A stretch of 64,000 bases of DNA from Candidatus Hydrogenedentota bacterium (GTDB lineage: Bacteria > Hydrogenedentota > Hydrogenedentia > Hydrogenedentales > CAITNO01), in assembly GCA_012730105.1 (NCBI GenBank), contig JAAYBJ010000134.1, positions 1-64,000 on the forward strand. The letters run 5' to 3'. The notes under the pieces are model-generated. The model had not been told where the DNA came from. It saw only the letters and a list, made by a program, of their open reading frames with translations, and made no database searches. Below, one piece after another: positions 1 through 64,000 of the stretch. How positions within the stretch are numbered: the first letter of the stretch is position 1; each line of letters starts with the position of its first letter. The position numbers and the translations under genes are program-made.

Positions 1-36
1 ACGGGGGCGTTGCCTGCAACCCAGATTTGTAAATGC

Positions 37-70
37 TTTGGAGTGCGCAAGCCACGCTTGCGCTTTCGCT
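37..70. repeat. REP-like palindromic unit, copy 1
   Basis: A short unit beginning TTTGGAGTGCG, with a self-complementary core (GCGCAAGC...GCTTGCGC). It recurs in inverted orientation at 613-645 and, with a GCAGCATGGCTGC core, at 24135-24162. All three copies share the GGAGTGCG..AGCC.TGCT..CGC...TT framework and all lie outside genes. This is the form expected of a REP-type dispersed palindrome; the copy number elsewhere in the genome is unknown. Confidence 0.6.
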
Positions 71-201
71 CTCTTGCTCAAGGCGGACGGGATCTAGCGC
101 TTAGGGTCATTTCGCTGACAATTAATTACGAGTTCTGTTTTAAGTATGGGTAACCGAGAAGAGTGTCATGTTTTGATTTGTCTCAAAGACCCAAAAACAA
201 C

Positions 202-440
202 GCGTCATTCCGGTTTTTCGCGGTGGGGAAAAACATGTATCGAAGCGTGTGCCAGACCGCGAAAAGACCGGAATCTATCTTTGAAAACCGCGCGTGAGGA
301 ACAGCCCTGTCAGATGTATTTTTTAAGATGGGGAATGGGCATTCATTGCAGCGGGACGAATCTGGATTCCGGTCTTTTTCGCGTTGTACAGTACCGTTCT
401 TCGATGCTGGCCAAAGGCCGCGAAAAAACCGGAATGACGC
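202..440. repeat. imperfect 239-bp inverted repeat, possible MITE-like element
   Basis: The left edge, GCGTCATTCCGGTTTTTCG (202-220), is the reverse complement of the right edge at 418-440 apart from one extra T. An inner pair, CCGCGAAAAGACCGGAAT (257-274), matches the complement of 366-383 in the same order, and ATCGAAG lies between them on both sides. So arms of about 73 bp face each other across about 91 nt. The pair sits inside the two inverted REP units at 37-70 and 613-645, concentric with them. No transposase is present. A 184-codon open frame across this region is not credible as a gene because it is built from the repeats. Confidence 0.55.
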
Positions 441-757
441 TGCTTAAGGTTGTTTATAATGAAACGGAAAATACGTTGATACGGGTGTGTTTCATGTCTT
501 TCTTTCTGACTGAGATACTGCGTTCCGGTTGCGCCGAAAGCGTCCCTTCTTCCGGACGAAGTCCCGGACGAAGCGTAGTGTACCCACCACAAAACCAACT
601 CGGGCCACAAAGGAAAAGCGCAAGCATGGCTTCCGCACTCCAAAACAGCGTCAATACCATGAACCGGGCACCTCGAAATAAGGTGCGAATAGCAACATAA
701 CTAAAAATATATTTTCAAAATAATTCCGTTAAATTGTTATTAATAAGAGTTTTCTTG
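441..757. other. non-coding stretch upstream of the giant surface protein
   Basis: Apart from the second REP-like unit at 613-645, nothing genic is seen here. The last 60 bases (about 700-757) are strongly AT-rich compared with the surroundings, as expected just upstream of a promoter. Confidence 0.5.
613..645. repeat. REP-like palindromic unit, copy 2 (inverted)
   Basis: Reverse-complement copy of the unit at 37-70. It reads AAGCGCAAGCATGGCTTCCG then CACTCC, and together with copy 1 it brackets the 239-bp inverted repeat. Confidence 0.6.
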
Positions 758-766
758 TGCTATAAT
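758..766 (+). promoter_or_regulatory. extended -10 promoter for the giant surface protein
   Basis: TGCTATAAT is a perfect TATAAT with the TGN extension, lying in an AT-rich tract. There is no good -35 at 16-18 nt, which is typical of extended -10 promoters. Initiation near 773 would give a leader of about 100 nt to the ATG at 873. Confidence 0.5.
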
Positions 767-872
767 TTAAGAAATGTGAACTTGCATCGCCCACGCGGCC
801 CAGCCCGGGTAACCGGTAATCCTGCTGAGGCCGTTGTGTAGCAACGTCTATGGTAGAGAAGGAATCATTCTC

Positions 873-3800
873 ATGTCGCATCGCTTATACTCTGTCAAAC
901 AACGCTTCTATTGCTTGGTAATCCTGCTTCTGCTGATCGGCATCGCTCCCAACGCCGCGGCGGTGCGGCGCATCCTGCTGGTCGGGGACAGTTGGACTCA
1001 GTGGCCCTGGGACATGGGTTCTTTTCAGTCCGTGCTGAACTATAACTTCGGCACAGACACGTACCAAGTCGAGGGTTCCTATACAGCCTTGGGCGGCACT
1101 ACCGCCGCAAGTTGGGCGAGCAATGCCGTGCCCCCCGAAGGCACCTTTCCTTCACCGCCGGGACATACCAATATGCCCTCCCTCGACCGCATCACCTGGT
1201 CGCTGAATACCTGGCCCACCATTGACATCATCCATCTATCAATCACGGGCAACGACATGTGGGCGTGGCGGGCGAATTGGACCACGGAGCAAACCCAGGC
1301 GTTGTACGATTCCATTCAGGCCAACCTGCAGACCGTGGTCTCCTGGATTCGAACCAATCATCCCCATGTGAAAATACTCCTCTGCGGTTATGATTACCTC
1401 AATATTACCGAAACGTGCACCTACGGCATGCAGGAATTCAGCTGGGATGCCGCGCTGCTTTCGTCAACCCTTGGTTTGACGCCGGGAGATTTCAACCAGA
1501 ACCGCGCCAACAACCAGCAGATCAACCAGTTCTTTGCCGGGTTCGGGCCCCGTGAAATATCCATCGCTCAGGCCACGCCCCGCTTCGATTTTATTCAGAA
1601 CTGGGGCAACATCCAGTATCGCGCGGGATATCTCAATTCCTATGGCCTGCTCTGGCCCGCCCAGTCGGTTCCTTTCCCCGGCGCAGCCCCAGCCTATAAC
1701 CCGCTTCCGGGCGGCGATGTGTCCTGGGGAACTCCTTCGTTTTATATGAACAAGGTGGACGGTGACCAACGCGACCCTATTCACCTGAGCAGTGATGGCT
1801 ATAAACTCCTCTTTGACAACTGCCTGATGCAGTATTACGCGGGCTGGCTGCTGGACAGCACGGCACCGGTGGTGCAGTCCATCAACCGCGTCCACCCGAG
1901 CCCGACGGACCTGGCCGAGGTCGCCTTTACAGTAACCTTCAGCGAGGGGGTGCGCGGCGTGGATGCTTCAGATTTCCAATTGAACGATACGGCGGCTTCC
2001 GGGGCGTATATCGTTTCCGTGTCCGGAGCGGAGGACACCGCCGTTCGCACGGTGACCGTGAATATTTCCGGCGCTCCCGACGGGACGCTCCGCCTGGATT
2101 TCCTGGACGATGGGAGTGTCTATGATAAGAATTGGAACGCGATTGGCGGAGAAGGCGCTGGCAACGGTAATTACACTTCCGGACAGTCTTATCTGATTGA
2201 CCGGGGAGATCCTGCGGCGATCATCACGCCCGGCATCCCTGAACCCACCTTGTTGTCGTCGGTTCCTTTCAGTGTAAGCTTCAACAAGTCCGTCACGGGT
2301 TTCACGGCAACCGACATCGCATTGAATGTGGTCACCGGGGCCGGTTCGGCACAGGTGATCAATTTCGCGGGCAGCGGCGCAGCCTATTCCTTCGATATCC
2401 TGGTGACACGGAGCCAGACCATTACGGTGGCCATTTCCATTCCGGCAGGGGCCGCCTTCGATGCCTCGAACCGTCCAAACCTGCCGGCGGCGTACGCGGA
2501 CGGCGCGGATAATGCCTATACCTTTGAGTATATTTCAGGGCCGGGGGATCCCGGAGATCTGTATGTAAGTGACGGGTCCCTGGGCGTGCTGTCCGTTTCC
2601 GCGGGCAATTCCATCACCATCAATACCGGCACCACACCCCCAACCCTCCAAGTCAATTCGAATCCGCCGATAAACGGACAAGTTATGACCGTGGACGGCG
2701 GCAATGTCGCCAAATTCAATTTCGCATCGGTTGAGGTGCCGGCCGGCGTAACCGTCAGCGTTTCCGGCAACCGGCCGCTGGTGCTTACCGCTTCGGGCGA
2801 TATGACCTGGAACACCAGCCTGGATGTTTCCGGCGCGGTGCCCGGCCGTGCGGGTGGCGGCGCGGGCGGCGGCGGTGGTACGGGCGGCAGCGGCGGCACG
2901 GGCGGTACCGGTGGAACCGCCAATGGAGCGGGTGGGTCTGTTGCATCAGGAGGAGTGGGAGGCACACTTGCCAACGGTGGCAGCGGCACAAACGGCAGCG
3001 CGCGCAATTCGGGCACTGCGGGCAGCAACGGAACCATCGGCATCACCGGTAGTTATGGCGCTTATGGCTTAGGAGGCACCCAGGGGTTCGGCGCACAGGG
3101 AACCGCAGGCAGTGCCGGCAACCGCGGAAATCAGGGAACAAATGCGAGCATTGTCAATGGCGGCACAGCTGGTGTCGGCGGTGGTGGCGGTGGAACGGGC
3201 GGAGCGGGACAAGTTGCTCCTACCAACGGCACCGCAGGAAATGCAGCAACGGCTACGGGGAGCGCCGGCGGAAATGCTTCTTCAGGTTCTTCCGGCGGCA
3301 ATGGCAGTAATGGCGGCGCGGGCGGAAGTGCCCAGTTCACCGCGGCTCCGGATTCCCTGCTGCTCGCGGCCGGTCACGGCGGCGGCGGGGGGGGCGGCGG
3401 AGGAGGCGGTGCAGGCGGCCAAGGGGGCGGCAAAGGCGGCGGGGGTTCAGGCGGTGCTGGCGGTGGCGGCGGCGGCATGAGTTGGACAACTTGGTGGACG
3501 CAATGTACTCCCGTGGATGCTCCCGGGGGGCAGGGTGGTAACGGTGGCACAGGCGGCGCGGGTGGCAATGGCGGCCAAGGGGGGACGGCTTTGACCGGAG
3601 CAACGGGCGGCAATGGCGGCGAGGGTGGGGGTGCGGTCGTATTGGCGTCGCGCGGTCTCCTGTCATTTGGCGGCGTAGTGAATGTGTCGGCGGGAGCACC
3701 TGCTTCCGGCGGCACACAGTCGGCGGCGCAAGCCGGGAATGGGGGAACTGACCCGGGTAATAACTATGGTAATCCAGGCACAGCTACCTCCGGTGGCACG

Positions 3801-6086
3801 GGCTATTACGGATACACTGCGGGGTGGTGTCTTCCTCTCTACGTCTATGGCGGTGCGGGCGGGGCGGGCACACGCGGGGGTAGAGGAGGTATTGGCGGCG
3901 ATGGCGGTTCCAGCGGCACGTCCGGCGCCGGCGGCGACGGCGGCCTGGGTTCGCCGGGCATGGTGAAACTGCACGGTTCCGTGGTGCTAGCCGGCGGCGC
4001 GGTCAATTGCGACAACCATACGGCAAGCACGGACAACGGGCTGCGCGGCCGTGCCACGCTGATCAGTAACCTGGCCAATCCCGCGATGCCCGCCTTCTCG
4101 GACGACTACCTGGCGGGCACGACCACTAATAATGCTTGGCTGCGCTCCAGCGCGCCTTATAACACCGTGCTGCAGATACCGATGCTGCCGCACCTGGAAG
4201 GCGGCGTGGCCACGGGCGGGTACACCCTGGGGGACTTCTGGAACAGGCCGGCATTCAAAAATCTGCATACGGGTATGCCTTCGCTGGAAGTGGTAAGACT
4301 GGGCGGCGGGAATTCCCCCTTCCTGAATTTCGACCAGATCTTTATCGTAAACAATTCCGGCAAACTCATTAATGCGGTTACCGTAACCATTCAGGGCTAT
4401 GCGCCGTACCTGCTCGGCACGATGGCCGCAGGTTCCATCTGGACCACCACGGTTCCTTCGGGCGCCAGTGTTAGCGTTTCCGCGCCACTCTTCGTTGCCC
4501 TCGCGGAGGAAGAGATATACACCTATGTCGGAGAACCCTTCTCCCTGAACGCGGTAACGGACGGCGGCATTACGCCCATGACCTATCGCTGGACGCGAAG
4601 TGGTTCCACCGTCCAGGAAGGCGGCGCTTTCTCTTACGAAATCGCTAACGCGGCAGTAACTGATAGCGGCCTTTACAGGGTCACCGCAACGGATGCTCTC
4701 GCACAGGTCGCGTCCAGCACGCCGGATGTGCCCGTGTACGTTGCGGACCCGATTGTTATCACCCAGCCGCCGATGTCAGCCACCGTGCCGGTAAACGGCG
4801 CGCATGTGTTTACCGTAATCGCCTCTGGCGGGCACGGGGCGCTGCAGTATGACTGGCGCAGAAACGGCATCAGCCTGGGCGCGCCGGACCAGCCGTTCCT
4901 GACGATCGATCCCGTCGTCGCGGCAAGTGAAGGCGATTATGACGTGGTGATTACCGACATGCTGGGCGTTGCGCCCCAGGGAAGGGTCATTAGTCCATCC
5001 CCGGCCGCCGCGCTTACCGTGTCCTACCCGTTGACGGTGACCGGGCCGGAAGAAGTGGTTGCCTACGACGATGAAGGGGAATCCGTTTTCACCATCGGCG
5101 TAACGGGAGGCGTGGAGCCTTATATCTATGAATGGCGCTACAACAATGTGGCCCTGCCGCCGGCCCAACAGCCCAACGGCCCGGTGCTGACGCTTGCCGC
5201 GCCCTTGGCGGCCCAGGCGGGCCCCTACCGTTGCATCGTAACCGACGCGGCCCTTCCCCAGGCATCGGAACCTTCGGAAACAGCCCACTTGTACGTGTAC
5301 CCCCGGCTTGCTATTACAGTACAGCCTGCGGGTGGCAGTTATACCACGGGCTCGACAGCAATTCTGGCTGCCACGGTGACCGGAGGCGTCCCGACACTGA
5401 CCTATATCTGGCGCAAGGACGGTCAGCCCCTCCCGGTGGAAGAACAACCCCAGAATAGCATGCTGACCCTCACTGATCTCCAGTTCGGCGATGCGGGCGA
5501 CTATGAACTGGTGGTATATGACAGCCATACCGATGATATCACCTCCCAGCCCGCGACCATCACCGTAGTCTCTCCGCCTGAAGGCGAGGGAGAGGGTGAG
5601 GGCGAACCGCCAGTCGAAGGGGAAGGAGAACCACCCGTCGAGGGCGAAGGAGAACCACCCGTCGAGGGCGAGGGCGAGCCGCCGGCCGAAGGAGAAGAGG
5701 AATTCTCCCTGACATACACGGGACCCAACCCTGTCACATCACAAACAGGGGAACCTGTCGAAATCACGGTCATCCCGATCAACAGTTCGGGCGAGGTCGC
5801 GTTCCAATGGTACCGCGTTATGGAGGATATGTCCCTGGTCCTGCTTGCGGGACAAGAAGACGACTCCTTGACATTCGATTCCGTCTTGCCCGAAGACGCC
5901 GGCAACTATCAGTGCGTGGCAACCGACAACATCGCAGGCACGGCACAGTCACCGATAATCACCCTGGTGGTATTGCCGGGTGTGCCCCTGGTTACTCCGG
6001 CGATTTTATTCATGGCGGTATTGGCCTTGATTCTTGTCGGTTTCTGCAAAATAAGATGGCGGAAACACCTCGATTCAACATGCTGA
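873..6086 (+). CDS. giant secreted SGNH/GDSL hydrolase with Gly-rich region, Ig-like repeats and C-terminal membrane anchor
   Basis: 1737 aa. ATG 873 is chosen over an in-frame TTG at 834 because AGAGAAGGA (855-863) lies 9 nt before it and a clean signal peptide follows (hydrophobic LVILLLLIGIAP, cut near ANAAA). Residues about 30-330 form an SGNH hydrolase: GDS at 38-40 (nucleophile Ser), GND near 125, and a DPIH catalytic pair near 303. Then come two Ig-like/cadherin-like segments, a roughly 370-residue Gly/Ala/Thr/Ser-rich stretch (about 658-1030), four or more Ig-like modules, an acidic Glu-Gly-Glu-Pro-Pro-Val linker (about 1570-1609), a last Ig-like module, and one membrane helix (about 1706-1724) followed by basic KIRWRKH. 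Esterase or carbohydrate-deacetylase activity at the cell surface is inference; SGNH substrates cannot be read from sequence. Confidence 0.8.
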   Translation: MSHRLYSVKQRFYCLVILLLLIGIAPNAAAVRRILLVGDSWTQWPWDMGSFQSVLNYNFGTDTYQVEGSYTALGGTTAASWASNAVPPEGTFPSPPGHTNMPSLDRITWSLNTWPTIDIIHLSITGNDMWAWRANWTTEQTQALYDSIQANLQTVVSWIRTNHPHVKILLCGYDYLNITETCTYGMQEFSWDAALLSSTLGLTPGDFNQNRANNQQINQFFAGFGPREISIAQATPRFDFIQNWGNIQYRAGYLNSYGLLWPAQSVPFPGAAPAYNPLPGGDVSWGTPSFYMNKVDGDQRDPIHLSSDGYKLLFDNCLMQYYAGWLLDSTAPVVQSINRVHPSPTDLAEVAFTVTFSEGVRGVDASDFQLNDTAASGAYIVSVSGAEDTAVRTVTVNISGAPDGTLRLDFLDDGSVYDKNWNAIGGEGAGNGNYTSGQSYLIDRGDPAAIITPGIPEPTLLSSVPFSVSFNKSVTGFTATDIALNVVTGAGSAQVINFAGSGAAYSFDILVTRSQTITVAISIPAGAAFDASNRPNLPAAYADGADNAYTFEYISGPGDPGDLYVSDGSLGVLSVSAGNSITINTGTTPPTLQVNSNPPINGQVMTVDGGNVAKFNFASVEVPAGVTVSVSGNRPLVLTASGDMTWNTSLDVSGAVPGRAGGGAGGGGGTGGSGGTGGTGGTANGAGGSVASGGVGGTLANGGSGTNGSARNSGTAGSNGTIGITGSYGAYGLGGTQGFGAQGTAGSAGNRGNQGTNASIVNGGTAGVGGGGGGTGGAGQVAPTNGTAGNAATATGSAGGNASSGSSGGNGSNGGAGGSAQFTAAPDSLLLAAGHGGGGGGGGGGGAGGQGGGKGGGGSGGAGGGGGGMSWTTWWTQCTPVDAPGGQGGNGGTGGAGGNGGQGGTALTGATGGNGGEGGGAVVLASRGLLSFGGVVNVSAGAPASGGTQSAAQAGNGGTDPGNNYGNPGTATSGGTGYYGYTAGWCLPLYVYGGAGGAGTRGGRGGIGGDGGSSGTSGAGGDGGLGSPGMVKLHGSVVLAGGAVNCDNHTASTDNGLRGRATLISNLANPAMPAFSDDYLAGTTTNNAWLRSSAPYNTVLQIPMLPHLEGGVATGGYTLGDFWNRPAFKNLHTGMPSLEVVRLGGGNSPFLNFDQIFIVNNSGKLINAVTVTIQGYAPYLLGTMAAGSIWTTTVPSGASVSVSAPLFVALAEEEIYTYVGEPFSLNAVTDGGITPMTYRWTRSGSTVQEGGAFSYEIANAAVTDSGLYRVTATDALAQVASSTPDVPVYVADPIVITQPPMSATVPVNGAHVFTVIASGGHGALQYDWRRNGISLGAPDQPFLTIDPVVAASEGDYDVVITDMLGVAPQGRVISPSPAAALTVSYPLTVTGPEEVVAYDDEGESVFTIGVTGGVEPYIYEWRYNNVALPPAQQPNGPVLTLAAPLAAQAGPYRCIVTDAALPQASEPSETAHLYVYPRLAITVQPAGGSYTTGSTAILAATVTGGVPTLTYIWRKDGQPLPVEEQPQNSMLTLTDLQFGDAGDYELVVYDSHTDDITSQPATITVVSPPEGEGEGEGEPPVEGEGEPPVEGEGEPPVEGEGEPPAEGEEEFSLTYTGPNPVTSQTGEPVEITVIPINSSGEVAFQWYRVMEDMSLVLLAGQEDDSLTFDSVLPEDAGNYQCVATDNIAGTAQSPIITLVVLPGVPLVTPAILFMAVLALILVGFCKIRWRKHLDSTC
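5581..5700 (+). repeat. in-gene GAGGGCGAAGG tandem repeats encoding the Glu-Gly-Glu-Pro-Pro linker
   Basis: Short in-frame repeats of GGCGAGGG and GGAGAACCACCCGTCGA type encode GEGEGEPPVEGEGEPP-like units. They separate the Ig-like modules from the C-terminal anchor segment and may vary in length between strains by slippage. Confidence 0.75.
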
Positions 6087-6090
6087 TTCT

Positions 6091-6125
6091 GTGGATCGCG
6101 TGGACGGCATGGACAGGATGGACGG
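6091..6125. repeat. ten- to eleven-base-phased TGGAC repeat
   Basis: GTGGATCGCG-TGGACGGCA-TGGACAGGA-TGGACGG: the TGGAC core recurs every 9-11 bases, just after the stop of the giant surface gene. The same unit makes both arms of an inverted repeat at 54728-54888. Confidence 0.65.
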
Positions 6126-6424
6126 AAGAGAAGGGGTGATAAGAGTACCTGTCCGTTTTTGCCTCTGCAACAACCCTGAAAGTGGCGATTTACAGGCATC
6201 CGACCTTGTGTTGTGGGGTTACCCGTCTCCTGTACCCGGTCTTGCGCCGTAACACCGCAGGCGGGGTAAAACGGAATACGCTTTTCTTGAAAATACAGAC
6301 CCCCGTGCTCTGTCACGTTTGACTCTATGCATGCTTAATTCGATAGAATGAAGGGGACGTGAGGCAACAGCTTCTCCGCCTCATAAAAACAGTTAAGCGG
6401 GATCTCCCGGCAAAAAGGATGCAC
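6126..6424. other. intergenic stretch, no gene seen
   Basis: No credible reading frame or strong promoter found. AAAAGGA at 6412-6418 is the ribosome binding site of the following epimerase. Confidence 0.5.
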
Positions 6425-7498
6425 ATGAGCGTAATTATTGTGACCGGTTCCGCAGGGCTGATCGGCTCATCGGCCGTGCGCCTGTTCGCGGCGCAGGGAT
6501 ACACGGTGGCGGGCGTGGACAATGACATGCGCGCCTACTTTTTCGGTGAAAGCGCGTCGACCCGCCCCATGGCCGAAGAACTCGAAAGGGAAATTCCGGG
6601 GTACCGGCACGTCTCCGCGGATATCCGCGATTACGAAAGCCTTTCGGGCCTGTTCCGGGAATACGGCAGCGACATCCGGGCGGTGGTGCATACGGCGGCG
6701 CAGCCCAGCCACGACTGGGCGGCGCGGGAACCGCATACCGACTTCGGCATCAACGCCATGGGCACGCTCAATCTCCTGGAGCTGACCCGGCTGCACGCCT
6801 CGGACGCGGTCTTTATCTTCACCAGCACCAACAAGGTCTATGGCGACCGGCCCAACGACCTGCCACTGGTGGAAGAGGAAACGCGGTGGGAAGTGGACCC
6901 CGCCCACCCCTATGCCGCCGAAGGCATTGACGAATCCATGAGCATCGACCAGTGCAAACATTCGGTTTTCGGGGCCTCGAAAGTCGCCGCGGACGTCATG
7001 GTCCAGGAATACGGGCGGTATTTCGACATGAATACCGCCGTCTTCCGCGGCGGGTGCCTCACCGGTCCTGGGCATGCCGGCGCCGAACTGCACGGGTTCC
7101 TGGCCTATCTCATGAAATGCGCGGTCACCGGGAATACCTATAATATCTTCGGGTACAAGGGCAAGCAGGTGCGCGACAATATCCACGCCTCGGACCTGGT
7201 CGCCTGCTTTGACGAGGTGGTGAAAGCGCCCCGCGCCGGCGAGGTGTACAACATCGGCGGCAGCCGGTTCAGCAACTGTTCCCTGCTCGAGGCGGTCGCC
7301 CTGTGCGAGGAAATCACAGGCAACAAAATGGCCACCACCTACACCGAAACCAACCGCATCGGCGATCATATCTGGTGGATCAGCGATACCCGCAAGTTCA
7401 AGACCCATTACCCGGAATGGCGCCAGCAGTATGACGTGAAAGCGATCCTGGTGGAGATTTATGACGATATCCTTCGTCGTGCCCGGCAAGCGTCGTGA
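6425..7498 (+). CDS. NAD-dependent epimerase/dehydratase, CDP-paratose 2-epimerase-like
   Basis: 357 aa extended short-chain dehydrogenase (Rossmann fold). Start ATG 6425, 6 nt after AAAAGGA; ATG 6419 is also in frame but too close to it. TGSAGLIG at the N-terminus is the NAD-binding glycine motif, and [10 protein letters not shown] carries the Ser/Thr of the catalytic site. The usual Tyr-x-x-x-Lys pair reads FGASK (F182, K186), so the catalytic Tyr is a Phe. Strings such as [19 protein letters not shown] and YNIGG are those of CDP-paratose/tyvelose epimerase-like sugar-nucleotide enzymes. The stop overlaps the start of a glycosyltransferase, so a role in polysaccharide or glycolipid synthesis is likely. 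The exact nucleotide sugar is unknown. Confidence 0.85.
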
Positions 7499-8268
7499 TG
7501 CGAAACAAACTTCTATATTCCATTCTGATCCCCGCCTACAACGAGGCGGAAAACCTGCCGCGCACGCTGGAGCCGCTGGCTGCCGCCCTGCGAGGCGAGG
7601 GCATCCCCTTCGAACTGCTGGTGGTAAATGACAACAGCACCGACGCTACCCCGCAGGTGTTGGAGTCGCTGGCGCCGTCCTACCCGGAACTGCACGTCGT
7701 CACGAACACACCCCCCGGCGGCCTCGGCCGGGCGATACGCTGCGGCCTGAAGCATTTCAAAGGCGATGTGGTCGCCGTGGTCATGGCGGACAGTTCCGAC
7801 AGCCCGGAGGACGTGGTCGCCTGCTACCGGAAAATCGAGGAAGGTTATGACTGCGTCTTCGGGTCCCGGTTCCGGAAAGGCAGCAAAGTCTCCCAGTACC
7901 CGCCCGTCAAACTTTTCTTCAACCGCATCGTCAATTTCGCCATGCGCGTCCTGTTCCTGACCCGTTTCAACGACTTGACCAACGCCTTCAAGGTGTACCG
8001 CCGCCATGCCATCGAGAGCATCAGCCCCCTGCACGCGGCTCATTTCAACATCACCATTGAGATGTCCCTGTCCTGCCTGATACGCCGCTTCAAGATCGCG
8101 GAAATCCCCATCTCCTGGAGCGGGCGCACCTGGGGCCAGTCCAACCTGCGCCTCCGTGAAATGGGGCGTCGATACCTGTGCACCCTCCTCATGATCTGGT
8201 TCGAGCGCGTGCTCATCCTGGACGATCTCCTGCTCGAAACCCGGCCAAAACCGGAAGACGGGGAATAA
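7498..8268 (+). CDS. family 2 glycosyltransferase (polyprenyl/dolichyl-phosphate mannosyltransferase-like)
   Basis: 256 aa. ATG 7498 shares a base with the preceding TGA (TGATG), which implies translational coupling to the epimerase; a GTG at 7495 is also in frame. GT-A fold markers: SILIPAYNEAENLP at the N-terminus, NDNSTDAT (nucleotide-sugar Asp), and a MADSSDSPED metal-binding region. There are no C-terminal membrane helices, unlike long DPM synthases. It probably moves one sugar from an NDP-sugar to a polyprenyl phosphate or other lipid carrier at the inner face of the membrane. Donor and acceptor are not readable from sequence. Confidence 0.85.
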   Translation: MRNKLLYSILIPAYNEAENLPRTLEPLAAALRGEGIPFELLVVNDNSTDATPQVLESLAPSYPELHVVTNTPPGGLGRAIRCGLKHFKGDVVAVVMADSSDSPEDVVACYRKIEEGYDCVFGSRFRKGSKVSQYPPVKLFFNRIVNFAMRVLFLTRFNDLTNAFKVYRRHAIESISPLHAAHFNITIEMSLSCLIRRFKIAEIPISWSGRTWGQSNLRLREMGRRYLCTLLMIWFERVLILDDLLLETRPKPEDGE

Positions 8269-8351
8269 GCACAGGGACAAAATGGAGCCGCAAACTAGTG
8301 TAGTGAGTCATGCTAATGACCACTTATGCTGAGTCAATTTACTACTGATCT

Positions 8352-8408
8352 TTGTGGTGCGGGCTTCCAGCCTGCCCGCCGGAGCAGGCAAGATGCCTGC
8401 ACCACAAT
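8352..8408. repeat. palindromic intergenic repeat (GTGGTGCGGGC / GCCTGCACCAC)
   Basis: TTGTGGTGCGGGCTTCCAGC at the left is mirrored by a right arm ending GATGCCTGCACCACAA. An inner GCCTGC / GCAGGC pair adds a second stem. It lies in the 256-bp gap between the glycosyltransferase and the DNA glycosylase, where it could fold as an RNA hairpin or be a REP-type element. Loose TGAGTCA-like words flank it on both sides. Confidence 0.6.
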
Positions 8409-8525
8409 AACTTACAAGAATGCTCCTTAAGTTGCCTTGATTATGAGTCAATAAAATAGCGCCTAAAGCCGGCCGTGTATACTACTCCCGGGAAGTGCCT
8501 GACAACTTTTAGTAAAGTGCAGTTT

Positions 8526-9227
8526 GTGAATAAAAGCCAAGAATTAAACGACATGCTCGCCCGGCTGTCAACGCATTACGGGCCGACTGGCTGGTGGCCG
8601 GGCGATTCGCCCTTTGAAGTGGCCATCGGCGCCATTCTCACCCAGAATACGGCATGGTCGAACGTTGAAAAGGCCATTGAGCAATTGAAGAAAGCGCGCC
8701 TGCTGACCCCCCGGCGCATGCTGGACGCGCCGCAGGAAGCCCTGGAGACGGCAATACGCTCGTCCGGGTATTACCGCCAGAAAGCGGAACGGCTGCGGAT
8801 TTTTTGTGATTACCTGGGGAGACACTACAGAAATAGCATGGCGCCCATGGCGGCGCGTCCCCTGGCAGCATTGCGGGAGGAACTGCTGGACCTGAAAGGC
8901 ATCGGCCCGGAAACGGCGGATGATATCCTGCTGTATGCCTGCGACAAGCCCATATTCGTTGTGGACGCTTACACCCGGCGCATTTTTCATCGTTGCGGCT
9001 TGACGCCGGAAACCATCCCCTACGACACCCTGCAGCAATTGGTGCATGCCGCCGTTCCGCCCAATGTACCTGTCTATAAGGAGTTTCATGGACTGATCGT
9101 GTGGACAGGCAAGGACTTTTGCCGGAAAGCGCCCCGCTGTGCAGGCTGTCCCTTGGCCCGGCGCGGGAATTCCGGGGGGGCTTTCCCATGCGACATGCGG
9201 AAAAAAACACATCCTGTTGTTAGATAA
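8526..9227 (+). CDS. endonuclease III-superfamily DNA glycosylase (HhH-GPD with 4Fe-4S), MagIII-like
   Basis: About 233 aa from GTG 8526; ATG 8553 is an alternative, and neither has a strong ribosome binding site. WWPG..PFE..IGAILTQNTAW near the N-terminus is typical of the endonuclease III-related family. The helix-hairpin-helix is LKGIGPE (GIGPE at 125-129), and the catalytic Asp is D147 in VVDAYTRR. The Lys needed for AP-lyase chemistry in Nth is E129 here, as in monofunctional alkyl-purine glycosylases such as MagIII. C-terminal Cys spaced C-x5-C-x2-C-x12-C can hold the Fe-S cluster. Expected role: excision of damaged (probably alkylated) bases without strand cutting. Confidence 0.8.
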   Translation: MNKSQELNDMLARLSTHYGPTGWWPGDSPFEVAIGAILTQNTAWSNVEKAIEQLKKARLLTPRRMLDAPQEALETAIRSSGYYRQKAERLRIFCDYLGRHYRNSMAPMAARPLAALREELLDLKGIGPETADDILLYACDKPIFVVDAYTRRIFHRCGLTPETIPYDTLQQLVHAAVPPNVPVYKEFHGLIVWTGKDFCRKAPRCAGCPLARRGNSGGAFPCDMRKKTHPVVR

Positions 9228-9230
9228 TAC

Positions 9231-9259
9231 TTGACAGGACACAGAATATAGTTTAAACT
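9231..9259 (+). promoter_or_regulatory. sigma-70-type promoter with overlapping palindrome, upstream of mltD
   Basis: TTGACA (9231-9236), 17-nt spacer, TAAACT (9254-9259). The perfect 14-bp palindrome ATAGTTTAAACTAT (9248-9261) covers the -10 box, where a bound dimeric regulator would block RNA polymerase. Transcription would start near 9266. Confidence 0.65.
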
Positions 9260-9265
9260 ATGTAT

Positions 9266-9428
9266 TAATGAGTCTGTACAATCGTGTGGGTGGAAACGCC
9301 ACTGCGGGCTCGGGACAATACCCCGGATAAGGTCACTTCATCCTAGAGGGGATGAACTCTGGCGGGGTGGCAAGTGGACTGCCAGTATATTCATAGCCCC
9401 GGCGAAACAGTAAGGAGAGCGTTCATAC
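9266..9428 (+). promoter_or_regulatory. structured 5' leader of mltD, unidentified
   Basis: About 160 nt of untranslated leader with several short stems: GTGG/CCAC (9290-9293 with 9299-9302), TTCATCC/GGATGAA (9337-9343 with 9350-9356), and TGGCA/TGCCA (9368-9372 with 9380-9384) nested in GGGG/CCCC (9364-9367 with 9397-9400). AAGGAG precedes the start codon. I do not recognise a known riboswitch. A regulatory RNA is possible but unproven. Confidence 0.4.
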
Positions 9429-11720
9429 GTGGAAACCGTAGCCATCGTATGCCGTGCAAGGCGCAGGAACGTGGTTTTGCATTCCGATTATAGCCTCGCG
9501 GCCATCAGTGTTGTTCTTATTCTTCTTTTTTCCGGTTGCGCATACCAGGCGCAGGACCACGGGCGCCTGCGGCCGCCCGTCAAGACCGAGCAGGAGCCGG
9601 CCGAAACCGAAGCCCTGACACCGCCCGATGTGGCTGCCTTGCTGAGCGAGGCGGAAAATGAGCTTAAAAAGGCGAATGAAGCCCACGAACGGGGGGAATT
9701 CGACGCGGCCCTCGAGCATTACCAGCGCATGCTTAAACTGCTGGTGGACGCCAATCTGGACCCCGCGCTGTTCTACGAGTCGAGCGAAAAGCTTGAGGAA
9801 ATCCTCCGGCTTTACATGAAGCACGCCCACCTCTACCATCATCCCGAAGGGCGGCTGGGTTCCTCCAAAACGGGCGTGTACAGTGACATTGTCATTCCAC
9901 TGCCCCTGCCCAAGCCCGTGGAAGCCGAAATCGCCGAACTGCAGCAGTCCTATTCCGGCACCTTTCAGCGAGGCCTGAACCGGAGTTCCCGGTATCTACC
10001 CTACATCAGGGAGGAATTCCGTTCCCAGGGGCTTCCCGAAGACCTTGCCTGGCTGGCCATGGTCGAAAGCATGTTCCGTCCGGAGGCGGTTTCTCCGGCC
10101 GGCGCAGGCGGCATGTGGCAGTTCATGCGCGCCACCGGGCGCCGTTACAACCTGCGGATGGACAGTTATGTGGACGAACGGAACAACTGGCACAGCGCCA
10201 CCCGGGCCGCGGCGGAATACCTGAAATGCCTGCACGATTTTTTCAACGGCGACTGGTCCCTGGCGGTCACGGCGTATAATATGGGCGAGGGCGGCTTGTC
10301 CCGCGCCATCGCGGCCAACGGCGGCCAGCGGGATTTGTGGAGCCTTATAGAAACCCCGCCGGCTTCGGACCGTATCAAACAGGAATCCAAAAAGTATTTT
10401 CCCCGGCTGCTTGCCTATATTGTGGTGGCGAACGCGCCGGAGAAGTATGGGTTTACCTGTCCGACGGATCCCTTCGAGGACATCGAACGCATTCCGGTAA
10501 ACGGGTGCTATCCACTGGCCGAGCTGGATAAGGCCATGGGCTTCTCCAAGGGCACTCTCGCCGGGCTGAATCCTGATTTGATCCAGGAAGCCACGCCGCC
10601 CCAGGGCGAATATGCCGTGGCGGTGCCCCGTGATAAGCGGGACCAGTTCCTGGCCGCGTTGAAAACGGTAAAAACAGTGCAATATGCCTCGGCGCCCAAG
10701 GCGGCTTCTTCCCATGCCCCATCCGGCGCGACCCACCGCGTGCGCCGCGGGGAAACTGTTGCTGGAATCGCGCGCCGCTACGGCGTGGAACAGAAAGCGC
10801 TGATGCAGGCGAACCGCATTCGCTCGGCCAAGTCGTTGCAGGCGAACCAGGTGCTGCACATACCGGGTGTCGCACCGGCGCGGGGCGACAAGGAAGTCAC
10901 TGTCGCCGCCGCGGAAAAGCGGAATGACACCGCTTCGCCGAAGGCGGACACGGTGAAAACCGCGTCCGGCCAGGCCACCTACACGGTAAAACCGGGTGAC
11001 ACGCTTTCGGCCATTGCCCGTAACAACAAGACCAGCGTGGCGGAGCTGGCAAAACTGAACACGATCAAATCGGGCGATTGCATCCGGGTCGGCCAAGTGC
11101 TGAAACTGGGGGCCTCGGCGGCTCCCGTTCAGGTTGCCGCCCGGTACCATGAAGTGAAACCCGGCGAGTACCCCGGGGTCATCGCGAAACTCTACGGCGT
11201 TCCCACCAGCGACCTGCTGGCCTGGAATAATCTCAACGCCCAGTCAGTCATTCGCGCCGGTGACCGGCTGGTCATCGCCGGGGACGCTTCGGCTACCCCA
11301 CCGACGGCAACGGCGAAAAAATCCTCCTCCAAGGAATCTTCCAGTAAAACGGAGTCGAAACCGGTAGTCCACAAGGTGGCTCCCGGTGAAACCGCTTCCG
11401 TGATTGCGTCCAAGTACGGCGTCAAAACGGCCGATTTGCTGGCTGCCAACCACCTGACGGCCAAATCCATTCTCCGCGTCGGCCAGAGCCTGAATATTAA
11501 CAACGCCGCGCGCGGCACAAGCCAGCGTGATCGTTCAAGTGACATCCAGATCGCCGAGGCCACATCAAAGAAAGTCGTTCACACCGTTACCGCCGGCCAG
11601 AACCCTTCTTCCATTGCCCGCCGTTACGGAGTAAGCGTCAAAGACCTGTTTAAATGGAACAACTGGTCTGATGCGCACGTGCTTCGCATCGGTGACGAAG
11701 TGTCCATATACAAAGACTGA
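9429..11720 (+). CDS. mltD: membrane-bound lytic murein transglycosylase D with five LysM repeats
   Basis: 763 aa, GTG start 9429 with TAAGGAG about 11 nt upstream. An N-terminal lipoprotein signal ends in the lipobox LFSGC. Residues about 190-300 are the SLT domain: MVESMF holds the catalytic Glu, followed by SPAGAGGMWQFM and AVTAYNMGEGG, the motifs of MltD-type lysozyme-like enzymes. Five LysM modules (peptidoglycan-binding; each starts H/Y-x-V-x-x-G) cover roughly 435-480, 517-560, 570-615, 646-690 and 716-763. The E. coli enzyme usually has two, so this one is long. It cleaves the glycan strand to 1,6-anhydroMurNAc at the outer membrane and is probably monocistronic. Confidence 0.92.
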   Translation: METVAIVCRARRRNVVLHSDYSLAAISVVLILLFSGCAYQAQDHGRLRPPVKTEQEPAETEALTPPDVAALLSEAENELKKANEAHERGEFDAALEHYQRMLKLLVDANLDPALFYESSEKLEEILRLYMKHAHLYHHPEGRLGSSKTGVYSDIVIPLPLPKPVEAEIAELQQSYSGTFQRGLNRSSRYLPYIREEFRSQGLPEDLAWLAMVESMFRPEAVSPAGAGGMWQFMRATGRRYNLRMDSYVDERNNWHSATRAAAEYLKCLHDFFNGDWSLAVTAYNMGEGGLSRAIAANGGQRDLWSLIETPPASDRIKQESKKYFPRLLAYIVVANAPEKYGFTCPTDPFEDIERIPVNGCYPLAELDKAMGFSKGTLAGLNPDLIQEATPPQGEYAVAVPRDKRDQFLAALKTVKTVQYASAPKAASSHAPSGATHRVRRGETVAGIARRYGVEQKALMQANRIRSAKSLQANQVLHIPGVAPARGDKEVTVAAAEKRNDTASPKADTVKTASGQATYTVKPGDTLSAIARNNKTSVAELAKLNTIKSGDCIRVGQVLKLGASAAPVQVAARYHEVKPGEYPGVIAKLYGVPTSDLLAWNNLNAQSVIRAGDRLVIAGDASATPPTATAKKSSSKESSSKTESKPVVHKVAPGETASVIASKYGVKTADLLAANHLTAKSILRVGQSLNINNAARGTSQRDRSSDIQIAEATSKKVVHTVTAGQNPSSIARRYGVSVKDLFKWNNWSDAHVLRIGDEVSIYKD

Positions 11721-11758
11721 CCCCGGACAGGCGGATCGCTCGTGGTACGGATTTTGAC

Positions 11759-11890
11759 GACCACAAAATACACGAATCACACGGCGCGGTACAGCTGCGA
11801 CCAACGCTTTTTGTGACTTATGTGCTTTTTGTGGCAAACATCTTCTTTAAAGACTACCCACATAAGGCACAGAAAGCACATAAAATACGT
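11759..11890. repeat. intergenic inverted repeat of TTTTGTG / TATGTGC words
   Basis: CTTATGTGCTTTTTGTGGC around 11817-11835 is mirrored by GCACAGAAAGCACATAAAAT at 11867-11886 and by CCACAAAATACACGAATCAC at 11761-11780. The arms have the rhythm of a degenerate dispersed repeat and are AT-rich compared with the flanking genes. Confidence 0.5.
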
Positions 11891-12100
11891 GATCGGCTCG
11901 TCAAACAATCCATATCGTTTCAGCAAGTTAAAGTCACCGCAGCGTTAACTTCTTCGAAATAACACTGGAAGTTGACTGGGGGTAGTACGGAATACTACAG
12001 ATCAAAGGGCTTCTTTCTCTCGATCTTGACTTGGGAATGATCGGTATGCCGTGAATTTTCCGCCTTGTGCGCGGTTCCCTGTTTTTTTCTCCTCGCTTGG
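11891..12100. other. intergenic stretch before the Tat dehydrogenase, no gene seen
   Basis: No credible reading frame. Moderately AT-rich. Confidence 0.4.
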
Positions 12101-12130
12101 TTTACTCCACCCCCGTTTTCCGTGCATAAT
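12101..12130 (+). promoter_or_regulatory. candidate sigma-70 promoter for the 12198-16838 operon
   Basis: TTTACT (12101-12106), 18-nt spacer, CATAAT (12125-12130): four and five matches out of six. It lies 68 nt before the ATG of the Tat dehydrogenase. Confidence 0.4.
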
Positions 12131-12197
12131 AGACGCTTTCCCTTTCAGGTGAAATCATATCCGCATGAACTTTCCTCAGCCTTGGGAGATTGTTTCC

Positions 12198-13514
12198 ATG
12201 AATCCAGACATGTTTTCCTGCAACCGGCGCCAATTTCTCAAGAAAAGCGCGCGCGCCCTCGCCGTCGGCGCCGCATCAGCGGGGCTGTACTCCGCTCGGG
12301 CGGATGCCGCCCTGTCTATGGCGCGCCGCGTGGCGCCGTCAGACCGGGTCCGGTTGGCGGTAATCGGCACGGGCGGTATGGGCCGGCGGCATGTGGAGGC
12401 GCTGAGCGATAATCCCCAGTGTAAGTTGGTTGCCCTGTGCGACGTGGCGGTGGGCCGGTTTATGCCGGTGCTCCAGTGGCTCGAAAAGGAACGGGACATG
12501 CATCCCGACACCTACCAGGATTTCCGGCGCGTGCTGGACCGGGACGACATCGATGCTATCCTGGTGGCGACGCCGGACAACTGGCATCCGCTGATCACGA
12601 TTATGGGCTGCCAGGCGGGCAAGGACGTGTACGTGGAAAAACCGGCTTGTCCCACGGTCGCCGAGGGCCGCGCCATGGTCAACGCAGCGCGCCGCTACGG
12701 GCGCATGGTGCAGCTGGGCACCCAGCAGCGGAACATGGAGATTTTTCAGCGGGCCATAAATATCATCCACAGCGGCCGCATCGGCAAGGTGACCACGGCG
12801 TCGGCCTGGGTGGGTGTGAATGGATGGAGGGTGGGTGAAACGCCCGAGGAGGTGCCGCGCGGCCTCGATTGGGACCTGTGGCTGGGTCCGGCGCCCAAGG
12901 TTCCCTTTTCCCCGGAGCGTTTCGGCGGCTGGATGGGCTGGCATGATTATGCGCGGGGCGGGCAGCTGACCAACTGGGGCATCCACCTGCTGGACATCGT
13001 CCACTGGGGTATCCGCCAGGACCGCCCCATCAGCGTGCAGGCCCTGGGCGGCAGTTACCGGCTGGGAATCGGCCAGGACAACTACGACTGCATTGAAGCC
13101 GTTTTTGAATACCCGGATTGCATTGTTACCTGGGAACAGCGCCTGAGTGACACTCGTGAAGGTAAAGGCTACGGCATTTCTTTTTACGGCGAGCAGGGCG
13201 CGCTTTATGTGGACCGGGGCACCATCGTGGTCAAACCCGATTCGCTGGGTATGGAAGAATACATCGGCGAACCGGAAAAAAGCTGGGCCCATCCGCCGCA
13301 TCACAATGATTTCTTCGAGTGCATCCGCACGCGCCGCCGCCCGGCAGCCGACATCGAGCAAGGCGTCCGTTCAACTACCGCGCCGCTGCTCGCGGGTATC
13401 GCGCTCAAGACCCGGCGCAAACTGTACTGGGACGGGGAGGCGGAGCGCTTTGTGAACGATTCCCAGGCAGACCAACACCTCAGCCGGGCGTACCGCGCCC
13501 CGTGGCATATCTAA
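12198..13514 (+). CDS. Tat-exported Gfo/Idh/MocA-family oxidoreductase
   Basis: 438 aa. ATG 12198 with GGGAGA 8 nt upstream puts a twin-arginine signal right at the N-terminus (CNRRQFLKKSARALAVGAAS). An upstream in-frame ATG at 12165 would bury it. The Rossmann motif is VIGTGGMGRRH, followed by the family signature VEKPACP and a C-terminal beta-sandwich with NWGIHLLDIVHWG. Members use NAD(P) to oxidise or reduce sugars and inositols; Tat export implies folding with cofactor in the cytoplasm. The HEAT and VCBS genes follow 13 and 56 nt later, which suggests an operon. The substrate is unknown. Confidence 0.88.
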   Translation: MNPDMFSCNRRQFLKKSARALAVGAASAGLYSARADAALSMARRVAPSDRVRLAVIGTGGMGRRHVEALSDNPQCKLVALCDVAVGRFMPVLQWLEKERDMHPDTYQDFRRVLDRDDIDAILVATPDNWHPLITIMGCQAGKDVYVEKPACPTVAEGRAMVNAARRYGRMVQLGTQQRNMEIFQRAINIIHSGRIGKVTTASAWVGVNGWRVGETPEEVPRGLDWDLWLGPAPKVPFSPERFGGWMGWHDYARGGQLTNWGIHLLDIVHWGIRQDRPISVQALGGSYRLGIGQDNYDCIEAVFEYPDCIVTWEQRLSDTREGKGYGISFYGEQGALYVDRGTIVVKPDSLGMEEYIGEPEKSWAHPPHHNDFFECIRTRRRPAADIEQGVRSTTAPLLAGIALKTRRKLYWDGEAERFVNDSQADQHLSRAYRAPWHI

Positions 13515-13527
13515 AGGACCAGGCGCC

Positions 13528-15633
13528 ATGAAAAAACTTTTTTTGATCCTGCTTGTTGTGATTGTGGTTAACGGCATGACAGCCGCCGCACCCGCGCCCA
13601 CGCTGGATATGCTGATCGCCGATCTTAAAAGCGGCGATGACGGTCCCCGCCAGGCGCGGGCAAGGCAACTGCTGCCCCTGCGCGGACCGGAAGTCGCCCG
13701 TGACATGACGCTCCTACTGGACGACCCGAACCCCGCAGTCTCGTTTACGGCACTACGCGTTCTTGAGGATGTGATTCACGAGACTGCCCTTCGGGGCAGC
13801 GCCGGGGACAGGGATAGCGTTGCGGCGTCCGTGTTTTCCCTGCTGGCGCCGGGCGCCTCGGACAAACAGAAGGATATCGGGCTGCGCCTGCTGCCTTATG
13901 CGATCGATGAGGGACATGATCTGGGTGCGGTAGCCGCGTTGCTGAAAGAGGAGGCATGGCGTGAACCCGCCCGGGCTTCCCTGGAAAACCTCCATAACCA
14001 AAAAGCCCTGCTCGTTTTGTGTGACGCCCTGAACGGCGCGGACGAGTCCTTCAAAGTGGCGCTGCTCCGTTCCATTGCCTTATTTCCGCCGGACTGGCAG
14101 AACCCGGGTGTTGAGGCTTTGCTTACAGATCCTTCCGCCGCGGTGCGCGGCGCGGGCCTGCGCGCCCTAGCCCGGACGGGAAATCCAGCCCTGATATCGG
14201 AGGCACGGCGCATCTGCGCACAGTCGGGCGCCGAAGACGCTTTTGACGCCTGGGACGGCTGGCTGCGCCTGACCGATGCCATGGCGGCTCGGGGCGGGCT
14301 CTGGGAACAGGCCATGCAGTCTTACCGGGAGATTCTGGAAACGGCGCCCCACACCCTGATCCAGGGCGGCGCCATCACCGGCATGGTCCGCTACGGGGAC
14401 AATAGCTGCATTCCCGTAATCGAGGCCGCTCTTGCCCGCGACACGGGTTTCGTGCTTGAACCGGCCGCGCTGGAAGCCTTCCGCAACCTGGATGGCCGGG
14501 AAGCGCGCCTGGACCTTGCCGCCGCATATCCCCGTTTCAGTACAACAATGAAAGTCGGCCTGCTGGCCTTGTTCGGCGACAAGGCCGCGCCCGAGTATGC
14601 GCCCCTGCTGACGGAAGCAGCGAAGGACACGGATCCCGCGATACGAAGCGCTGCGCGCGCCGCGCTGGGACGCGGGGCCTTTCCCGAGGCTGCGCCCATC
14701 TTTGAAGACATCTTGAAAACCGCCGCCGACACGGGCGCCGAATGGACACCTGAACTAGACGAGACGCTGCAAAGCCTGCAGTCGCTGGCCCGTCAACTGC
14801 GCCAGGCGGGCAACGGCGAGGGCGCCGGACGCGCCTGGCTGGCGGTTTACCGCCATGCCCGGGACGATGCCGCACGGGCGGAGGCCCTGGACGGTATTCG
14901 GCAGCATCCCGTGCCCGAGGCCTTTGACGTGGTGCTTGATCTGTTGAAGGCGGGCGATATCGAAAGCCTGCCCGTGGAAGCCATGATCGGCATCGCCCAG
15001 AACGCCATGCAAGCCGGCCGGGAAGAGGAAGGCCGGAAACTCATGGACGAGATTGTTCCAAAACTTGCCACACCGGAAGCCGTGCGCGGGGCGGTGGGCG
15101 CCATGCGCGGCCGGGGCCCGAACCCGGAGTTCGCGCGCGCCATCGGCGTGGTCAACCACTGGCAGTTTGTCGGGCCCTTCCCCTGGAATATCAGCGAAGG
15201 ATTCAAGCCCGTTTTCATCAACGAGCCCGAGGTCAGCCTGGATGCTTCGTATCCCGCGGGCGACAAGACGTTGCAGTGGCATGCCGCCGACAGCACGGAT
15301 GCCGCCGGCCTGTATGACCTCTTCGGCGTCATTGGCACGGTTGAACAGTCGGTCGCGTTCGCTTTCGTGCAAATCGAAGTCGCCGAAGGCGGTCCCGCCC
15401 AGCTGCGCGCGGGGTCCGATGACGGCCTGCGCGTGTGGGTGAACGGCGAAGTAGCGTTGGAAAATGACGTGGACCGGGGATACGACGTGGACCAGGACGT
15501 CGCCGACATCACCCTGCGCCCGGGAACGAACACGCTGCTTGCGCAGATCACGCAGCGCGCCGGCGGGTGGGCTTTCGGGCTGCGCATCACGCGTCCGGAC
15601 GGCACGCCCTATCCCTTTACCATTGTCCCGTAA
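13528..15633 (+). CDS. secreted HEAT-repeat protein with C-terminal PA14-like domain
   Basis: 701 aa with AAAGGA 11 nt before the ATG and a signal peptide (LFLILLVVIVVNGMTAAAPA). Residues about 25-530 are alpha-helical HEAT-type repeats, seen as recurring blocks such as DPNPAVSFTALRVLEDV, DPSAAVRGAGLRALARTG and DPAIRSAARAALGRG. The C-terminal part (about 540-700) contains WQFVGPFPW, RAGSDDGLRVWVNGE and LRPGTNTLLAQI, the pattern of a PA14-like or carbohydrate-binding beta-sandwich. Probably a periplasmic or surface scaffold that binds sugar or partner proteins. It sits between the Tat dehydrogenase and the VCBS protein in the same transcription unit. Confidence 0.75.
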   Translation: MKKLFLILLVVIVVNGMTAAAPAPTLDMLIADLKSGDDGPRQARARQLLPLRGPEVARDMTLLLDDPNPAVSFTALRVLEDVIHETALRGSAGDRDSVAASVFSLLAPGASDKQKDIGLRLLPYAIDEGHDLGAVAALLKEEAWREPARASLENLHNQKALLVLCDALNGADESFKVALLRSIALFPPDWQNPGVEALLTDPSAAVRGAGLRALARTGNPALISEARRICAQSGAEDAFDAWDGWLRLTDAMAARGGLWEQAMQSYREILETAPHTLIQGGAITGMVRYGDNSCIPVIEAALARDTGFVLEPAALEAFRNLDGREARLDLAAAYPRFSTTMKVGLLALFGDKAAPEYAPLLTEAAKDTDPAIRSAARAALGRGAFPEAAPIFEDILKTAADTGAEWTPELDETLQSLQSLARQLRQAGNGEGAGRAWLAVYRHARDDAARAEALDGIRQHPVPEAFDVVLDLLKAGDIESLPVEAMIGIAQNAMQAGREEEGRKLMDEIVPKLATPEAVRGAVGAMRGRGPNPEFARAIGVVNHWQFVGPFPWNISEGFKPVFINEPEVSLDASYPAGDKTLQWHAADSTDAAGLYDLFGVIGTVEQSVAFAFVQIEVAEGGPAQLRAGSDDGLRVWVNGEVALENDVDRGYDVDQDVADITLRPGTNTLLAQITQRAGGWAFGLRITRPDGTPYPFTIVP

Positions 15634-15689
15634 AATAAAGGTTGTTTCCCGTCCGGGTAACCCGGCCGGGTATTTTGAAAAGGAGTCCT

Positions 15690-16838
15690 ATGATGGCAAG
15701 AATTCTATTGTGCGCCGTGTTGATGTGCGCGGTGGCGGTTGCGGAAGAATCCGCGCTTCAGTTCGAGAAATCGCGCATCGGTACAGCCACCTTCGAGGCG
15801 GCCTCCATTTTCGATGTGAACAACGACGGCGCGAAGGACCTGTTTTCAGGCGGGTTCTGGTATCCCGGGCCGGAGTTTAAAACGGACCACAAGGTGGCCG
15901 AGATCCGCTACGAGGATACCTATTACGACGACTTTTCAAATATTCCCGTGGATGTCAATGGCGACGGGCTGCTCGACATCGTCACGGGCGGCTGGTGGGG
16001 CATGACCTTCCAGTGGCGGGAAAACCCCGGCGGCACGGGCGAATGGATTACCCATGATGTGGCCGAGGTCGGCAATGTCGAGCGCACCTGCGCCTGCGAT
16101 TTCGACAACGATGGCGACCTGGAATTCGTGCCGGTGGTGAATCCCGTACAGGTGTTCAAATTGGTACGTGATGGATCGGGAAAGGGCACGGGCGAATTTA
16201 AGCAATACACCATCCAGGGCGGCAACGGCGGCCATGGCTTCGGCTGCGGCGACGTGAACGGCGACGGACGGAACGATATCCTCCTGGCCGCCGGCTGGCT
16301 GGAAGGGCCGGAAGACCCTTACAAGACGGACGCCTGGCAGTGGCACGCGGAATTCGAACTCGGCGCGGCGAGCCTGCCCATCCTTGTGCATGACGTGAAT
16401 GGCGACGGGTTGAACGACCTGATCAACGGGGCCGCCCACGACTACGGGCTGTGGTGGCTGGAACAGGGCCGCGGTGAGGATGGCAAACGCACCTGGACCC
16501 GCCACGATATCGAGACGGGCCGGTCCCAGTTCCATGATCTGCAGCTGGTGGATCTGGACAACGACGGCAAGGTTGAACTGGTCACGGGCAAACGCTATTA
16601 CGGGCACAACGGCCACGATCCAGGCGCTAATGACCCGCTTGGCATTTATTACTATGATATGGACGAAGGAAACTTTGTCCGGAATACGATTGATTACGGG
16701 CCGGCAGGAAAAGCCAGCGGAGCGGGCATTTATTTCTGGGTGGACGATGTGGACGGCAACGGCTGGAAAGACATCCTGGCCCCGGGCAAGGACGGCCTGT
16801 ACCTTTTTCTGAACAAGGGAAAGGCGCCCGCGAAATAA
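15690..16838 (+). CDS. secreted FG-GAP/VCBS-repeat protein
   Basis: 382 aa from ATG 15690, 4 nt after a perfect AAGGAG (15680-15685); ATG 15693 is adjacent. Signal peptide ILLCAVLMCAVAVAEE. At least seven calcium-loop repeats of the D-x-N/D-x-D-G type are visible: DVNNDGAKD, DVNGDGLLD, DFDNDGDLE, DVNGDGRND, DVNGDGLND, DLDNDGKVE, DVDGNGWKD. They are spaced about 50-60 residues apart, as in a beta-propeller. Such proteins are extracellular binding or adhesion modules, and in these phyla they often accompany sugar catabolic genes. No catalytic residues are apparent. Confidence 0.85.
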   Translation: MMARILLCAVLMCAVAVAEESALQFEKSRIGTATFEAASIFDVNNDGAKDLFSGGFWYPGPEFKTDHKVAEIRYEDTYYDDFSNIPVDVNGDGLLDIVTGGWWGMTFQWRENPGGTGEWITHDVAEVGNVERTCACDFDNDGDLEFVPVVNPVQVFKLVRDGSGKGTGEFKQYTIQGGNGGHGFGCGDVNGDGRNDILLAAGWLEGPEDPYKTDAWQWHAEFELGAASLPILVHDVNGDGLNDLINGAAHDYGLWWLEQGRGEDGKRTWTRHDIETGRSQFHDLQLVDLDNDGKVELVTGKRYYGHNGHDPGANDPLGIYYYDMDEGNFVRNTIDYGPAGKASGAGIYFWVDDVDGNGWKDILAPGKDGLYLFLNKGKAPAK

Positions 16839-17022
16839 CGAAGCGCTTTGGTCTTTTGCCCGTCGAACCGGGTTTGATTTAAATATCGTTTCGTCTGTAT
16901 TCTTTTAAGTATTTTAGGGAAGTGTGTATTTTCCGGGGTGATCCCCGCTGGTGCGGGCTCCAGGGAAAGTCGGTGTTGCAGACTAACCCCGGAAAGACGG
17001 CTTCCGCAACCAGAAGAAAGGC

Positions 17023-18171
17023 ATGCTACAGATGGCCCCCAATCCTTTACTCGGTGTATTGTATCACTGGCTCGGCGGCCTCGCGTCCGCGAGTTTTTAC
17101 ATTCCCTACCGCCGCGTCAAACACTGGTCATGGGAAACCTACTGGCTGGTGGGCGGTTTCTTCTCCTGGCTGATCGCGCCAATGATCCTGGCGAACCTGC
17201 TGGTGCCGGATGCCTTGGGCGCCATCACGAGCGCGCCGCGCGGCAGCATTTACTGGGCCTATTTTTGGGGCGCGATGTGGGGGCTGGGCGGATTGACCTT
17301 CGGCCTGACCATGCGCTACCTCGGTATCGCGCTGGGCATGGCCATCGCCTTGGGGTATTGCGCGGCCTTCGGCACCCTGATGCCGCCCATCTTCAAGGGT
17401 GAATTCATGAGCATTATGTCCATGCCCCCCGGGCAATGGATCCTCTTCGGGGTGTTCGTCTGCCTGCTGGGCATCGGCATCAGCGGCGCGGCGGGCATGT
17501 CGAAAGAGCGTGAAATGCCGGAAGAGGAAAAGAAGGCGGTCATCAAGGAATTCAATTTTCCCAAGGGTATCCTCGTGGCCACCTTCTCCGGCGTGATGAG
17601 CGCCTCTTTTTCCTATGGCCTCGCGGCGGGCAAACCCATTGCGGGCATCGCCTTGGAAAACCTGATGGAAGCGGGCCGCGCCGATCTGTGGCAGAACCTG
17701 CCCGTGCTCATCGTCGTGCTATGGGGCGGCTTCACCACCAACTTCATCTGGTGTCTCTACCTGAATTACAAGAACCGGACCGGACGCGAGTATTTCACGC
17801 CGACAGCCGAAGCACCCGCGGAAGGCGGCGCCCCGGCGGCTGGCGGCAAGATCCGCGTGCCGATGCTCGCCAATTACATCTTCTGCGCCATTGCCGGGAC
17901 GACCTGGTACCTGCAGTTCTTCTTTTACAGCATGGGCGAAACAAAGATGGGTGAGTACAAGTTCTCCAGCTGGACCGTGCACATGGCGTCCATCATCATC
18001 TTCAGCACCCTCTGGGGTGTCGCCCTTCGTGAATGGAAGGGGTCGAGCAAGCGGACCCATGTCCTCGTGGCGATCGGGCTCGCGGTCCTTATTCTGTCCA
18101 CCCTGGTGGTCGGCTATGGCAACTACCTGAACACGCTTCCCGAATATGCAAGCGCCCAGGCGGCGCAGTAA
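17023..18171 (+). CDS. rhaT: L-rhamnose/proton symporter family transporter
   Basis: 382 aa (379 if ATG 17032 is used); AGAAAGG lies just upstream. About ten hydrophobic segments. The N-terminal run YHWLGGLASASFYIPYRRVK then WSWETYWLVGGFFSWLIAP is the diagnostic RhaT pattern (E. coli has a similar FYAPFKKVKKWSWE run). A cytoplasmic loop near residue 255-285 is Pro/Ala/Gly-rich. The family imports L-rhamnose with H+; related deoxy-sugars are possible. It lies 184 nt after the VCBS gene and ahead of a second sugar-type symporter. No rhamnose kinase or isomerase is next to it, so the substrate stays tentative. Confidence 0.85.
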   Translation: MLQMAPNPLLGVLYHWLGGLASASFYIPYRRVKHWSWETYWLVGGFFSWLIAPMILANLLVPDALGAITSAPRGSIYWAYFWGAMWGLGGLTFGLTMRYLGIALGMAIALGYCAAFGTLMPPIFKGEFMSIMSMPPGQWILFGVFVCLLGIGISGAAGMSKEREMPEEEKKAVIKEFNFPKGILVATFSGVMSASFSYGLAAGKPIAGIALENLMEAGRADLWQNLPVLIVVLWGGFTTNFIWCLYLNYKNRTGREYFTPTAEAPAEGGAPAAGGKIRVPMLANYIFCAIAGTTWYLQFFFYSMGETKMGEYKFSSWTVHMASIIIFSTLWGVALREWKGSSKRTHVLVAIGLAVLILSTLVVGYGNYLNTLPEYASAQAAQ

Positions 18172-18205
18172 GGCCAATATAGAAAGAGGGACTGCTCTAA
18201 AAAAT

Positions 18206-18296
18206 GTATGTTGTTCACGCTTCAGCGTGCGAAGTGTATTAACAAAACCGAAGGTTAATGTTCCACGCCCGGCACACTCAAGTGTGAACAACATAC
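18206..18296. repeat. intergenic inverted repeat, GTATGTTGTTCAC arms
   Basis: GTATGTTGTTCACGCTTCAG (from 18206) faces GGCACACTCAAGTGTGAACA ending ACATAC at 18296. The arms match at about 21 of 25 positions across a loop of about 40 nt, and each arm contains its own small hairpin (CACGCTTCAGCGTG; CACACTCAAGTGTG). It sits between the two transporter genes, where it could attenuate read-through or be a mobile palindrome. Confidence 0.65.
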
Positions 18297-18394
18297 TTAT
18301 TTTCTTGGTTTACGGTGGGCGGATACGATACGCCGACACAAGCAACCGAATGGTGGAACGGCCAACCTGCCCTGGCGGGTAAAGGAGACGTGAC

Positions 18395-20101
18395 GTGATG
18401 CTCGGGTTGACCCTGTGGGACTGGGTGGCGCTTGCCGTTTACTTCTTCATTATCCTGGCCATCGGCATCTGGACCGCGCGGCGGGTCGCCAACACGTCGG
18501 ATTTCTTTATCGGCGGCCGCCGGTTCGGCAAGGTCATGATGGTCTTTTTCGCTTTCGGCGCGGGAACAAGCGGCAACGACGCCGTAGGGGTGTCTTCCAA
18601 GACCTACGTGGGGGGCATGTCCGGCATCTGGTTCCAGTGGCTCTGGTTGTTCTGCACGCCCTTTTACTGGCTCATTTCGCCCGTGTTCCGGCGCATGCGC
18701 GCCCTGACCACGGGCGATTATTTTGAGCAGCGCTATGACGGCAGCGTCGCGGGCCTGTACACCTTTGTGGGCATCGGCCTGCTGACCGTCAATATCGGCG
18801 TGCTGCAGCTGGGCGCCGCCTCCATGATCGAGGCACTAACGGGCGGGGCGGTCAACCGCTACGCGGCGGTCCTGGTCATGACGGTGCTGTTCCTGTTTTA
18901 CGGTTTGGCGGGCGGCCTGGCCGCGGCCATTATTACCGACTTTCTGCAGGGCATCCTTACCCTGGTGCTGTCCTTCCTGCTGATCCCCTACGCACTGAAC
19001 GCCGTGGGCGGCTTCGCGGGTCTGCACGCGGGCATTAAAGATCCCAATATGTTCAGCCTGGTGGCGCCGGGTGAAATCAACCTGTTCTACATTGTCATGC
19101 TCTGTACCAGCGCCCTTGTCGGCATTGTCACGCAACCCCACACGATGGGCACCTGCGCCGCGGGACGAACCGAACTGGACGGACAGGTGGGTTTCGCCGC
19201 CGGCAACCTGCTCAAGCGCTTCTGTACCGTGGCTTGGATGCTGGTGGGCCTGTGCGGCGTGGTCATGTTCGCCGGGCAAAGCCCGGCCATGGAGCCGGAC
19301 CTGGTTTACGGGGCGGTGGCGCAGCGCCTGCTGCCCGCCATCATGCCGGGCCTGGTGGGCATTTTCCTGGCCGCGCTGGTGGCCTCGCTCCAGTCCTCCT
19401 GCGACGCCTTCATGGTATCCTGCTCCGCCCTGTTCACCCAGAACTTTTACCGGCGCTGGCTGGTGCGCGACAAGCCGGACAAGCATTACGTCCTGGTGGG
19501 GCGCCTGGCCGCGCTGGTGGTGGTGTGCGCAGCCGTGCTGTTTTCCTTCCTGGCGAAGGATGTGCCCAGCGGCCTCGTGTGGTTTTTCAAACTGCAGGCG
19601 CTCATGGGCGCGGCCTTCTGGCTGGGCCTGTTCTGGCGGCGCACAACGGTCGCGGGGGCCTGGGCCGCGACCCTCGTCGGCTTCGCCATCCTCGCCGGCA
19701 CGTCCCTGCCGCAGTTTCACGCCTGGGCGGTGGACCATCTGCCGGAGACCATGATCTGGAACGGCCGCTTCCGCGACTCCTGGCAGATCGCCGCCTATCT
19801 TTCCGGCGCGTTCCTGTCCGGCATCCTGGTAAGCCTGGTCACGCCGCGGGTGGACAAGGCGAAACTGGACCGCTTGTACGCTTGCCTCCGCACACCGGTG
19901 CAGCCGGGCGAAACTCATCACCCGGAACCCTTCACCCTGCCCGAGGGCGTTGAGGTGCCCCCCGCGCGCAAACTTGTAAACCATCCCGACTTCGAGATAC
20001 CGGTGCCGTCCCGCTTATCCGTAGGCGGCTTTCTCTTTTTCTGGGCTTGGGTTGCCCTGCTCATCGGCTTTGTCTACTGGCTGAGCGGCGTGGGGGCATA
20101 G
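18395..20101 (+). CDS. sodium:solute symporter (SSS family)
   Basis: 568 aa; GTG 18395 or ATG 18398, with AAAGGAG (18381-18387) correctly placed for either. Thirteen or so membrane helices. The N-terminus LTLWDWVALAVYFFIILAIG then GRRFGKVMM and GTSGNDAVGVSSKTY carry SSS features (TM1 and its sodium-site region). A hydrophilic stretch at about 495-535 precedes a last helix. The substrate could be a sugar, sugar acid or myo-inositol; the neighbouring RhaT-like symporter and Tat dehydrogenase favour a carbohydrate. Confidence 0.88.
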   Translation: MMLGLTLWDWVALAVYFFIILAIGIWTARRVANTSDFFIGGRRFGKVMMVFFAFGAGTSGNDAVGVSSKTYVGGMSGIWFQWLWLFCTPFYWLISPVFRRMRALTTGDYFEQRYDGSVAGLYTFVGIGLLTVNIGVLQLGAASMIEALTGGAVNRYAAVLVMTVLFLFYGLAGGLAAAIITDFLQGILTLVLSFLLIPYALNAVGGFAGLHAGIKDPNMFSLVAPGEINLFYIVMLCTSALVGIVTQPHTMGTCAAGRTELDGQVGFAAGNLLKRFCTVAWMLVGLCGVVMFAGQSPAMEPDLVYGAVAQRLLPAIMPGLVGIFLAALVASLQSSCDAFMVSCSALFTQNFYRRWLVRDKPDKHYVLVGRLAALVVVCAAVLFSFLAKDVPSGLVWFFKLQALMGAAFWLGLFWRRTTVAGAWAATLVGFAILAGTSLPQFHAWAVDHLPETMIWNGRFRDSWQIAAYLSGAFLSGILVSLVTPRVDKAKLDRLYACLRTPVQPGETHHPEPFTLPEGVEVPPARKLVNHPDFEIPVPSRLSVGGFLFFWAWVALLIGFVYWLSGVGA

Positions 20102-20119
20102 CATCCATACACGGAATGA

Positions 20120-20209
20120 GCAACTGAGGGACTGACTGCGAAATAGCCCGGAATAGCCTGTGATACACACCATTTACCAACAAAGGCTATTTCGTTGTCC
20201 CTGAGTTGC
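20120..20209. repeat. intergenic inverted repeat after the SSS symporter gene
   Basis: GCAACTGAGGGACTGACTGC then GAAATAGCC (20120-20148) is mirrored by GGCTATTTCG then TTGTCCCTGAGTTGC (20185-20209), with a 4-nt indel in the middle. It begins 19 nt after the stop and could act as a terminator-like hairpin, but there is no T-run. Confidence 0.6.
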
Positions 20210-20280
20210 GATCTTGACCTTACCCACAACTGTGCCTTTATTATGCTTGATAAAGGGGGAATTCAGAATGGCGCCATGAC

Positions 20281-20432
20281 TTGGTAATGCCCCGAAGGGG
20301 CTGTGGATGCTAGCCCAGGGTTGCGGTACTCCGCTACCCTGGGAAACTGCCACCCACCCAAATCTGACTTACCCTGAAAGGGTTACGTCGCCACGCCTTT
20401 TTATGCCGTAACCCCTTGGGGTAATGGCAGGA
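20281..20432. repeat. array of CCCCGAAGGGG-type palindromes
   Basis: Successive short palindromes: GCCCCGAAGGGGC (20290-20302), AGCCCAGGGTTGCGG with CCGCTACCCTGGG, TACCCTGAAAGGGTTA, and GTAACCCCTTGGGGTAA. The layout (CCC-GAA-GGG loop, then a TAGCCCAGGGT / ACCCTGGG stem) resembles dispersed intergenic palindromes in several environmental phyla and is shared in type with 24165-24290. Non-coding. Confidence 0.6.
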
Positions 20433-20439
20433 TTTGCGA

Positions 20440-21384
20440 TCAGGATTGCCGGTCTTCTGCAGTCCCATCACCAGCCGGAGACGTCTTGGCATCTTCTTCT
20501 TCAAGCAGGTCCGCCAACAGGCTGGGCTTGTCCGTCAGGATATTGTCCACACCCAGGTCCAGGGCTTTCAGAATGTCCTCCCGCGTATTCAGAGTAAACA
20601 TGGAAACCAGAATGCCTTTTTCACGAATGCTGTCAAGTTCTTTCGGGGTGATTTCAAAACGCTTCCGCAAGGTATGGGACAAGGCCAGCACGCGGTGCGC
20701 CGGTTTATATGCATTCCAGGCATCTCCCCCCCTAAGAGCAGCCAGCATGTCCGCGGCGCTGATAAAATCATAGACGGTAGCCACATCCGGGGCGACGGCG
20801 CGAAACTCTTCCAGAAAAAGGGGACTTACCGACGCCACCAGACAGCGTGCTTCCGCGCCCGCCCGCTGAATGGCCTCGGCCGTGGCCCGACCGATCTGCG
20901 CGCCGTCCTTCATTTCAATGAAAAAACGGTGATTGGGCGCGGCCGCAAAGGCCTCGTCCAGGGTGGGAACGGTTACGCCTGTGCCCCGGTAGGGAAAGGT
21001 TTTGCCGCCGTCGGTCGAAAAATGATAGGCCCCGTCCAGGGCGCGGATCGCCTCAAGCGTCATGCCCCCCACATAACCGCTGCCGTTGGTGGTCCGGTCC
21101 ACGCCAAAATCATGCATAAGAACCACGTGGCCGTCCGAGGTGAGCTGAACATCCACTTCCAGGACGATATCGGGCCAGCGACACGAGGCTTCACGCACCG
21201 CGACCAAGGTATTTTCCGGCCATTCCCCCCGGCCGCAACGATGCGCGCCCAACAGCAGGGAAGCGGAAGACAACAGGGCAGTACTTTCCGGCGTCTCGGC
21301 GCCTTCCTTTCCGGCCGCCGGAAATACCGTTCCCAGCAGCGCCACACTCACCCCAATTGTGAAACAGATTGCCATGCGCGTCAT
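20440..21384 (-). CDS. secreted glycerophosphodiester phosphodiesterase
   Basis: 314 aa with a signal peptide (MAICFTIGVSVALLGTVFPA) and AAAGGA upstream of the ATG. GDPD TIM-barrel motifs: AHRCGRGEWPENTL (first His-Arg; the usual HRG is HRC), then LEVDVQLTSDGHVVLMHD (metal Glu/Asp and second His). The later FFIEMKDGAQ strand and the C-terminal LGVDNILTDKP are also family-typical. It hydrolyses glycerophosphodiesters to glycerol-3-phosphate and an alcohol, here probably in the periplasm. A second member, a lipoprotein, lies at 48650-49579. Confidence 0.88.
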   Translation of the reverse strand: MTRMAICFTIGVSVALLGTVFPAAGKEGAETPESTALLSSASLLLGAHRCGRGEWPENTLVAVREASCRWPDIVLEVDVQLTSDGHVVLMHDFGVDRTTNGSGYVGGMTLEAIRALDGAYHFSTDGGKTFPYRGTGVTVPTLDEAFAAAPNHRFFIEMKDGAQIGRATAEAIQRAGAEARCLVASVSPLFLEEFRAVAPDVATVYDFISAADMLAALRGGDAWNAYKPAHRVLALSHTLRKRFEITPKELDSIREKGILVSMFTLNTREDILKALDLGVDNILTDKPSLLADLLEEEDAKTSPAGDGTAEDRQS

Positions 21385-21596
21385 AGGGATAAATTCCTTT
21401 AACTTGAGGATTCTTTATCTATAGACTGCACGAATGCGGTTTTGGTCACAGTCACCCAAAACAACCACCCGAATAAAGCGCCTGCCTGCAAACATCCAAA
21501 CTGCAGTAAAGCCTGCCTGTCTGGTCTATCTTGCCGTGAATTACTGCTTTATTAGCATGCAAGCATGGTTACAAGACCTGTTACCTGCCTCTTTCT

Positions 21597-23723
21597 CTAT
21601 TTTTTCAGGCATACTGCCCGGTCGCTCAGGATGGGATTGTACATGGTATCGAAGGTGCCGCCTGTGGAGAGGTGGCCGACGGATTTTTCGGGCTCCGTCT
21701 CCACGTCCACTGCTTGTCCGTCGGCGTCCACGGGCTCGCCGTCATCGTTCACCGCGACAATGCCGGTGGGCGTGATGCCCACGCCCTCTTCATCGTAAGG
21801 CCTGCTGACGATAATGTCCCCGACGGGGATGACCCGGCCTTCCGCGTCTTTGACGGTGCCGTCAGACCGGAAGGTAAAGGGGACGTGTTCATCGCCTGAA
21901 CCGAATACATCCTTGCCAAGGTTGAAGCTCTGGTCGAGCACGATTTTCCGGTACAGCAGGATGTTGTTTTTCATGGTGGCCGCTTCAGGGTAAAACAGGC
22001 AGCCTTTCACGTACAGGTTTCCCGTTTCTTCATCCGCTTCCAGATAGGCCTGTTCCCGCACGAAGGCGCGCATGACTTTCTGCCGTTCGAGGAGGTGTGC
22101 CTTGCGTGCATCGCGGGGCAGTTCCTTGAGCAATTCATCGTCAAAGATGGCGTCGATATCCTGTTTCAGGTCAAGACTGACGCTTTGGTCCGCTGCGAAA
22201 CGCCGGAGTTCACGGGCGATTTCCAGGGGCATAACCCCGTAGAGGTCGGCGCCGATGACGGTGTTATAGAAAAAACCGAGTTCCCCCGTTTCGGAGCCTT
22301 CATGGACATAATCCATCAGGCGGGTTCTTTTCGGTTGATCAGCATTGTAGCCGCCGTAGTCCATTTCACGCCAGCCCGCGTCACCCGGCAGTTTGCGCTC
22401 GAAGGACCACACCGAATCCACGGTGTTGCCGACCTTGCCGTGGCAGCCGGCGCACTGCATCATTTCTTCGGTGGTCTGGGGGCGCAGCGCGCCTTGGCGG
22501 TCCTCGATATATCCCGCGAGCAGCCAGCCGGCGTTGTTGTCGACCCAGCCCCGCCCCTCGTGGCCGATGACGGCGTCCTCATAATGGGCGTGTTCATCGA
22601 TGTCCTCGACGCCGACCTCTTTCCATTTGTGCATGTACCGCATCTCTTTCAGGCGTTTTGCGCGGGTACCGGGAAATTCGTAGGCAAGGGTCTCCTCCTG
22701 TGACACCCCGTCACAGGCCTGCCCGGCCTGGCCGTCGGCGTTCAGATCGACATAATGCAGGGGATGGGCAAACTCGGCGCCCACCGGGAAGAAACCGCGA
22801 CGGACGGCGATATCCGACGCATCCCCGTAATACCGGGTTTCCTTGGCGGGGCGGTTTTTGATGTGTCGCTCCAGCAGGTCGAGGTTCTTTATATAGGTCT
22901 CAAGGGAAAAGGCACCTTCAGCGTTCATGAACGCTTCGGGCAGCCGGATGTAAATGCCGCTTACACTGCCGGTCAGCGGGGAGAAAATGCCGTAGGGGAA
23001 AAAGTTCACCGCCCGCCAGCCCGTATAGCCGGAGTGTTCATCCCGAACAAAGCCTTCCCGGTCCATATAGCCATGAGCGCCGCCTCCGGTGGGGTCGGGG
23101 TCGGTTTCAGGGTAGAGATGGGCCGGGTTGAGCGCGGGAAACAACGCGAAGGCCTCCGCACCAGGATTCAGCCAGCCCTTGCCTCCATTATTGCGGGCCC
23201 GGTCATAGGCCGGTTTCCAGTTGTCCCGACGCACATAGGCGACATCATCCGGACCGGGCAGCGCCACGCCTTCCTGTTTTAGCCGCGCATCAATCTCCCC
23301 AGGGAAGATGGTGTTCCGCCACAACACCTTGTTCAGGTCGGGCGAGGGGAAACTGTAGAGGATCTGATCTTCCGCCAGCGGGAAGGCGTTGCCGTGTTTT
23401 ATGGAGGCCAGGTAATTTGTGTGGCAATAAAGGCAAGCGTTCTGGGTGCCATATCCCGTTTCAATCCAGCACTGGGCGGGAATACCGGGTTCCTCGTTAT
23501 ACGAGGGCTTGTAGGGGGCGCCCGTCCGCTGCTGGAACTTTTCGGGTTCAACGCCCTTGTGGAAGTTTTCCAGGGGCAGGGCCTGCGGCTCCAGGCCCAA
23601 TGCCGACAGGGCTTCCCGCGCCTCCCGGGTCGGATCCTCTTCCCCGCTTTCGGCCCGTATGCACAAAGAAAATCCCATGGCGGCAATCAGTATCAGTACG
23701 CCGGCGCTCTTGAATGTATTCAT
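21597..23723 (-). CDS. exported di-heme protein of unknown function
   Basis: 708 aa from ATG 23723, preceded by GGGAGGAGGAACAGGA on the minus strand, a strong binding site; an upstream start at 23750 would remove it. Signal peptide SAGVLILIAAMGFSLCIRA. Two c-type heme motifs: CLYCH (97-101) and CAGCH (424-428). A DLNADGQAG loop near 327 is EF-hand-like. Numerous Trp/Tyr and conserved-looking blocks suggest an enzyme rather than a simple electron carrier, but I do not recognise the family. Likely periplasmic; electron partners are not seen nearby. Confidence 0.7.
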   Translation of the reverse strand: MNTFKSAGVLILIAAMGFSLCIRAESGEEDPTREAREALSALGLEPQALPLENFHKGVEPEKFQQRTGAPYKPSYNEEPGIPAQCWIETGYGTQNACLYCHTNYLASIKHGNAFPLAEDQILYSFPSPDLNKVLWRNTIFPGEIDARLKQEGVALPGPDDVAYVRRDNWKPAYDRARNNGGKGWLNPGAEAFALFPALNPAHLYPETDPDPTGGGAHGYMDREGFVRDEHSGYTGWRAVNFFPYGIFSPLTGSVSGIYIRLPEAFMNAEGAFSLETYIKNLDLLERHIKNRPAKETRYYGDASDIAVRRGFFPVGAEFAHPLHYVDLNADGQAGQACDGVSQEETLAYEFPGTRAKRLKEMRYMHKWKEVGVEDIDEHAHYEDAVIGHEGRGWVDNNAGWLLAGYIEDRQGALRPQTTEEMMQCAGCHGKVGNTVDSVWSFERKLPGDAGWREMDYGGYNADQPKRTRLMDYVHEGSETGELGFFYNTVIGADLYGVMPLEIARELRRFAADQSVSLDLKQDIDAIFDDELLKELPRDARKAHLLERQKVMRAFVREQAYLEADEETGNLYVKGCLFYPEAATMKNNILLYRKIVLDQSFNLGKDVFGSGDEHVPFTFRSDGTVKDAEGRVIPVGDIIVSRPYDEEGVGITPTGIVAVNDDGEPVDADGQAVDVETEPEKSVGHLSTGGTFDTMYNPILSDRAVCLKK

Positions 23724-24009
23724 TCCTGTTCCTCCTCCCGGTAGATTCATGCTTCAACGATGATGAAAGCAGCATGAACAGGGTTTCGTTTTTCATTTCC
23801 GATGAATCACACCACAGAAACAACGGCTTTTTTATTATACCCCTTCTTGAACGCCTGCGTACAAGTACGGGGGTTTTCCCCTGATCGCTGGACAGGAAGC
23901 GTGGCAAGGGCGGCATGCACCTCTCCGAGGTGACAGGAAAATGGGTTATAAATGGACGTTGAAGATGTTGGAAAAGTCTCCTTCTTGTACATCTCCCGCG
24001 AAAAACTGC
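23724..24009. other. intergenic stretch upstream of the di-heme gene
   Basis: No credible gene. Contains small hairpins such as CACCTCTCCGAGGTG near 23920. The promoter of the di-heme gene should lie here but I could not pick a convincing one. Confidence 0.35.
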
Positions 24010-24060
24010 GGGACAGACCCGAATTTACTGCGTAAATTCTTGCGTCAGTCCCGGTTTTTC
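24010..24060. terminator. bidirectional terminator-like hairpin
   Basis: GGGAC/GTCCC (24010-24014 with 24048-24052) encloses a perfect GAATTTAC/GTAAATTC stem (24021-24028 with 24032-24039). A T-run follows on the plus strand (GGTTTTTC) and another on the minus strand (CAGTTTTTC). Placed after the minus-strand gene ending at 24305, it could terminate that gene. Confidence 0.5.
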
Positions 24061-24134
24061 GCTTGTGTTTTATGTTTAGCCGGGTTTTTAACGGCTCCAC
24101 GTTAAGGGCTTATTGTCGGGATAGACACGAACAT

Positions 24135-24162
24135 GAAAGCGGCAGCATGGCTGCCGCACTCC
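24135..24162. repeat. REP-like palindromic unit, copy 3
   Basis: GAAAGCGGCAGCATGGCTGC then CGCACTCC: a near-perfect palindrome of the same family as 37-70 and 613-645, directly next to a second type of palindromic array. Confidence 0.6.
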
Positions 24163-24164
24163 AT

Positions 24165-24290
24165 AATCATCCCGAAGGGATGACGGCTGGTAGCCGGTGG
24201 TTGAGCGCAGCGACACCACCGAAACACAGCCGCACGTTTTATCCATCCCGGCAGGGATGGCGGGAAAAATGATGCCTTCATCCCTTCAGG
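24165..24290. repeat. array of CATCCCGAAGGGATG-type palindromes
   Basis: TCATCCCGAAGGGATGA (24167-24183), then TAGCCGGTGGTTGAGCGCAG with a CACCACC partner, CATCCCGGCAGGGATGG (24244-24260) and CATCCCTTCAGG. The same three-part design (CCC..GGG hairpin, TAGCC..GGT stem, second CCC..GGG hairpin) occurs at 20281-20432 with different bases. I recall the TAGCCGGTGGTTGAGCGCAG word from intergenic repeats of other phyla. Confidence 0.6.
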
Positions 24291-24304
24291 AAGATAGGAA
24301 AGGA

Positions 24305-24898
24305 TTACCGCCGTTCTTTATAAACCGTGTCCACCGCGAGTCCGGCGGCCAAAAGCAGGACGGCTTTGGCGGGGGAGGATTCCCCGTTCAGGGTGATGAT
24401 GTAGTTGTCCGCCGACGTGAACAGTTCCTTGCCGACGCCCGCCCATTTTTTCGTGACGCGACCGAGTTCGTTGCCGGTGTTATCGAGGAACTGAAAATTC
24501 CATCCTTTCCAATCGCCCTTGACCAGGGCTGCCTCGTTGCCATCGGCATCGAACACGCGGAACGCGCCACCCAGGGAAAGCAGTTTGCTCTTGAACCAGC
24601 CGATCACCCTTCCGTTCCTGTCCTGAATGGTGATCTTGGAACGGAAAAGCGCCGGACCCCGGTGAATGGAGAACAACAGCCGGTTGTTGTCGGCCGGGTC
24701 TTCGCCCTCATAGACGAACACTTTAGTCGGCAGCAGTTGCTTGTTGACGAGAAACCGGAGGGCGTGAACCCAACCGCCCGGGCGTTCCTGGGCAATGCCG
24801 ATTTGCGCCTGTGTCTCCGGATCCAGGATGTCATAAGTGTCCGCCAGTTTCAGGAAAGCAACCCGCTCCCGGACGAAATACGTATTTCGGTCAAACAT
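24305..24898 (-). CDS. phospholipid scramblase/LURP-like (Tubby C-terminal fold) protein
   Basis: 197 aa from ATG 24898; GGAGG lies about 10 nt upstream on the minus strand, and an upstream ATG at 24937 has no such site. No signal peptide. Pattern: MFDRNTYFVRERVAFLKLAD, a ...YDILDPETQAQIG strand, then KSKLLSLGGAFRVFDADGNE and NFQFLDNTGNELGRVTKKWAG. These alternating beta-strands and D-x-x-G-N turns are those of the scramblase-like/LURP1-like 12-stranded barrel. The C-terminal segment AKAVLLLAAGLAVDTVY matches the family's buried helix. Bacterial functions are poorly known. Confidence 0.7.
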   Translation of the reverse strand: MFDRNTYFVRERVAFLKLADTYDILDPETQAQIGIAQERPGGWVHALRFLVNKQLLPTKVFVYEGEDPADNNRLLFSIHRGPALFRSKITIQDRNGRVIGWFKSKLLSLGGAFRVFDADGNEAALVKGDWKGWNFQFLDNTGNELGRVTKKWAGVGKELFTSADNYIITLNGESSPAKAVLLLAAGLAVDTVYKERR

Positions 24899-25001
24899 GG
24901 TTTTGTGTCCTCCATCCATTAAGATAAACGCTTTCACCGGAGAAATTCAATCGGCCAAAAAAAATGCATTTCCAGGTTGACGCCCGCACCTACGAATACT
25001 T

Positions 25002-25037
25002 GTCAGACCGATCCGACCGTGTCGGACAGGGTCAGAC
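25002..25037. repeat. TCGGAC/ATCCGAC short-period palindrome, copy 1
   Basis: GTCAGACCGATCCGACCGTG then TCGGACAGGGTCAGAC: GAC cores every 9-10 bases in alternating orientation. Related units lie at 29673-29710 and 35543-35566. Confidence 0.55.
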
Positions 25038-25048
25038 GCTCCTGCCGG

Positions 25049-27835
25049 TTACAGGCAAAACTCAATGGTCAGGATTTTCTTTTTCGGCACCGACACTTCC
25101 AGGCGGTTGCATTGTGGCTGAAGCGATTCCTGGCGTTCCTCATCCATGTTGGTGAGCCAGGCTTCCCGAATGTCCTTGAAAAGAACCAGGGCGCCATTCA
25201 CGGCATCCTGTGTCGGATTGAAGAGACGCAGGATGTAGTTGCCGGGACGGTCTTCCGCCTGCTTGAGCGCGGTAATCTGCAGGTTCTCCCCTTCCAGGGT
25301 CAGGAAGCTCAGCGCCTTGGGCAGCGTGCCTTCGTGGGGTCCGGCCTGGGCGGGTTCGAGCGGCAAGTTCATGTCCTCCGCCTCGCGGTAACAGCCATTC
25401 GTCCAGTCGCCCCCGTGAGGATAGAGGGCGTAACTCCATTCGAACTTGCCGAGGCACTGGGCGAGTTCCATGTCCGGATAGGTTTCCCAGCGACCGAACA
25501 CGGGCGAGTTACGATACGTGAAGGCGCGCAGCAATGTAATGGCGAGGGGACGGTCGGCCTTGTCCATGGCCTCATACTCACGCAGCCCGCAGTTGTTGAT
25601 CACCGCGAAGCCGCACGTGCCATCCGTCATGTCCACAAAGCGGTGCATGGGGTATTGCGGGTTCGGGTGTCCGTAATAGGGGCTGGTCTCCTTGATGTGG
25701 ATATCGCGCCCGATGACGTCATAGGCAATCTCCGCGTCGGTGCGGTAGCAGTCAAGACGCGTCGGGAACACCACCCGCAGACGGTGGTGCTTGCAGGTAT
25801 TTTCAAAAGAGGTGGCCACATCGAGGCGCTTCGCGCCGGCACGCAGGGTGAAACGGCTGGTGATGATCATCTCGCGCCGTTCTTTAGTGCGACCGGTATC
25901 ATTGATATCGCCCTGGCGGAAATCCACGTAGGGCTCGTCCTCCACACTGACGGGAATCTGCAGGTGATAGTCCACGCGAATGCGCGCGAATAGCGGGCCG
26001 GACTCCTCCAGCGCGATGTGGCAGGGCGCGCCGTGGGATGTGATGATTTCATCCCGCTCCGGCGCCATGTGCACCCACGAGTGTCCCGTCTCGCCGCTGT
26101 CCTCGAGATAGTGCAGCCCTGCATACACGCGGCCGGTTTGCTTGTGGATCATGTCCAGGGTGCCGTTGCTGTTGAAGGTCACCCGCAGGTATTCGTTCTC
26201 GAGCACGTTCGTTTCCGGCGCGAGCGTGCCGGGCAGGTAGGCGAAGCGTGGCGCCCGCGCGAGATGGTAGGTGCTGTACCCGAAGGCGGGGATCTCCTCC
26301 GTCTCCACGTGGCAGCGCACCCGTTCCGCGCGCAATTCCACGGAGATGTCCTGCAGGTTGCGCACGAGCACGCCCATGGGGAACTTCTCCTGTTGCTGCA
26401 CGCGAAGGGTTTTGCCTTCGGGCGTCTGCACGGAGAAGGCGGTGTAGCCCATGTCTTGGGGCAGGTCCACCAGGCAGGAGACGACCGCCTTGCGCGGGAA
26501 GGGGCAGGGGTTGAACACGGTGAGCACGCTGTCCCTGGCCGGCAGGTCGCCGTTATCAATCTGGATCTGCAACCGCTCGAGGCCGCGCCGCGCCACACCC
26601 TCGGCGATGATGTTGATCTGGTTGAAGCGGAAAATGGAATCGCGCTCCATCTGGTCGATGCCGCCGCCCGTGATGGTATCGTGGGGGTGGTTCTGCAGCA
26701 GGAACTTCCAGCAACGGTCCAGCGCCGGTTTGAGGTATTCGCCGCCCGTCATGGACGCGAGGGCCGCCCACGGTTCGGCGCGGCGCTGTAGGTTGATCTC
26801 GGCGAGGTGGTTCTGTTGTTTCAGGCGCGGTCGCGCGCTGATGATGTCGCCGAAGAGATGGGTCCAACTGCCCGTCGCGCCGGGATCGCGGAACTCGCCG
26901 CGCAGCACCAAGGGATCCTTCACCTCTTTGGCCATGGCTTTCATGTATTCCCCGAGCGTTGAAAAATGGATGTCGTGCTCGGGCAGCAGTTCCTGGCACA
27001 ACTTCATGATCCGCGTTTCCTCGGGGTCGGGATTCGACGAATCGAAGCCCTGCATGCACACGATCTGGCTCGTGCTGAAATGCTCCGACTCGTCCCGCAC
27101 CAGTTTCAGCAGCTGCTCGCGCAGGGGCGCGTCGTTCCACTGTTTCTTCTTATCGTCCAGGATGTAGTAATGGTCCCGGGGGCGGCTGTCGGCGATGAGC
27201 CGGAACGGCGCTGCGCCGCGGTCCCAGTCGTAGCGCGTGTACACGTCGTCCGAGCCATAGCGCAGCACGCGGTACACGTAGATGTAATAGCTGAAGCGGC
27301 TCATGCAGCCGAAACGCGACCCGAGCAGCCGCGATCCGTCCGGCCCTTCCAGGATATACTCGCACTTGGGCGTGTTAATGCCCCGGTAAAAGATAATGTC
27401 CTCAATACCGAAACCCCGGTAAATCTGGGGGATCTGCGAGGTCTGGCCGTAGCTGAAGGGCGTGTAGCCGCTTTTGGTCACGCCGCCCAGGGCCCGGGCG
27501 CTGCGGTGGCCTACCACCAGGTTGCGCACCAGCGACTCCCCATTGCACACATACTCCTCCGGCAGCGAATACCACGGGCCGATGAGCAGGCGCCCGCTCT
27601 TCACGTGCTTCTCGATGAGGGACCGCTTCTCCGGGCGCAATTCCAGGTAATCCTCCACGCACAGGGTCTGCGAGTCCATGGTGAACGAGGTGAATTCCGG
27701 GTCCGTTTCCAACAGGTCCAGCAATTCATCCATGAACTTCAGCAACAGCAGCCGGGTCTCTTCGAAGGGATAGCCCCATTCGCGGTCCCAGTGTGAGTTG
27801 GATACGACGTGGATGGTTTTTCTTTCCTGGGTCAT
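25049..27835 (-). CDS. glycoside hydrolase family 38 (alpha-mannosidase-like) protein with altered nucleophile site
   Basis: 928 aa from ATG 27835 (GGAG 10 nt upstream); the open frame extends 46 codons further but without a start signal. No export signal, so cytoplasmic. The N-terminal GH38 domain begins VVSNSHWDREWGYPFEE (zinc ligands His15 and Asp17) and continues with GPWYSLPEEY. Where GH38 enzymes carry the nucleophile Asp (PDTFG or DPFGHS), this protein reads GYTPFSYGQTSQIPQ (about 122-136), with Phe at the Asp position. The C-terminal beta-domains include RVYAGLHYLEDSGETGHSW and HGGDW. It may act on an unusual substrate, use another nucleophile, or be non-catalytic. Confidence 0.82.
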   Translation of the reverse strand: MTQERKTIHVVSNSHWDREWGYPFEETRLLLLKFMDELLDLLETDPEFTSFTMDSQTLCVEDYLELRPEKRSLIEKHVKSGRLLIGPWYSLPEEYVCNGESLVRNLVVGHRSARALGGVTKSGYTPFSYGQTSQIPQIYRGFGIEDIIFYRGINTPKCEYILEGPDGSRLLGSRFGCMSRFSYYIYVYRVLRYGSDDVYTRYDWDRGAAPFRLIADSRPRDHYYILDDKKKQWNDAPLREQLLKLVRDESEHFSTSQIVCMQGFDSSNPDPEETRIMKLCQELLPEHDIHFSTLGEYMKAMAKEVKDPLVLRGEFRDPGATGSWTHLFGDIISARPRLKQQNHLAEINLQRRAEPWAALASMTGGEYLKPALDRCWKFLLQNHPHDTITGGGIDQMERDSIFRFNQINIIAEGVARRGLERLQIQIDNGDLPARDSVLTVFNPCPFPRKAVVSCLVDLPQDMGYTAFSVQTPEGKTLRVQQQEKFPMGVLVRNLQDISVELRAERVRCHVETEEIPAFGYSTYHLARAPRFAYLPGTLAPETNVLENEYLRVTFNSNGTLDMIHKQTGRVYAGLHYLEDSGETGHSWVHMAPERDEIITSHGAPCHIALEESGPLFARIRVDYHLQIPVSVEDEPYVDFRQGDINDTGRTKERREMIITSRFTLRAGAKRLDVATSFENTCKHHRLRVVFPTRLDCYRTDAEIAYDVIGRDIHIKETSPYYGHPNPQYPMHRFVDMTDGTCGFAVINNCGLREYEAMDKADRPLAITLLRAFTYRNSPVFGRWETYPDMELAQCLGKFEWSYALYPHGGDWTNGCYREAEDMNLPLEPAQAGPHEGTLPKALSFLTLEGENLQITALKQAEDRPGNYILRLFNPTQDAVNGALVLFKDIREAWLTNMDEERQESLQPQCNRLEVSVPKKKILTIEFCL

Positions 27836-27987
27836 GATAAAGCACTCCTGTGCGGGTTGAAGGGATTGTCTGCGGGCAGACGGTATGAAACCATATTTCG
27901 GGCAGGATTTACAACTTGACGGAGGCTCGTTTGACGACAGACACCCGTTCAAAATCCGGAGCGGCGGAATCACTGCCCGCCAGTAGT

Positions 27988-28086
27988 AAAGGACCTAAGG
28001 GACATCAAGAACAAAAAGGACAGGAGGCACACATCCATCCCGTTCGTGTTTGTCTTTTGTGTCGTTGATGTCCTTTACGTCCTTTG
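27988..28086. repeat. intergenic inverted repeat AAAGGAC..GGACATCAA
   Basis: AAAGGACCTAAGGGACATCA (27988-28007) continuing to AAAAAGGA is mirrored by TCTTTTGTGTCGTTGATGTC then CTTTACGTCCTTTG (28053-28086). It fills most of the divergent gap between the GH38 gene and the next plus-strand gene. Confidence 0.6.
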
Positions 28087-28219
28087 AGAACGTTATATTA
28101 CCCAAGCGTGACCATTAGAACCCTTGGCTTGAGAAGAACTCCCAGTAGTCTCTGTTTCCCGTCGAAGCGACAAGAGGTATACTATATGCAGGTTCACCCA
28201 AAAAACACGGGCTTATGCG

Positions 28220-29659
28220 ATGACAGCAAACCTTACCAACCAGACGTCTCAATGTTCCCGGACACGCACACCCTGGCAGGGGCGGCAGCGCCGCATCCTG
28301 CTGATCGCCGGTGTCATCCTCCTCTGCCCCCTGGTCGTGTTCTTTGCCGCGAAATACTACTCGGACCGGCATTACGCCGCCCGCCTGGCGACGATACGCA
28401 CGGAAGGAAACCCGGTAACGGTGCAGGACATGGTGGCATGGCAGGAACAACTCCACGTAAGCGCCGACGTTTTAGAAGGCGATGTTTCCCGTCAATCCGC
28501 GAAAACCAGCGCGGACCTACAAATAGAAGCGGCGGAAGAACTGGACACTGTATTCCTGGATGAACCGGAAGATATTATTGATATTTTCAAACGCCTCATC
28601 TATGAAGAAGAAACGTTATCCCCGGCGGACCTGGAACCGCTACGGCGCTATCTGTCAAAGCATTCGGATCTGCTGCAGTTGTTACATGCAGCGGCCGAGT
28701 TACCTCCCGGGAGATTTCCCGTAGATTATTCCAAAGGGTATGAAATGGAGGTAAAGCCTTTATCCAAAATCCGCATCGCCGTAAGATTACTGCTGTTGGA
28801 GACCATCGCGGAAACGCTCTCTGAAAATAGGGACCAGGCCTTTGCCGCCCTGATTACGGCCATGGCCGTACCTCGCCCGATACGGGAAGAACCCCTGGTC
28901 CTAGCACAATGGATTCGCAAGTCCTGCAACGGCATGGTCCTGTCCACACTGAAAGAAACGTTGGTTCGGGTAAGCTATACCGATGCGCAGTTGAACCACC
29001 TCCGGCGGATGTTTGAACAAGAATACAATCCCAACGCGCTTGCCAATTCACTGATGACGGAGCGTGTATTAGGCATCGCCGCCTTCGAGGATCCTGCCGG
29101 GGCGATAGCAAGCGCGGTATGGACACGGAGATGGATGGATGATGTGTTGCCGGGTTCCACCAGGACTCTCGTCCAGACCGCCAATGCTTTCGGGTGGTTT
29201 TCCGGAGAGCGGGACGTTTATCTCGACTATATGGATGCGCTGATCCCCGCCGCTCGTATGCCCTACCAGGAAGCCCGGAATATTACCGAAACCATTAATA
29301 CAGAACTTTCAGACGGAATTGTGCTGCCAAGCCTTTCCAATTTGCTGTTGTCTTCAATGGATATCTTTTTCCAACATACTGCGGAACATGAGGCCGGGAT
29401 AAGCCAGGGCATCCTTACCGTTTCCCTTGAGCGGTACCGACTTGCCCATGGCACTCTGCCAGATCAGCTGGAGGCCCTGGTGCCGCACTACCTGGATGCG
29501 ATGCCCATAGACCCTTTTAGTCAGCAACCTTTTCACTATCGTTGCGAAGGTAATGGGTATATGCTCTATAGTGTAGGCGCTAACGGTATAGACGATGGCG
29601 GCGTTGAAGGAGATTTTTTTTACAAGGAAGGTGACCTGGTATTTCAGGTGCGCCGATAG
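28220..29659 (+). CDS. membrane-anchored protein of unknown function with pseudopilin-like C-terminus
   Basis: 479 aa; ATG 28220 has no clear ribosome binding site. One membrane helix near the N-terminus (about 25-45, ILLIAGVILLCPLVVFFAAK), the rest outside or helical. The last 85 residues read LERYRLAHGTLPDQLEALVP, IDPFSQQPFHYR and YSVGANGIDDGG, the pattern of GspG-type major pseudopilins (calcium-loop end). However, no type IV pilin prepilin cleavage motif is seen at the N-terminus. Base composition is lower in GC than the neighbours. Function unknown. Confidence 0.65.
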   Translation: MTANLTNQTSQCSRTRTPWQGRQRRILLIAGVILLCPLVVFFAAKYYSDRHYAARLATIRTEGNPVTVQDMVAWQEQLHVSADVLEGDVSRQSAKTSADLQIEAAEELDTVFLDEPEDIIDIFKRLIYEEETLSPADLEPLRRYLSKHSDLLQLLHAAAELPPGRFPVDYSKGYEMEVKPLSKIRIAVRLLLLETIAETLSENRDQAFAALITAMAVPRPIREEPLVLAQWIRKSCNGMVLSTLKETLVRVSYTDAQLNHLRRMFEQEYNPNALANSLMTERVLGIAAFEDPAGAIASAVWTRRWMDDVLPGSTRTLVQTANAFGWFSGERDVYLDYMDALIPAARMPYQEARNITETINTELSDGIVLPSLSNLLLSSMDIFFQHTAEHEAGISQGILTVSLERYRLAHGTLPDQLEALVPHYLDAMPIDPFSQQPFHYRCEGNGYMLYSVGANGIDDGGVEGDFFYKEGDLVFQVRR

Positions 29660-29672
29660 ACTTGTAATAATG

Positions 29673-29710
29673 CCGGACCGGACAGATTGGTCGGATCCGA
29701 TTGATCTGAT
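29673..29710. repeat. TCGGAC/ATCCGAC short-period palindrome, copy 2
   Basis: CCGGACCGGACAGATTGGTC then GGATCCGATTGATCTGAT, 14 nt after the stop of the preceding gene. Same GAC/GTC-alternating design as 25002-25037; it may fold into a terminator-like stem without a T-run. Confidence 0.5.
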
Positions 29711-29851
29711 GAATGTGGATTTTGTTTAATCCAGCAGGGAACGCATCATTTTAATGTTAGCGGCAATGACGCATATCAGGTTCTCGGAAGGCAAACATTT
29801 TTCCCCATGGCGCATCGTTATTATGCAAGGCTTGGGCTTTACTTACACCAA

Positions 29852-30493
29852 CTATGCCGCTTCTTTCATAACAGCCCCTTCTTCTGAACCTTTTGCCTTT
29901 TCTGTTGCTTCCCGGGACTTGATCACTTCGTAGGCCCCCGGGTACACCTCCAGCAGCCACTGCCGGAACGGTACGGCGCTGCCCTCATACAGGTCGAGCA
30001 GCTGTCCGATGGGCGCATCATTGAAACCCACACGGAATTGCTTGCGCGCCGTGGGCACGTCGGCGCCGTGAAGCAGCAGGTATACCGCGGCAGCCACGCC
30101 GGTGCGGTGGGTCCCGCCCGCGCAATGCGCCAGGAACGGTCCTTCCCCGGATTCGACCACTTCCACAAAGCGGGCCAGGGATTCCGGCTCCGGCAGCCGG
30201 CCCTGTGACCAACCCAGATTCACCAGGGTCACGCCGGCCCGCGCACAGGCGGCCGCTTCTTCATCATACCAGTCGCTGCCCGGATTCTCGCCGCGCAGGT
30301 TAATAACGGTGCGAATGCCGCGCTTCTTTATGGTGGATTCAAGAGCGCGGCCGCCCATCTGCCGCGACCCGTAAAAAGCGCCCGGCTCCACCGTGCGGAA
30401 GTTGTATAGCGGAAAGTAATAAATCACCGGTCCCGCCAGGAAAAGTGCGGTCAGGGCGACCACCAGCAACACACCTTTAAAGAATGATTTCAT
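29852..30493 (-). CDS. membrane-anchored dual-specificity/tyrosine phosphatase family protein
   Basis: 213 aa from ATG 30493 (GAGGGA upstream). An N-terminal hydrophobic helix (FFKGVLLVVALTALFLAGPV) anchors it. The active site is HCAGGTHRTGVAAAVYLL, the C-x5-R signature of Cys phosphatases, with the DSP-type loop GIRTVINLRGENP earlier and a plausible general acid in the preceding SDWYDEE or NLGWSQG loops. It belongs to the small bacterial PTP/DSP group (DUF442-like and related), acting on phosphoproteins or phosphoinositides. Divergent from the GNAT gene at 30759. Confidence 0.8.
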   Translation of the reverse strand: MKSFFKGVLLVVALTALFLAGPVIYYFPLYNFRTVEPGAFYGSRQMGGRALESTIKKRGIRTVINLRGENPGSDWYDEEAAACARAGVTLVNLGWSQGRLPEPESLARFVEVVESGEGPFLAHCAGGTHRTGVAAAVYLLLHGADVPTARKQFRVGFNDAPIGQLLDLYEGSAVPFRQWLLEVYPGAYEVIKSREATEKAKGSEEGAVMKEAA

Positions 30494-30758
30494 TGTAAAA
30501 TCCCTCACTTGTTTCCCCTTAAAACAAAACACACGCGGTTTTTATTGCGTCCCGGGAACTTTTTTATAATGCTGGTCTCTTAATGGCAAGCAGATGCCCG
30601 CCATGTTGGTCCGTGTTAACCGGGGTGAAATAGGGTGTAACACTTTCCTTTTCGGCCTGTACTGTAGGCATAGTTGACATACCCTGCCGCCGTCGGCTGC
30701 GTAAGGCCGGGGCGCGAGTACAAGTCCTCTCTTAAACCGGTAGTAAAGGTTTTCTTTC

Positions 30759-31394
30759 ATGCCAGAAAAAGTCCGTCTAGAAGTGTGTTCCCATGACGAC
30801 TACCGCATTCAGGCGCTGGAATACGAAGTGTACCTGGACGCGGGATATATTGCGCCGAACCCCCATCGCAGAGTTCTCGAAAACGACGACTACCCCGATC
30901 ATCAGGTCATCGCGGCATTCTGCGGGGATATCCTGGCGGGATCCGTTCGGGCCGTTATCGATGCGCGTCCGGAGCAGCGCCTTTTCAGTCTTCACTGCTT
31001 CGAACCCTTCCAAATCTGGCCTTGGGCGGAAGCGTTGTTGCGGGAGGTGGAAACGGAACAACTGATGCAAATCGGCACCATGGTCATCCGTGATGAATTC
31101 CGGGGCGGCGCCGTGCGGCAGGCGCTGATGCAGCGACTTACCGAGATATTCGTTGAAGCGGGTATTCGTTTTGCCGCGGCCACGGTTGACGAAAGATTTT
31201 TTAAAAGCCTGAGTTCGCGCAATGTGCCCCTGGTGCCTATGGGCGATACACTCCATTACATGGGGTCGCGCACGGTACCGGTGATTGTCGCCCGCGAATG
31301 GGTAACCCGGGGCATTGTGCCCGGGTCTATCCGGGCCCTTGCGCAACGCAGCGCCGGCGCCGTCGCCCTGGAAGCGGCGGGCTGCGGCGCGTGA
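30759..31394 (+). CDS. FeeM-like GNAT/autoinducer-synthase-fold N-acyltransferase
   Basis: 211 aa, start ATG 30759 in a modest context. EYEVYLDAGYIAPNPHRR, then DYPDHQVIAAFCGDILAGSV, then QIGTMVIRDEFRGGAVRQAL is the core of the GNAT/LuxI-like fold: R-D-E-F-R-G-G is the acyl-CoA/ACP-binding region. The N-terminal lead and the DARPEQRLFS segment fit the N-acyl amino acid synthase FeeM group better than ribosomal acetyltransferases. It would transfer an acyl chain from ACP to an amino acid or amine, a possible signalling or surfactant lipid. A second GNAT-fold gene follows 10 nt later, so the two are probably co-expressed. Confidence 0.6.
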   Translation: MPEKVRLEVCSHDDYRIQALEYEVYLDAGYIAPNPHRRVLENDDYPDHQVIAAFCGDILAGSVRAVIDARPEQRLFSLHCFEPFQIWPWAEALLREVETEQLMQIGTMVIRDEFRGGAVRQALMQRLTEIFVEAGIRFAAATVDERFFKSLSSRNVPLVPMGDTLHYMGSRTVPVIVAREWVTRGIVPGSIRALAQRSAGAVALEAAGCGA

Positions 31395-31404
31395 ATATTC
31401 TTAC

Positions 31405-32532
31405 ATGGCATTGAACGCGTCAAAACTGCGCCGGCAGGAATCCCTCATGCGCCGGCTCCATCCGGATCTTGAGAATCTTTCCATTGCGGTGATGCCCTTG
31501 AATGAGGCGCCCCTGGAGGACATCGCGGAACTGATCGACCTGGCATGGCGGCGCGCGTACGGCAAGCGGATCCGCATCGCCTATTCCCCCGCCTTCCTCC
31601 GGTATTGCATGGGTCCGAATCCCGTGCATGGTTTCGCGCTCACCGCTCGCGCGGATAGCGTGCTGCAGGGCACGGTACTGGCCCTGCCCCTGGAGGTGCT
31701 TTATCGACAACAGCCCCACGCGGCGGTGCTGACCACGGGGCTGTGCGTGTCGGCGGCCTGGGAGAAACGTGGCCTGCTCGAACTGCTCATGCTGCGTCAG
31801 GGACTTGCCCTGTCGGACGCCGGCATTCCCTGGAGTTTTCACTGGCGCGCGGCCAAGGGCGTTAAGGGCCGCGGCGCAGGCGATATCCTCGCCCACGCCG
31901 CAGCGTCGCGCCTCTATGCCCGCCCGTTACGGCTGGGCCGCACCGCGGCAGCGGGAGGACTCGGCAAAAAAGAAACCCTGGGCATGGGCGCGCTTCATCT
32001 GGCCTATGCGGCGCGTACCTGTTTGGACCGGCTGCCGAAAGGATGCGGGATACAGGAAATTACCGTGGATAATGCCGGGGCCGCAGTGACACTGCTCAAA
32101 GAGACGATCCGGCCGGACGGCCTTTCCCTGGCCTATTCCCCGGAGCGGCTCGCCTGGGATTGCGGTTTTGATGAAGGCGGCATACGCGCGGCGGGCTGGG
32201 TGTTGATGAAAAATGGCACACCCCATGCCCTTGCCCGGGGATACGTCAATCCCGTTTCGGAAACCGACCGCTATTTCGCCCTGGACCATGTCGTGTTCGC
32301 GCCGTCGCTCGGACAGAACGCGCGGCGGGCCTTTCTCACCCGGGTGGAACGGGCCATTGAACGGCGTTTCGGGTGTTTCGCCGTGCTCATGACCGGCACC
32401 GCGTGCGAGGCGCCGCCAGAACAACTGGGCTATCGTGCCGTGAAAACCTATTTCTGGGGCGCCGCGGAAAGCGGTGTGATGCCTGATCTTTCTCCGGGGG
32501 ACCTGGACGGGCTGCCGCTGCCGCTACGGTAA
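31405..32532 (+). CDS. GNAT-fold protein partnered with the FeeM-like gene
   Basis: 375 aa from ATG 31405, 10 nt after the previous stop; longer in-frame openings overlap the preceding gene. The N-terminal half has FALTARADSVLQGTVLALPL and ALPLEVLYRQQPHAAVLTTG, and AAWEKRGLLELLMLRQGL (GNAT beta4-alpha3, with a basic acyl-CoA pocket). The second half repeats alpha/beta units, including KNGTPHALARGYVNPVSETD, as in tandem-GNAT proteins. Substrate unknown. It could modify the product of the upstream gene; that is inference from adjacency only. Confidence 0.55.
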   Translation: MALNASKLRRQESLMRRLHPDLENLSIAVMPLNEAPLEDIAELIDLAWRRAYGKRIRIAYSPAFLRYCMGPNPVHGFALTARADSVLQGTVLALPLEVLYRQQPHAAVLTTGLCVSAAWEKRGLLELLMLRQGLALSDAGIPWSFHWRAAKGVKGRGAGDILAHAAASRLYARPLRLGRTAAAGGLGKKETLGMGALHLAYAARTCLDRLPKGCGIQEITVDNAGAAVTLLKETIRPDGLSLAYSPERLAWDCGFDEGGIRAAGWVLMKNGTPHALARGYVNPVSETDRYFALDHVVFAPSLGQNARRAFLTRVERAIERRFGCFAVLMTGTACEAPPEQLGYRAVKTYFWGAAESGVMPDLSPGDLDGLPLPLR

Positions 32533-32639
32533 AGGAACAGCAGGGGAAGACAGGCGCGCCCTTTCGGGACATTCGGTGACAATGGCATGGCCTTTACTTT
32601 ACAATACCGATGGAGCATCATGCTCCCGGAAAGAAGGTC

Positions 32640-34574
32640 ATGCCCGATAACAAGGCCATAGCGCCCGTGCGCGTGCTGCCCGACGAGGTGGCCAACAAGA
32701 TTGCGGCGGGCGAGGTTGTCGAGCGTCCCGCGTCGGCCGTGAAGGAACTGGTCGAGAATGCGCTGGACGCGGGGGCAACGCGTATTTCGGTGCGCCTGGT
32801 GGCGGCAGGGCGGCGCCTGATCGAGGTGCAGGACAATGGCCACGGCATGTCGGAACAGAATGCGCTGCTGGCCATCGAACGCCATGCTACCAGCAAGATA
32901 CGCAACGCTCAGGATCTGGACAATATCCAGACCCTGGGATTCCGGGGCGAGGCGCTGGCGAGCATCGCGGCAGTGTCGCGGTTTATCCTAGTTACGCGGA
33001 GGGTCGGCGATGAAAGCGCCGTCATGCTGCGCGTGGAAGGCGGTATCCTACGGGAGGTGCAGCAGACCGGCGCGCCCGAAGGCACACGCATCTCCGTGAA
33101 CCGTCTCTATTTCAACACCCCGGTGCGCGCGAAATTTCTCAAGGGCATTACCACCGAGCTCAACCATTGCATCGACATCGTGCAGCGCCTCGCGCTGGCC
33201 AATCCCGGCGTAGGCTTTCAATTGCTCCACAACGACCGCATGCTCCTTGACGTTCCCGAACACGCCTCGCTGCGCGACCGTATCGCCCTGATCTGGGGGC
33301 TGTCCTTTGTCCGCGACATGGTGGAGGTGGAAGGGGAGACGAACGGGTTCGCATTGAGCGGCCTCGCGGGTACGCCGGAATTGAACCGCGCCACCCGGTC
33401 CCACCAGTTCTTCTTTGTGAACGGGCGCCCCGTGTCCAATCCATCCCTGCAATACGGGCTTCAGGATGCCTACCGCGGCCTGCTCACTGTGGGACGGCAT
33501 CCTGTGGCGGTCCTCCTGTTAACGCTGAATCCCAGGCAGGTGGATGTGAACATTCACCCGACCAAACGGGAGATCCGTTTCCGCGACGAGCGCGCCGCCC
33601 ATGACGCCGTCCGGGATATTGTAAGGGATGCCCTGGCTCGGTTCAGCAAAGCCGCCGCGGAAACGGCCGCAACAGCATCAGAAGCGATAACGGCACGTTT
33701 TACCCCGCTTGAACCGGCGATTCCGGCCGCAAAATCCCCGGCAGCACCGATCAACAGTCCCTCCCCCGTTCCCTCGTTTGAACCAGAGTCTGAACCGCTT
33801 GTCACTCCCGTTATGGAACCGTCCGCTCCGGCGCCGGCGACGCACCGCCCCGCGGTTTCGGGCCTGGAACTTGAAACGCCCCCTGAGACAGGCGACATCC
33901 CCGGCCTGGGCACACGGAAAAGCCATAAGGGAGCGGCCGCACCGGAAGAGGCCGAGACGCTGGTGCCGCGCGGATGTTTTGAAGCCCTCGAGGCGGTGGG
34001 TGACGCGCCGCTGCAGGTATTCGACACCTATCTGCTGGTCCCCGACGGTAAACGCCTTCTGATTATTGACCAGCACGCGCTTCATGAGCGCCTGAATTAC
34101 GACGCGCTGCTTGGTGAACTGGAAGACAATGAATATGCGGTGCAGCAACTGGCAGTGCCTGTTGTGTTTGAAGTGGCGCCCTCACAAGTCGCACTGTTGG
34201 AATCCCACCTGGAGGACTTCCGTGAACTGGGCATCGAACTGGAGGCCTTCGGCGGAAACTCCTTCCAGGTGACCGGCGTCTGCCACCTCTACAGTGAAAG
34301 CAAGGCGCCTGATGTCGTGCTGGCTGTGCTGGATCAACTGGCCCAGGGGAATCTGTTCGGCCAGGAGCACGCCCGGGAAGATCTGTTGCGCACGGCCACG
34401 CGCGCGTGCAAGGCTTCCGTCAAGGCCGGCGACCGCTTGACAACGGAGGAACGGCGCCGCCTGCTGGATGGATTCCGCAAGCTGCACCCGCCCTATACCT
34501 GCCCCCACGGCCGTCCCATTATTGTGGAAATCACCCGGCAGCAAATGGAAAAAAGTTTCCGGAGGATACAGTGA
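32640..34574 (+). CDS. mutL: DNA mismatch repair protein MutL (endonuclease type)
   Basis: 644 aa; ATG 32640 just after AAGAAGG, or ATG 32610, in frame. The GHKL ATPase N-terminus shows LPDEVANKIAAGEVVERPAS, ELVENALDAGA, VQDNGHGM and RHATSKI. Residues about 340-440 form a Pro/Ala/Glu-rich linker. The C-terminal domain has DQHALHERLNYD (the nicking-endonuclease motif DQHA-x2-E-R), ATRACKASVKAG and CPHGRPIIVE (zinc-binding). So this MutL cuts DNA itself, unlike E. coli MutL. The last codons overlap miaA. Confidence 0.95.
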   Translation: MPDNKAIAPVRVLPDEVANKIAAGEVVERPASAVKELVENALDAGATRISVRLVAAGRRLIEVQDNGHGMSEQNALLAIERHATSKIRNAQDLDNIQTLGFRGEALASIAAVSRFILVTRRVGDESAVMLRVEGGILREVQQTGAPEGTRISVNRLYFNTPVRAKFLKGITTELNHCIDIVQRLALANPGVGFQLLHNDRMLLDVPEHASLRDRIALIWGLSFVRDMVEVEGETNGFALSGLAGTPELNRATRSHQFFFVNGRPVSNPSLQYGLQDAYRGLLTVGRHPVAVLLLTLNPRQVDVNIHPTKREIRFRDERAAHDAVRDIVRDALARFSKAAAETAATASEAITARFTPLEPAIPAAKSPAAPINSPSPVPSFEPESEPLVTPVMEPSAPAPATHRPAVSGLELETPPETGDIPGLGTRKSHKGAAAPEEAETLVPRGCFEALEAVGDAPLQVFDTYLLVPDGKRLLIIDQHALHERLNYDALLGELEDNEYAVQQLAVPVVFEVAPSQVALLESHLEDFRELGIELEAFGGNSFQVTGVCHLYSESKAPDVVLAVLDQLAQGNLFGQEHAREDLLRTATRACKASVKAGDRLTTEERRRLLDGFRKLHPPYTCPHGRPIIVEITRQQMEKSFRRIQ

Positions 34575-35503
34575 ACCGCGCCATCGCCGTGGTCGGTCCC
34601 ACCGCCTCCGGAAAAACAGGGCTGGCCATTGCCTTGGCCCGGCGACTGGAGACCGAAATCCTTTCCGCAGATTCCATGCAGTTTTATCGCGGCATGGAGA
34701 TCGGCACGGCGGCACCCACGCTGGAGGAGCAAGCCGCGGCGCCTCATCACTTTGTGGGTTTCCTGAATCCCGATGACGACATGGCCGCGGGAAAATACGA
34801 ACGTCTGTCCCGTGAAGTCGCAACCGGGCTGCTGGAATACGGATGCGTGCCGATCCTGGTTGGTGGTTCAGGATTGTACGTGAGCGCGTTTATTGACGGA
34901 CTCTTTGACGGACCCGCCCGGGATCAGGACGTGCGTGACCGCCTGCGCGCCTGCGCCCGGGAAACAGGCAACGCGGCCATGCTGGAGCGTTTGCGCGCGG
35001 TGGATCCGGACTATGCCGCGCTGCTTTCCAGTGAAAATGACCTGGTGCGCATTGTGCGCGCCCTGGAGGTCTATGAAGTCACCGGCCGCCCCTTCTCCGC
35101 ATGGCACCGGGAGCACCAGGCGCACCGTGCCTCGTGGCGGGTCACCCAGGTGGCGTTGCGCTGGGACCGCGAAACCCTGTACGAGCGTATTAACCATCGG
35201 GTAACGGCAATGATAGACGCCGGCTGGGTGGAGGAGACGCGACGCCTCCTGGAATCCGGCTATGGCAAAGACATCGAGCGTCTTAAGGCCCTCGGCTATC
35301 GTGAGATCGCCGCGTACCTGCGGGGGGAATGCACGCTGGAAGAGGCCGCGGAAGCCACGCGGCAGCATCACCGCCGCTATGCCAAGCGCCAGTTGTCCTG
35401 GTTTAACGCGGACAAGCGCGTCCACTGGTTGGATTGCACGGAACCCTTTGATGTGAACCTGCTTGCGGAAGAGACGCTGCGTCTGTTTCACGCGGAGGAA
35501 TAG
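34571..35503 (+). CDS. miaA: tRNA dimethylallyltransferase MiaA
   Basis: 310 aa. GTG 34571 overlaps the mutL stop as GTGA; GGAGG (34561-34565) is 5 nt before it. P-loop VVGPTASGKTGLAIALARRL at the N-terminus, then SADSMQFYRGMEIGT (substrate-binding) and GGSGLYVSAFIDGL. The C-terminal part has RLKALGYREIAAYL and KRQLSWF. It adds a dimethylallyl group to A37 of tRNAs reading UNN codons. A mutL-miaA pair is a common bacterial arrangement. Confidence 0.95.
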   Translation: MNRAIAVVGPTASGKTGLAIALARRLETEILSADSMQFYRGMEIGTAAPTLEEQAAAPHHFVGFLNPDDDMAAGKYERLSREVATGLLEYGCVPILVGGSGLYVSAFIDGLFDGPARDQDVRDRLRACARETGNAAMLERLRAVDPDYAALLSSENDLVRIVRALEVYEVTGRPFSAWHREHQAHRASWRVTQVALRWDRETLYERINHRVTAMIDAGWVEETRRLLESGYGKDIERLKALGYREIAAYLRGECTLEEAAEATRQHHRRYAKRQLSWFNADKRVHWLDCTEPFDVNLLAEETLRLFHAEE

Positions 35504-35542
35504 AGCGGAATAGGAAGAACTTTCCACAGAAGATATCAAATG

Positions 35543-35566
35543 AGTCGGACCAATCCGACGCGTCCA
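35543..35566. repeat. TCGGAC/ATCCGAC short-period palindrome, copy 3
   Basis: AGTCGGACCAATCCGACGCG then TCCAG between miaA and the isomerase-like gene; the GTCGGA..TCCGAC core is a palindrome with a 4-nt spacer. Confidence 0.5.
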
Positions 35567-35671
35567 GAATCGGCTTGCATCCCGCGCGGGGCTTGACGTA
35601 CTATCAGACCGCCCCCGGGGCGTGGGAAAGGGCATTTCCCGGAATCAACAACAAAATAAGGTAATGTATCC

Positions 35672-36511
35672 ATGTTTTTTTCAGGCATATCAGATGAAGC
35701 GGGTCAGGACATCGCGGCCCAGATCCGGGCACACCGGGAACTGGGATGGACCTGGCTGGAACTGCGCGTTGTCGACGGCGTTAATATCACCCAATTGACG
35801 GACGCGGATTTTGACGCCGTATACGGCGCGGTGACGGACGCGGGCATGGGTGTTTCCTGTTTTTCCAGCGCCATAGCCAACTGGGCCCGCCCGATTACAG
35901 GCGACTTCGCCGTGGATGAGGCGGACCTCGCGCGCGCCATGCCGCGCATGCACCGCTTCGGGACGCCGTTCATTCGTGTCATGAGTTATCCCAATGACAC
36001 GGATAATCCTGTGGATGAGGCGGTCTGGCGGAAGGAATCCATCCGCCGCATGCAGCAACTGGCCCGCATGGCCGAAGACGGCGGCGTCACGCTTGTTCAT
36101 GAGAACTGCAGCGGCTGGGGCGGCCTGTCCGCGGAAAACAGCAACATCCTGCTGCGTGAGGTGGACAGTCCGGCGCTGAAGGTGGTGTACGATACGGGCA
36201 ATCCGGTCACCTATGGGCAGGATGCCTGGGACTATTATCAGACCGTGCTGCAGGACATCGTTTACGTGCACATCAAGGACGCCGTAAAAATCGATGGCGA
36301 AGATCATTACTGCATGTGCGGAGACGGTGACGGCCGTGTTCGGGAAGTGGTCGCGGATCTGCTCGGCCGCGGTTATGATGGCGGGTTTTCCATTGAACCC
36401 CACCTGGCGGCCGTGATTCACACGGGACAGAAAGCGGACAGCGCGGATGCGCTTTATCAGTCCTATACGGCATACGGCCGCCGCTTGATGGAGATCGTGG
36501 CATCGATATAA
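35672..36511 (+). CDS. sugar phosphate isomerase/epimerase family (xylose isomerase-like TIM barrel)
   Basis: 279 aa, ATG 35672, weak TAAGGTAA site upstream. A TIM barrel with SGISDEAGQDIAAQIRAH at the N-terminus, VTLVHENCSGWGGLSAEN (metal-binding Glu/His region), KVVYDTGNPVTYGQ and VYVHIKDAV near the third and fourth metal ligands, and GFSIEPH at the C-terminus. This AP2Ec fold covers xylose-isomerase-like epimerases, hydroxypyruvate isomerases and inosose isomerases. The substrate cannot be fixed. Independent of pfkA (95 nt gap). Confidence 0.8.
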   Translation: MFFSGISDEAGQDIAAQIRAHRELGWTWLELRVVDGVNITQLTDADFDAVYGAVTDAGMGVSCFSSAIANWARPITGDFAVDEADLARAMPRMHRFGTPFIRVMSYPNDTDNPVDEAVWRKESIRRMQQLARMAEDGGVTLVHENCSGWGGLSAENSNILLREVDSPALKVVYDTGNPVTYGQDAWDYYQTVLQDIVYVHIKDAVKIDGEDHYCMCGDGDGRVREVVADLLGRGYDGGFSIEPHLAAVIHTGQKADSADALYQSYTAYGRRLMEIVASI

Positions 36512-36606
36512 CAGGGCAGACCGCGGGACGGCCATGACTTCTTTGCTTGTCCCGGCGGTCCGTGCCGTCCGCGCATACCATGCGCCTACCTTCAGGAGTG
36601 CTCCAC

Positions 36607-37578
36607 ATGAAACGTATTGCGGTTTTGACCAGCGGCGGCGATTCGCCGGGTATGAACCCCGCCATCCGGGCTGTTGTGCGCACGGCCGTCGCGCACGGCG
36701 TCGAAGTCTTCGGCGTGCAGCGCGGTTACCAGGGGTTGATTGACGGCGCCATCGAAGAAATGTCCGCGCGGTCCGTGAGCGGCATCATTCATCACGGCGG
36801 CACCATTCTTCGCACGGCGCGCTGCAAGGAATTCATGACCGCGGAAGGCCGCACGAAGGCCGCGGAACGGCTGCGCGGCCTGGGCATTGAAGGGCTGGTG
36901 GTTATCGGCGGGGACGGGTCCTACCGGGGCGCGTACGATCTCTGGGAGGAACAACAAATCGCGTGCGTGGGTATTCCCGGCACGATCGACAATGATATCG
37001 GCGGTACGGAATATACCATCGGATTTGACACCGCCTTGAACACGGCCATGGAGGGCATCGACCGGCTGCGGGACACGGCTGCCTCCCATGACCGCATTTT
37101 TTTCGTGGAAGTCATGGGCAGGCACAGCGGGTTTATCGCCATGTACAGCGGGCTGGCCGGCGGCGCCGAGGCCATCCTTGCGCCCGAAAATGTGACCAAC
37201 ATTCCCGCCCTTGTGGAAGACCTCCGCGAGATGTCCCGCCGCGGGAAAACCTCCATGATCGTGGTGGTGGCCGAAGGGGATGACGCGGGCAACGCCTTTA
37301 CCATTGCCGACAAGGTCGCCGAAATCTCGGAGTTCAAGGATGTGCGCGTGTCGGTACTGGGACATGTGCAGCGGGGCGGCACCCCCACCGCCTTTGACCG
37401 CGTGCTCGCCCTGCGCATGGGAGCGGCGGCCGTGGAAGCCCTGCTTGCGGGCGCGTCCGGCGTCATGATCGTCATGGAGAACAACCATATCGGACAGCGT
37501 CCCCTTCAGGACGCCTGGAACACATGTAATTGCTACGATCCCGACTTGTTTCGCGTGTCCAGGCTCTTAAGCGTATAA
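36607..37578 (+). CDS. pfkA: ATP-dependent 6-phosphofructokinase
   Basis: 323 aa from ATG 36607, 7 nt after AGGAG. MKRIAVLTSGGDSPGMNPAI carries the GGDSPG nucleotide loop. GGDGSYRGA and GIPGTIDNDI have Gly (not Asp or Lys) at the positions that distinguish ATP- from PPi-dependent enzymes, which argues for ATP. The catalytic Asp is in TIDND and MGRHSG binds fructose-6-phosphate. Length matches the bacterial type. Performs the committed step of glycolysis. Confidence 0.93.
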   Translation: MKRIAVLTSGGDSPGMNPAIRAVVRTAVAHGVEVFGVQRGYQGLIDGAIEEMSARSVSGIIHHGGTILRTARCKEFMTAEGRTKAAERLRGLGIEGLVVIGGDGSYRGAYDLWEEQQIACVGIPGTIDNDIGGTEYTIGFDTALNTAMEGIDRLRDTAASHDRIFFVEVMGRHSGFIAMYSGLAGGAEAILAPENVTNIPALVEDLREMSRRGKTSMIVVVAEGDDAGNAFTIADKVAEISEFKDVRVSVLGHVQRGGTPTAFDRVLALRMGAAAVEALLAGASGVMIVMENNHIGQRPLQDAWNTCNCYDPDLFRVSRLLSV

Positions 37579-37698
37579 TATTTCCTTCCGCCCGGTAATC
37601 ACGGTGTCGTCAGGACAGGGCAGGTCCGCGTGGTTGCGGGAATTCGAAGAATCATGGTGCAGCGGCCCGGTCCTGCCGGGTCAAGGAATTTCTAGCAG

Positions 37699-38802
37699 AT
37701 GCGGTTGTTGACCCGCTATATACTTGGCAAGATCTGGCCGCCCGCGCTGCTGGCCGCGGTGGTCATCAGTTTCGTCGTCGTTGGTGGCGCCGTGCGCACC
37801 GAAATGCGCGACATTTCGGAGCGTATCCCCATAAGCCAGATGGCGTTGCTGGACGTTATCCGCATCGGGTTTTACGCCCTGCCCACCATGGTGGGGTACA
37901 TCTTTCCCATTACCTTCCTCCTGGGTATCATGTTCGTCTTCAGCCGGCTGGCGCAGCACAGTGAATTAACCGCCATGAAAGCGGCCGGCATCCCTCTGAA
38001 ACGTGTCGTTATGCCGGTGGTGCTGTTGGGCGCGGTGCTGAGCGGAGTCGCTTTCTTCGTCGCCGACCAGGCGCAACCCTGGGCGTACAGGCGCCTGATA
38101 CGACTGGTAACCTTTGAACTGCCGCTGCGCATGACCGTGGACGCCCTGCCCACCGGCGTCATCCACGAGGTGGGCGATTGGCGGGTATATCTCGGAAACC
38201 GGGAGCCGGACGGGACCCTGCGCGACATAGTCATTCTGCAGCCCAAGGAGGAAGGGGCCAACGCGTTTTACGCGGACAGTGCGCGCCTGGTAAAGCGCGG
38301 CGGTGAGACGCAGCTTGAACTGCAGAACGGTTATTTCATCCCCAGCGATCCCAAGCAGCATTTCAGCTTCGAGTCGCTGGTGAATACCGCCCCCATGCCC
38401 AAGGCCACTAAAATGGCCGATACCAGCGAAGGATACACCCTGGCCCAATTGCGCGGTGAAGAGGCGCGGCTTTCAGGACTGTTTGAGAAGACGGAGTCCC
38501 TGCCGGTGGGCGTTGAACTGCGCAACATCCGGCTTGAAATAAAAAACCGGCTTGCCTTTCCCCTCATGTGCCTCGCCGTGAGCATTGTGGGCGCGCCGCT
38601 AGGGGCCCGGTCAAAACGAACCGGACAATCCTATGCCTTTACGCTTGGTCTGGCTATCATCGGCCTGTATTTTATCCTGCGCAAAATGGTTGAACTGCCG
38701 CTGCTCCTGCCATTGTCCACTACGGTAGCCCTGGGTCAGGCGCCTAACATGCTGTTGTGTATGCTCGGAATCGTTCTTATCTGGCGGGTGGACCGCGTAT
38801 GA
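37699..38802 (+). CDS. lptF: LptF/LptG family lipopolysaccharide export permease (first)
   Basis: 367 aa, ATG 37699. YjgP/YjgQ family: two N-terminal and four later membrane helices around a periplasmic beta-jellyroll (about 120-260, rich in VDALPTGVIHEVGDWRVYLG-like strands). The signature ELTAMKAAGIPLKRVVMP is the coupling helix to the ATPase. It works as one half of the LptFG permease that lifts LPS out of the inner membrane. The start of the second permease overlaps its stop. No lptB is in view. Whether it is LptF or LptG is assigned by gene order only. Confidence 0.85.
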   Translation: MRLLTRYILGKIWPPALLAAVVISFVVVGGAVRTEMRDISERIPISQMALLDVIRIGFYALPTMVGYIFPITFLLGIMFVFSRLAQHSELTAMKAAGIPLKRVVMPVVLLGAVLSGVAFFVADQAQPWAYRRLIRLVTFELPLRMTVDALPTGVIHEVGDWRVYLGNREPDGTLRDIVILQPKEEGANAFYADSARLVKRGGETQLELQNGYFIPSDPKQHFSFESLVNTAPMPKATKMADTSEGYTLAQLRGEEARLSGLFEKTESLPVGVELRNIRLEIKNRLAFPLMCLAVSIVGAPLGARSKRTGQSYAFTLGLAIIGLYFILRKMVELPLLLPLSTTVALGQAPNMLLCMLGIVLIWRVDRV

Positions 38803-39887
38803 ACCTGTATGACCGCTACCTGGCAAAACGCATGACGGCGGCCTTGTTCAAGGTCTTGTTGTCGCTTGTCTTGCTCGTGTCGCTTATTGATCTGGTCGTC
38901 ACGCGCCAGGACGCGATTTTAAAGTACCAGGTGCCGCCCCTGTTGGTACTGCGCTATTATATTACCCTCATCCCGACTATTTTGTTTGAGTTTCAGGCCG
39001 CCGCCATTGCCGTGCTTATCGCGGGATTGATCGTATTGGGGAAGGCGGCCCAAGATCGGGAAATTATGGCCTTGCTGGCGGGCGGGGTGAGTCTGCGCCG
39101 CATTGCGCGCGCGCCGATTCTCATTGCCCTGATGACCGCCGTGATTTCTTTCGGTGTGCAGGAGACGTTTGGGGTACGCGCTGTGGAGGCGCACAACACG
39201 ATTACGAAAAAGTATTTTTCCAAGATAGGCGGCCAGGATCGCTTTGGTGTCAGTTGGACCAACCTGGGTGACGGTTGGACCTGCCATATACTGAAATACA
39301 ATTTGCGCGCAAACAGCGGGCAGGATGTCTATCTGCACGCAATACGGGAAAAGAAGTTGGAGGAGATTCGCGCGCGCCGGATCTATTGGGATGAAGTCCG
39401 GCAATGCTGGCTGCTGGAGGATGGGCGCTGGGCCGTCTTTGACCAGGAAAAACAATGGGAGGCGCTTGCGCGCCGGATAACCCAAACGGAGGCCCCATTC
39501 AAGGAATCTCCTGCGGAATTGTTTGCGCTGAGCAAACCGGCGCAAGCAAAAACGGCGGAGCAACTTTCAGGAGATATCGCCCGTGCCCGGCAACTGGGCA
39601 TGCCGGTCCGGGAACATCTTGTCAACTATCATGTGAAGTTTGCCCAGCCGGCATTATGTTTTGTTATCATCTGGCTTGCCATACCTTTCGCCATGCGGCT
39701 TCGCCGGGGAAGCATTTTGTTGGGGTTTGGCATAAGTATTGTAATCGCAGTATGTTATCTCATGCTGTTTGCCATTTGTGTTGGTTTAGGATACATGGGA
39801 GAATGGCCACCCGCAGTAGCCGCGTGGGCTGCCAATATCGCTTTTTTATCGGTCGGTATGGGCTTGTTCCGCCTTACGCCTACCTGA
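38799..39887 (+). CDS. lptG: LptF/LptG family lipopolysaccharide export permease (second)
   Basis: 362 aa; ATG 38799 overlaps the previous stop (ATGA). Same architecture: N-terminal helices (LFKVLLSLVLLVSLIDLVVT), coupling helix with REIMALLAGGVSLRRIARAP, a periplasmic strand-rich region containing DGWTCHILKYNLRANSGQDV, then C-terminal helices. It completes the permease dimer with the preceding gene. The pair is the clearest sign in this window that the cell has an LPS-type outer membrane. Confidence 0.85.
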   Translation: MNLYDRYLAKRMTAALFKVLLSLVLLVSLIDLVVTRQDAILKYQVPPLLVLRYYITLIPTILFEFQAAAIAVLIAGLIVLGKAAQDREIMALLAGGVSLRRIARAPILIALMTAVISFGVQETFGVRAVEAHNTITKKYFSKIGGQDRFGVSWTNLGDGWTCHILKYNLRANSGQDVYLHAIREKKLEEIRARRIYWDEVRQCWLLEDGRWAVFDQEKQWEALARRITQTEAPFKESPAELFALSKPAQAKTAEQLSGDIARARQLGMPVREHLVNYHVKFAQPALCFVIIWLAIPFAMRLRRGSILLGFGISIVIAVCYLMLFAICVGLGYMGEWPPAVAAWAANIAFLSVGMGLFRLTPT

Positions 39888-39903
39888 GGTGGCTGACGTT
39901 TAG

Positions 39904-39932
39904 TTGACAGATTCCAAGCGGATAAATTCAAT
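39904..39932 (+). promoter_or_regulatory. weaker upstream promoter for the 40057 gene
   Basis: TTGACA (39904-39909), 17-nt spacer, TTCAAT (39927-39932). Lies 36 nt ahead of the stronger promoter at 39968. Confidence 0.35.
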
Positions 39933-39967
39933 CTGCTAATGTCCCGTACACTTTGTAAAGAGTTTAC

Positions 39968-39996
39968 TTGACACATAAAGCAATTCATGATAGAAT
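39968..39996 (+). promoter_or_regulatory. strong sigma-70-type promoter for the 40057 gene
   Basis: TTGACA (39968-39973), 17-nt spacer, TAGAAT (39991-39996): six and five matches out of six with ideal spacing. Start near 40004 leaves about 50 nt to the ATG. Confidence 0.75.
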
Positions 39997-40056
39997 GCGC
40001 AGTATAAGACGCTATGTTTTTTCCTGTAACCCGTCACGCAAACGGAGGTGGGTCCT

Positions 40057-41796
40057 ATGACCAACAACAACGTGTTTGATGATGATCGCCCGAAGAATGG
40101 AGAAGATACCGGGGCCGATGGCGCGGATGGCGATTCCGGTTTGGGGAATTTGCCGCCATTAAGTGAATTTGATTCCCATGGCGGTTTGGACGCCGAGGGC
40201 GACATGCTGCCGCCGCTGGGTGATTTTGAGTCGCAGGATTCAAGTCTTCACGAAAGCGCGCAACGAATGGCGGAGGGCGGCGCCCAGGCGCCACCACCTT
40301 TCAAAGGCGATCTGGCGAGCGATGCCGGCATTCCGGACTTTGAGAGTTCCAAACCAGGCTCCAGTGATTTCGGCATGGCATCAAGCGGCTTTCAAGATCT
40401 GGCGGCAGACAGCGATTTCTCGCCGGAAACCCCCGACATCGGGCCCGGCCCGGATTCAACGTTGGATACGCCGATTTTTGACAGCGCGTTCGGCTCAAGC
40501 GACGGTGGATTCGGAGGCAGCCAGGTGTCCGCCGCCACGCAGGCGATGGAAACGCCCATGTTTGATGATTTTACGGGCGGCTCCGACTTCGGCAGTCCCA
40601 TGGGCGCCACGCCTGTTCCGGACTTCAGTCCGGATACTGGTTTTGGTGATCTGGATGCGGGCATGGTCGGCGCGGCTGCGGGCGCGGGCGCGGCGCTGCC
40701 GCCGCAAGCCGGCAAATCCGGGCCGACACCTCCCAAGAAAGGCATGGGCGCCTTGTGGGTTATTGTGATCGGTTTGATTTCGCTCGGAGTGGGGTTGATC
40801 GCCTCCCAGCCATTGTCAAGTTATCTTGGTTTTGTGCCGGGCAATCCCCTGCAGAAGGAATTGCAAAGCAAGGACTCCAATATTGCCAATTTGCAGCGGC
40901 AGATCAATACGCTGCAGCAGCTGCAGGCCACGCCGGAGCGTCCTGCGGATATCAGCCCGGAACGTGTGGCGGAACTGCAGAACCAGATTCTGGTGAGTAC
41001 ACAGGAACTGGATGTCGTCAAAGGGCAATTGGATTCGACGCGCGCGACCTTGGATACCCAGCAGCGGGAACTCGCCACCGTCGAGCGCGACTTGCGCGAG
41101 CGTACGGATGAAGTGGTCGCGGCGCGCGAATTTTTGGAAGAGTTGCGCAACGAAACCGCCATCGTGCAGGCACGGCAGCGCGGTTTGATCTCGGAGGTGG
41201 ACCGGCTTACGGGCTATGTGGGCGAACTCGAAGAGGCCAACGCGCGGCGCATTGCCACGAAGCAGGCCCTGGAACACAATATCGACAAACTAATGATAGA
41301 AGTCAAGGAAAGCATTCCGCTGACCCCGGAAAAGTACAACTATGACAATCGGCTGGCCGCGGTGCAGGCATTGCGCGACAAGGCCGCGCAGGAAATGTGG
41401 GTGTCGCCGGAACTGCAGAACGAATATACGGAATTGCACTTAAAGGAGAATGAACTCGCCCGCGCCAATGATTATTTCTTCGCGCGCATTCCCGTCACCG
41501 ACCGTTACGGCCATCGCACGGAGACCTGGGCTGAATGCCTGATGCGCGGCAATTGGGCGGTCTATTACCGCACGCTTGACGGCAAGAATATCGGCAGCTA
41601 TGAGAACATCAGCAAGGCGGAAACCCCTCTGTGGGGTTTCAAGGAAAACCTGCCTGAAGAGGTTCAAAAAGGCATTGAGGGCCAGATCATCAATGCGCGG
41701 GTGCCGGACTTCGAGGGCCAGGTGCAGGCTATTGCGGAGCGCGAACTGGCCGGCCGTGAAGGCACACAGTGGCAGATCGTCTACAGCTCGCTTTAA
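40057..41796 (+). CDS. bitopic coiled-coil membrane protein of unknown function
   Basis: 579 aa from ATG 40057, with GGAGG at 40044-40048; an in-frame GTG at 40048 is too close. Residues 1 to about 225 are acidic, Gly/Ser/Pro/Asp-rich and low in complexity (repeated PDFES, SDFG, FGD-like words). A single helix (about 231-252, LWVIVIGLISLGVGLIASQP) follows. About 270-430 is a long coiled coil (heptad-rich QLDVVKGQLDSTRATLDTQQ). The C-terminal 130 residues look globular (DYFFARIPVTDRYG). There is no signal peptide, so the disordered part is cytoplasmic and the coiled coil probably periplasmic. Strong promoter, own terminator; family not recognised. Confidence 0.75.
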   Translation: MTNNNVFDDDRPKNGEDTGADGADGDSGLGNLPPLSEFDSHGGLDAEGDMLPPLGDFESQDSSLHESAQRMAEGGAQAPPPFKGDLASDAGIPDFESSKPGSSDFGMASSGFQDLAADSDFSPETPDIGPGPDSTLDTPIFDSAFGSSDGGFGGSQVSAATQAMETPMFDDFTGGSDFGSPMGATPVPDFSPDTGFGDLDAGMVGAAAGAGAALPPQAGKSGPTPPKKGMGALWVIVIGLISLGVGLIASQPLSSYLGFVPGNPLQKELQSKDSNIANLQRQINTLQQLQATPERPADISPERVAELQNQILVSTQELDVVKGQLDSTRATLDTQQRELATVERDLRERTDEVVAAREFLEELRNETAIVQARQRGLISEVDRLTGYVGELEEANARRIATKQALEHNIDKLMIEVKESIPLTPEKYNYDNRLAAVQALRDKAAQEMWVSPELQNEYTELHLKENELARANDYFFARIPVTDRYGHRTETWAECLMRGNWAVYYRTLDGKNIGSYENISKAETPLWGFKENLPEEVQKGIEGQIINARVPDFEGQVQAIAERELAGREGTQWQIVYSSL

Positions 41797-41869
41797 TCCC
41801 TTCCCGGTTTCCGGGGCGGTATTGACGCGTTAAGTCTGATCATGCCGAAGACAAGAATGACGTAATCGC

Positions 41870-41900
41870 CCCGCGCCGATATGTGTACGGCGCGGGACTT
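41870..41900 (+). terminator. hairpin terminator after the 40057 gene
   Basis: Perfect 9-bp stem CCCGCGCCG/CGGCGCGGG (41870-41878 with 41888-41896), loop ATATGTGTA, followed by ACTTTATTC. The stem is strong but the T-run is short. Confidence 0.6.
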
Positions 41901-42014
41901 TATTCGAAATGACGAGAATCTGTTTTTACGGAGGGCGGACCGCGCCCCCGTGATGAGGTATCAACACGCCGCCTCTGCGGCGTATCGGCCAAAGAGCCGG
42001 ACGGGAGAAAGCGT

Positions 42015-45000
42015 ATGATCCCGAGAATTCAGGCGTCTCGTACCGCGTGGGTGCTGTTTTGCTGTTTGTGCACGGCGCTGGTTTCCATCGCCGGCGCCAC
42101 CGGCAGCGGCCCGCAGGCGGACCCCGAGGCCGTCAGTGCCCTGATTCACACGATGAACGGCCCGGAGGCGCAGGAAGCGCCCCTGGTCTACAGTGATGAA
42201 GGCGGTTTTATCCGCTTCCTGGGGGCGCCGCCGCAGGCGCGCTTCATTGCGCCCCCCGTGTCGGGGAAGTCCCTGCCGGACGCCGGACAGGTGGCGCTGG
42301 AGTTTATGTCCTACCACGGCAAGGCCTTCGGGCTGGACGCAAACACTATGGAATTGCGGCTGCGCCGAACCGTTGCGCAGGGAAACCTTAGCTTTGCGCG
42401 GTTGGACCAGTACCTGCTGGATAGCGATCAGGCCTACCAAATCTACGGAGCGCAGGTGGTTGTCCAGTTGGATGAGACGCTGAATGTCCTTAATGTAAAC
42501 GCGGATATCCTGCGGGACACCCGGGAACTCGAAAAAAGCTTTGATTCCCTCACGCCCGTGCTGAGCGCGACTCTGGCCGTGGAACGGGCCATCGCGCAGA
42601 ATGCCGCCATTTCAGGTGTTGACGCGGCACTGTATACGGCCGTTGAGGAACCCGTTCTCGTGATTTTCGCGCCGGAGGTCTTTTCCATGGCCGGCGTCGC
42701 CTGCCTGGCATGGAAGGTGAATCTGGGCGTGGATGCGCCGAATGTGCAGCGCATGACATCACTGATCAATGCGCAAAGCGGTGAATTGCTGCTGCGCCAC
42801 GCCGACCAGCCCGCGGCGCGCCGGCGGGAGATCTACGACACCAAGGGAACGGAAGATCTAGTAAACGCGGAACTGGTGCGCAGGGAAGGCGATCCCCCGG
42901 TGGGTAACGAGAACATTGACACCGCCTACGACTATTTCGGGGACTGCTACAATTTCTACATGAACCAGCACGGGCGGGACAGCTATGACAACCAGGGCAG
43001 TCCCATTCGGGCCTACGTCAACCATCCCATGCAAAACGCCTACTGGGATCTCGGGTTGCATATCATGGTCATCGGCGATTTGTTCCTTTCGGATGACGTT
43101 GTCGCCCATGAGTTTACCCATGGGGTCACCGAGTTTGACTCAGACTTGATTTATTATTCCTATGCGGGGGCGATTACTGAAATGTATTCCGACCTCGGCG
43201 GCGAGTTCGTGGATCTGACCAACGGGCGTGGCAATGATTCTCCTGAAGTGCGCTGGTATCTGGGAGAGGACATGCCGTCGCTGATACAGGACGAGCGCGG
43301 CCTGGACGAGGATGAGGAGGAGGATGACGATACCCGTGTGAATGCCTCCGATGCCCCTCCGGGCGCGATACGGTATATGAAAGACCCCACGATGCTCCTT
43401 GGCGGGTGGAGAAGCCCGGACAGGCTGACGAGCCCGTATCTTTGGGATCCGTTCTCCTTGTTGGATCTGGGCGGCCTCCACTTCAATTGCGGTATCGGCA
43501 ACAAGCTGATTTACCTGTTAACGGACGGCGACACCTTTAACGGTCAGAATGTGTTTGGCATGGGGATTCCCAAAGTTGCGGATCTTTTCTATGCCGCGCG
43601 GCCCATGCTGTCCGGTTCCGCCGATTATTTCGACCTCTACTATGCCTTGCGCGCGGCAAGCGTTGCCCTCAATTATTCCTCCGCGGAACGGGCGAATATC
43701 ATTGCCGGGGCCCGGGCCGTGGAAATTGAGCCTCCGGACGCGGACGGCGCGTCCATCCTGGGACTGCGCAATTTCCGGGCGCTGCCCACGCTTACCACCA
43801 TCGGGAAGCCCGTTGTGGGGCTGAAGTGGCAAAACCCCAGTTTCGCGACAACCATGAGCATACCGGTTCAAATCACCCTGTACCGCAGTGTGACCGATTT
43901 TCCAACGGGACCGCTGGACGGCATGCTGCTTCCCGTGGACAGCTCGGAATCGGCTTACCTGGATCAGGACGTGCGCGCCGGCGTCACCTATTACTACACG
44001 CTTATCGCCCAGGTCGGCACGCTCTATTCGCAGCGGTTGCATGCCAAAGCGCTCGCCGGCAATTACGGGATGAACGTGTACACGGAGGTGTTCGGGGATG
44101 ACCTGTATACAGGCTCCAATCCCTTCGATCTTTCCTTCTCCCAGCTTAGCTTCCGGCCTGTTATGGCGCCGCCGCCCGGAGGCGACGATCCGTATCTTAG
44201 TTCGATGGACTTCTCCGATTATGAGGTCACCTATACCCCCGGCGTATATGACCTCCCCGTGCAACGGAATGAGGGAGGCGGCGCTTATAATCTGACGTAT
44301 ACGGATGACGGCATTTTCCCCGTAATGCTGGGCGACCGCGCGTTCCCCTTCTTCGGCGTTCCCTACAGTGAAATTTTCCTGTCTTCAAACGGCTATGTCG
44401 TCTTCGCGGATATTGAAACCCTGTATACCGGAGCGGATCTGATCGCCACGCTGGACATGCCTACATTGGCCGCCCATTTCGCGCTGCCCCGCATTTCCTT
44501 TATGTTCACGGATCTTGCCCCGCACATCGGCGGCGAAGTCTGGGCCAAGATTATGGATGACCGTTTCGTGGTTACCCTGGACAACGTGGCTATAAAGCCG
44601 GGCGCCTATGAATACGTATTGAATCCAGACCGGGTGACCGCGCAGATGGAACTCTTTTACAGCGGCCATATCCGCATCACCTATCTTGGCGCCGGCCTGT
44701 CCACGGGTATTATCGGCCTTTCCGACGGGCGCGGCGTGCCCGAAGAGCCTTCCACCGTTTATGGCGGCATTCTGGACGGTTTTCACTGGGTGGATTTTTC
44801 CGGACTGGCCGACACGCCTTTCCGCATGAGCCTTAACCCCGTGAATACCCAAATTGTATCGGGTGGAGAAGCCATGTCCTTCAATATTACGGCCGAACTG
44901 CCTCCGGGCACGACCGGCGCACCGGCCTTCGTGGCCGAGTGGGACGGCCCCGGCGCCGTGCCCTTCGCCGATAACGGCGATGGCACGGGAACCTTCTCCT

Positions 45001-45854
45001 GGCAGACCGCCTATGAAGATGCCGGCGCGTATACCGTGCGCATCATTGCCGAATTCGAAGGCCACTATGTGTTTCAGGATATTCGGCTGGTTGTAAACCG
45101 CGGTTACAATGTAAAACCCACCGCGCGTAACCTGCGCCTGTCCACGAACTTGACCGGCGAAGATCCGACGACGAACCGGTCCGTTCCCGTCGGTACGCCG
45201 CTTAACGCCGCGTTTGAGTATTATCACCCCTACGCGTCCGAAGTACCACTGCTCTACGGTCCGGGACCTTCCACGGTGTACTGGTTCCGGAACGGGCAGG
45301 TCGTTTCGGCCTTTACCAATGCAATGGGCGTCCCGTCCAACATTGTCAGGGCGGATGATGTGTGGTATTTTATGGTCGTTCCCCTGAGTATCGGCGGCAT
45401 CAAGGGCGACCCGGTTATTTCGCCGATAATCAGCGTGCTCGGGGTGCCCATAGTCGAGGAAGTCTTCCCGAACCAGGGATTGACTATTGGCGGAGACCGG
45501 ATTACCATACGGGGCAAGGGGCTTTCCGCTGTGACCGCCGTGACGTTCGGCGGGGTTCCGGGAAGCGGCATCCAGATATCCAGCGGCACGGAACTGTCCG
45601 TGGTTACGCCCATCCACCCGGCGGGTACCGTGACCGTGGCCGTGGAAACGGTCGGCGGCATCGGCCGCAAGGTAGACGCCTTTACTTTCGTGGGTGACGT
45701 CGATGATCCCGAGGGCGACAAGGCGCGCAGCTTCCTGGGATGCGGCCCGAGGGACAGCAGCCCCGTGTCGGTGCTATATGATTTTCTGCCTGCGGCCGCG
45801 GTGTTGCTCTTGCTCGCCGCCGGAAGCATGGTAAGAAGGCTTCGGATGAACTAA
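42015..45854 (+). CDS. secreted M4-family (thermolysin-like) metalloprotease with C-terminal anchor
   Basis: 1279 aa, ATG 42015, GGGAG about 7 nt upstream. Signal peptide, then an FTP/PepSY-type propeptide (to about 260). The zinc site is VAHEFTHGVT (His365, Glu366, His369) with Glu389 in GAITEMYSD (Thr replaces the usual Asn before Glu), and a GLHFNCGIGNK histidine matches the transition-state His of thermolysin. So the protease is expected to be active. An insertion of acidic residues lies near 430-441. The later half has Ig-like/fibronectin-like modules and an IPT/TIG domain (PNQGLTIGGDRITIRGKG). The C-terminus is CGPRDSS, a hydrophobic helix, then RRLRMN, a tripartite anchor or sorting signal. 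Confidence 0.85.
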   Translation: MIPRIQASRTAWVLFCCLCTALVSIAGATGSGPQADPEAVSALIHTMNGPEAQEAPLVYSDEGGFIRFLGAPPQARFIAPPVSGKSLPDAGQVALEFMSYHGKAFGLDANTMELRLRRTVAQGNLSFARLDQYLLDSDQAYQIYGAQVVVQLDETLNVLNVNADILRDTRELEKSFDSLTPVLSATLAVERAIAQNAAISGVDAALYTAVEEPVLVIFAPEVFSMAGVACLAWKVNLGVDAPNVQRMTSLINAQSGELLLRHADQPAARRREIYDTKGTEDLVNAELVRREGDPPVGNENIDTAYDYFGDCYNFYMNQHGRDSYDNQGSPIRAYVNHPMQNAYWDLGLHIMVIGDLFLSDDVVAHEFTHGVTEFDSDLIYYSYAGAITEMYSDLGGEFVDLTNGRGNDSPEVRWYLGEDMPSLIQDERGLDEDEEEDDDTRVNASDAPPGAIRYMKDPTMLLGGWRSPDRLTSPYLWDPFSLLDLGGLHFNCGIGNKLIYLLTDGDTFNGQNVFGMGIPKVADLFYAARPMLSGSADYFDLYYALRAASVALNYSSAERANIIAGARAVEIEPPDADGASILGLRNFRALPTLTTIGKPVVGLKWQNPSFATTMSIPVQITLYRSVTDFPTGPLDGMLLPVDSSESAYLDQDVRAGVTYYYTLIAQVGTLYSQRLHAKALAGNYGMNVYTEVFGDDLYTGSNPFDLSFSQLSFRPVMAPPPGGDDPYLSSMDFSDYEVTYTPGVYDLPVQRNEGGGAYNLTYTDDGIFPVMLGDRAFPFFGVPYSEIFLSSNGYVVFADIETLYTGADLIATLDMPTLAAHFALPRISFMFTDLAPHIGGEVWAKIMDDRFVVTLDNVAIKPGAYEYVLNPDRVTAQMELFYSGHIRITYLGAGLSTGIIGLSDGRGVPEEPSTVYGGILDGFHWVDFSGLADTPFRMSLNPVNTQIVSGGEAMSFNITAELPPGTTGAPAFVAEWDGPGAVPFADNGDGTGTFSWQTAYEDAGAYTVRIIAEFEGHYVFQDIRLVVNRGYNVKPTARNLRLSTNLTGEDPTTNRSVPVGTPLNAAFEYYHPYASEVPLLYGPGPSTVYWFRNGQVVSAFTNAMGVPSNIVRADDVWYFMVVPLSIGGIKGDPVISPIISVLGVPIVEEVFPNQGLTIGGDRITIRGKGLSAVTAVTFGGVPGSGIQISSGTELSVVTPIHPAGTVTVAVETVGGIGRKVDAFTFVGDVDDPEGDKARSFLGCGPRDSSPVSVLYDFLPAAAVLLLLAAGSMVRRLRMN

Positions 45855-45876
45855 GGTTTTCCGTAAATAAAAACGC

Positions 45877-45920
45877 GGCCGCGGCGTGTTCTTGTAAACA
45901 TGTCTGCGGCCCTTTTCTTT
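45877..45920 (+). terminator. rho-independent terminator after the M4 protease gene
   Basis: Stem GGCCGC/GCGGCC (45877-45882 with 45906-45911) with an inner TGTT/AACA pairing, followed by TTTTCTTT (45913-45920). Confidence 0.6.
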
Positions 45921-46149
45921 GCGCAAGAAAGTTGTAACTGTCCGGCTCCAGGACGGATGGAGCGTAACCATAGGGTATGCCGCTCCTCGCTATAGAAGGC
46001 TGAAAAGAATTGTGAGCGATCGGGGCATACATAAAGCAAAGTGGAACCCGCCTTCGCGACGGGACAGTTTTTTTGAAGAGGCAGGAACTCGGAACGAAAA
46101 GGAAGAACGTGCATGGCCGCGGCGGTTCCGGTAGAAAGTGAGGCACAGC

Positions 46150-46659
46150 ATGCTTGAGGTAAAGGTTCTTGGAATTACCCAGTTGCAGGGAAGCGGGTTT
46201 CCGGCGGTGCTGCTTCGCCATGAAGACCGTGTGCTCTTTATCAGCATCGGGCTACCCGAAGCCAGCGCCATTCAGTTGGCCCTGCTCGGGGAAAAAACAC
46301 CGCGCCCCATGACCCACGACCTGATCTGCAATCTTCTGGCGGGCCTCAGGGCGAAGGTAGAGTCCGTTGCTGTGTATAAACTCGAAGAGCAGACCTTCTT
46401 CGCGTATCTGAATATGGAGCAACTTGATGAAAACGGCGCGCTGGAACAGGGGCTGCGCATAGATGCGCGGCCCAGCGACGCCATCGCGATCGCTCTTCGC
46501 GTGGATTGCCCCATTTACGTCAGCGCGGCCGTGATGGAGGAGGCAGGCCACGATGCATCCCTTCTCCGCCCCCTGTTTGAGGGGGAAGAGGAAGGTGAGG
46601 AAAGCGGGGAAGATGATGAGGATTTCGGCCCTGATGAAGAGGACGACATTCCAGAATAA
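46150..46659 (+). CDS. bifunctional nuclease (BFN/DUF151 family) protein
   Basis: 169 aa from ATG 46150. The core FISIGLPEASAIQLALLGEK then RPMTHDLICNLLAGL and EQGLRIDARPSDAIAIALRV is the DUF151 signature; the DARPSDAIA loop is the most conserved part. The plant/bacterial relatives have combined RNase and DNase activity. The C-terminal 30 residues are almost all Glu/Asp (EEEGEESGEDDEDFGPDEED), an acidic tail not part of the core. No signal peptide. Monocistronic between convergent or distant genes. Confidence 0.88.
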   Translation: MLEVKVLGITQLQGSGFPAVLLRHEDRVLFISIGLPEASAIQLALLGEKTPRPMTHDLICNLLAGLRAKVESVAVYKLEEQTFFAYLNMEQLDENGALEQGLRIDARPSDAIAIALRVDCPIYVSAAVMEEAGHDASLLRPLFEGEEEGEESGEDDEDFGPDEEDDIPE

Positions 46660-46765
46660 TCACGGAACAGGCAGCGGGCCGTCTTGCGGTCGGTGCGCGT
46701 CAAGGGCTGTCCCGCAACAAGGTGAACACGATAGGCGTTGAACAGATCAGTTCCTGGTCGCCCTC

Positions 46766-48481
46766 TTATGTTTCGTCGGCAGCGCGCAGGGCGAGCCGGA
46801 AGTCCCGGCCGGTGATCACCGATTCGGGAACGGTCTGCGGCGCGCCGCTTTCCGGCAGGACAATACCCATGGGGCAGGCGTCCAGAATGTCGCGCTGCAC
46901 GTCGACGCCCGGCATGACATAGATGAGTTCCATGCCGCGTTCCGTGAGGCGAAACGCACCTACATGGGTCACATACACGACGGTCTTTCCCTGTTTAAGG
47001 GCTTCCTGGCCGTTGAAGGTGATCTCGTCCACCTCCTTGATGAATTTCGGCTTGCCGCGCTCCGCCACCCTGACCTCACCCTCGCCCAGTTCAATCCGGG
47101 CGCCTTCGCCCCAAGCGCTGCAAAACAGCAAAGATTTCGCGTTGGCCACCAGGTCAATGAACCCGCCGGGGCCCACATAATTGATGGCGCCTTCACCGCG
47201 CTTGGACACGTTCACGTTGCCCGACTCGTCGGTTTGAAGCGCGCCCAGGATCGCCCAGTCCAGGCGTTGATAAACCCGCTCGAAGGCCTCGGCGGAGGAC
47301 ACGATTTCCTTGGGGTTGATGGCGGCGCCGAAAAAGATGCCCGGCGCGGCCACTCCGCCGAATACGCCGCTCTCATTGATCATGACCAGCTCGTCCATGA
47401 CGCCGCTTTCATGCAACAGGCGGGACACTTCTTCGGGCAGGCCCACCCCGATATCCACATGGTCGCCCTTACGCGCCAGGTCCACGAATATGCGTGTGGC
47501 CAAACGGGCCAATACCGCGTCCGCCGGCTTGCGCCGGGGGGTGATGCCCAGGAAATCATTGATAATCTTCTGCCGGGCCAGGCCTTCGGCTTCGCTGGTC
47601 TTGCTGTCCAGCGTGAAACAATCCCAATACTTGCGGTGTTTGATGGTGGCCGTCTGCTCCGCGCCAGGCCAGTAGACCACGGCATCCACGTCTTCCGCCG
47701 GGATGAAAATATCATCGTAACCCTCGTCGACCATGCACCCGACATTTACGATGACTTTGCCACCGTTACGCCGTGCGGCACGGACCAGTTCCAAACTCTC
47801 GCAGATGACCGAACAATTCTTGGAGTAAATGTTGCCTTTGCGGTCGGCCGCCGGGGCGTTGAACACGGCCACATCAATCAACGGAAGCGTATAGTTGAAG
47901 CGTCCGTCCTCCAGCACTTCCACGTATTGTTTGGCGTCCGTCGGTACCACGGGCGTCCCGCGGCCGGTCCGCGGATCCATAAAGGTGCCGATGCCGGTTT
48001 CGTTAATGACATAATTCCTGCCTTCTCCCTGGGCTTTCAACAGCAGCGTCAGCGTACCCTGCGGCAGGCACTGCAACTCCAGTTTACCGGCATCGGCCAA
48101 CCTCATCTGGGCCTTGTATGTTTCAATATGTCCGGCGATCATGCAGGTCTGCAGCCCTTCAACGCCCAGTTCCTCCAGGGTTCCGGGCACTTTCCCGCGG
48201 CCGCCCTGGCCGCCCACACAGACCACGGTCAAATTCCGTGGATGCCCCTCCGCCCGATAACGATCGCGCATCGCCCAATACATCAGGGAACAGCGCTGGT
48301 TCCCGCCGATGCCCGAAGTGCCGACTACGGCGCCGTCCTTGATAAGTTCCACGGCCTGCCAGGCCGTCATGAATTTTGGGTTTTCCGGCGCTGGTGAGGG
48401 ATAGTGGTTGTTGTGTTTCTTCCAGGTCAACACCCAACGTATGGTATGTAACTGAATGCCTAACTTGGTTAAAAAATTCAT
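46766..48481 (-). CDS. fused-subunit CoA-transferase (acetate/propionate CoA-transferase-like)
   Basis: 571 aa from ATG 48481; GGAGAG lies just upstream on the minus strand and an in-frame ATG at 48499 has none. Residues about 40-300 form the alpha-like domain (GAVVGTSGIGGNQRCSLMYW, CVGGQGGRG). The rest is the beta-like domain with MINESGVFGGVAAPGI, the Glu of INESG being the thioester-forming catalytic residue, and GALQTDESGNVNVS. Fusion of both subunits in one chain is typical of the propionate/4-hydroxybutyrate CoA-transferase group. It moves CoA between short acyl chains such as acetate and propionate. No beta-oxidation genes are nearby. Confidence 0.85.
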   Translation of the reverse strand: MNFLTKLGIQLHTIRWVLTWKKHNNHYPSPAPENPKFMTAWQAVELIKDGAVVGTSGIGGNQRCSLMYWAMRDRYRAEGHPRNLTVVCVGGQGGRGKVPGTLEELGVEGLQTCMIAGHIETYKAQMRLADAGKLELQCLPQGTLTLLLKAQGEGRNYVINETGIGTFMDPRTGRGTPVVPTDAKQYVEVLEDGRFNYTLPLIDVAVFNAPAADRKGNIYSKNCSVICESLELVRAARRNGGKVIVNVGCMVDEGYDDIFIPAEDVDAVVYWPGAEQTATIKHRKYWDCFTLDSKTSEAEGLARQKIINDFLGITPRRKPADAVLARLATRIFVDLARKGDHVDIGVGLPEEVSRLLHESGVMDELVMINESGVFGGVAAPGIFFGAAINPKEIVSSAEAFERVYQRLDWAILGALQTDESGNVNVSKRGEGAINYVGPGGFIDLVANAKSLLFCSAWGEGARIELGEGEVRVAERGKPKFIKEVDEITFNGQEALKQGKTVVYVTHVGAFRLTERGMELIYVMPGVDVQRDILDACPMGIVLPESGAPQTVPESVITGRDFRLALRAADET

Positions 48482-48593
48482 TTGTCTCTCCAATCGCATG
48501 AAAAAGGTACAGCATCGCCTTATAATGACGTAAGGTGTATTTTAGTATACCCCAAAAACTGCAGGCAATGCCAGCCTTCAGTCCGAGGAGAAG

Positions 48594-48623
48594 TTGCAGT
48601 GATTACCTGTCAAATGCTATAAA
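48594..48623 (+). promoter_or_regulatory. sigma-70-type promoter for the lipoprotein phosphodiesterase
   Basis: TTGCAG (48594-48599), 18-nt spacer, TATAAA (48618-48623), then AAAGGAGG (48635-48642) 7 nt before the ATG. Only about 27 nt separate the -10 box and the start codon, so the leader is short. Confidence 0.55.
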
Positions 48624-48649
48624 ATCCGTATATAAAGGAGGTCTTTATC

Positions 48650-49579
48650 ATGCGTTTCTTCAATCTGTTACTTGTTCTGACCTGTGTGTTGGTAACCGGG
48701 TGCGCCACGTTTCGGGCGGGAGCGCCCGAGGGGGTGGTGGATGTCATCGCCCATCGCGGTGCGAGCCAGGATGCGCCTGAAAACACACTGGCCGCGTTCC
48801 GCGTTGCCCGGGACATGGGTGCGGACTGGTTTGAACTGGATTGTCATTTGACGCGGGACGGCGAGGTGGTCATCATCCACGACAGCGAGCTGGAACGGAC
48901 CACGGGTGACAAGGGCATCGTTGAGGACAGTGACCTGGCCTATATCAAAGGGCTTGACGCAGGCAACTGGAAAAACCCGAAATACGCGGGGGAGCGTATT
49001 CCAACCTTTGCGGAATCCCTTGATTTCGCGAAAGGCACCATCGGCGTGTATGTGGAAATCAAGAACAGCGCCGATGATACCGCGCTGATGCAGCAGATAC
49101 TTCAGGAGACGGATTCCTGCACAGTGATGACGCCGGACTGTTCACGGAAGATTATGGCCGCCATCGAGGCGAGCGGCACGCGCAACCTCGAATTGACGCG
49201 TAAGACGATCGCCCAGATTCGGGAGCGCGGCATGGAACGGGATATCGTCATACAGTCCTTTTCCCCGATTATCTGCGCCATCGCCAAAATTGAAGCGCCG
49301 GAGATGCGCGTTGAGGCCCTTTCCGGTGTGAAGATGGATGAACACGACATGTGGGAACTGGTGACGCGCTGGCTGTTCCTGCTCGATCTAGACGGGCTCA
49401 ACATCAGTCATGAAAGCATGACACCGGGCCGCATGGCAACCATTAGACAGTCCGGCAAGAGTGTCGCCGTATGGACGGTGGACGATCCCGAAATTATGAA
49501 GCGGGCGGTCAGCCTCGGCGCCGACGCCATCATTACCAACTGCCCCGACCGCGCCCTGCGCGCGCTGAACCGCGGCTGA
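48650..49579 (+). CDS. lipoprotein glycerophosphodiester phosphodiesterase
   Basis: 309 aa, ATG 48650, AAAGGAGG upstream. Lipobox LVTGC at residues 15-19, so anchored in a membrane. GDPD motifs in full: VIAHRGASQDAPENTLAAF, WFELDCHLTRDGEVVIIHD, YVEIKNSAD, and LGADAIITNCPDRAL near the end. It hydrolyses glycerophosphodiesters to glycerol-3-phosphate, scavenging phospholipid head-group products. The first family member here is at 20440-21384; that one is soluble-secreted and has HRC instead of HRG. Confidence 0.9.
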   Translation: MRFFNLLLVLTCVLVTGCATFRAGAPEGVVDVIAHRGASQDAPENTLAAFRVARDMGADWFELDCHLTRDGEVVIIHDSELERTTGDKGIVEDSDLAYIKGLDAGNWKNPKYAGERIPTFAESLDFAKGTIGVYVEIKNSADDTALMQQILQETDSCTVMTPDCSRKIMAAIEASGTRNLELTRKTIAQIRERGMERDIVIQSFSPIICAIAKIEAPEMRVEALSGVKMDEHDMWELVTRWLFLLDLDGLNISHESMTPGRMATIRQSGKSVAVWTVDDPEIMKRAVSLGADAIITNCPDRALRALNRG

Positions 49580-49701
49580 CTGTTCGTGCGCGGGCTTGAT
49601 ATGCTATCGGCCGGAGTGGACAATAATAAACAGTCTCATGCACGGGCACTTAGAGGCGCTTAACAACTATATCCGGTCGTATAAACACCCAGGGGGGTGC
49701 C

Positions 49702-50397
49702 ATGAACACAGTAAGAGCTGTTGTTGCCGTTTATGTCTTTCTTGTTATCTGCTGCGGCATGCCGTCAGGCGCGGAAGACGCGATGGTTTATCCGACTCTT
49801 CCGGGCACAAGCATCCGGGACCATTCCAAGCCGGGGACGCGCATCGACGGAGATATGCTGTATCCGACCCTGCCGGGCACCAGCATTCGGGACCATTCCA
49901 AGCCGGGAGCGCGCATCGACGGGGATATGCTGTATCCGACCCTTCCGGGCACGAGCATCCGCGACTATTCCAAGCCGGGAGCGCGTATCGACGGGGACAT
50001 GATTTACCCAACCCTTCCGGGCACGGGCATTCGGGACCATTCCAAGCCGGGGACGCGTATCGACGGGGACATGATGTATCCGACCCTGCCGGGCACAGGC
50101 ATTCGGGATCATTCCAAACCGGGGGCGCGCATCGAGGACGACATGATTCGCCCGACGCTGCCGGGCACAAGTATCCGCGACCATTCCAAACCGGGGAAAC
50201 GTATTGACGCGGAGGAGCCGCCTGCGCGCTCAAAGACAGACCTCTGGCATCATTACAGCACACAACCGGCGCCAGAAACCGCTCCAAAGACCGCGACGCC
50301 GCCGGAACCGTCCGAGCCGAATGTAAATAATTCACAGTGGAACAAGACAAGAGGCGTTTCCCAATCCCCACATGTTAAACGGGAAGATACGGAGTAG
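49702..50397 (+). CDS. secreted protein of six 24-residue repeats (YPTLPGTSIRDHSKPG type)
   Basis: 231 aa from ATG 49702 with GGGGGG nearby. Signal peptide (VRAVVAVYVFLVICCGMPSG) cut near residue 24. Then six near-identical units of 24 residues, consensus Y-P-T-L-P-G-T-S-I-R-D-H-S-K-P-G-A-R-I-D-G-D-M-L, starting at bases 49789, 49861, 49933, 50005, 50077 and 50149. The sixth starts with Arg in place of Tyr and ends early (KRIDAEEPPARSK). The C-terminal 60 residues are Pro/Lys/Glu-rich and poorly ordered. I do not recognise the family; I vaguely recall similar YPT-PGT-RD-SKPG proteins elsewhere but cannot confirm. Function unknown; a structural or surface-binding role is a guess. Confidence 0.75.
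   Translation: MNTVRAVVAVYVFLVICCGMPSGAEDAMVYPTLPGTSIRDHSKPGTRIDGDMLYPTLPGTSIRDHSKPGARIDGDMLYPTLPGTSIRDYSKPGARIDGDMIYPTLPGTGIRDHSKPGTRIDGDMMYPTLPGTGIRDHSKPGARIEDDMIRPTLPGTSIRDHSKPGKRIDAEEPPARSKTDLWHHYSTQPAPETAPKTATPPEPSEPNVNNSQWNKTRGVSQSPHVKREDTE
49789..50220 (+). repeat. six 72-bp tandem repeats within the repeat-protein gene
   Basis: Period exactly 72 bp, all in frame, highly similar at the DNA level (for example TATCCGACCCTGCCGGGCAC in units 2 and 5). There are no spacers, so this is a coding tandem repeat and not CRISPR. Copy number may vary between strains. Confidence 0.9.
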
Positions 50398-50426
50398 TAA
50401 AAGACGGCCGGCGTGCCTCGAATTCG

Positions 50427-50518
50427 TTTTGGAACGTAACCGTACACCGGTAGATGTAGTCCAAACTTGTGACCCCTATAAAAGGGCCCGGATTCCGTCC
50501 TAGGGGACCGTTCCAAAA
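50427..50518. repeat. inverted repeat in the gap between the repeat-protein and EEP genes
   Basis: TTTTGGAACG (50427-50436) and CGTTCCAAAA (50509-50518) are perfect complements across 72 nt. GGAACGTAAC also resembles an extracytoplasmic-function sigma -35, but no matching -10 is evident. Confidence 0.5.
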
Positions 50519-50550
50519 ACATTGTTTGAACAGAAACCGGAGTGTTTGCC

Positions 50551-51483
50551 GTGGCTGTCCGCAACTGGTATGCAAAATGGTGGGTTATAACGATTGTTGT
50601 CGTGGTTCTGCTCGCGACGGGGTGGCTGTGGGCGCGGGCGCGGCGCGGCATAGAAGTCCTGGTGGACGAGGCGGCATTTCAAAACGCCCCGGTGGCATCG
50701 GACTCGGCGGAGTTCACCATAGTGACATACAATGTGCAGGCACGCCCTCTGTTTGACGACTCGCGGCACAAATTTAACTTCATATCCCCCCTCCTGAACC
50801 GTTTTGACATTTGCGCCTTTCAAGAATGTTTCAAGGACCATCCTCGCTTGTGGGCGGCGGCAGAACACCCGGTGAAAATTTATCATGCCGCCCTGAAGCA
50901 TCCCTTTGAAGTGGCGACCTCCGGCTTGTCCATCCTTGGCAACTATCCCCTCCGCGAAGTCGACGGCATTCATTTTGAGGATGAGGGGGACGGTCAGAAC
51001 TGGCCCGCCTCCAAGGGGGTGCTGATGGCCGGCTTTGACGTGCACGGCATGCCGGTGGACGTCTATACCACCCATATCGCCGCAGGAAAGAAACCCGCGA
51101 CCATGCGCGCGAAATTCGCGCAGGGCGATGATATTATCCGCTTTATCGGTGAAAAATCCCCCGCGGACCATTCGGTGATCCTCCTGGGCGATTTCAATAT
51201 GCGTCCCAGCCGCGGGCCGGAAGACCTGGAGAAGAACAAGGACAATCCCAAGGTAACGGGATTCGACCGGCTGGTGGAAATCCTCGGCCTTCGCGACGCT
51301 TCCGATGAAATCAACGGCCCCACGGGCACCGAAATCGACCGCATCCTCTTCCGGCCGGGGAAAGGTCACGTCATGCGTCCCTTGAGCTGGCAGCATGACG
51401 ACCCGGCGTTCTATGACCCCGCCGGCAACCCGCTCAGCGATCATGAGCCCGTGTTTGTGCGTTTTCAACTGGCAAAGGAATAG
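50551..51483 (+). CDS. endonuclease/exonuclease/phosphatase (EEP) family hydrolase, membrane-anchored
   Basis: 310 aa. GTG 50551, 8 nt after GGAG, is preferred to GTG 50542. An N-terminal helix (VITIVVVVLLATGWLWA) anchors the enzyme. EEP active-site motifs: VTYNVQAR, FQECF, VYTTHIAAGK, LLGDFNMRPS, TEIDRILF and LSDHEPV (His/Asp pair). The family spans sphingomyelinases, inositol polyphosphate phosphatases and nucleases; the substrate is not determined by sequence. With an extracytoplasmic site it could act on phospholipids or extracellular DNA. Confidence 0.85.
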   Translation: MAVRNWYAKWWVITIVVVVLLATGWLWARARRGIEVLVDEAAFQNAPVASDSAEFTIVTYNVQARPLFDDSRHKFNFISPLLNRFDICAFQECFKDHPRLWAAAEHPVKIYHAALKHPFEVATSGLSILGNYPLREVDGIHFEDEGDGQNWPASKGVLMAGFDVHGMPVDVYTTHIAAGKKPATMRAKFAQGDDIIRFIGEKSPADHSVILLGDFNMRPSRGPEDLEKNKDNPKVTGFDRLVEILGLRDASDEINGPTGTEIDRILFRPGKGHVMRPLSWQHDDPAFYDPAGNPLSDHEPVFVRFQLAKE

Positions 51484-51595
51484 GGGCCGGCACCGGCGTT
51501 TTTGAACAGGCGCATTGACCGGAGCGGAAAAATCCGTTAAGGTATGGGGGTTTTCGGTGATTCCATGGAACCTTTCTCAACCCGGGAGAACCAAG

Positions 51596-52738
51596 ATGCG
51601 TTTTGAAACCTTGTCCATTCATGCCGGCCAGGGGCCGGATCCGGCCTACGGCGCCGTCATGCCGCCCATCTACCAGGTGTCCACCTTCGCCTTTGAAGGG
51701 GTGAAACAACCCGGCGTTTTTGACTACTCGCGCAGCGGCAATCCCACGCGCCGCGCGCTGGAGGAATGCCTCGCCGCGCTCGAAGGCGGCACGCGCGGCT
51801 TTGCCCTCGGCACCGGCATGGCCGCGGAGGCCACGGCGCTCGCGCTGCTCCAGGCCGGCGACCACCTTATCGTCCATGACGACCTGTACGGCGGCACCTA
51901 CCGTATCGTGACGTCCTTCACCGCCAAACAGGGGGTTGCCGTGGAATTCGTAAACCTGCGCGATCTGGACGCCCTGCGCGCGGCGCTGCGCCCGGAAACG
52001 CGGCTGATCTGGACGGAAACGCCCACCAACCCCCTGATGAATCTGCTGGATCTCGAGGCCATTGCCGCGATCGCCAAAGAAGCGGGCATACTGACCCTGT
52101 GCGACAACACCTTCCTCTCCCCTTATTTTCAGAACCCGCTGGCGTTGGGTATCGACATCGTGCTGCATTCCACCACCAAGTACATCAACGGCCATTCCGA
52201 CGTGGTGGGCGGCGCGCTGGTGGTCAAGGACGCGGATCTTGGGGAACGGATCGGCCTGCTGCAGAACATGCTGGGAAGCTGCCAGGCGCCTTTCGACTGC
52301 TTTCTTGTGCTGCGCGGCCTGAAGACGCTCGCCCTGCGCATGGAAACCCATCACCGCAACGCGTTGGCCGTGGCCCGCATGCTGGAAAAGCATCCCAAGG
52401 TCAGGCGGGTGCTGCACCCCGGCCTGGAAAGCCATCCCCAATACGCCCTGGCCCAAAAACAGATGCGCGGCTGCGGCGGCACCTTTTCATTCTGTGTTGA
52501 AGGCGGCGAAGCGGCCGCGTTCCGCCTGCTGGAAAGCGTGCGGCTGTTCATCCTGGCTGAGTCGCTGGGCGGCGTGGAATCCCTCATCGAGCATCCCTGG
52601 ACCATGACCCACCTGTCCATGCCGGAAGACGCCCGCCGCAGGGCCGGCATCACCGAGGACATGATCCGTATCTCCGTGGGGCTTGAACATGTCGACGATT
52701 TACTGGAGGACTTGGAGCAGGCGCTCGCCGCGATCTGA
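51596..52738 (+). CDS. Cys/Met-metabolism PLP enzyme (cystathionine gamma-synthase/lyase-like)
   Basis: 380 aa from ATG 51596, GGGAGA upstream. FETLSIHAGQGPDPAYGAVM at the start, then YSRSGNPTRRALEECLAALE (phosphate-binding region), and the PLP Lys in HSTTKYINGHSDVVGGALV. The C-terminal LSMPEDARRRAGITEDMIRI and VGLEHVDDLLEDLEQAL are typical. Likely cystathionine gamma-synthase or gamma-lyase, or methionine gamma-lyase; these cannot be separated from sequence alone. It has no other sulfur-pathway gene beside it. Confidence 0.88.
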   Translation: MRFETLSIHAGQGPDPAYGAVMPPIYQVSTFAFEGVKQPGVFDYSRSGNPTRRALEECLAALEGGTRGFALGTGMAAEATALALLQAGDHLIVHDDLYGGTYRIVTSFTAKQGVAVEFVNLRDLDALRAALRPETRLIWTETPTNPLMNLLDLEAIAAIAKEAGILTLCDNTFLSPYFQNPLALGIDIVLHSTTKYINGHSDVVGGALVVKDADLGERIGLLQNMLGSCQAPFDCFLVLRGLKTLALRMETHHRNALAVARMLEKHPKVRRVLHPGLESHPQYALAQKQMRGCGGTFSFCVEGGEAAAFRLLESVRLFILAESLGGVESLIEHPWTMTHLSMPEDARRRAGITEDMIRISVGLEHVDDLLEDLEQALAAI

Positions 52739-52746
52739 GGCGGATA

Positions 52747-53160
52747 TTATGCCCGGCCGTTCAGACGCTGTTCCCAATCGTAATTCCGGGAGGTAACCGT
52801 GTTTTCGAGGCGCTGGATGCGCTGTTCGAGGTGGTCATAGGTGCGTTTTAGCCGCAGGAGCGCCATGTGGCGTGAGGCGGTGTAGGATTCGTAAAACTCT
52901 GCGTCAATATCGCTGTCCAGGGGCAGGATGGGCTCTGCGCGCATCAGCAAGGCCGCAAGCAGGTAACCCGCGAGCATGGGCCACACGCCGGTAAATAGCG
53001 CGAGAACAATAAACAGCAGGCGCGTCCCCATAACTGAAAAACCAAAATGTTCCGCCAAGCCCCGGCACACGCCGAAGAAGATGCCGTTGCGGGAACGGTA
53101 AGGGCCGCTGCCGTAAGGGGTTCGGGCGCGGCGGGCGTTTTGATAATAGCCGGTATTCAT
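52747..53160 (-). CDS. pspC: PspC-domain protein (first)
   Basis: 137 aa. The N-terminal PspC domain (YRSRNGIFFGVCRGLAEHFG then a two-helix membrane region, MGTRLLFIVLALFTGVWPML) is followed by a cytoplasmic coiled-coil-like tail (RLKRTYDHLEQRIQRLENTV). The ATG overlaps the stop of the PspB-like gene (ATGA), so it is last in the minus-strand psp operon. PspC senses or relays membrane stress to PspA/PspF. Confidence 0.85.
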   Translation of the reverse strand: MNTGYYQNARRARTPYGSGPYRSRNGIFFGVCRGLAEHFGFSVMGTRLLFIVLALFTGVWPMLAGYLLAALLMRAEPILPLDSDIDAEFYESYTASRHMALLRLKRTYDHLEQRIQRLENTVTSRNYDWEQRLNGRA

Positions 53161-53390
53161 TGCCGCACCCCCTGTTCCCGTTCGAGCAGGAGGGTTTCGA
53201 GGGCCTCCACCCGCTGTTCCATCCGCACGAGCCCCTGATGCATTTCCTGGATAAGCCGCGCCTCTTCCGCGCTCGCGTTGCGGACGCCTCCGCGACCGAC
53301 CAGTTTTACGATGGTCCAGCAGATGATGAACAGCCCGGCGAGCAGGCTGCCGAAAATAATGAGCGCCGTCAGAAAAATCAGCGTGTTCAT
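53157..53390 (-). CDS. PspB-like small membrane protein
   Basis: 77 aa: one N-terminal membrane helix (LIFLTALIIFGSLLAGLFII), then charged, helical residues with heptad-like EEARLIQEMHQGLVRMEQRV. Size and layout match PspB (75 aa in E. coli), the partner of PspC, but sequence identity is too weak to be sure. It sits exactly where pspB is expected, between two PspC genes. Confidence 0.65.
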   Translation of the reverse strand: MNTLIFLTALIIFGSLLAGLFIICWTIVKLVGRGGVRNASAEEARLIQEMHQGLVRMEQRVEALETLLLEREQGVRQ

Positions 53391-53431
53391 GTCGGAATTC
53401 CTTCTACTGTCATCCTCGCCGCAGGCGGCGT

Positions 53432-53800
53432 TTACGGGGTTTCACGAAGGCGGGCGTCCCAATCGTCCATGTCCCGCGCGGCCGCCGCTTCCACGCGGCG
53501 CAGACGCGCGTCCAAGCCGTCCGCGGCGCGCCGGCAGGCACGCGCGGCGCCGTACTGCGCGTCCATGGCATATTTGCGGTAGGCCGGTTCCCACGGACCC
53601 GGTTCGCGCTTGAGCAGCAGCGCGGCGAGCAGGTAGGCCGCGCCCACCGGCCAGAACCCGGTCACGACAAAAGCGATGAGCGTGACAACCCGGGTCCAGA
53701 ATACAGAAAGGGCGAATCGTTCCGCAAGCCCGCGGCAAACGCCAAACAGCAGCCCGCGCCGCGAGCGGTACAAGGCCCGGTGTCCATCAGGGTAAGGCAT
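53432..53800 (-). CDS. PspC-domain protein (second)
   Basis: 122 aa; same design as 52747-53160: ALYRSRRGLLFGVCRGLAER then membrane helices (VVTLIAFVVTGFWPVGAAYL) and a basic/acidic helical tail. About half the residues of the core match the other copy, so the two are paralogs within one operon. It follows pspA by 34 nt. Confidence 0.85.
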   Translation of the reverse strand: MPYPDGHRALYRSRRGLLFGVCRGLAERFALSVFWTRVVTLIAFVVTGFWPVGAAYLLAALLLKREPGPWEPAYRKYAMDAQYGAARACRRAADGLDARLRRVEAAAARDMDDWDARLRETP

Positions 53801-53834
53801 CTGTCATTCTCCTTCTTTGGGGTTACAGCCTGTG

Positions 53835-54512
53835 TTAAAGTGTCGTCGAGGAACGGCCCTGCTTTTTCTCCATGAGCGCGGCCAGTTCCTTTTCAATTTC
53901 ATCGTCCTGTTCCAGGGCGGCAAAAGACTCTTCCAGGTTGGGTTTCCGTGCGATGTTGACCACTTCCGCCTCCGCCTCCATGCGGTCGATGCGCTGCTCG
54001 AACAGGTTGAAGCGGCGCACCGCGTCCGAAGTTTCGTAACGGCGGATATCCGTCTGGGCGCGTTTCTTGTCCTCGGCGTGGTGGTGCCGTTGAATGAGCA
54101 CCCGCTGTTTTTCGCGCGCTCCCGCCAGTTTTTCCTCCAGCTGGCGGATGTCCTCCTGGTACTGGTTCACCACTTCGTGGGCGTCCCGCTGCTCCCGTTC
54201 CAGCGCCTCCGCCCGCTCGATATAGCGTCGCTTTTCCAGCAGCGCCTCCCGGGCGAGCTCCGGGCGGTCCCGGTCCACGGCCAGCGCGGCCTTGTCGCCC
54301 CAGGCACGTCCCAGGGAGGCCGCCGCGGCCAGGTCGCGGCCGATACGTTTTTCGGTCGCCATGGCCCCCGCGCAGTTCGCCTTGATTTCGATCAGGGTGT
54401 CTTCCATTTCCTGGATGATCATCTTGACCATTTTTTCAGGATTTTCCGCCTTGTCCAGCATGGCGTTGATATTCGAGCTGATAATGTCGCCGAGTCGTGA
54501 AAAGATACTCAT
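53835..54512 (-). CDS. pspA: phage shock protein A
   Basis: 225 aa from ATG 54512, with AGGAG 7 nt upstream. MSIFSRLGDIISSNINAMLD is the amphipathic membrane-binding N-terminus of PspA/IM30, followed by a long coiled coil and KMIIQEMEDTLIEIKANCAG. Length fits the family (about 222 aa). It binds damaged inner membrane and inhibits PspF. First gene of the minus-strand unit pspA-pspC-pspB-pspC, transcribed from the sigma-54 promoter at 54573-54588. Confidence 0.93.
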   Translation of the reverse strand: MSIFSRLGDIISSNINAMLDKAENPEKMVKMIIQEMEDTLIEIKANCAGAMATEKRIGRDLAAAASLGRAWGDKAALAVDRDRPELAREALLEKRRYIERAEALEREQRDAHEVVNQYQEDIRQLEEKLAGAREKQRVLIQRHHHAEDKKRAQTDIRRYETSDAVRRFNLFEQRIDRMEAEAEVVNIARKPNLEESFAALEQDDEIEKELAALMEKKQGRSSTTL

Positions 54513-54572
54513 GGGTCTGCTCCTGTCCGGCGGGAAATGCCGCCCTGTTGAGGTTAATTCCGTGACTGTAAA

Positions 54573-54588
54573 AGCAACCTGCGTGCCA
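54573..54588 (-). promoter_or_regulatory. sigma-54 (-24/-12) promoter of the psp operon
   Basis: Read on the minus strand: TGGCACG-CAGG-TTGCT. This is the sigma-54 consensus (TGGCACG-N4-TTGCW) in full. The GC of the -12 element is at 54575-54574. Start near 54562 gives about 50 nt to the pspA ATG. The activator PspF is encoded divergently at 54929-55975. Confidence 0.9.
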
Positions 54589-54727
54589 ATCTGGCTGGGA
54601 ATGGCTATCTGGCGTGAAATCAAGGCATTAGGTGATCTTGACGGGATTGTTTTGAAGTTTGAATGTGGTTATATTTGCTAGATTTTCGCTTTCTTTACCT
54701 ATACTGGTTATTTATGCTATCTTTTTT

Positions 54728-54888
54728 GGTGGACGGAATGGACGGAATGGACAATATGGACGTAAGGACCACAAACAACAGGGTAGACGGGCTTGCCTTG
54801 TCCACTAAGCCCGTATCATCGCGCAAAACCGCCTTGACTGTTCTTGTTGTTCAGTCCATTCTGTCCATGCTGTCCATAGTGTCCATTC
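54728..54888. repeat. TGGAC/GTCCA phased inverted repeat between pspA and pspF
   Basis: GGTGGACGGAATGGACGGAA then TGGACAATATGGACG (54728-54762) faces CAGTCCATTCTGTCCATGCT then GTCCATAGTGTCCATT (54853-54888), four cores on each side spaced 9-10 bases. A perfect hairpin ACGGGCTT/AAGCCCGT (54787-54794 with 54807-54814) lies between the arms. The phasing is close to one DNA turn. The unit also occurs at 6091-6125 away from psp, so it is a dispersed repeat; whether it also works as the PspF enhancer is open. Confidence 0.65.
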
Positions 54889-54928
54889 GATTCTTTGAAT
54901 GTATCGCTAACACTTAAGGGAAAAACCT

Positions 54929-55975
54929 ATGGTTCAACCAAGCGCTTCGTCGGACTTCCGGGGGAATGTGGAAGCCCTGGGAGTATCGGAAGCCTTTCTG
55001 GATTTTCAGGAGCGCTTGTCCCGGGTGGCGGTGGTGGACCGGCCGGTGCTGCTGGTGGGGGAGCGTGGCACGGGCAAGGAACTCGCGGCGAAACGGTTAC
55101 ATTTCCTGTCCCGCCGTTGGGAATGCCCCCTGGCCGCGTTAAACTGCGCTGCCCTGGCGCCGACCCTGATAGAGTCCGAGTTGTTCGGGTACGAACCGGG
55201 CGCATTCACCGGCGCGGCCGCGCGCCGACACGGGCGCTTTGAGGCCGCCGACGGGGGCACGCTCTTCCTGGACGAGCTGGGCAACATTCCCCTCTTCGTG
55301 CAGGAAAAGATCCTGCGTGTGGTGGAATACGGTGTTTTCGAGCGGGTGGGCGGTTCCGAACCGATTTCCGTGGATGTGCGCATCATCGGGGCCACCAATA
55401 CGGACCTGCTCCGACTGGCGGCGGAAGGGCGGTTCATGCGTGACTTGCTTGACCGTCTTTCCTTTGAGGTCCTGTTCCTGCCGCCCCTGCGGGAACGGCG
55501 CGAAGATATCCCGTTGCTGGCCAACCATTTCGCCTCGCGGATGGCCATGGAGCTCGGCCGCACGGAAATGCCCGTCTTCAGTCCCGCCGTGGAGGCGCAG
55601 TTACTGGACTACCCCTGGCCGGGCAACGTCCGGGAACTGAAAAATGTGGTGGAACGCGCCGTGTACCGGTCCGACGGCGCGCGGGTCGATGCGCTATGCT
55701 TCGAACCTTTTGTTTCCCCGTATTCCCCCCCGTCGACCGTACCGGAGCCGGTGTCACCACGACCGGATTTCGTGAAGACGGACGTCTCGAAGGTTGCCAC
55801 GGGCAACTTTTCACAGGCGGTCGCGGCCTACGAACTGACTTTGTTACAACGGGCGCTGGAAAAATGCAGGTTTAACCAGCGCGAAACAGCCCGGTACCTC
55901 GGCCTAACCTATCATCAATTCCGCGGTCTGTACCGGAAATACGGGGATCGCCTGCAGACTCGGAGTCAGGCCTGA
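54929..55975 (+). CDS. pspF: sigma-54-dependent transcriptional activator PspF
   Basis: 348 aa, ATG 54929, AAGGGA 8 nt upstream. No N-terminal sensor domain, as in E. coli PspF. AAA+ features: Walker A GERGTGKE, sigma-54-contact loop GAFTGA, Walker B LFLDELGN, and a sensor region GATN. The C-terminus has a Fis-type helix-turn-helix (QRETARYLGLTYHQFRGLYR). It drives the divergent psp operon and is inhibited by PspA. Confidence 0.92.
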   Translation: MVQPSASSDFRGNVEALGVSEAFLDFQERLSRVAVVDRPVLLVGERGTGKELAAKRLHFLSRRWECPLAALNCAALAPTLIESELFGYEPGAFTGAAARRHGRFEAADGGTLFLDELGNIPLFVQEKILRVVEYGVFERVGGSEPISVDVRIIGATNTDLLRLAAEGRFMRDLLDRLSFEVLFLPPLRERREDIPLLANHFASRMAMELGRTEMPVFSPAVEAQLLDYPWPGNVRELKNVVERAVYRSDGARVDALCFEPFVSPYSPPSTVPEPVSPRPDFVKTDVSKVATGNFSQAVAAYELTLLQRALEKCRFNQRETARYLGLTYHQFRGLYRKYGDRLQTRSQA

Positions 55976-55981
55976 TGTCCC

Positions 55982-56665
55982 TTATCGGTCCGCCAGGGCC
56001 TTTTCAATCCGTTCCGCGACCTGTTTCGCCTGGGCGGTCTGTCCGTCTCCGTTGTAATGCACCCCGTCTCCGGCAAAATATTCCGGGTGGTCTTTTACGG
56101 TCTCGTACAGGTCGTTAACCGGAATGCCTGCGGCCTCCATGATTTCAGCGGCAATCCTGTTTCTTTCGATTACCCGGTTGTTCTGGGCGGCATCGAATTG
56201 GGACAGTTCCTTTGAATTGCGTACAGGCGTGGTCATACACCAGATGAGTTTGGCTTCGGGTGCGTCGCGTTTCATCATCTCGAGCAGGGCTGTGAGTCCC
56301 AAGCGGTACGCTTCCTCGGTGTAGTCCCAGCCGTGGAGTCCGTTATTGATGTGTATCACATCGAAGTCATAGCGTTTAAGGAGCAAGCCGAGTTCGGCCA
56401 GATAATCGGGATTGGAGAGAAAGAGGCTGGTGGCATAGCGGGCGCAGGAGGCCTTTTCTGACAGGTGTTTCTCCACCGGCCCGTAATAGCCTTTCACGAT
56501 GGAATCGCCGACCAGCAGAACCCGCGCGTTGGCCATCTCATTGGCGTCCATCACCCAGATGTCCGTCCACTCAATCTTTTCCAGTTTCACGTCCTGAGCG
56601 GAACATGGATGGTACATTGATCCGAGAATAACGATTAGTAAAATGATAACAGATTTTTTACACAT
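55982..56665 (-). CDS. secreted SGNH/GDSL hydrolase
   Basis: 227 aa from ATG 56665 with GGGAGGG 6 nt upstream. Signal peptide (KKSVIILLIVILGSMYHPCS). Catalytic blocks: RVLLVGDSIVKGYYG (Ser), HINNGLHGWD (block III, with N and G), and a C-terminal DGVHYNGDG with the Asp-x-x-His pair. Length is near the family minimum. Likely a periplasmic esterase or carbohydrate deacetylase. Together with the giant protein at 873-6086 this is the second SGNH hydrolase in the window. It ends only 6 nt from the convergent pspF. Confidence 0.8.
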   Translation of the reverse strand: MCKKSVIILLIVILGSMYHPCSAQDVKLEKIEWTDIWVMDANEMANARVLLVGDSIVKGYYGPVEKHLSEKASCARYATSLFLSNPDYLAELGLLLKRYDFDVIHINNGLHGWDYTEEAYRLGLTALLEMMKRDAPEAKLIWCMTTPVRNSKELSQFDAAQNNRVIERNRIAAEIMEAAGIPVNDLYETVKDHPEYFAGDGVHYNGDGQTAQAKQVAERIEKALADR

Positions 56666-56719
56666 AAAATACCCTCCCTTTACTATGGATTGTGCATGTT
56701 CCATCGTAAATTATGGCGG

Positions 56720-57097
56720 TTAGTATAGCGACAATGACGTGTTTTTTGAAATCAGAATAAAATGCTTGTCCCGGGACATCAGGGACAAACCACCTTGTAT
56801 GGCGTTCTGCGCAATGATTAGATCCGGGATGCCGACACCGTTGATGCCATTTCGCAAACACAACGCTTGTAACTGGATAATATCTTCCCAGTCGATCTTC
56901 ATAGGATGCCGCCGGACCGCTCGAAGAAGTGCAACAACGCTTGCCTGCTTTTGCAGCAGCAAGGCAGGCAACAGTTCCGCCAGAATCAGATCGTTTATGA
57001 CGACCAAGTTTTCCTCGATCAGATATTCCAGCGCATCTGCCTCACCCTGCCCCGCGAAATAATCTATCCAGACGGACGAATCCACAAGTACGCTCAT
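56720..57097 (-). CDS. vapC: VapC PIN-domain toxin
   Basis: 125 aa. PIN-domain acidic residues are visible: VDSSVWIDYF (Asp), LILAELLPALL (Glu), IPDLIIAQNA (Asp) and MSRDKHF (Asp). The fold cuts RNA with Mg2+; VapC toxins usually cleave tRNA or rRNA. The start overlaps the vapB stop as ATGA, so the two are translationally coupled. Codon and base use are slightly AT-richer than neighbours, in keeping with transfer. Confidence 0.88.
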   Translation of the reverse strand: MSVLVDSSVWIDYFAGQGEADALEYLIEENLVVINDLILAELLPALLLQKQASVVALLRAVRRHPMKIDWEDIIQLQALCLRNGINGVGIPDLIIAQNAIQGGLSLMSRDKHFILISKNTSLSLY

Positions 57098-57288
57098 GAG
57101 CGTTTCCGCAACTTGGCCAAATTGATATCCAGATGAATCCGCCCCCGGTATTTCTTCAATCCCTGTATTTTATTCTTGCGGACATATTCTTCCAGCGCGG
57201 TTATGATTACCCCCGTCTTCGTCCTGTGGTGGGAAATCCGCATGGCCTCATCAACCAAGGATTCAGGAAGGTCAAGCGTTGTTCTCAT
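57094..57288 (-). CDS. vapB: VapB antitoxin
   Basis: 64 aa: MRTTLDLPESLVDEAMRISH is a ribbon-helix-helix-like N-terminus (type II VapB family), TKTGVIITALEEYVRKNKIQ the helix, and the basic C-terminus binds the toxin groove. AAGGA lies ahead of the start. It neutralises VapC and, with it, represses the operon. Confidence 0.85.
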   Translation of the reverse strand: MRTTLDLPESLVDEAMRISHHRTKTGVIITALEEYVRKNKIQGLKKYRGRIHLDINLAKLRKRS

Positions 57289-57300
57289 GAGTTAATCCTT

Positions 57301-57326
57301 ATGCTATATAACACGTTATTATGCAT
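57301..57326 (-). promoter_or_regulatory. operator palindrome of vapBC
   Basis: ATGCTATATAACACGTTATT then ATGCAT: ATGC-NNN-ATAAC on one side and GTTAT-NNN-GCAT on the other, a 26-bp palindrome just downstream of the -10 box, where a dimeric VapBC complex would block initiation. Confidence 0.65.
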
Positions 57327-57328
57327 AA

Positions 57329-57357
57329 ATTATACATCATATTTTTTGTTTAATCAA
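57329..57357 (-). promoter_or_regulatory. sigma-70-type promoter of vapBC
   Basis: Read on the minus strand: TTGATT (57357-57352), 17-nt spacer, perfect TATAAT (57334-57329). Confidence 0.7.
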
Positions 57358-57397
57358 TATAACAATGCCGGGAACATTTCTTCCTCTGAAGGGCCGC

Positions 57398-58798
57398 TTA
57401 GAATTCCAGCGCCCGGGCCAGCCCCGCTCCATCAACAGCGCGGACACCACCGTCTTTTGCGGCAGCTTCGGCTGCGGCGATCCCCGCGGCATGGCCGAGG
57501 GCAATCATGGTGCGGGAAAGGCGGCAGCTGGATGCGGCGATATGGCTGAAGCCCGCGCCCCGGCAGGCCACGAGAAGGTTCTTCGTATTTCGGGGCAGGA
57601 GACAGCGATAGGGAATACCATAAGGCCCCCCCAGTTCCTTCGTGCCGTGACCGCCGCCGTGGATGTCCAGGGCGTGATCCGCGACGGCGATCATGTCGTG
57701 GTGTGTCTGGCTGGCGAGTCCGGCCCGCACATCCTGTTCCGTCAAAATATAGTCCGTGACTACGCGGTAACTTTCCCGAATGCCTGGCATGGGTGCGACA
57801 TCCTCCAGCGTGTATCCCTGGAAAGCCGGCAGCGTCCATAGCCAGGCCCAGTGGGCCGCCGCGCGTTTGCGAGACGCCGCCAGCATCTCATCGTAACCCT
57901 TGTCCACCAGGTCCATGCCCGGGGTGAGGGCCAGGGTGTTCACGATCAGTTCCCTGTCATGGATACCGTAGATAAAGGCCGACTTGCCAAAGCGTTCCTC
58001 AGACGCCGCCGGGGGAACGGGCGGCGCAGGTGTGTCCGTTTTCACAATCCGGTAGCACAGGGAAATGGCGTTCAGGAAACGACGCGGCGTGTCCGGCGCG
58101 GAAGGTTCGTTAAATTTGTCTCTACCTTCCTCCCCTAGCATCACCTCACAGCCCGCTTCCCGGCAGAGAGTGACATCGCCCGTGGCGTCGATGAATACGG
58201 TTGCCTGGATAAGCGTTGTTTCCCCGGTGTTGGAACTGCAGGTGATATGCCGGATAAGGCCGTCCGACAATTCAACGCGTTGAAAGGCGGTGTTCAGCAG
58301 GATCTGCACCCCCGCTTCCCGGAGCAGGGCCTCCATGGCCGCCGCCAGGGCTTCCGGTTTCATGACCACGCTGCATTGCCGGTCGAGGGGAACCCCGGCA
58401 CGGCGCAGGGAATCGTCATAGGAATACCTCGGGTCGCCGAGGCATAGTCCGTAGGGCTCCTCCGGCGTGTAGTTGTGGGTGCGCGGCGCGACGGCAACCG
58501 CATGCTCTTCCTTTGCCAGCCGGTCATAAAGTTCCCGTGCAAAGGAACATCCCGGGCCCGGTTCCCAGTTGGACACGAAGCCCGCAGTGCTGGTGCCGCC
58601 GATCCGGTCCAGCTTTTCCACCAGCACGACGTTCGCCCCCGCTCGCGCCGCTGACAGCGCCGCGCCGAAGCCTCCGCTTCCCCCACCTACCACGCAGACA
58701 TCACAGTCGATTGTTCGGGCCTGGACAGCGGTGAAAATCAAAAAAGGAACGGCCAGGAATATGAAGCGCCATGAAGCAAGAGAAGGTGTGCGAAGCAT
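57398..58798 (-). CDS. FAD-dependent oxidoreductase (FAD_oxidored family)
   Basis: 466 aa from ATG 58798, AGGGAG about 8 nt upstream. An N-terminal signal or anchor helix (WRFIFLAVPFLIFTAVQA) precedes CDVCVVGGGSGGFGAALSAA, the FAD Rossmann motif, with VLVEKLDRIGGTS as the second flavin motif and ATVFIDATGDVTLCREAGCE as the typical late Asp-Ala-Thr-Gly. Substrates of this group are not predictable. It lies 31 nt after cardiolipin synthase, the last gene of a four-gene minus-strand unit. Confidence 0.85.
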   Translation of the reverse strand: MLRTPSLASWRFIFLAVPFLIFTAVQARTIDCDVCVVGGGSGGFGAALSAARAGANVVLVEKLDRIGGTSTAGFVSNWEPGPGCSFARELYDRLAKEEHAVAVAPRTHNYTPEEPYGLCLGDPRYSYDDSLRRAGVPLDRQCSVVMKPEALAAAMEALLREAGVQILLNTAFQRVELSDGLIRHITCSSNTGETTLIQATVFIDATGDVTLCREAGCEVMLGEEGRDKFNEPSAPDTPRRFLNAISLCYRIVKTDTPAPPVPPAASEERFGKSAFIYGIHDRELIVNTLALTPGMDLVDKGYDEMLAASRKRAAAHWAWLWTLPAFQGYTLEDVAPMPGIRESYRVVTDYILTEQDVRAGLASQTHHDMIAVADHALDIHGGGHGTKELGGPYGIPYRCLLPRNTKNLLVACRGAGFSHIAASSCRLSRTMIALGHAAGIAAAEAAAKDGGVRAVDGAGLARALEF

Positions 58799-58829
58799 TT
58801 TACAGGCTCCCTTCATTAGTAGCGGCTTT

Positions 58830-60263
58830 TCACAGCAGGGGTGACAGCAGTCTGCAGAAGTTTTCCGCCCACGCCCTGCCGCGGCCCACCATATCGGGCT
58901 GCATATAGTGGGAAGAGCGCTGGAGGTTCCGGATGAAATCCTCAATCTTTTCTATGTCCGCCGGGCTGTAATGGAACAGGGCGATTTCGAAGTTAAGGTA
59001 AATGCTGCGCATGTCCAGGTTGGGTGAACCGGTGATGGCCAGCGTGTCATCGAAGAGCAGGGCCTTGGCATGCACCATAAGGCGCGGGTAGGCATACAAT
59101 GTGGCGCCTGCGGCGCAGATTTCCCGCAACGCGGGGCCCCGCGCGAGATCGGCCAGGGGATGATTGGACCGCATTGGCACCAGCACGGAAACATCGCATC
59201 CTGAGCGTGCTTTCAGAGCCAGCGCTTTGAGCAGCGAATCATCCGGAACGAAATAGGGTGTTACCAGCCAGATCCGTTTGCGCGCGTCCATGATCGCGGT
59301 CAGCAGCGCGTCATGAAAGGTGTCTTCCGGCACATCGGGTCCGCTTGGAATGACCTGAATGTCACAGTCCGTCATCATGGGCCCGGCCGCCTCCGGCGGC
59401 AGGATGACAGGCGCGTAGCCGCAATAAGGGCCGTGGGATTCGATGGACGAACTGTCCATTGTCTCATCGGTGGCGTAGTTCCAATCGTCGAAAAATACCG
59501 TTTCAACATCCTCCACGGCCGGGCCACACAGGAACACCGACGCGTCGATGAAACGCTCCGTGCTGGGCGCGGGCCCCATGAAGCGGGTGGTCAGGTTCAT
59601 GCCGCCCACCATGGCAACGGCATGATCGACCACCACGATTTTGCGATGGTTGCGCAGATTGGCGGACCACTTGTACTGAAGCGGCAGCACGGGCATAAAC
59701 CGTCCCACCCGGCCGCCCGCGTCACGCAGGGACTGTACGAAGGAACGGCTGGACCAGAGGCATCCGAGCCCGTCAAGCAGCAGACGGACCTCGACACCTT
59801 CGCGCGCCTTGCGGGCAAGGGTATCCACCACGGCCCGCCCGGTTTCATCACGGCCCAGGATGAAGGTGGAGACGTGAATGGTCTTTCGGGCCGACTCGAA
59901 CAGCCGTAACATGGCGTCAAACGCCGTTTCGCCGCTGTCATGAAAGGCGACAAAATTGCCGGGGCGCGGCGCCGGCAGTCCGGCGGACATGACCACCCGG
60001 GCCGCCCCGACAGGTGCGTCCGATACGGTTCTGTGGCTTTCGGACGCAGGGTAAAGCTGTCCTTTCATCTTTATGAATTGCTTGAGTTTTCGGCCGCCCA
60101 GCAGCAGGTACAGCGGCACGCCCAGGTACGGCACCAGGCCGATGGCCATGAGCCATGCGGCGGTGCTTCCCGGCGGCCGTTTTTCCCGGAGCACCCGGGC
60201 AGCCAGCACAAGCGCCAGCATAAATCCGGCCACGGTGAACACATGGTCCAGAACGAGTTGCAT
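58830..60263 (-). CDS. cls: cardiolipin synthase
   Basis: 477 aa; ATG 60263 has only a weak AAGGG upstream. Two N-terminal helices (PLDc_N), then two HKD motifs: HRKIVVVDHA with GGMNLT, and HAKALLFDD with GSPNLDMRS. The pair forms the phospholipase D fold that condenses two phosphatidylglycerols to cardiolipin at the inner membrane. Length matches the family. 19 nt after dsbD. Confidence 0.9.
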   Translation of the reverse strand: MQLVLDHVFTVAGFMLALVLAARVLREKRPPGSTAAWLMAIGLVPYLGVPLYLLLGGRKLKQFIKMKGQLYPASESHRTVSDAPVGAARVVMSAGLPAPRPGNFVAFHDSGETAFDAMLRLFESARKTIHVSTFILGRDETGRAVVDTLARKAREGVEVRLLLDGLGCLWSSRSFVQSLRDAGGRVGRFMPVLPLQYKWSANLRNHRKIVVVDHAVAMVGGMNLTTRFMGPAPSTERFIDASVFLCGPAVEDVETVFFDDWNYATDETMDSSSIESHGPYCGYAPVILPPEAAGPMMTDCDIQVIPSGPDVPEDTFHDALLTAIMDARKRIWLVTPYFVPDDSLLKALALKARSGCDVSVLVPMRSNHPLADLARGPALREICAAGATLYAYPRLMVHAKALLFDDTLAITGSPNLDMRSIYLNFEIALFHYSPADIEKIEDFIRNLQRSSHYMQPDMVGRGRAWAENFCRLLSPLL

Positions 60264-60282
60264 GACCGTGATGGCGATGCCC

Positions 60283-62280
60283 TTACCCCTTCGGCTCCAG
60301 CACGATAAACGTGGGCAGTCCCATTACCTTGAAATACTCCACCACATCCTTCGCGGGCGCTTCGGTTAATTCCTCCGCCTGGTATTTTATTTTAACGTGG
60401 TTCTCGAGGCGCTCCAGCACCTCCGCATCCTTGAGGACGGTCTTGTCCATGGCCAGGCAGTTCTTGCACCAGGTGGCCCAGAAATCGATGATGACAGGGC
60501 GCCCTTCCTCCAGAGCCTGCGCCATTCCCTCCTCAAGCGAGGCAGTCCAGACACCGTCTGTTTCGACAATCGCGTTTTTCGGCACCGCCAGGTAACCATA
60601 ATACGCGGCAAAGCCAAGAATGAAAACACCGAAAGCCTGTTTGACGCGGACCATCCATTTCCCGGGCTTGGGCAGAAAGGACAGACCTGCGCCGAGGAAG
60701 GGCCAGGGCAGGGCCATGCCCGCGCCGAGCCCGAAGGGCAACGCGAGAGCGAACACGTTGCCTTGGCTGTACAGGTCCTGCGCCTGGAGAATTGTGTAGA
60801 TGACCACCGGCGCCACACATGCCCCGGCCAGCAGGGCCGACACGGCGCCCATGCCGAGGGCCACCAGGAAATGGCCGCCTCCCCCGCTCTTAAAGCCCAG
60901 GCGGGATTGGAACCTGGAAAAATCGATCTGGATGATGTCGAACATGGCCAAAGCCAGGAGCACAAACAGCGCCGCAATGACGGCATTGAACCAGGCGGTG
61001 GAATTCAGCGCACCAAAGGCCGTGGAGAGGCCCAGCACCACCACCAGTCCCAGCGCGCCATAAACCAGCGCAATGCCCAGGCCGTAGGCGCCGCCGAGCG
61101 CGAAGCCGCGGCTCCGTGAACCCGCCTGCGCGCCCGCGCCGATGATGGCAATGTTTATGGGGATCAACGGCAGCACGCAGGGGGTCAGGTTCAGCAACAG
61201 TCCGCCGCCCAGCACCACCAGGATCATCCACCACCAGCCTTGTCCGCCAGCGGCGGTGGCCGGTGACCCGCCTGAGGCGCTCGTCTCCAGGAAATCCAGA
61301 AATCCCTGCTTCTGCGAAAACCCGGCAAGCGTGCCGGTTACCTCGAATTGATCCGCCAGCGCGCGCCAGGGTTGCCCTTCGTCCACGATCGCCGCTTCAG
61401 GCTGTTCGGGTTCAGGCATCGGCGCCGCCGCCGTCTCCGGCGCCGGAACGGCTGCGGCTTCGGGTTCCACCGGCGCTTGTTCCGGCGTGACCGAGGCTGT
61501 AATCTGTGCCGGTTCCGGTTGCGGCGCGGCCGCAGCGTCGGGAAGCAGGGGTTCGGATTCTGGTGCGGCCACCGCGTCGGGCTGCGCCGCTTCAGGTTCC
61601 GGGGCGGCAACGGCTTCGGGTTCCTGCAATATCGGCGCCGGTGCAACGGGGACTTCGGGTTCTTCGGGTTCCGGTTCGGGAGGTGGAGAGGCGGCGGCTA
61701 CAACTTCCAGTTCCTGTTCCGGCAACTGGTCCCAGGCGGCGGAGGCGAACCAGGCCGGCGCCGTGGAGTTTAAAGCCGTCCCGGCCGCGGACACTTTTGC
61801 GGGAATCTCGATATTCATGTCCTTTGGCGGGGCGCACATCTTGTCGTTGCAGGCCTGGTAACGAAACGTGCCCTTCAGCATGTAGTCGCCGGGCGCGATG
61901 GTTTCATCCGCGCGAGCGGCAAAACCAAGGACAACCTTGCCTTCATATACGGCCATGGGGTCGGGCGAAAAGCCGAATTTGGCCACCTTGTGTTCCGGAT
62001 AGGCCACGGCAAGGAGGGAAAAGCCGGGTTGCGCTTCCAGGGTCAGTTCCGTTGCAATCAGATATTCGTCCAGGGGCTTGTTGGAATTGATATGCCAACC
62101 CTCGCCCACGGATATCTGCAACGCTCCCTTGAAGGCGCTGCCCGCGTGGATAGTGTCGGTTTCCACGGCAGCCTCGTAGTCGACCTTCGGGCCCGCCATG
62201 CCGAAATTCATTTGCGCACGCGCCGCGCCCGCGCATAGTAGAACTGTCATAATGAATAGTAGTTTTGCCGCACGATGCAT
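60283..62280 (-). CDS. dsbD: thiol:disulfide interchange protein DsbD, truncated in the C-terminal domain
   Basis: 665 aa with a strong GAGGAGG site. Signal peptide, alpha domain with the redox pair in CNDKMC, a long Pro/Glu/Ala-rich linker (about 195-305), a membrane domain with LTPCVLPLIPI and GACVAPVVI (the two transmembrane Cys), and a thioredoxin-like domain with WCKNC (605-608). The chain stops right after LPTFIVLEPKG, about 25-30 residues short of the end of a normal thioredoxin fold (the last strand and helix). It may still work with loss of stability, or this may be an assembly or real nonsense change. It carries electrons across the inner membrane to periplasmic disulfide proteins. 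Confidence 0.85.
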   Translation of the reverse strand: MHRAAKLLFIMTVLLCAGAARAQMNFGMAGPKVDYEAAVETDTIHAGSAFKGALQISVGEGWHINSNKPLDEYLIATELTLEAQPGFSLLAVAYPEHKVAKFGFSPDPMAVYEGKVVLGFAARADETIAPGDYMLKGTFRYQACNDKMCAPPKDMNIEIPAKVSAAGTALNSTAPAWFASAAWDQLPEQELEVVAAASPPPEPEPEEPEVPVAPAPILQEPEAVAAPEPEAAQPDAVAAPESEPLLPDAAAAPQPEPAQITASVTPEQAPVEPEAAAVPAPETAAAPMPEPEQPEAAIVDEGQPWRALADQFEVTGTLAGFSQKQGFLDFLETSASGGSPATAAGGQGWWWMILVVLGGGLLLNLTPCVLPLIPINIAIIGAGAQAGSRSRGFALGGAYGLGIALVYGALGLVVVLGLSTAFGALNSTAWFNAVIAALFVLLALAMFDIIQIDFSRFQSRLGFKSGGGGHFLVALGMGAVSALLAGACVAPVVIYTILQAQDLYSQGNVFALALPFGLGAGMALPWPFLGAGLSFLPKPGKWMVRVKQAFGVFILGFAAYYGYLAVPKNAIVETDGVWTASLEEGMAQALEEGRPVIIDFWATWCKNCLAMDKTVLKDAEVLERLENHVKIKYQAEELTEAPAKDVVEYFKVMGLPTFIVLEPKG

Positions 62281-62316
62281 ATATCATCCTCCTCAAAGTA
62301 AAGAGTTGCTTTTAAG

Positions 62317-64000
62317 TTATAACACTTCCAGCGCGGCACGGCATTTCCGGACATGCTCATCTTGTGCGGGCGTTACGGTCACAAAGGGAAGAGGTGGATC
62401 ATCACTGGAACGCTGGGCGGCGCCGGTCGTAAACGCCTCCCGGGCTTCCGGGATCCTTTCAAGGGCCTGCAATGTTTTCCCGATCCAGTAGTGTGTCTCC
62501 GCATTGGTAACCACATAAGGCCGCCCGACTTCCAGGTTTTCCGGATAGGTCAGTGCGCGCTCGAAGTCCTGGAGGGCGGCCGCCATGTCGTTCGCTTCAA
62601 AAGACCGCTTGCCCCGGGCCATCAAGGAGGTCACAAAGATATCGCGCGGCGTTGTTTGCCCTTCCCAGTTGGAAAAGCGGGCCGTTTCCAGCAGGGCGAT
62701 ACAGTCGTCATACCGACTTTCTTCCACATAGGCCTGGGCCAGCCAGAGGCAGACATCGTAGCGCACATCCGGCGTTTCCGGCATGGATTCCACCAGCGTG
62801 ATGGCTTCGGCGCGTTTACCCTGTTTTTCCAGCACTTGCGCCTGATCCCGGTAAAGCACCTGGTCTTCAGGCCGCGCGGCCAGGGCCTTGCGCAGGCAGT
62901 CTTCCGCCTCGCCCAGCCTTTCACGTTTCTTCCAGGCGTCCAGGGCCAGCAGGCGCCACGCAATACCAAGGGACGCGTCTTTCTCCACTGCGGCGCGCCA
63001 CTGTGTCACGGCGTCATCCAAACGCCCGAAGTGGGCGTACAACGTGCCGAGCAGCAGGTTGAACCTGCCGGTCTCCGGCAGAGCGGCTACGGCATATTCG
63101 AATATGGGAATGTCTTCCGGGCGCGCAGGCAGGGCGTCGTCTTTTAGCACGGTTGCCGCCTGCCCCAAGTGTTCCAGGGCGGCTGCTTCATTGGACAGGC
63201 AGTGATGGTACCATGCGGTATAGGCGCGCGAAACAGGGCCGTCCATGCCCTGGTGCAGACCCGCCTCCAGCATTGGCGCCGCCTGTTTGTATAAGCCCAG
63301 ATCAAACAGGAAGCAGGCTGTCTCCTGCAGGGTAAACTCTGTTTCCCCACAGTCGTTGTCAACGTTTTTAACATAGGCGTCGCACGCCCCTGCCGCAAGG
63401 GCGTTCAGCGCGCCCAGGGTGAAGTCAGCCGGGTCCTGTTTTATTGCTTCCTCCGCCAGCCGGGTTACTTCAGCCGTATCGCCCAAAGCCAGCAGCGCCG
63501 CCAGTTTCCCATTGCGTGCCGCCGCATCGAAACCATTGCCCTGTTCCGCCAGTTTAAACAGGCGCAATGCCTCCTGATAATTGCCCGTCAGCATTTCGAT
63601 ACGCCCGGCCAGGTAGAAGCCACGGGCGTCCTTGTCAGGAGTGAATGCTGCCTTGTATGACGATTTCTTCGCCGCCGTCAAGTCTCCCAGTTGAATCTCC
63701 GCCACACCGAGTGCATACCACCCGTCGGCATTTCCCGGATCCCGTTGCACGGCTTTTACGGCATAGTCACGCGCGCCCGCCCAGTCGGCGCGCTGTAACG
63801 CCAGGGCGGCAAGGCCGCAGAGGGCGGGTGCATGAAGCGGGTCCTCCACCAGTACGGCAAGATAGGCATCGCGCGCCTTGTCCGGTTCGGTCTGGCTGTG
63901 GAGAAGGGAAGCCTTGGCATACAGTTCATCCGCCGTGGGTTTGCCATCCTCCCGCGCCGGATGTTCCGCCAGGTCCGGCGGCTCCACAACGGGGATATCC
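62317..64000 (-). CDS. TPR-repeat protein, 5' end beyond the window
   Basis: At least 560 residues; the frame is still open at the right edge, so the true start is outside and residues before position 1 here are missing. Repeats of about 34 residues with the W-L-G-Y-A-P-like TPR pattern are visible, for example ADGWYALGVAEIQLGDLTAA and AEAITLVESMPETPDVRYDV. TPR arrays mediate protein-protein contacts. It lies 36 nt ahead of dsbD in the same unit. No enzymatic motif. Confidence 0.75.
   Translation of the reverse strand, partial: DIPVVEPPDLAEHPAREDGKPTADELYAKASLLHSQTEPDKARDAYLAVLVEDPLHAPALCGLAALALQRADWAGARDYAVKAVQRDPGNADGWYALGVAEIQLGDLTAAKKSSYKAAFTPDKDARGFYLAGRIEMLTGNYQEALRLFKLAEQGNGFDAAARNGKLAALLALGDTAEVTRLAEEAIKQDPADFTLGALNALAAGACDAYVKNVDNDCGETEFTLQETACFLFDLGLYKQAAPMLEAGLHQGMDGPVSRAYTAWYHHCLSNEAAALEHLGQAATVLKDDALPARPEDIPIFEYAVAALPETGRFNLLLGTLYAHFGRLDDAVTQWRAAVEKDASLGIAWRLLALDAWKKRERLGEAEDCLRKALAARPEDQVLYRDQAQVLEKQGKRAEAITLVESMPETPDVRYDVCLWLAQAYVEESRYDDCIALLETARFSNWEGQTTPRDIFVTSLMARGKRSFEANDMAAALQDFERALTYPENLEVGRPYVVTNAETHYWIGKTLQALERIPEAREAFTTGAAQRSSDDPPLPFVTVTPAQDEHVRKCRAALEVL

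Follow-up and report, generated by a model that had tools for sequence, protein, structure and literature searches.

An exported six-unit repeat protein from a Hydrogenedentota genome and its relatives in distant phyla

The window, a 64,000-nucleotide stretch of a Candidatus Hydrogenedentota contig, carries a gene for a protein of 231 residues that begins with a predicted signal peptide, continues as an array of 24-residue units and ends in a Pro/Ser/Thr-rich tail (Table 1). The open reading frame and its six in-frame units of 72 bp are exactly as an earlier note on this DNA had described them, both in the ORF list and in TRF, which returns a 72-bp period with 5.7 copies, 0% indels and a score of 524, by far the highest in the window (a 216-bp TRF row is the identical array). 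The six unit starts, YPT or RPT, fall at residues 30, 54, 78, 102, 126 and 150, a constant step of 24 residues (72 bp). The description of six near-identical units holds, with two minor amendments: unit 6 is diverged (it begins with RPT, and its pS against other units reaches 0.68), and a tail of about 60 residues lies outside the repeats. This tail is predicted to be disordered, with AF2 pLDDT below 50 across most of residues 172–224, and the mature chain is strongly hydrophilic (GRAVY –1.03) with a high Pro/Gly content. The same note had called the protein secreted, in agreement with a signal peptide predicted both from hydropathy (mean KD of the hydrophobic core 3.1) and from an N-terminal layout common to every well-delimited relative.

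Table 1. Positions in the window of the repeat gene, its parts and the two flanking genes
Feature	Position	Strand	Evidence or remark
Repeat gene, predicted exported 24-aa-repeat protein, 231 aa, ATG start, TAG stop	49702..50397	+	ORF list; relatives in other genomes; frame-specific purifying selection
Ribosome-binding site AGGGGGGT, good, 3 bases before the repeat-gene ATG	49691..49698	+	Direct sequence reading
Predicted signal peptide, residues 1–24, probable cleavage MPSGA/EDA (slash marks the site)	49702..49773	+	Hydropathy; N-terminal layout of relatives
Repeat unit 1, YPTLPGTSIRDHSKPGTRIDGDML	49789..49860	+	TRF; unit alignment; codon comparison
Repeat unit 2, YPTLPGTSIRDHSKPGARIDGDML	49861..49932	+	TRF; unit alignment; codon comparison
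Repeat unit 3, YPTLPGTSIRDYSKPGARIDGDMI	49933..50004	+	TRF; unit alignment; codon comparison
Repeat unit 4, YPTLPGTGIRDHSKPGTRIDGDMM	50005..50076	+	TRF; unit alignment; codon comparison
Repeat unit 5, YPTLPGTGIRDHSKPGARIEDDMI	50077..50148	+	TRF; unit alignment; codon comparison
Repeat unit 6, RPTLPGTSIRDHSKPGKRID, diverged 20-residue end unit	50149..50208	+	TRF; unit alignment; codon comparison
C-terminal tail, Pro/Ser/Thr-rich, non-repeat, about 60 residues	50209..50394	+	Composition; AF2
GDPD-family lipoprotein gene	48650..49579	+	Pfam PF03009, E 2.7e-44; not a conserved partner
Membrane-anchored EEP hydrolase gene	50542..51483	+	Pfam PF03372; not a conserved partner

The family had not been recognised from the sequence, and our profile searches of Pfam, NCBIfam, PHROGs, PADLOC and PDB agree in yielding no credible match. 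Pfam gives no match for the window protein, and neither it nor any of 15 two-unit segments matches MORN; the matches in NCBIfam, PHROGs and PADLOC are weak, cover sub-stretches only and are not credible across the array; and the best hits among PDB sequences (phmmer E 1.6, profile E 0.2) are not credible. The individual matches to an NCBIfam deacetylase, a PHROGs 30-aa entry, PADLOC Csm3 and a PDB epimerase were discarded as low-scoring and confined to sub-stretches, and the exact strings RDYSKPG and YPTLPGT do not occur in the literature searched. On the evidence of its sequence, the window protein belongs to an undescribed family that is unnamed in the libraries searched. RTX calcium-binding repeats were rejected because the GGxGxDxUx nonapeptides are absent from the sequence, calcium binding via DGD because relatives do not keep the DGD found in the window units, and ice binding, which the Thr pattern might suggest, because MAGs from rumen and goat abomasum are among the members.

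A scan of genome contigs returned ten loci, among them ones in Hydrogenedentota and Riflebacteria, in Methyloversatilis and in one MAG each of acidobacterial and betaproteobacterial origin. We counted as family members proteins with at least two units of the PTxxGTxIRDYSKPG hairpin repeat that keep T3, G6 and R10-D11 at a spacing of 24 or 28/29 residues, with the array directly after a predicted signal peptide; the window protein has six such units at a spacing of 24, in that position by hydropathy and layout. The array is present in five of 68 Hydrogenedentota genomes: G000 with six and G025 with ten 24-aa units, G011 (from the family of the window genome) and G006, both of one genus, each with an array of six 29-aa units, and G001, where the unit number is unreadable because the assembly breaks within the array. 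Four of 40 Riflebacteria genomes carry it, with five 29-aa units in each; the Methyloversatilis group, whose family we take to be Rhodocyclaceae, has two units 28 residues apart in all seven species seen; and in a further betaproteobacterium, G413, the array comprises five 24-aa units with a consensus of their own. In other groups the array is rare, with one MAG among 396 Acidobacteriota genomes and, in 399 evenly drawn Pseudomonadota, one credible match, the seed genome itself; the acidobacterial MAG and the phage contigs are weaker single cases. Two matches are weaker than the Hydrogenedentota, Riflebacteria, betaproteobacterial and phage-contig members. Contamination of MAGs could account for single cases such as the acidobacterial one, though not for clades of several species. 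The well-delimited relatives consist of a signal peptide and then the array, with little else attached; in Rhodocyclaceae there is a short spacer.

The relatives in distant phyla and on a phage contig, together with the 29-aa unit form, go beyond the earlier note and are, as far as sequence comparison tells, members of the same family. The possible copy-number variation raised there is borne out between genera (Hydrogenedentota have 6, 6, 6 and 10 units, Riflebacteria have 5, Rhodocyclaceae 2 and G413 5) and not within Riflebacteria or the Rhodocyclaceae group, where the unit number is constant across species and the array is therefore not fast-varying. The repeat gene is an accessory gene, sporadic across phyla, and its product is dispensable for any core process because of this sporadic occurrence.

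Several observations made along the way concern individual loci. In G001 the break in the array lies between the ends of L007 / L081 and the starts of L004 / L082, and in the last part of contig C32 both the array and the GDPD gene contain an in-frame stop, owing to either assembly error or decay. In L009 (5926–6957) the six units are followed by a second, distinct tandem repeat, LNLDVRRRSENKFEVHDRETGNSYEVTTRGNRAEVYDVNSGQ, in two copies. A possible distant relative, G308 (L036, locus match at 1501–1605), has units like IYEVSPSTGNVQYHKPSYKIEGDR in a stop-bearing stretch whose start is not clear; it was not used as a family member, and its units may link the window family to a wider hairpin-repeat group. 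Matches of a constructed GDRVYQTDSYGN-type consensus to E. coli plasmids (∼35% identity, one inspected case running antisense to an annotated gene) and a Haloglomus plasmid match (27.5% identity, E 0.3) were dropped, as were weak genome matches in G214 and G1185, where the DNA reads as another gene or a chance stretch.

Alignment of 52 units gives the consensus YPTlPGTsiRDYSKPGyrIe, in which T3, G6 and D11 are invariant and P2 and R10 nearly so (92% each), followed by S13 (88%), G16 (85%) and P15 (83%). The 24-aa and 29-aa units align without gaps save for five residues of the D-x-x-G-N type after the 'RIE' strand. This insert falls exactly at the hairpin turn predicted by AF2, where the window protein reads TRID-GD-MLYPT and the Riflebacteria protein YKIET-DKKGN-KVAYPT, and a conserved 13-residue connector, xxGTxIRDYSKPG, sits between the predicted hairpins.

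Codon-by-codon comparison of the six unit cores gives an in-frame pN of 0.065 and a pS of 0.417, and the two wrong frames reverse the ratio (pN/pS 0.190/0.081 and 0.171/0.031). Of the 21 variable core columns 15 are at third codon positions (binomial P = 4e-4), and between species the pN/pS ratio is 0.28 in Riflebacteria and 0.27 in the Rhodocyclaceae group. This excess of synonymous change, confined to its own frame, shows that the repeat ORF is translated and constrained and no product of chance, a point on which the earlier note had let its reading depend; as the motif also recurs in very distant bacteria and in a phage, the repeat is a real, selected protein module. The recent expansion proposed there finds no support in this comparison: 24–68% of synonymous sites differ between units (mean 0.42), which speaks against a very recent expansion of the array and means that the likeness of the units reflects purifying selection rather than youth. 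Gene conversion may homogenise the units as an additional process; most units of the window, G011 and G413 arrays are closer to one another than to units elsewhere, whereas in Riflebacteria units match by position across species.

We modelled two divergent members, from the window and from Riflebacteria, with AF2, and in both each unit is predicted to form one beta-hairpin followed by the conserved 13-residue connector, with pLDDT of about 87–95 over the window repeats and 88–94 over the Riflebacteria repeats (both runs used one set of eleven sequences and are not fully independent). The five window models scatter (mean pLDDT 48.9–75.5), and the five Riflebacteria models agree with each other (mean pLDDT 81.9–84.2, pTM 0.70). 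AF2 is known to yield confident but unreal beta-solenoids for perfect repeats, whereas families of diverged repeats are modelled consistently across methods (Pratt et al. 2025, PMC11795689); the window units are near-perfect repeats, and those of Riflebacteria are far from identical. As the two topologies agree and the length difference falls at the predicted turn, a rod with one hairpin per unit is the likely structure, judged from these models. Foldseek searches of PDB with both models gave no match with E <1e-3 and a best TM of about 0.3; the top match of the Riflebacteria model is T. brucei MORN1 (PDB 6t68, E 3.9e-3, TM 0.24), and MORN proteins are also among the viral matches of the window model.

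The earlier note saw no clear pathway in the neighbouring genes, and the fact that relatives do not keep the GDPD/EEP linkage agrees with this. If the repeat protein were an accessory of the flanking phosphodiesterases, perhaps as a scaffold in the periplasm for the turnover of lipid head groups, this would fit the GDPD – repeat gene – EEP order that the window has in common with same-genus G001 (where, across two contigs, it reads M4 protease – bifunctional nuclease – CoA transferase – GDPD – array – EEP), as well as the GDPD paralog near the repeat gene in G011. However, that paralog is not the best match of its genome to the window GDPD; same-genus G003 has orthologs of both enzymes on separate contigs with the array beside neither; the EEP orthologs of family members G007, G008, G013 and G015 stand without it; and in other clades no GDPD/EEP genes adjoin the array. 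We consider such an accessory role very improbable and reject the functional link, as the order is not kept in relatives. Because no neighbour recurs across clades outside the genus to suggest a pathway, the function of the array is presumably carried by its own product. Elsewhere in the window, at 52747–55975 and 2.3 kb downstream of the repeat gene, the minus strand carries a phage-shock / membrane-stress cluster of one PspA/IM30 and two PspC-domain genes, which adjoins a divergent sigma-54 activator (PspF-like). A 1279-aa exported protein (42015–45854) combines thermolysin (M4) domains with a TIG domain, ends in a hydrophobic/basic C-terminal stretch and is kept in G001 at 57%. A 1750-aa protein (834–6086) has an SGNH-like start and a long Gly-rich middle; its 'EGEGEPPV' linker, encoded by DNA with 24-bp repeats, precedes a transmembrane and basic C-terminal end.

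Copies on viral contigs raise another explanation: the protein could be cargo that derives from phages or faces them, an envelope protein of the moron type that alters the host surface and is moved between phyla by phages. IMG/VR contigs L018 and L019 carry a three-unit copy with a signal peptide ∼0.9 kb upstream of a terminase-like gene, viral contig L033 ends in a broken copy of the array, and the sporadic spread over phyla would suit such transport. Against this, L018 and L019 share one copy and count as a single observation, 50,697 phage records gave no match, additional viral scans found nothing, and no phage genes were recognised in the window between 42 and 57 kb, so that we regard phage cargo as quite unlikely. 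(The terminase-like large subunit of L018, at 6216–8738, is split by what is probably an intein, with Pfam PF14890 scoring above its cut-off.) An array that is largely disordered, an exported flexible Pro/Gly-rich spacer or low-complexity stalk in which regularity would only set length and charge spacing, is also unlikely in our judgement. The composition and hydrophilicity of the mature chain, its Pro-rich, predicted disordered tail and the bias of AF2 toward ordered models of near-perfect repeats would all be compatible with it; yet T, G and D are invariant and R and P near-invariant across phyla and across both length forms, length polymorphism of the units is confined to the predicted turn, purifying selection on the array is strong, and a stalk would have no anchor to span from.

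The reading that we prefer, although we give it somewhat less than an even chance, is that the protein is exported and, self-contained, forms a rod of hairpin repeats with a multivalent role in structure or binding. Sec export would remove the signal peptide and leave a mature protein that is roughly a row of near-identical modules, each with a short beta-hairpin (xRID-GD-MIYPT) and a connector (LPGTsIRDYSKPG) that would pack on the next hairpin. Such a row would make a short stiff rod displaying one conserved Thr/Arg/Asp/Tyr surface per unit, in the periplasm or at the cell surface, and the tail, predicted to be disordered, would serve as tether or spacer. Beyond what the signal peptide indicates, we infer the location outside the cytoplasm, and the multivalent role is our best guess; against it, no ligand, linked gene, or attached catalytic or binding domain points to a job. 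A bolder version, which we hold doubtful, would make the family a new cross-phylum class of exported hairpin repeats with a fold of its own, whose units bind a common envelope polymer, whose length is set through unit number and turn, and which is partly spread by phages.

What appeared to be an orphan now belongs to a family whose unit is defined, occurs in two main lengths and is present two to ten times per member. This family is a ready set for testing how hairpin-repeat folding depends on turn length and copy number, and it allows the confident repeat models of AF2 to be checked on natural, imperfect repeats. That it occurs sporadically in far-apart phyla and on a phage contig points to a portable trait of the envelope for which current annotation has no name.

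Among known repeat systems, beta-solenoids resemble the family in that short regular units stack to an elongated all-beta model, but the models obtained here are hairpins with long loops and have no significant PDB match, and AF2 is unreliable for this class. The choline-binding cell-wall repeats (CW_binding_1) are hairpin repeats of about 20 residues in exported proteins. By this general description they would be alike in being exported short hairpin repeats, whereas the window family matches nothing in Pfam, lacks a conserved Trp or GW motif and carries no catalytic domain. A further parallel in layout is with MORN arrays such as T. brucei MORN1 (6t68), rows of units of roughly two dozen residues with a hairpin and a connector each, as the models predict for the window family. 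In a MORN unit the two strands have 6 residues each, the turn has 5 and the connector 6 (PMC7725318); the strands and turn are much like the predicted 29-aa form, in contrast to the connector, which has about 13 residues in the window family. The GxG and YEGEW motifs of MORN are absent from the unit profile, and MORN proteins are cytoplasmic whereas the window family is predicted to be exported. Although the family fails these sequence features and we do not class it as MORN, its architecture may, judged from the models, be MORN-like.
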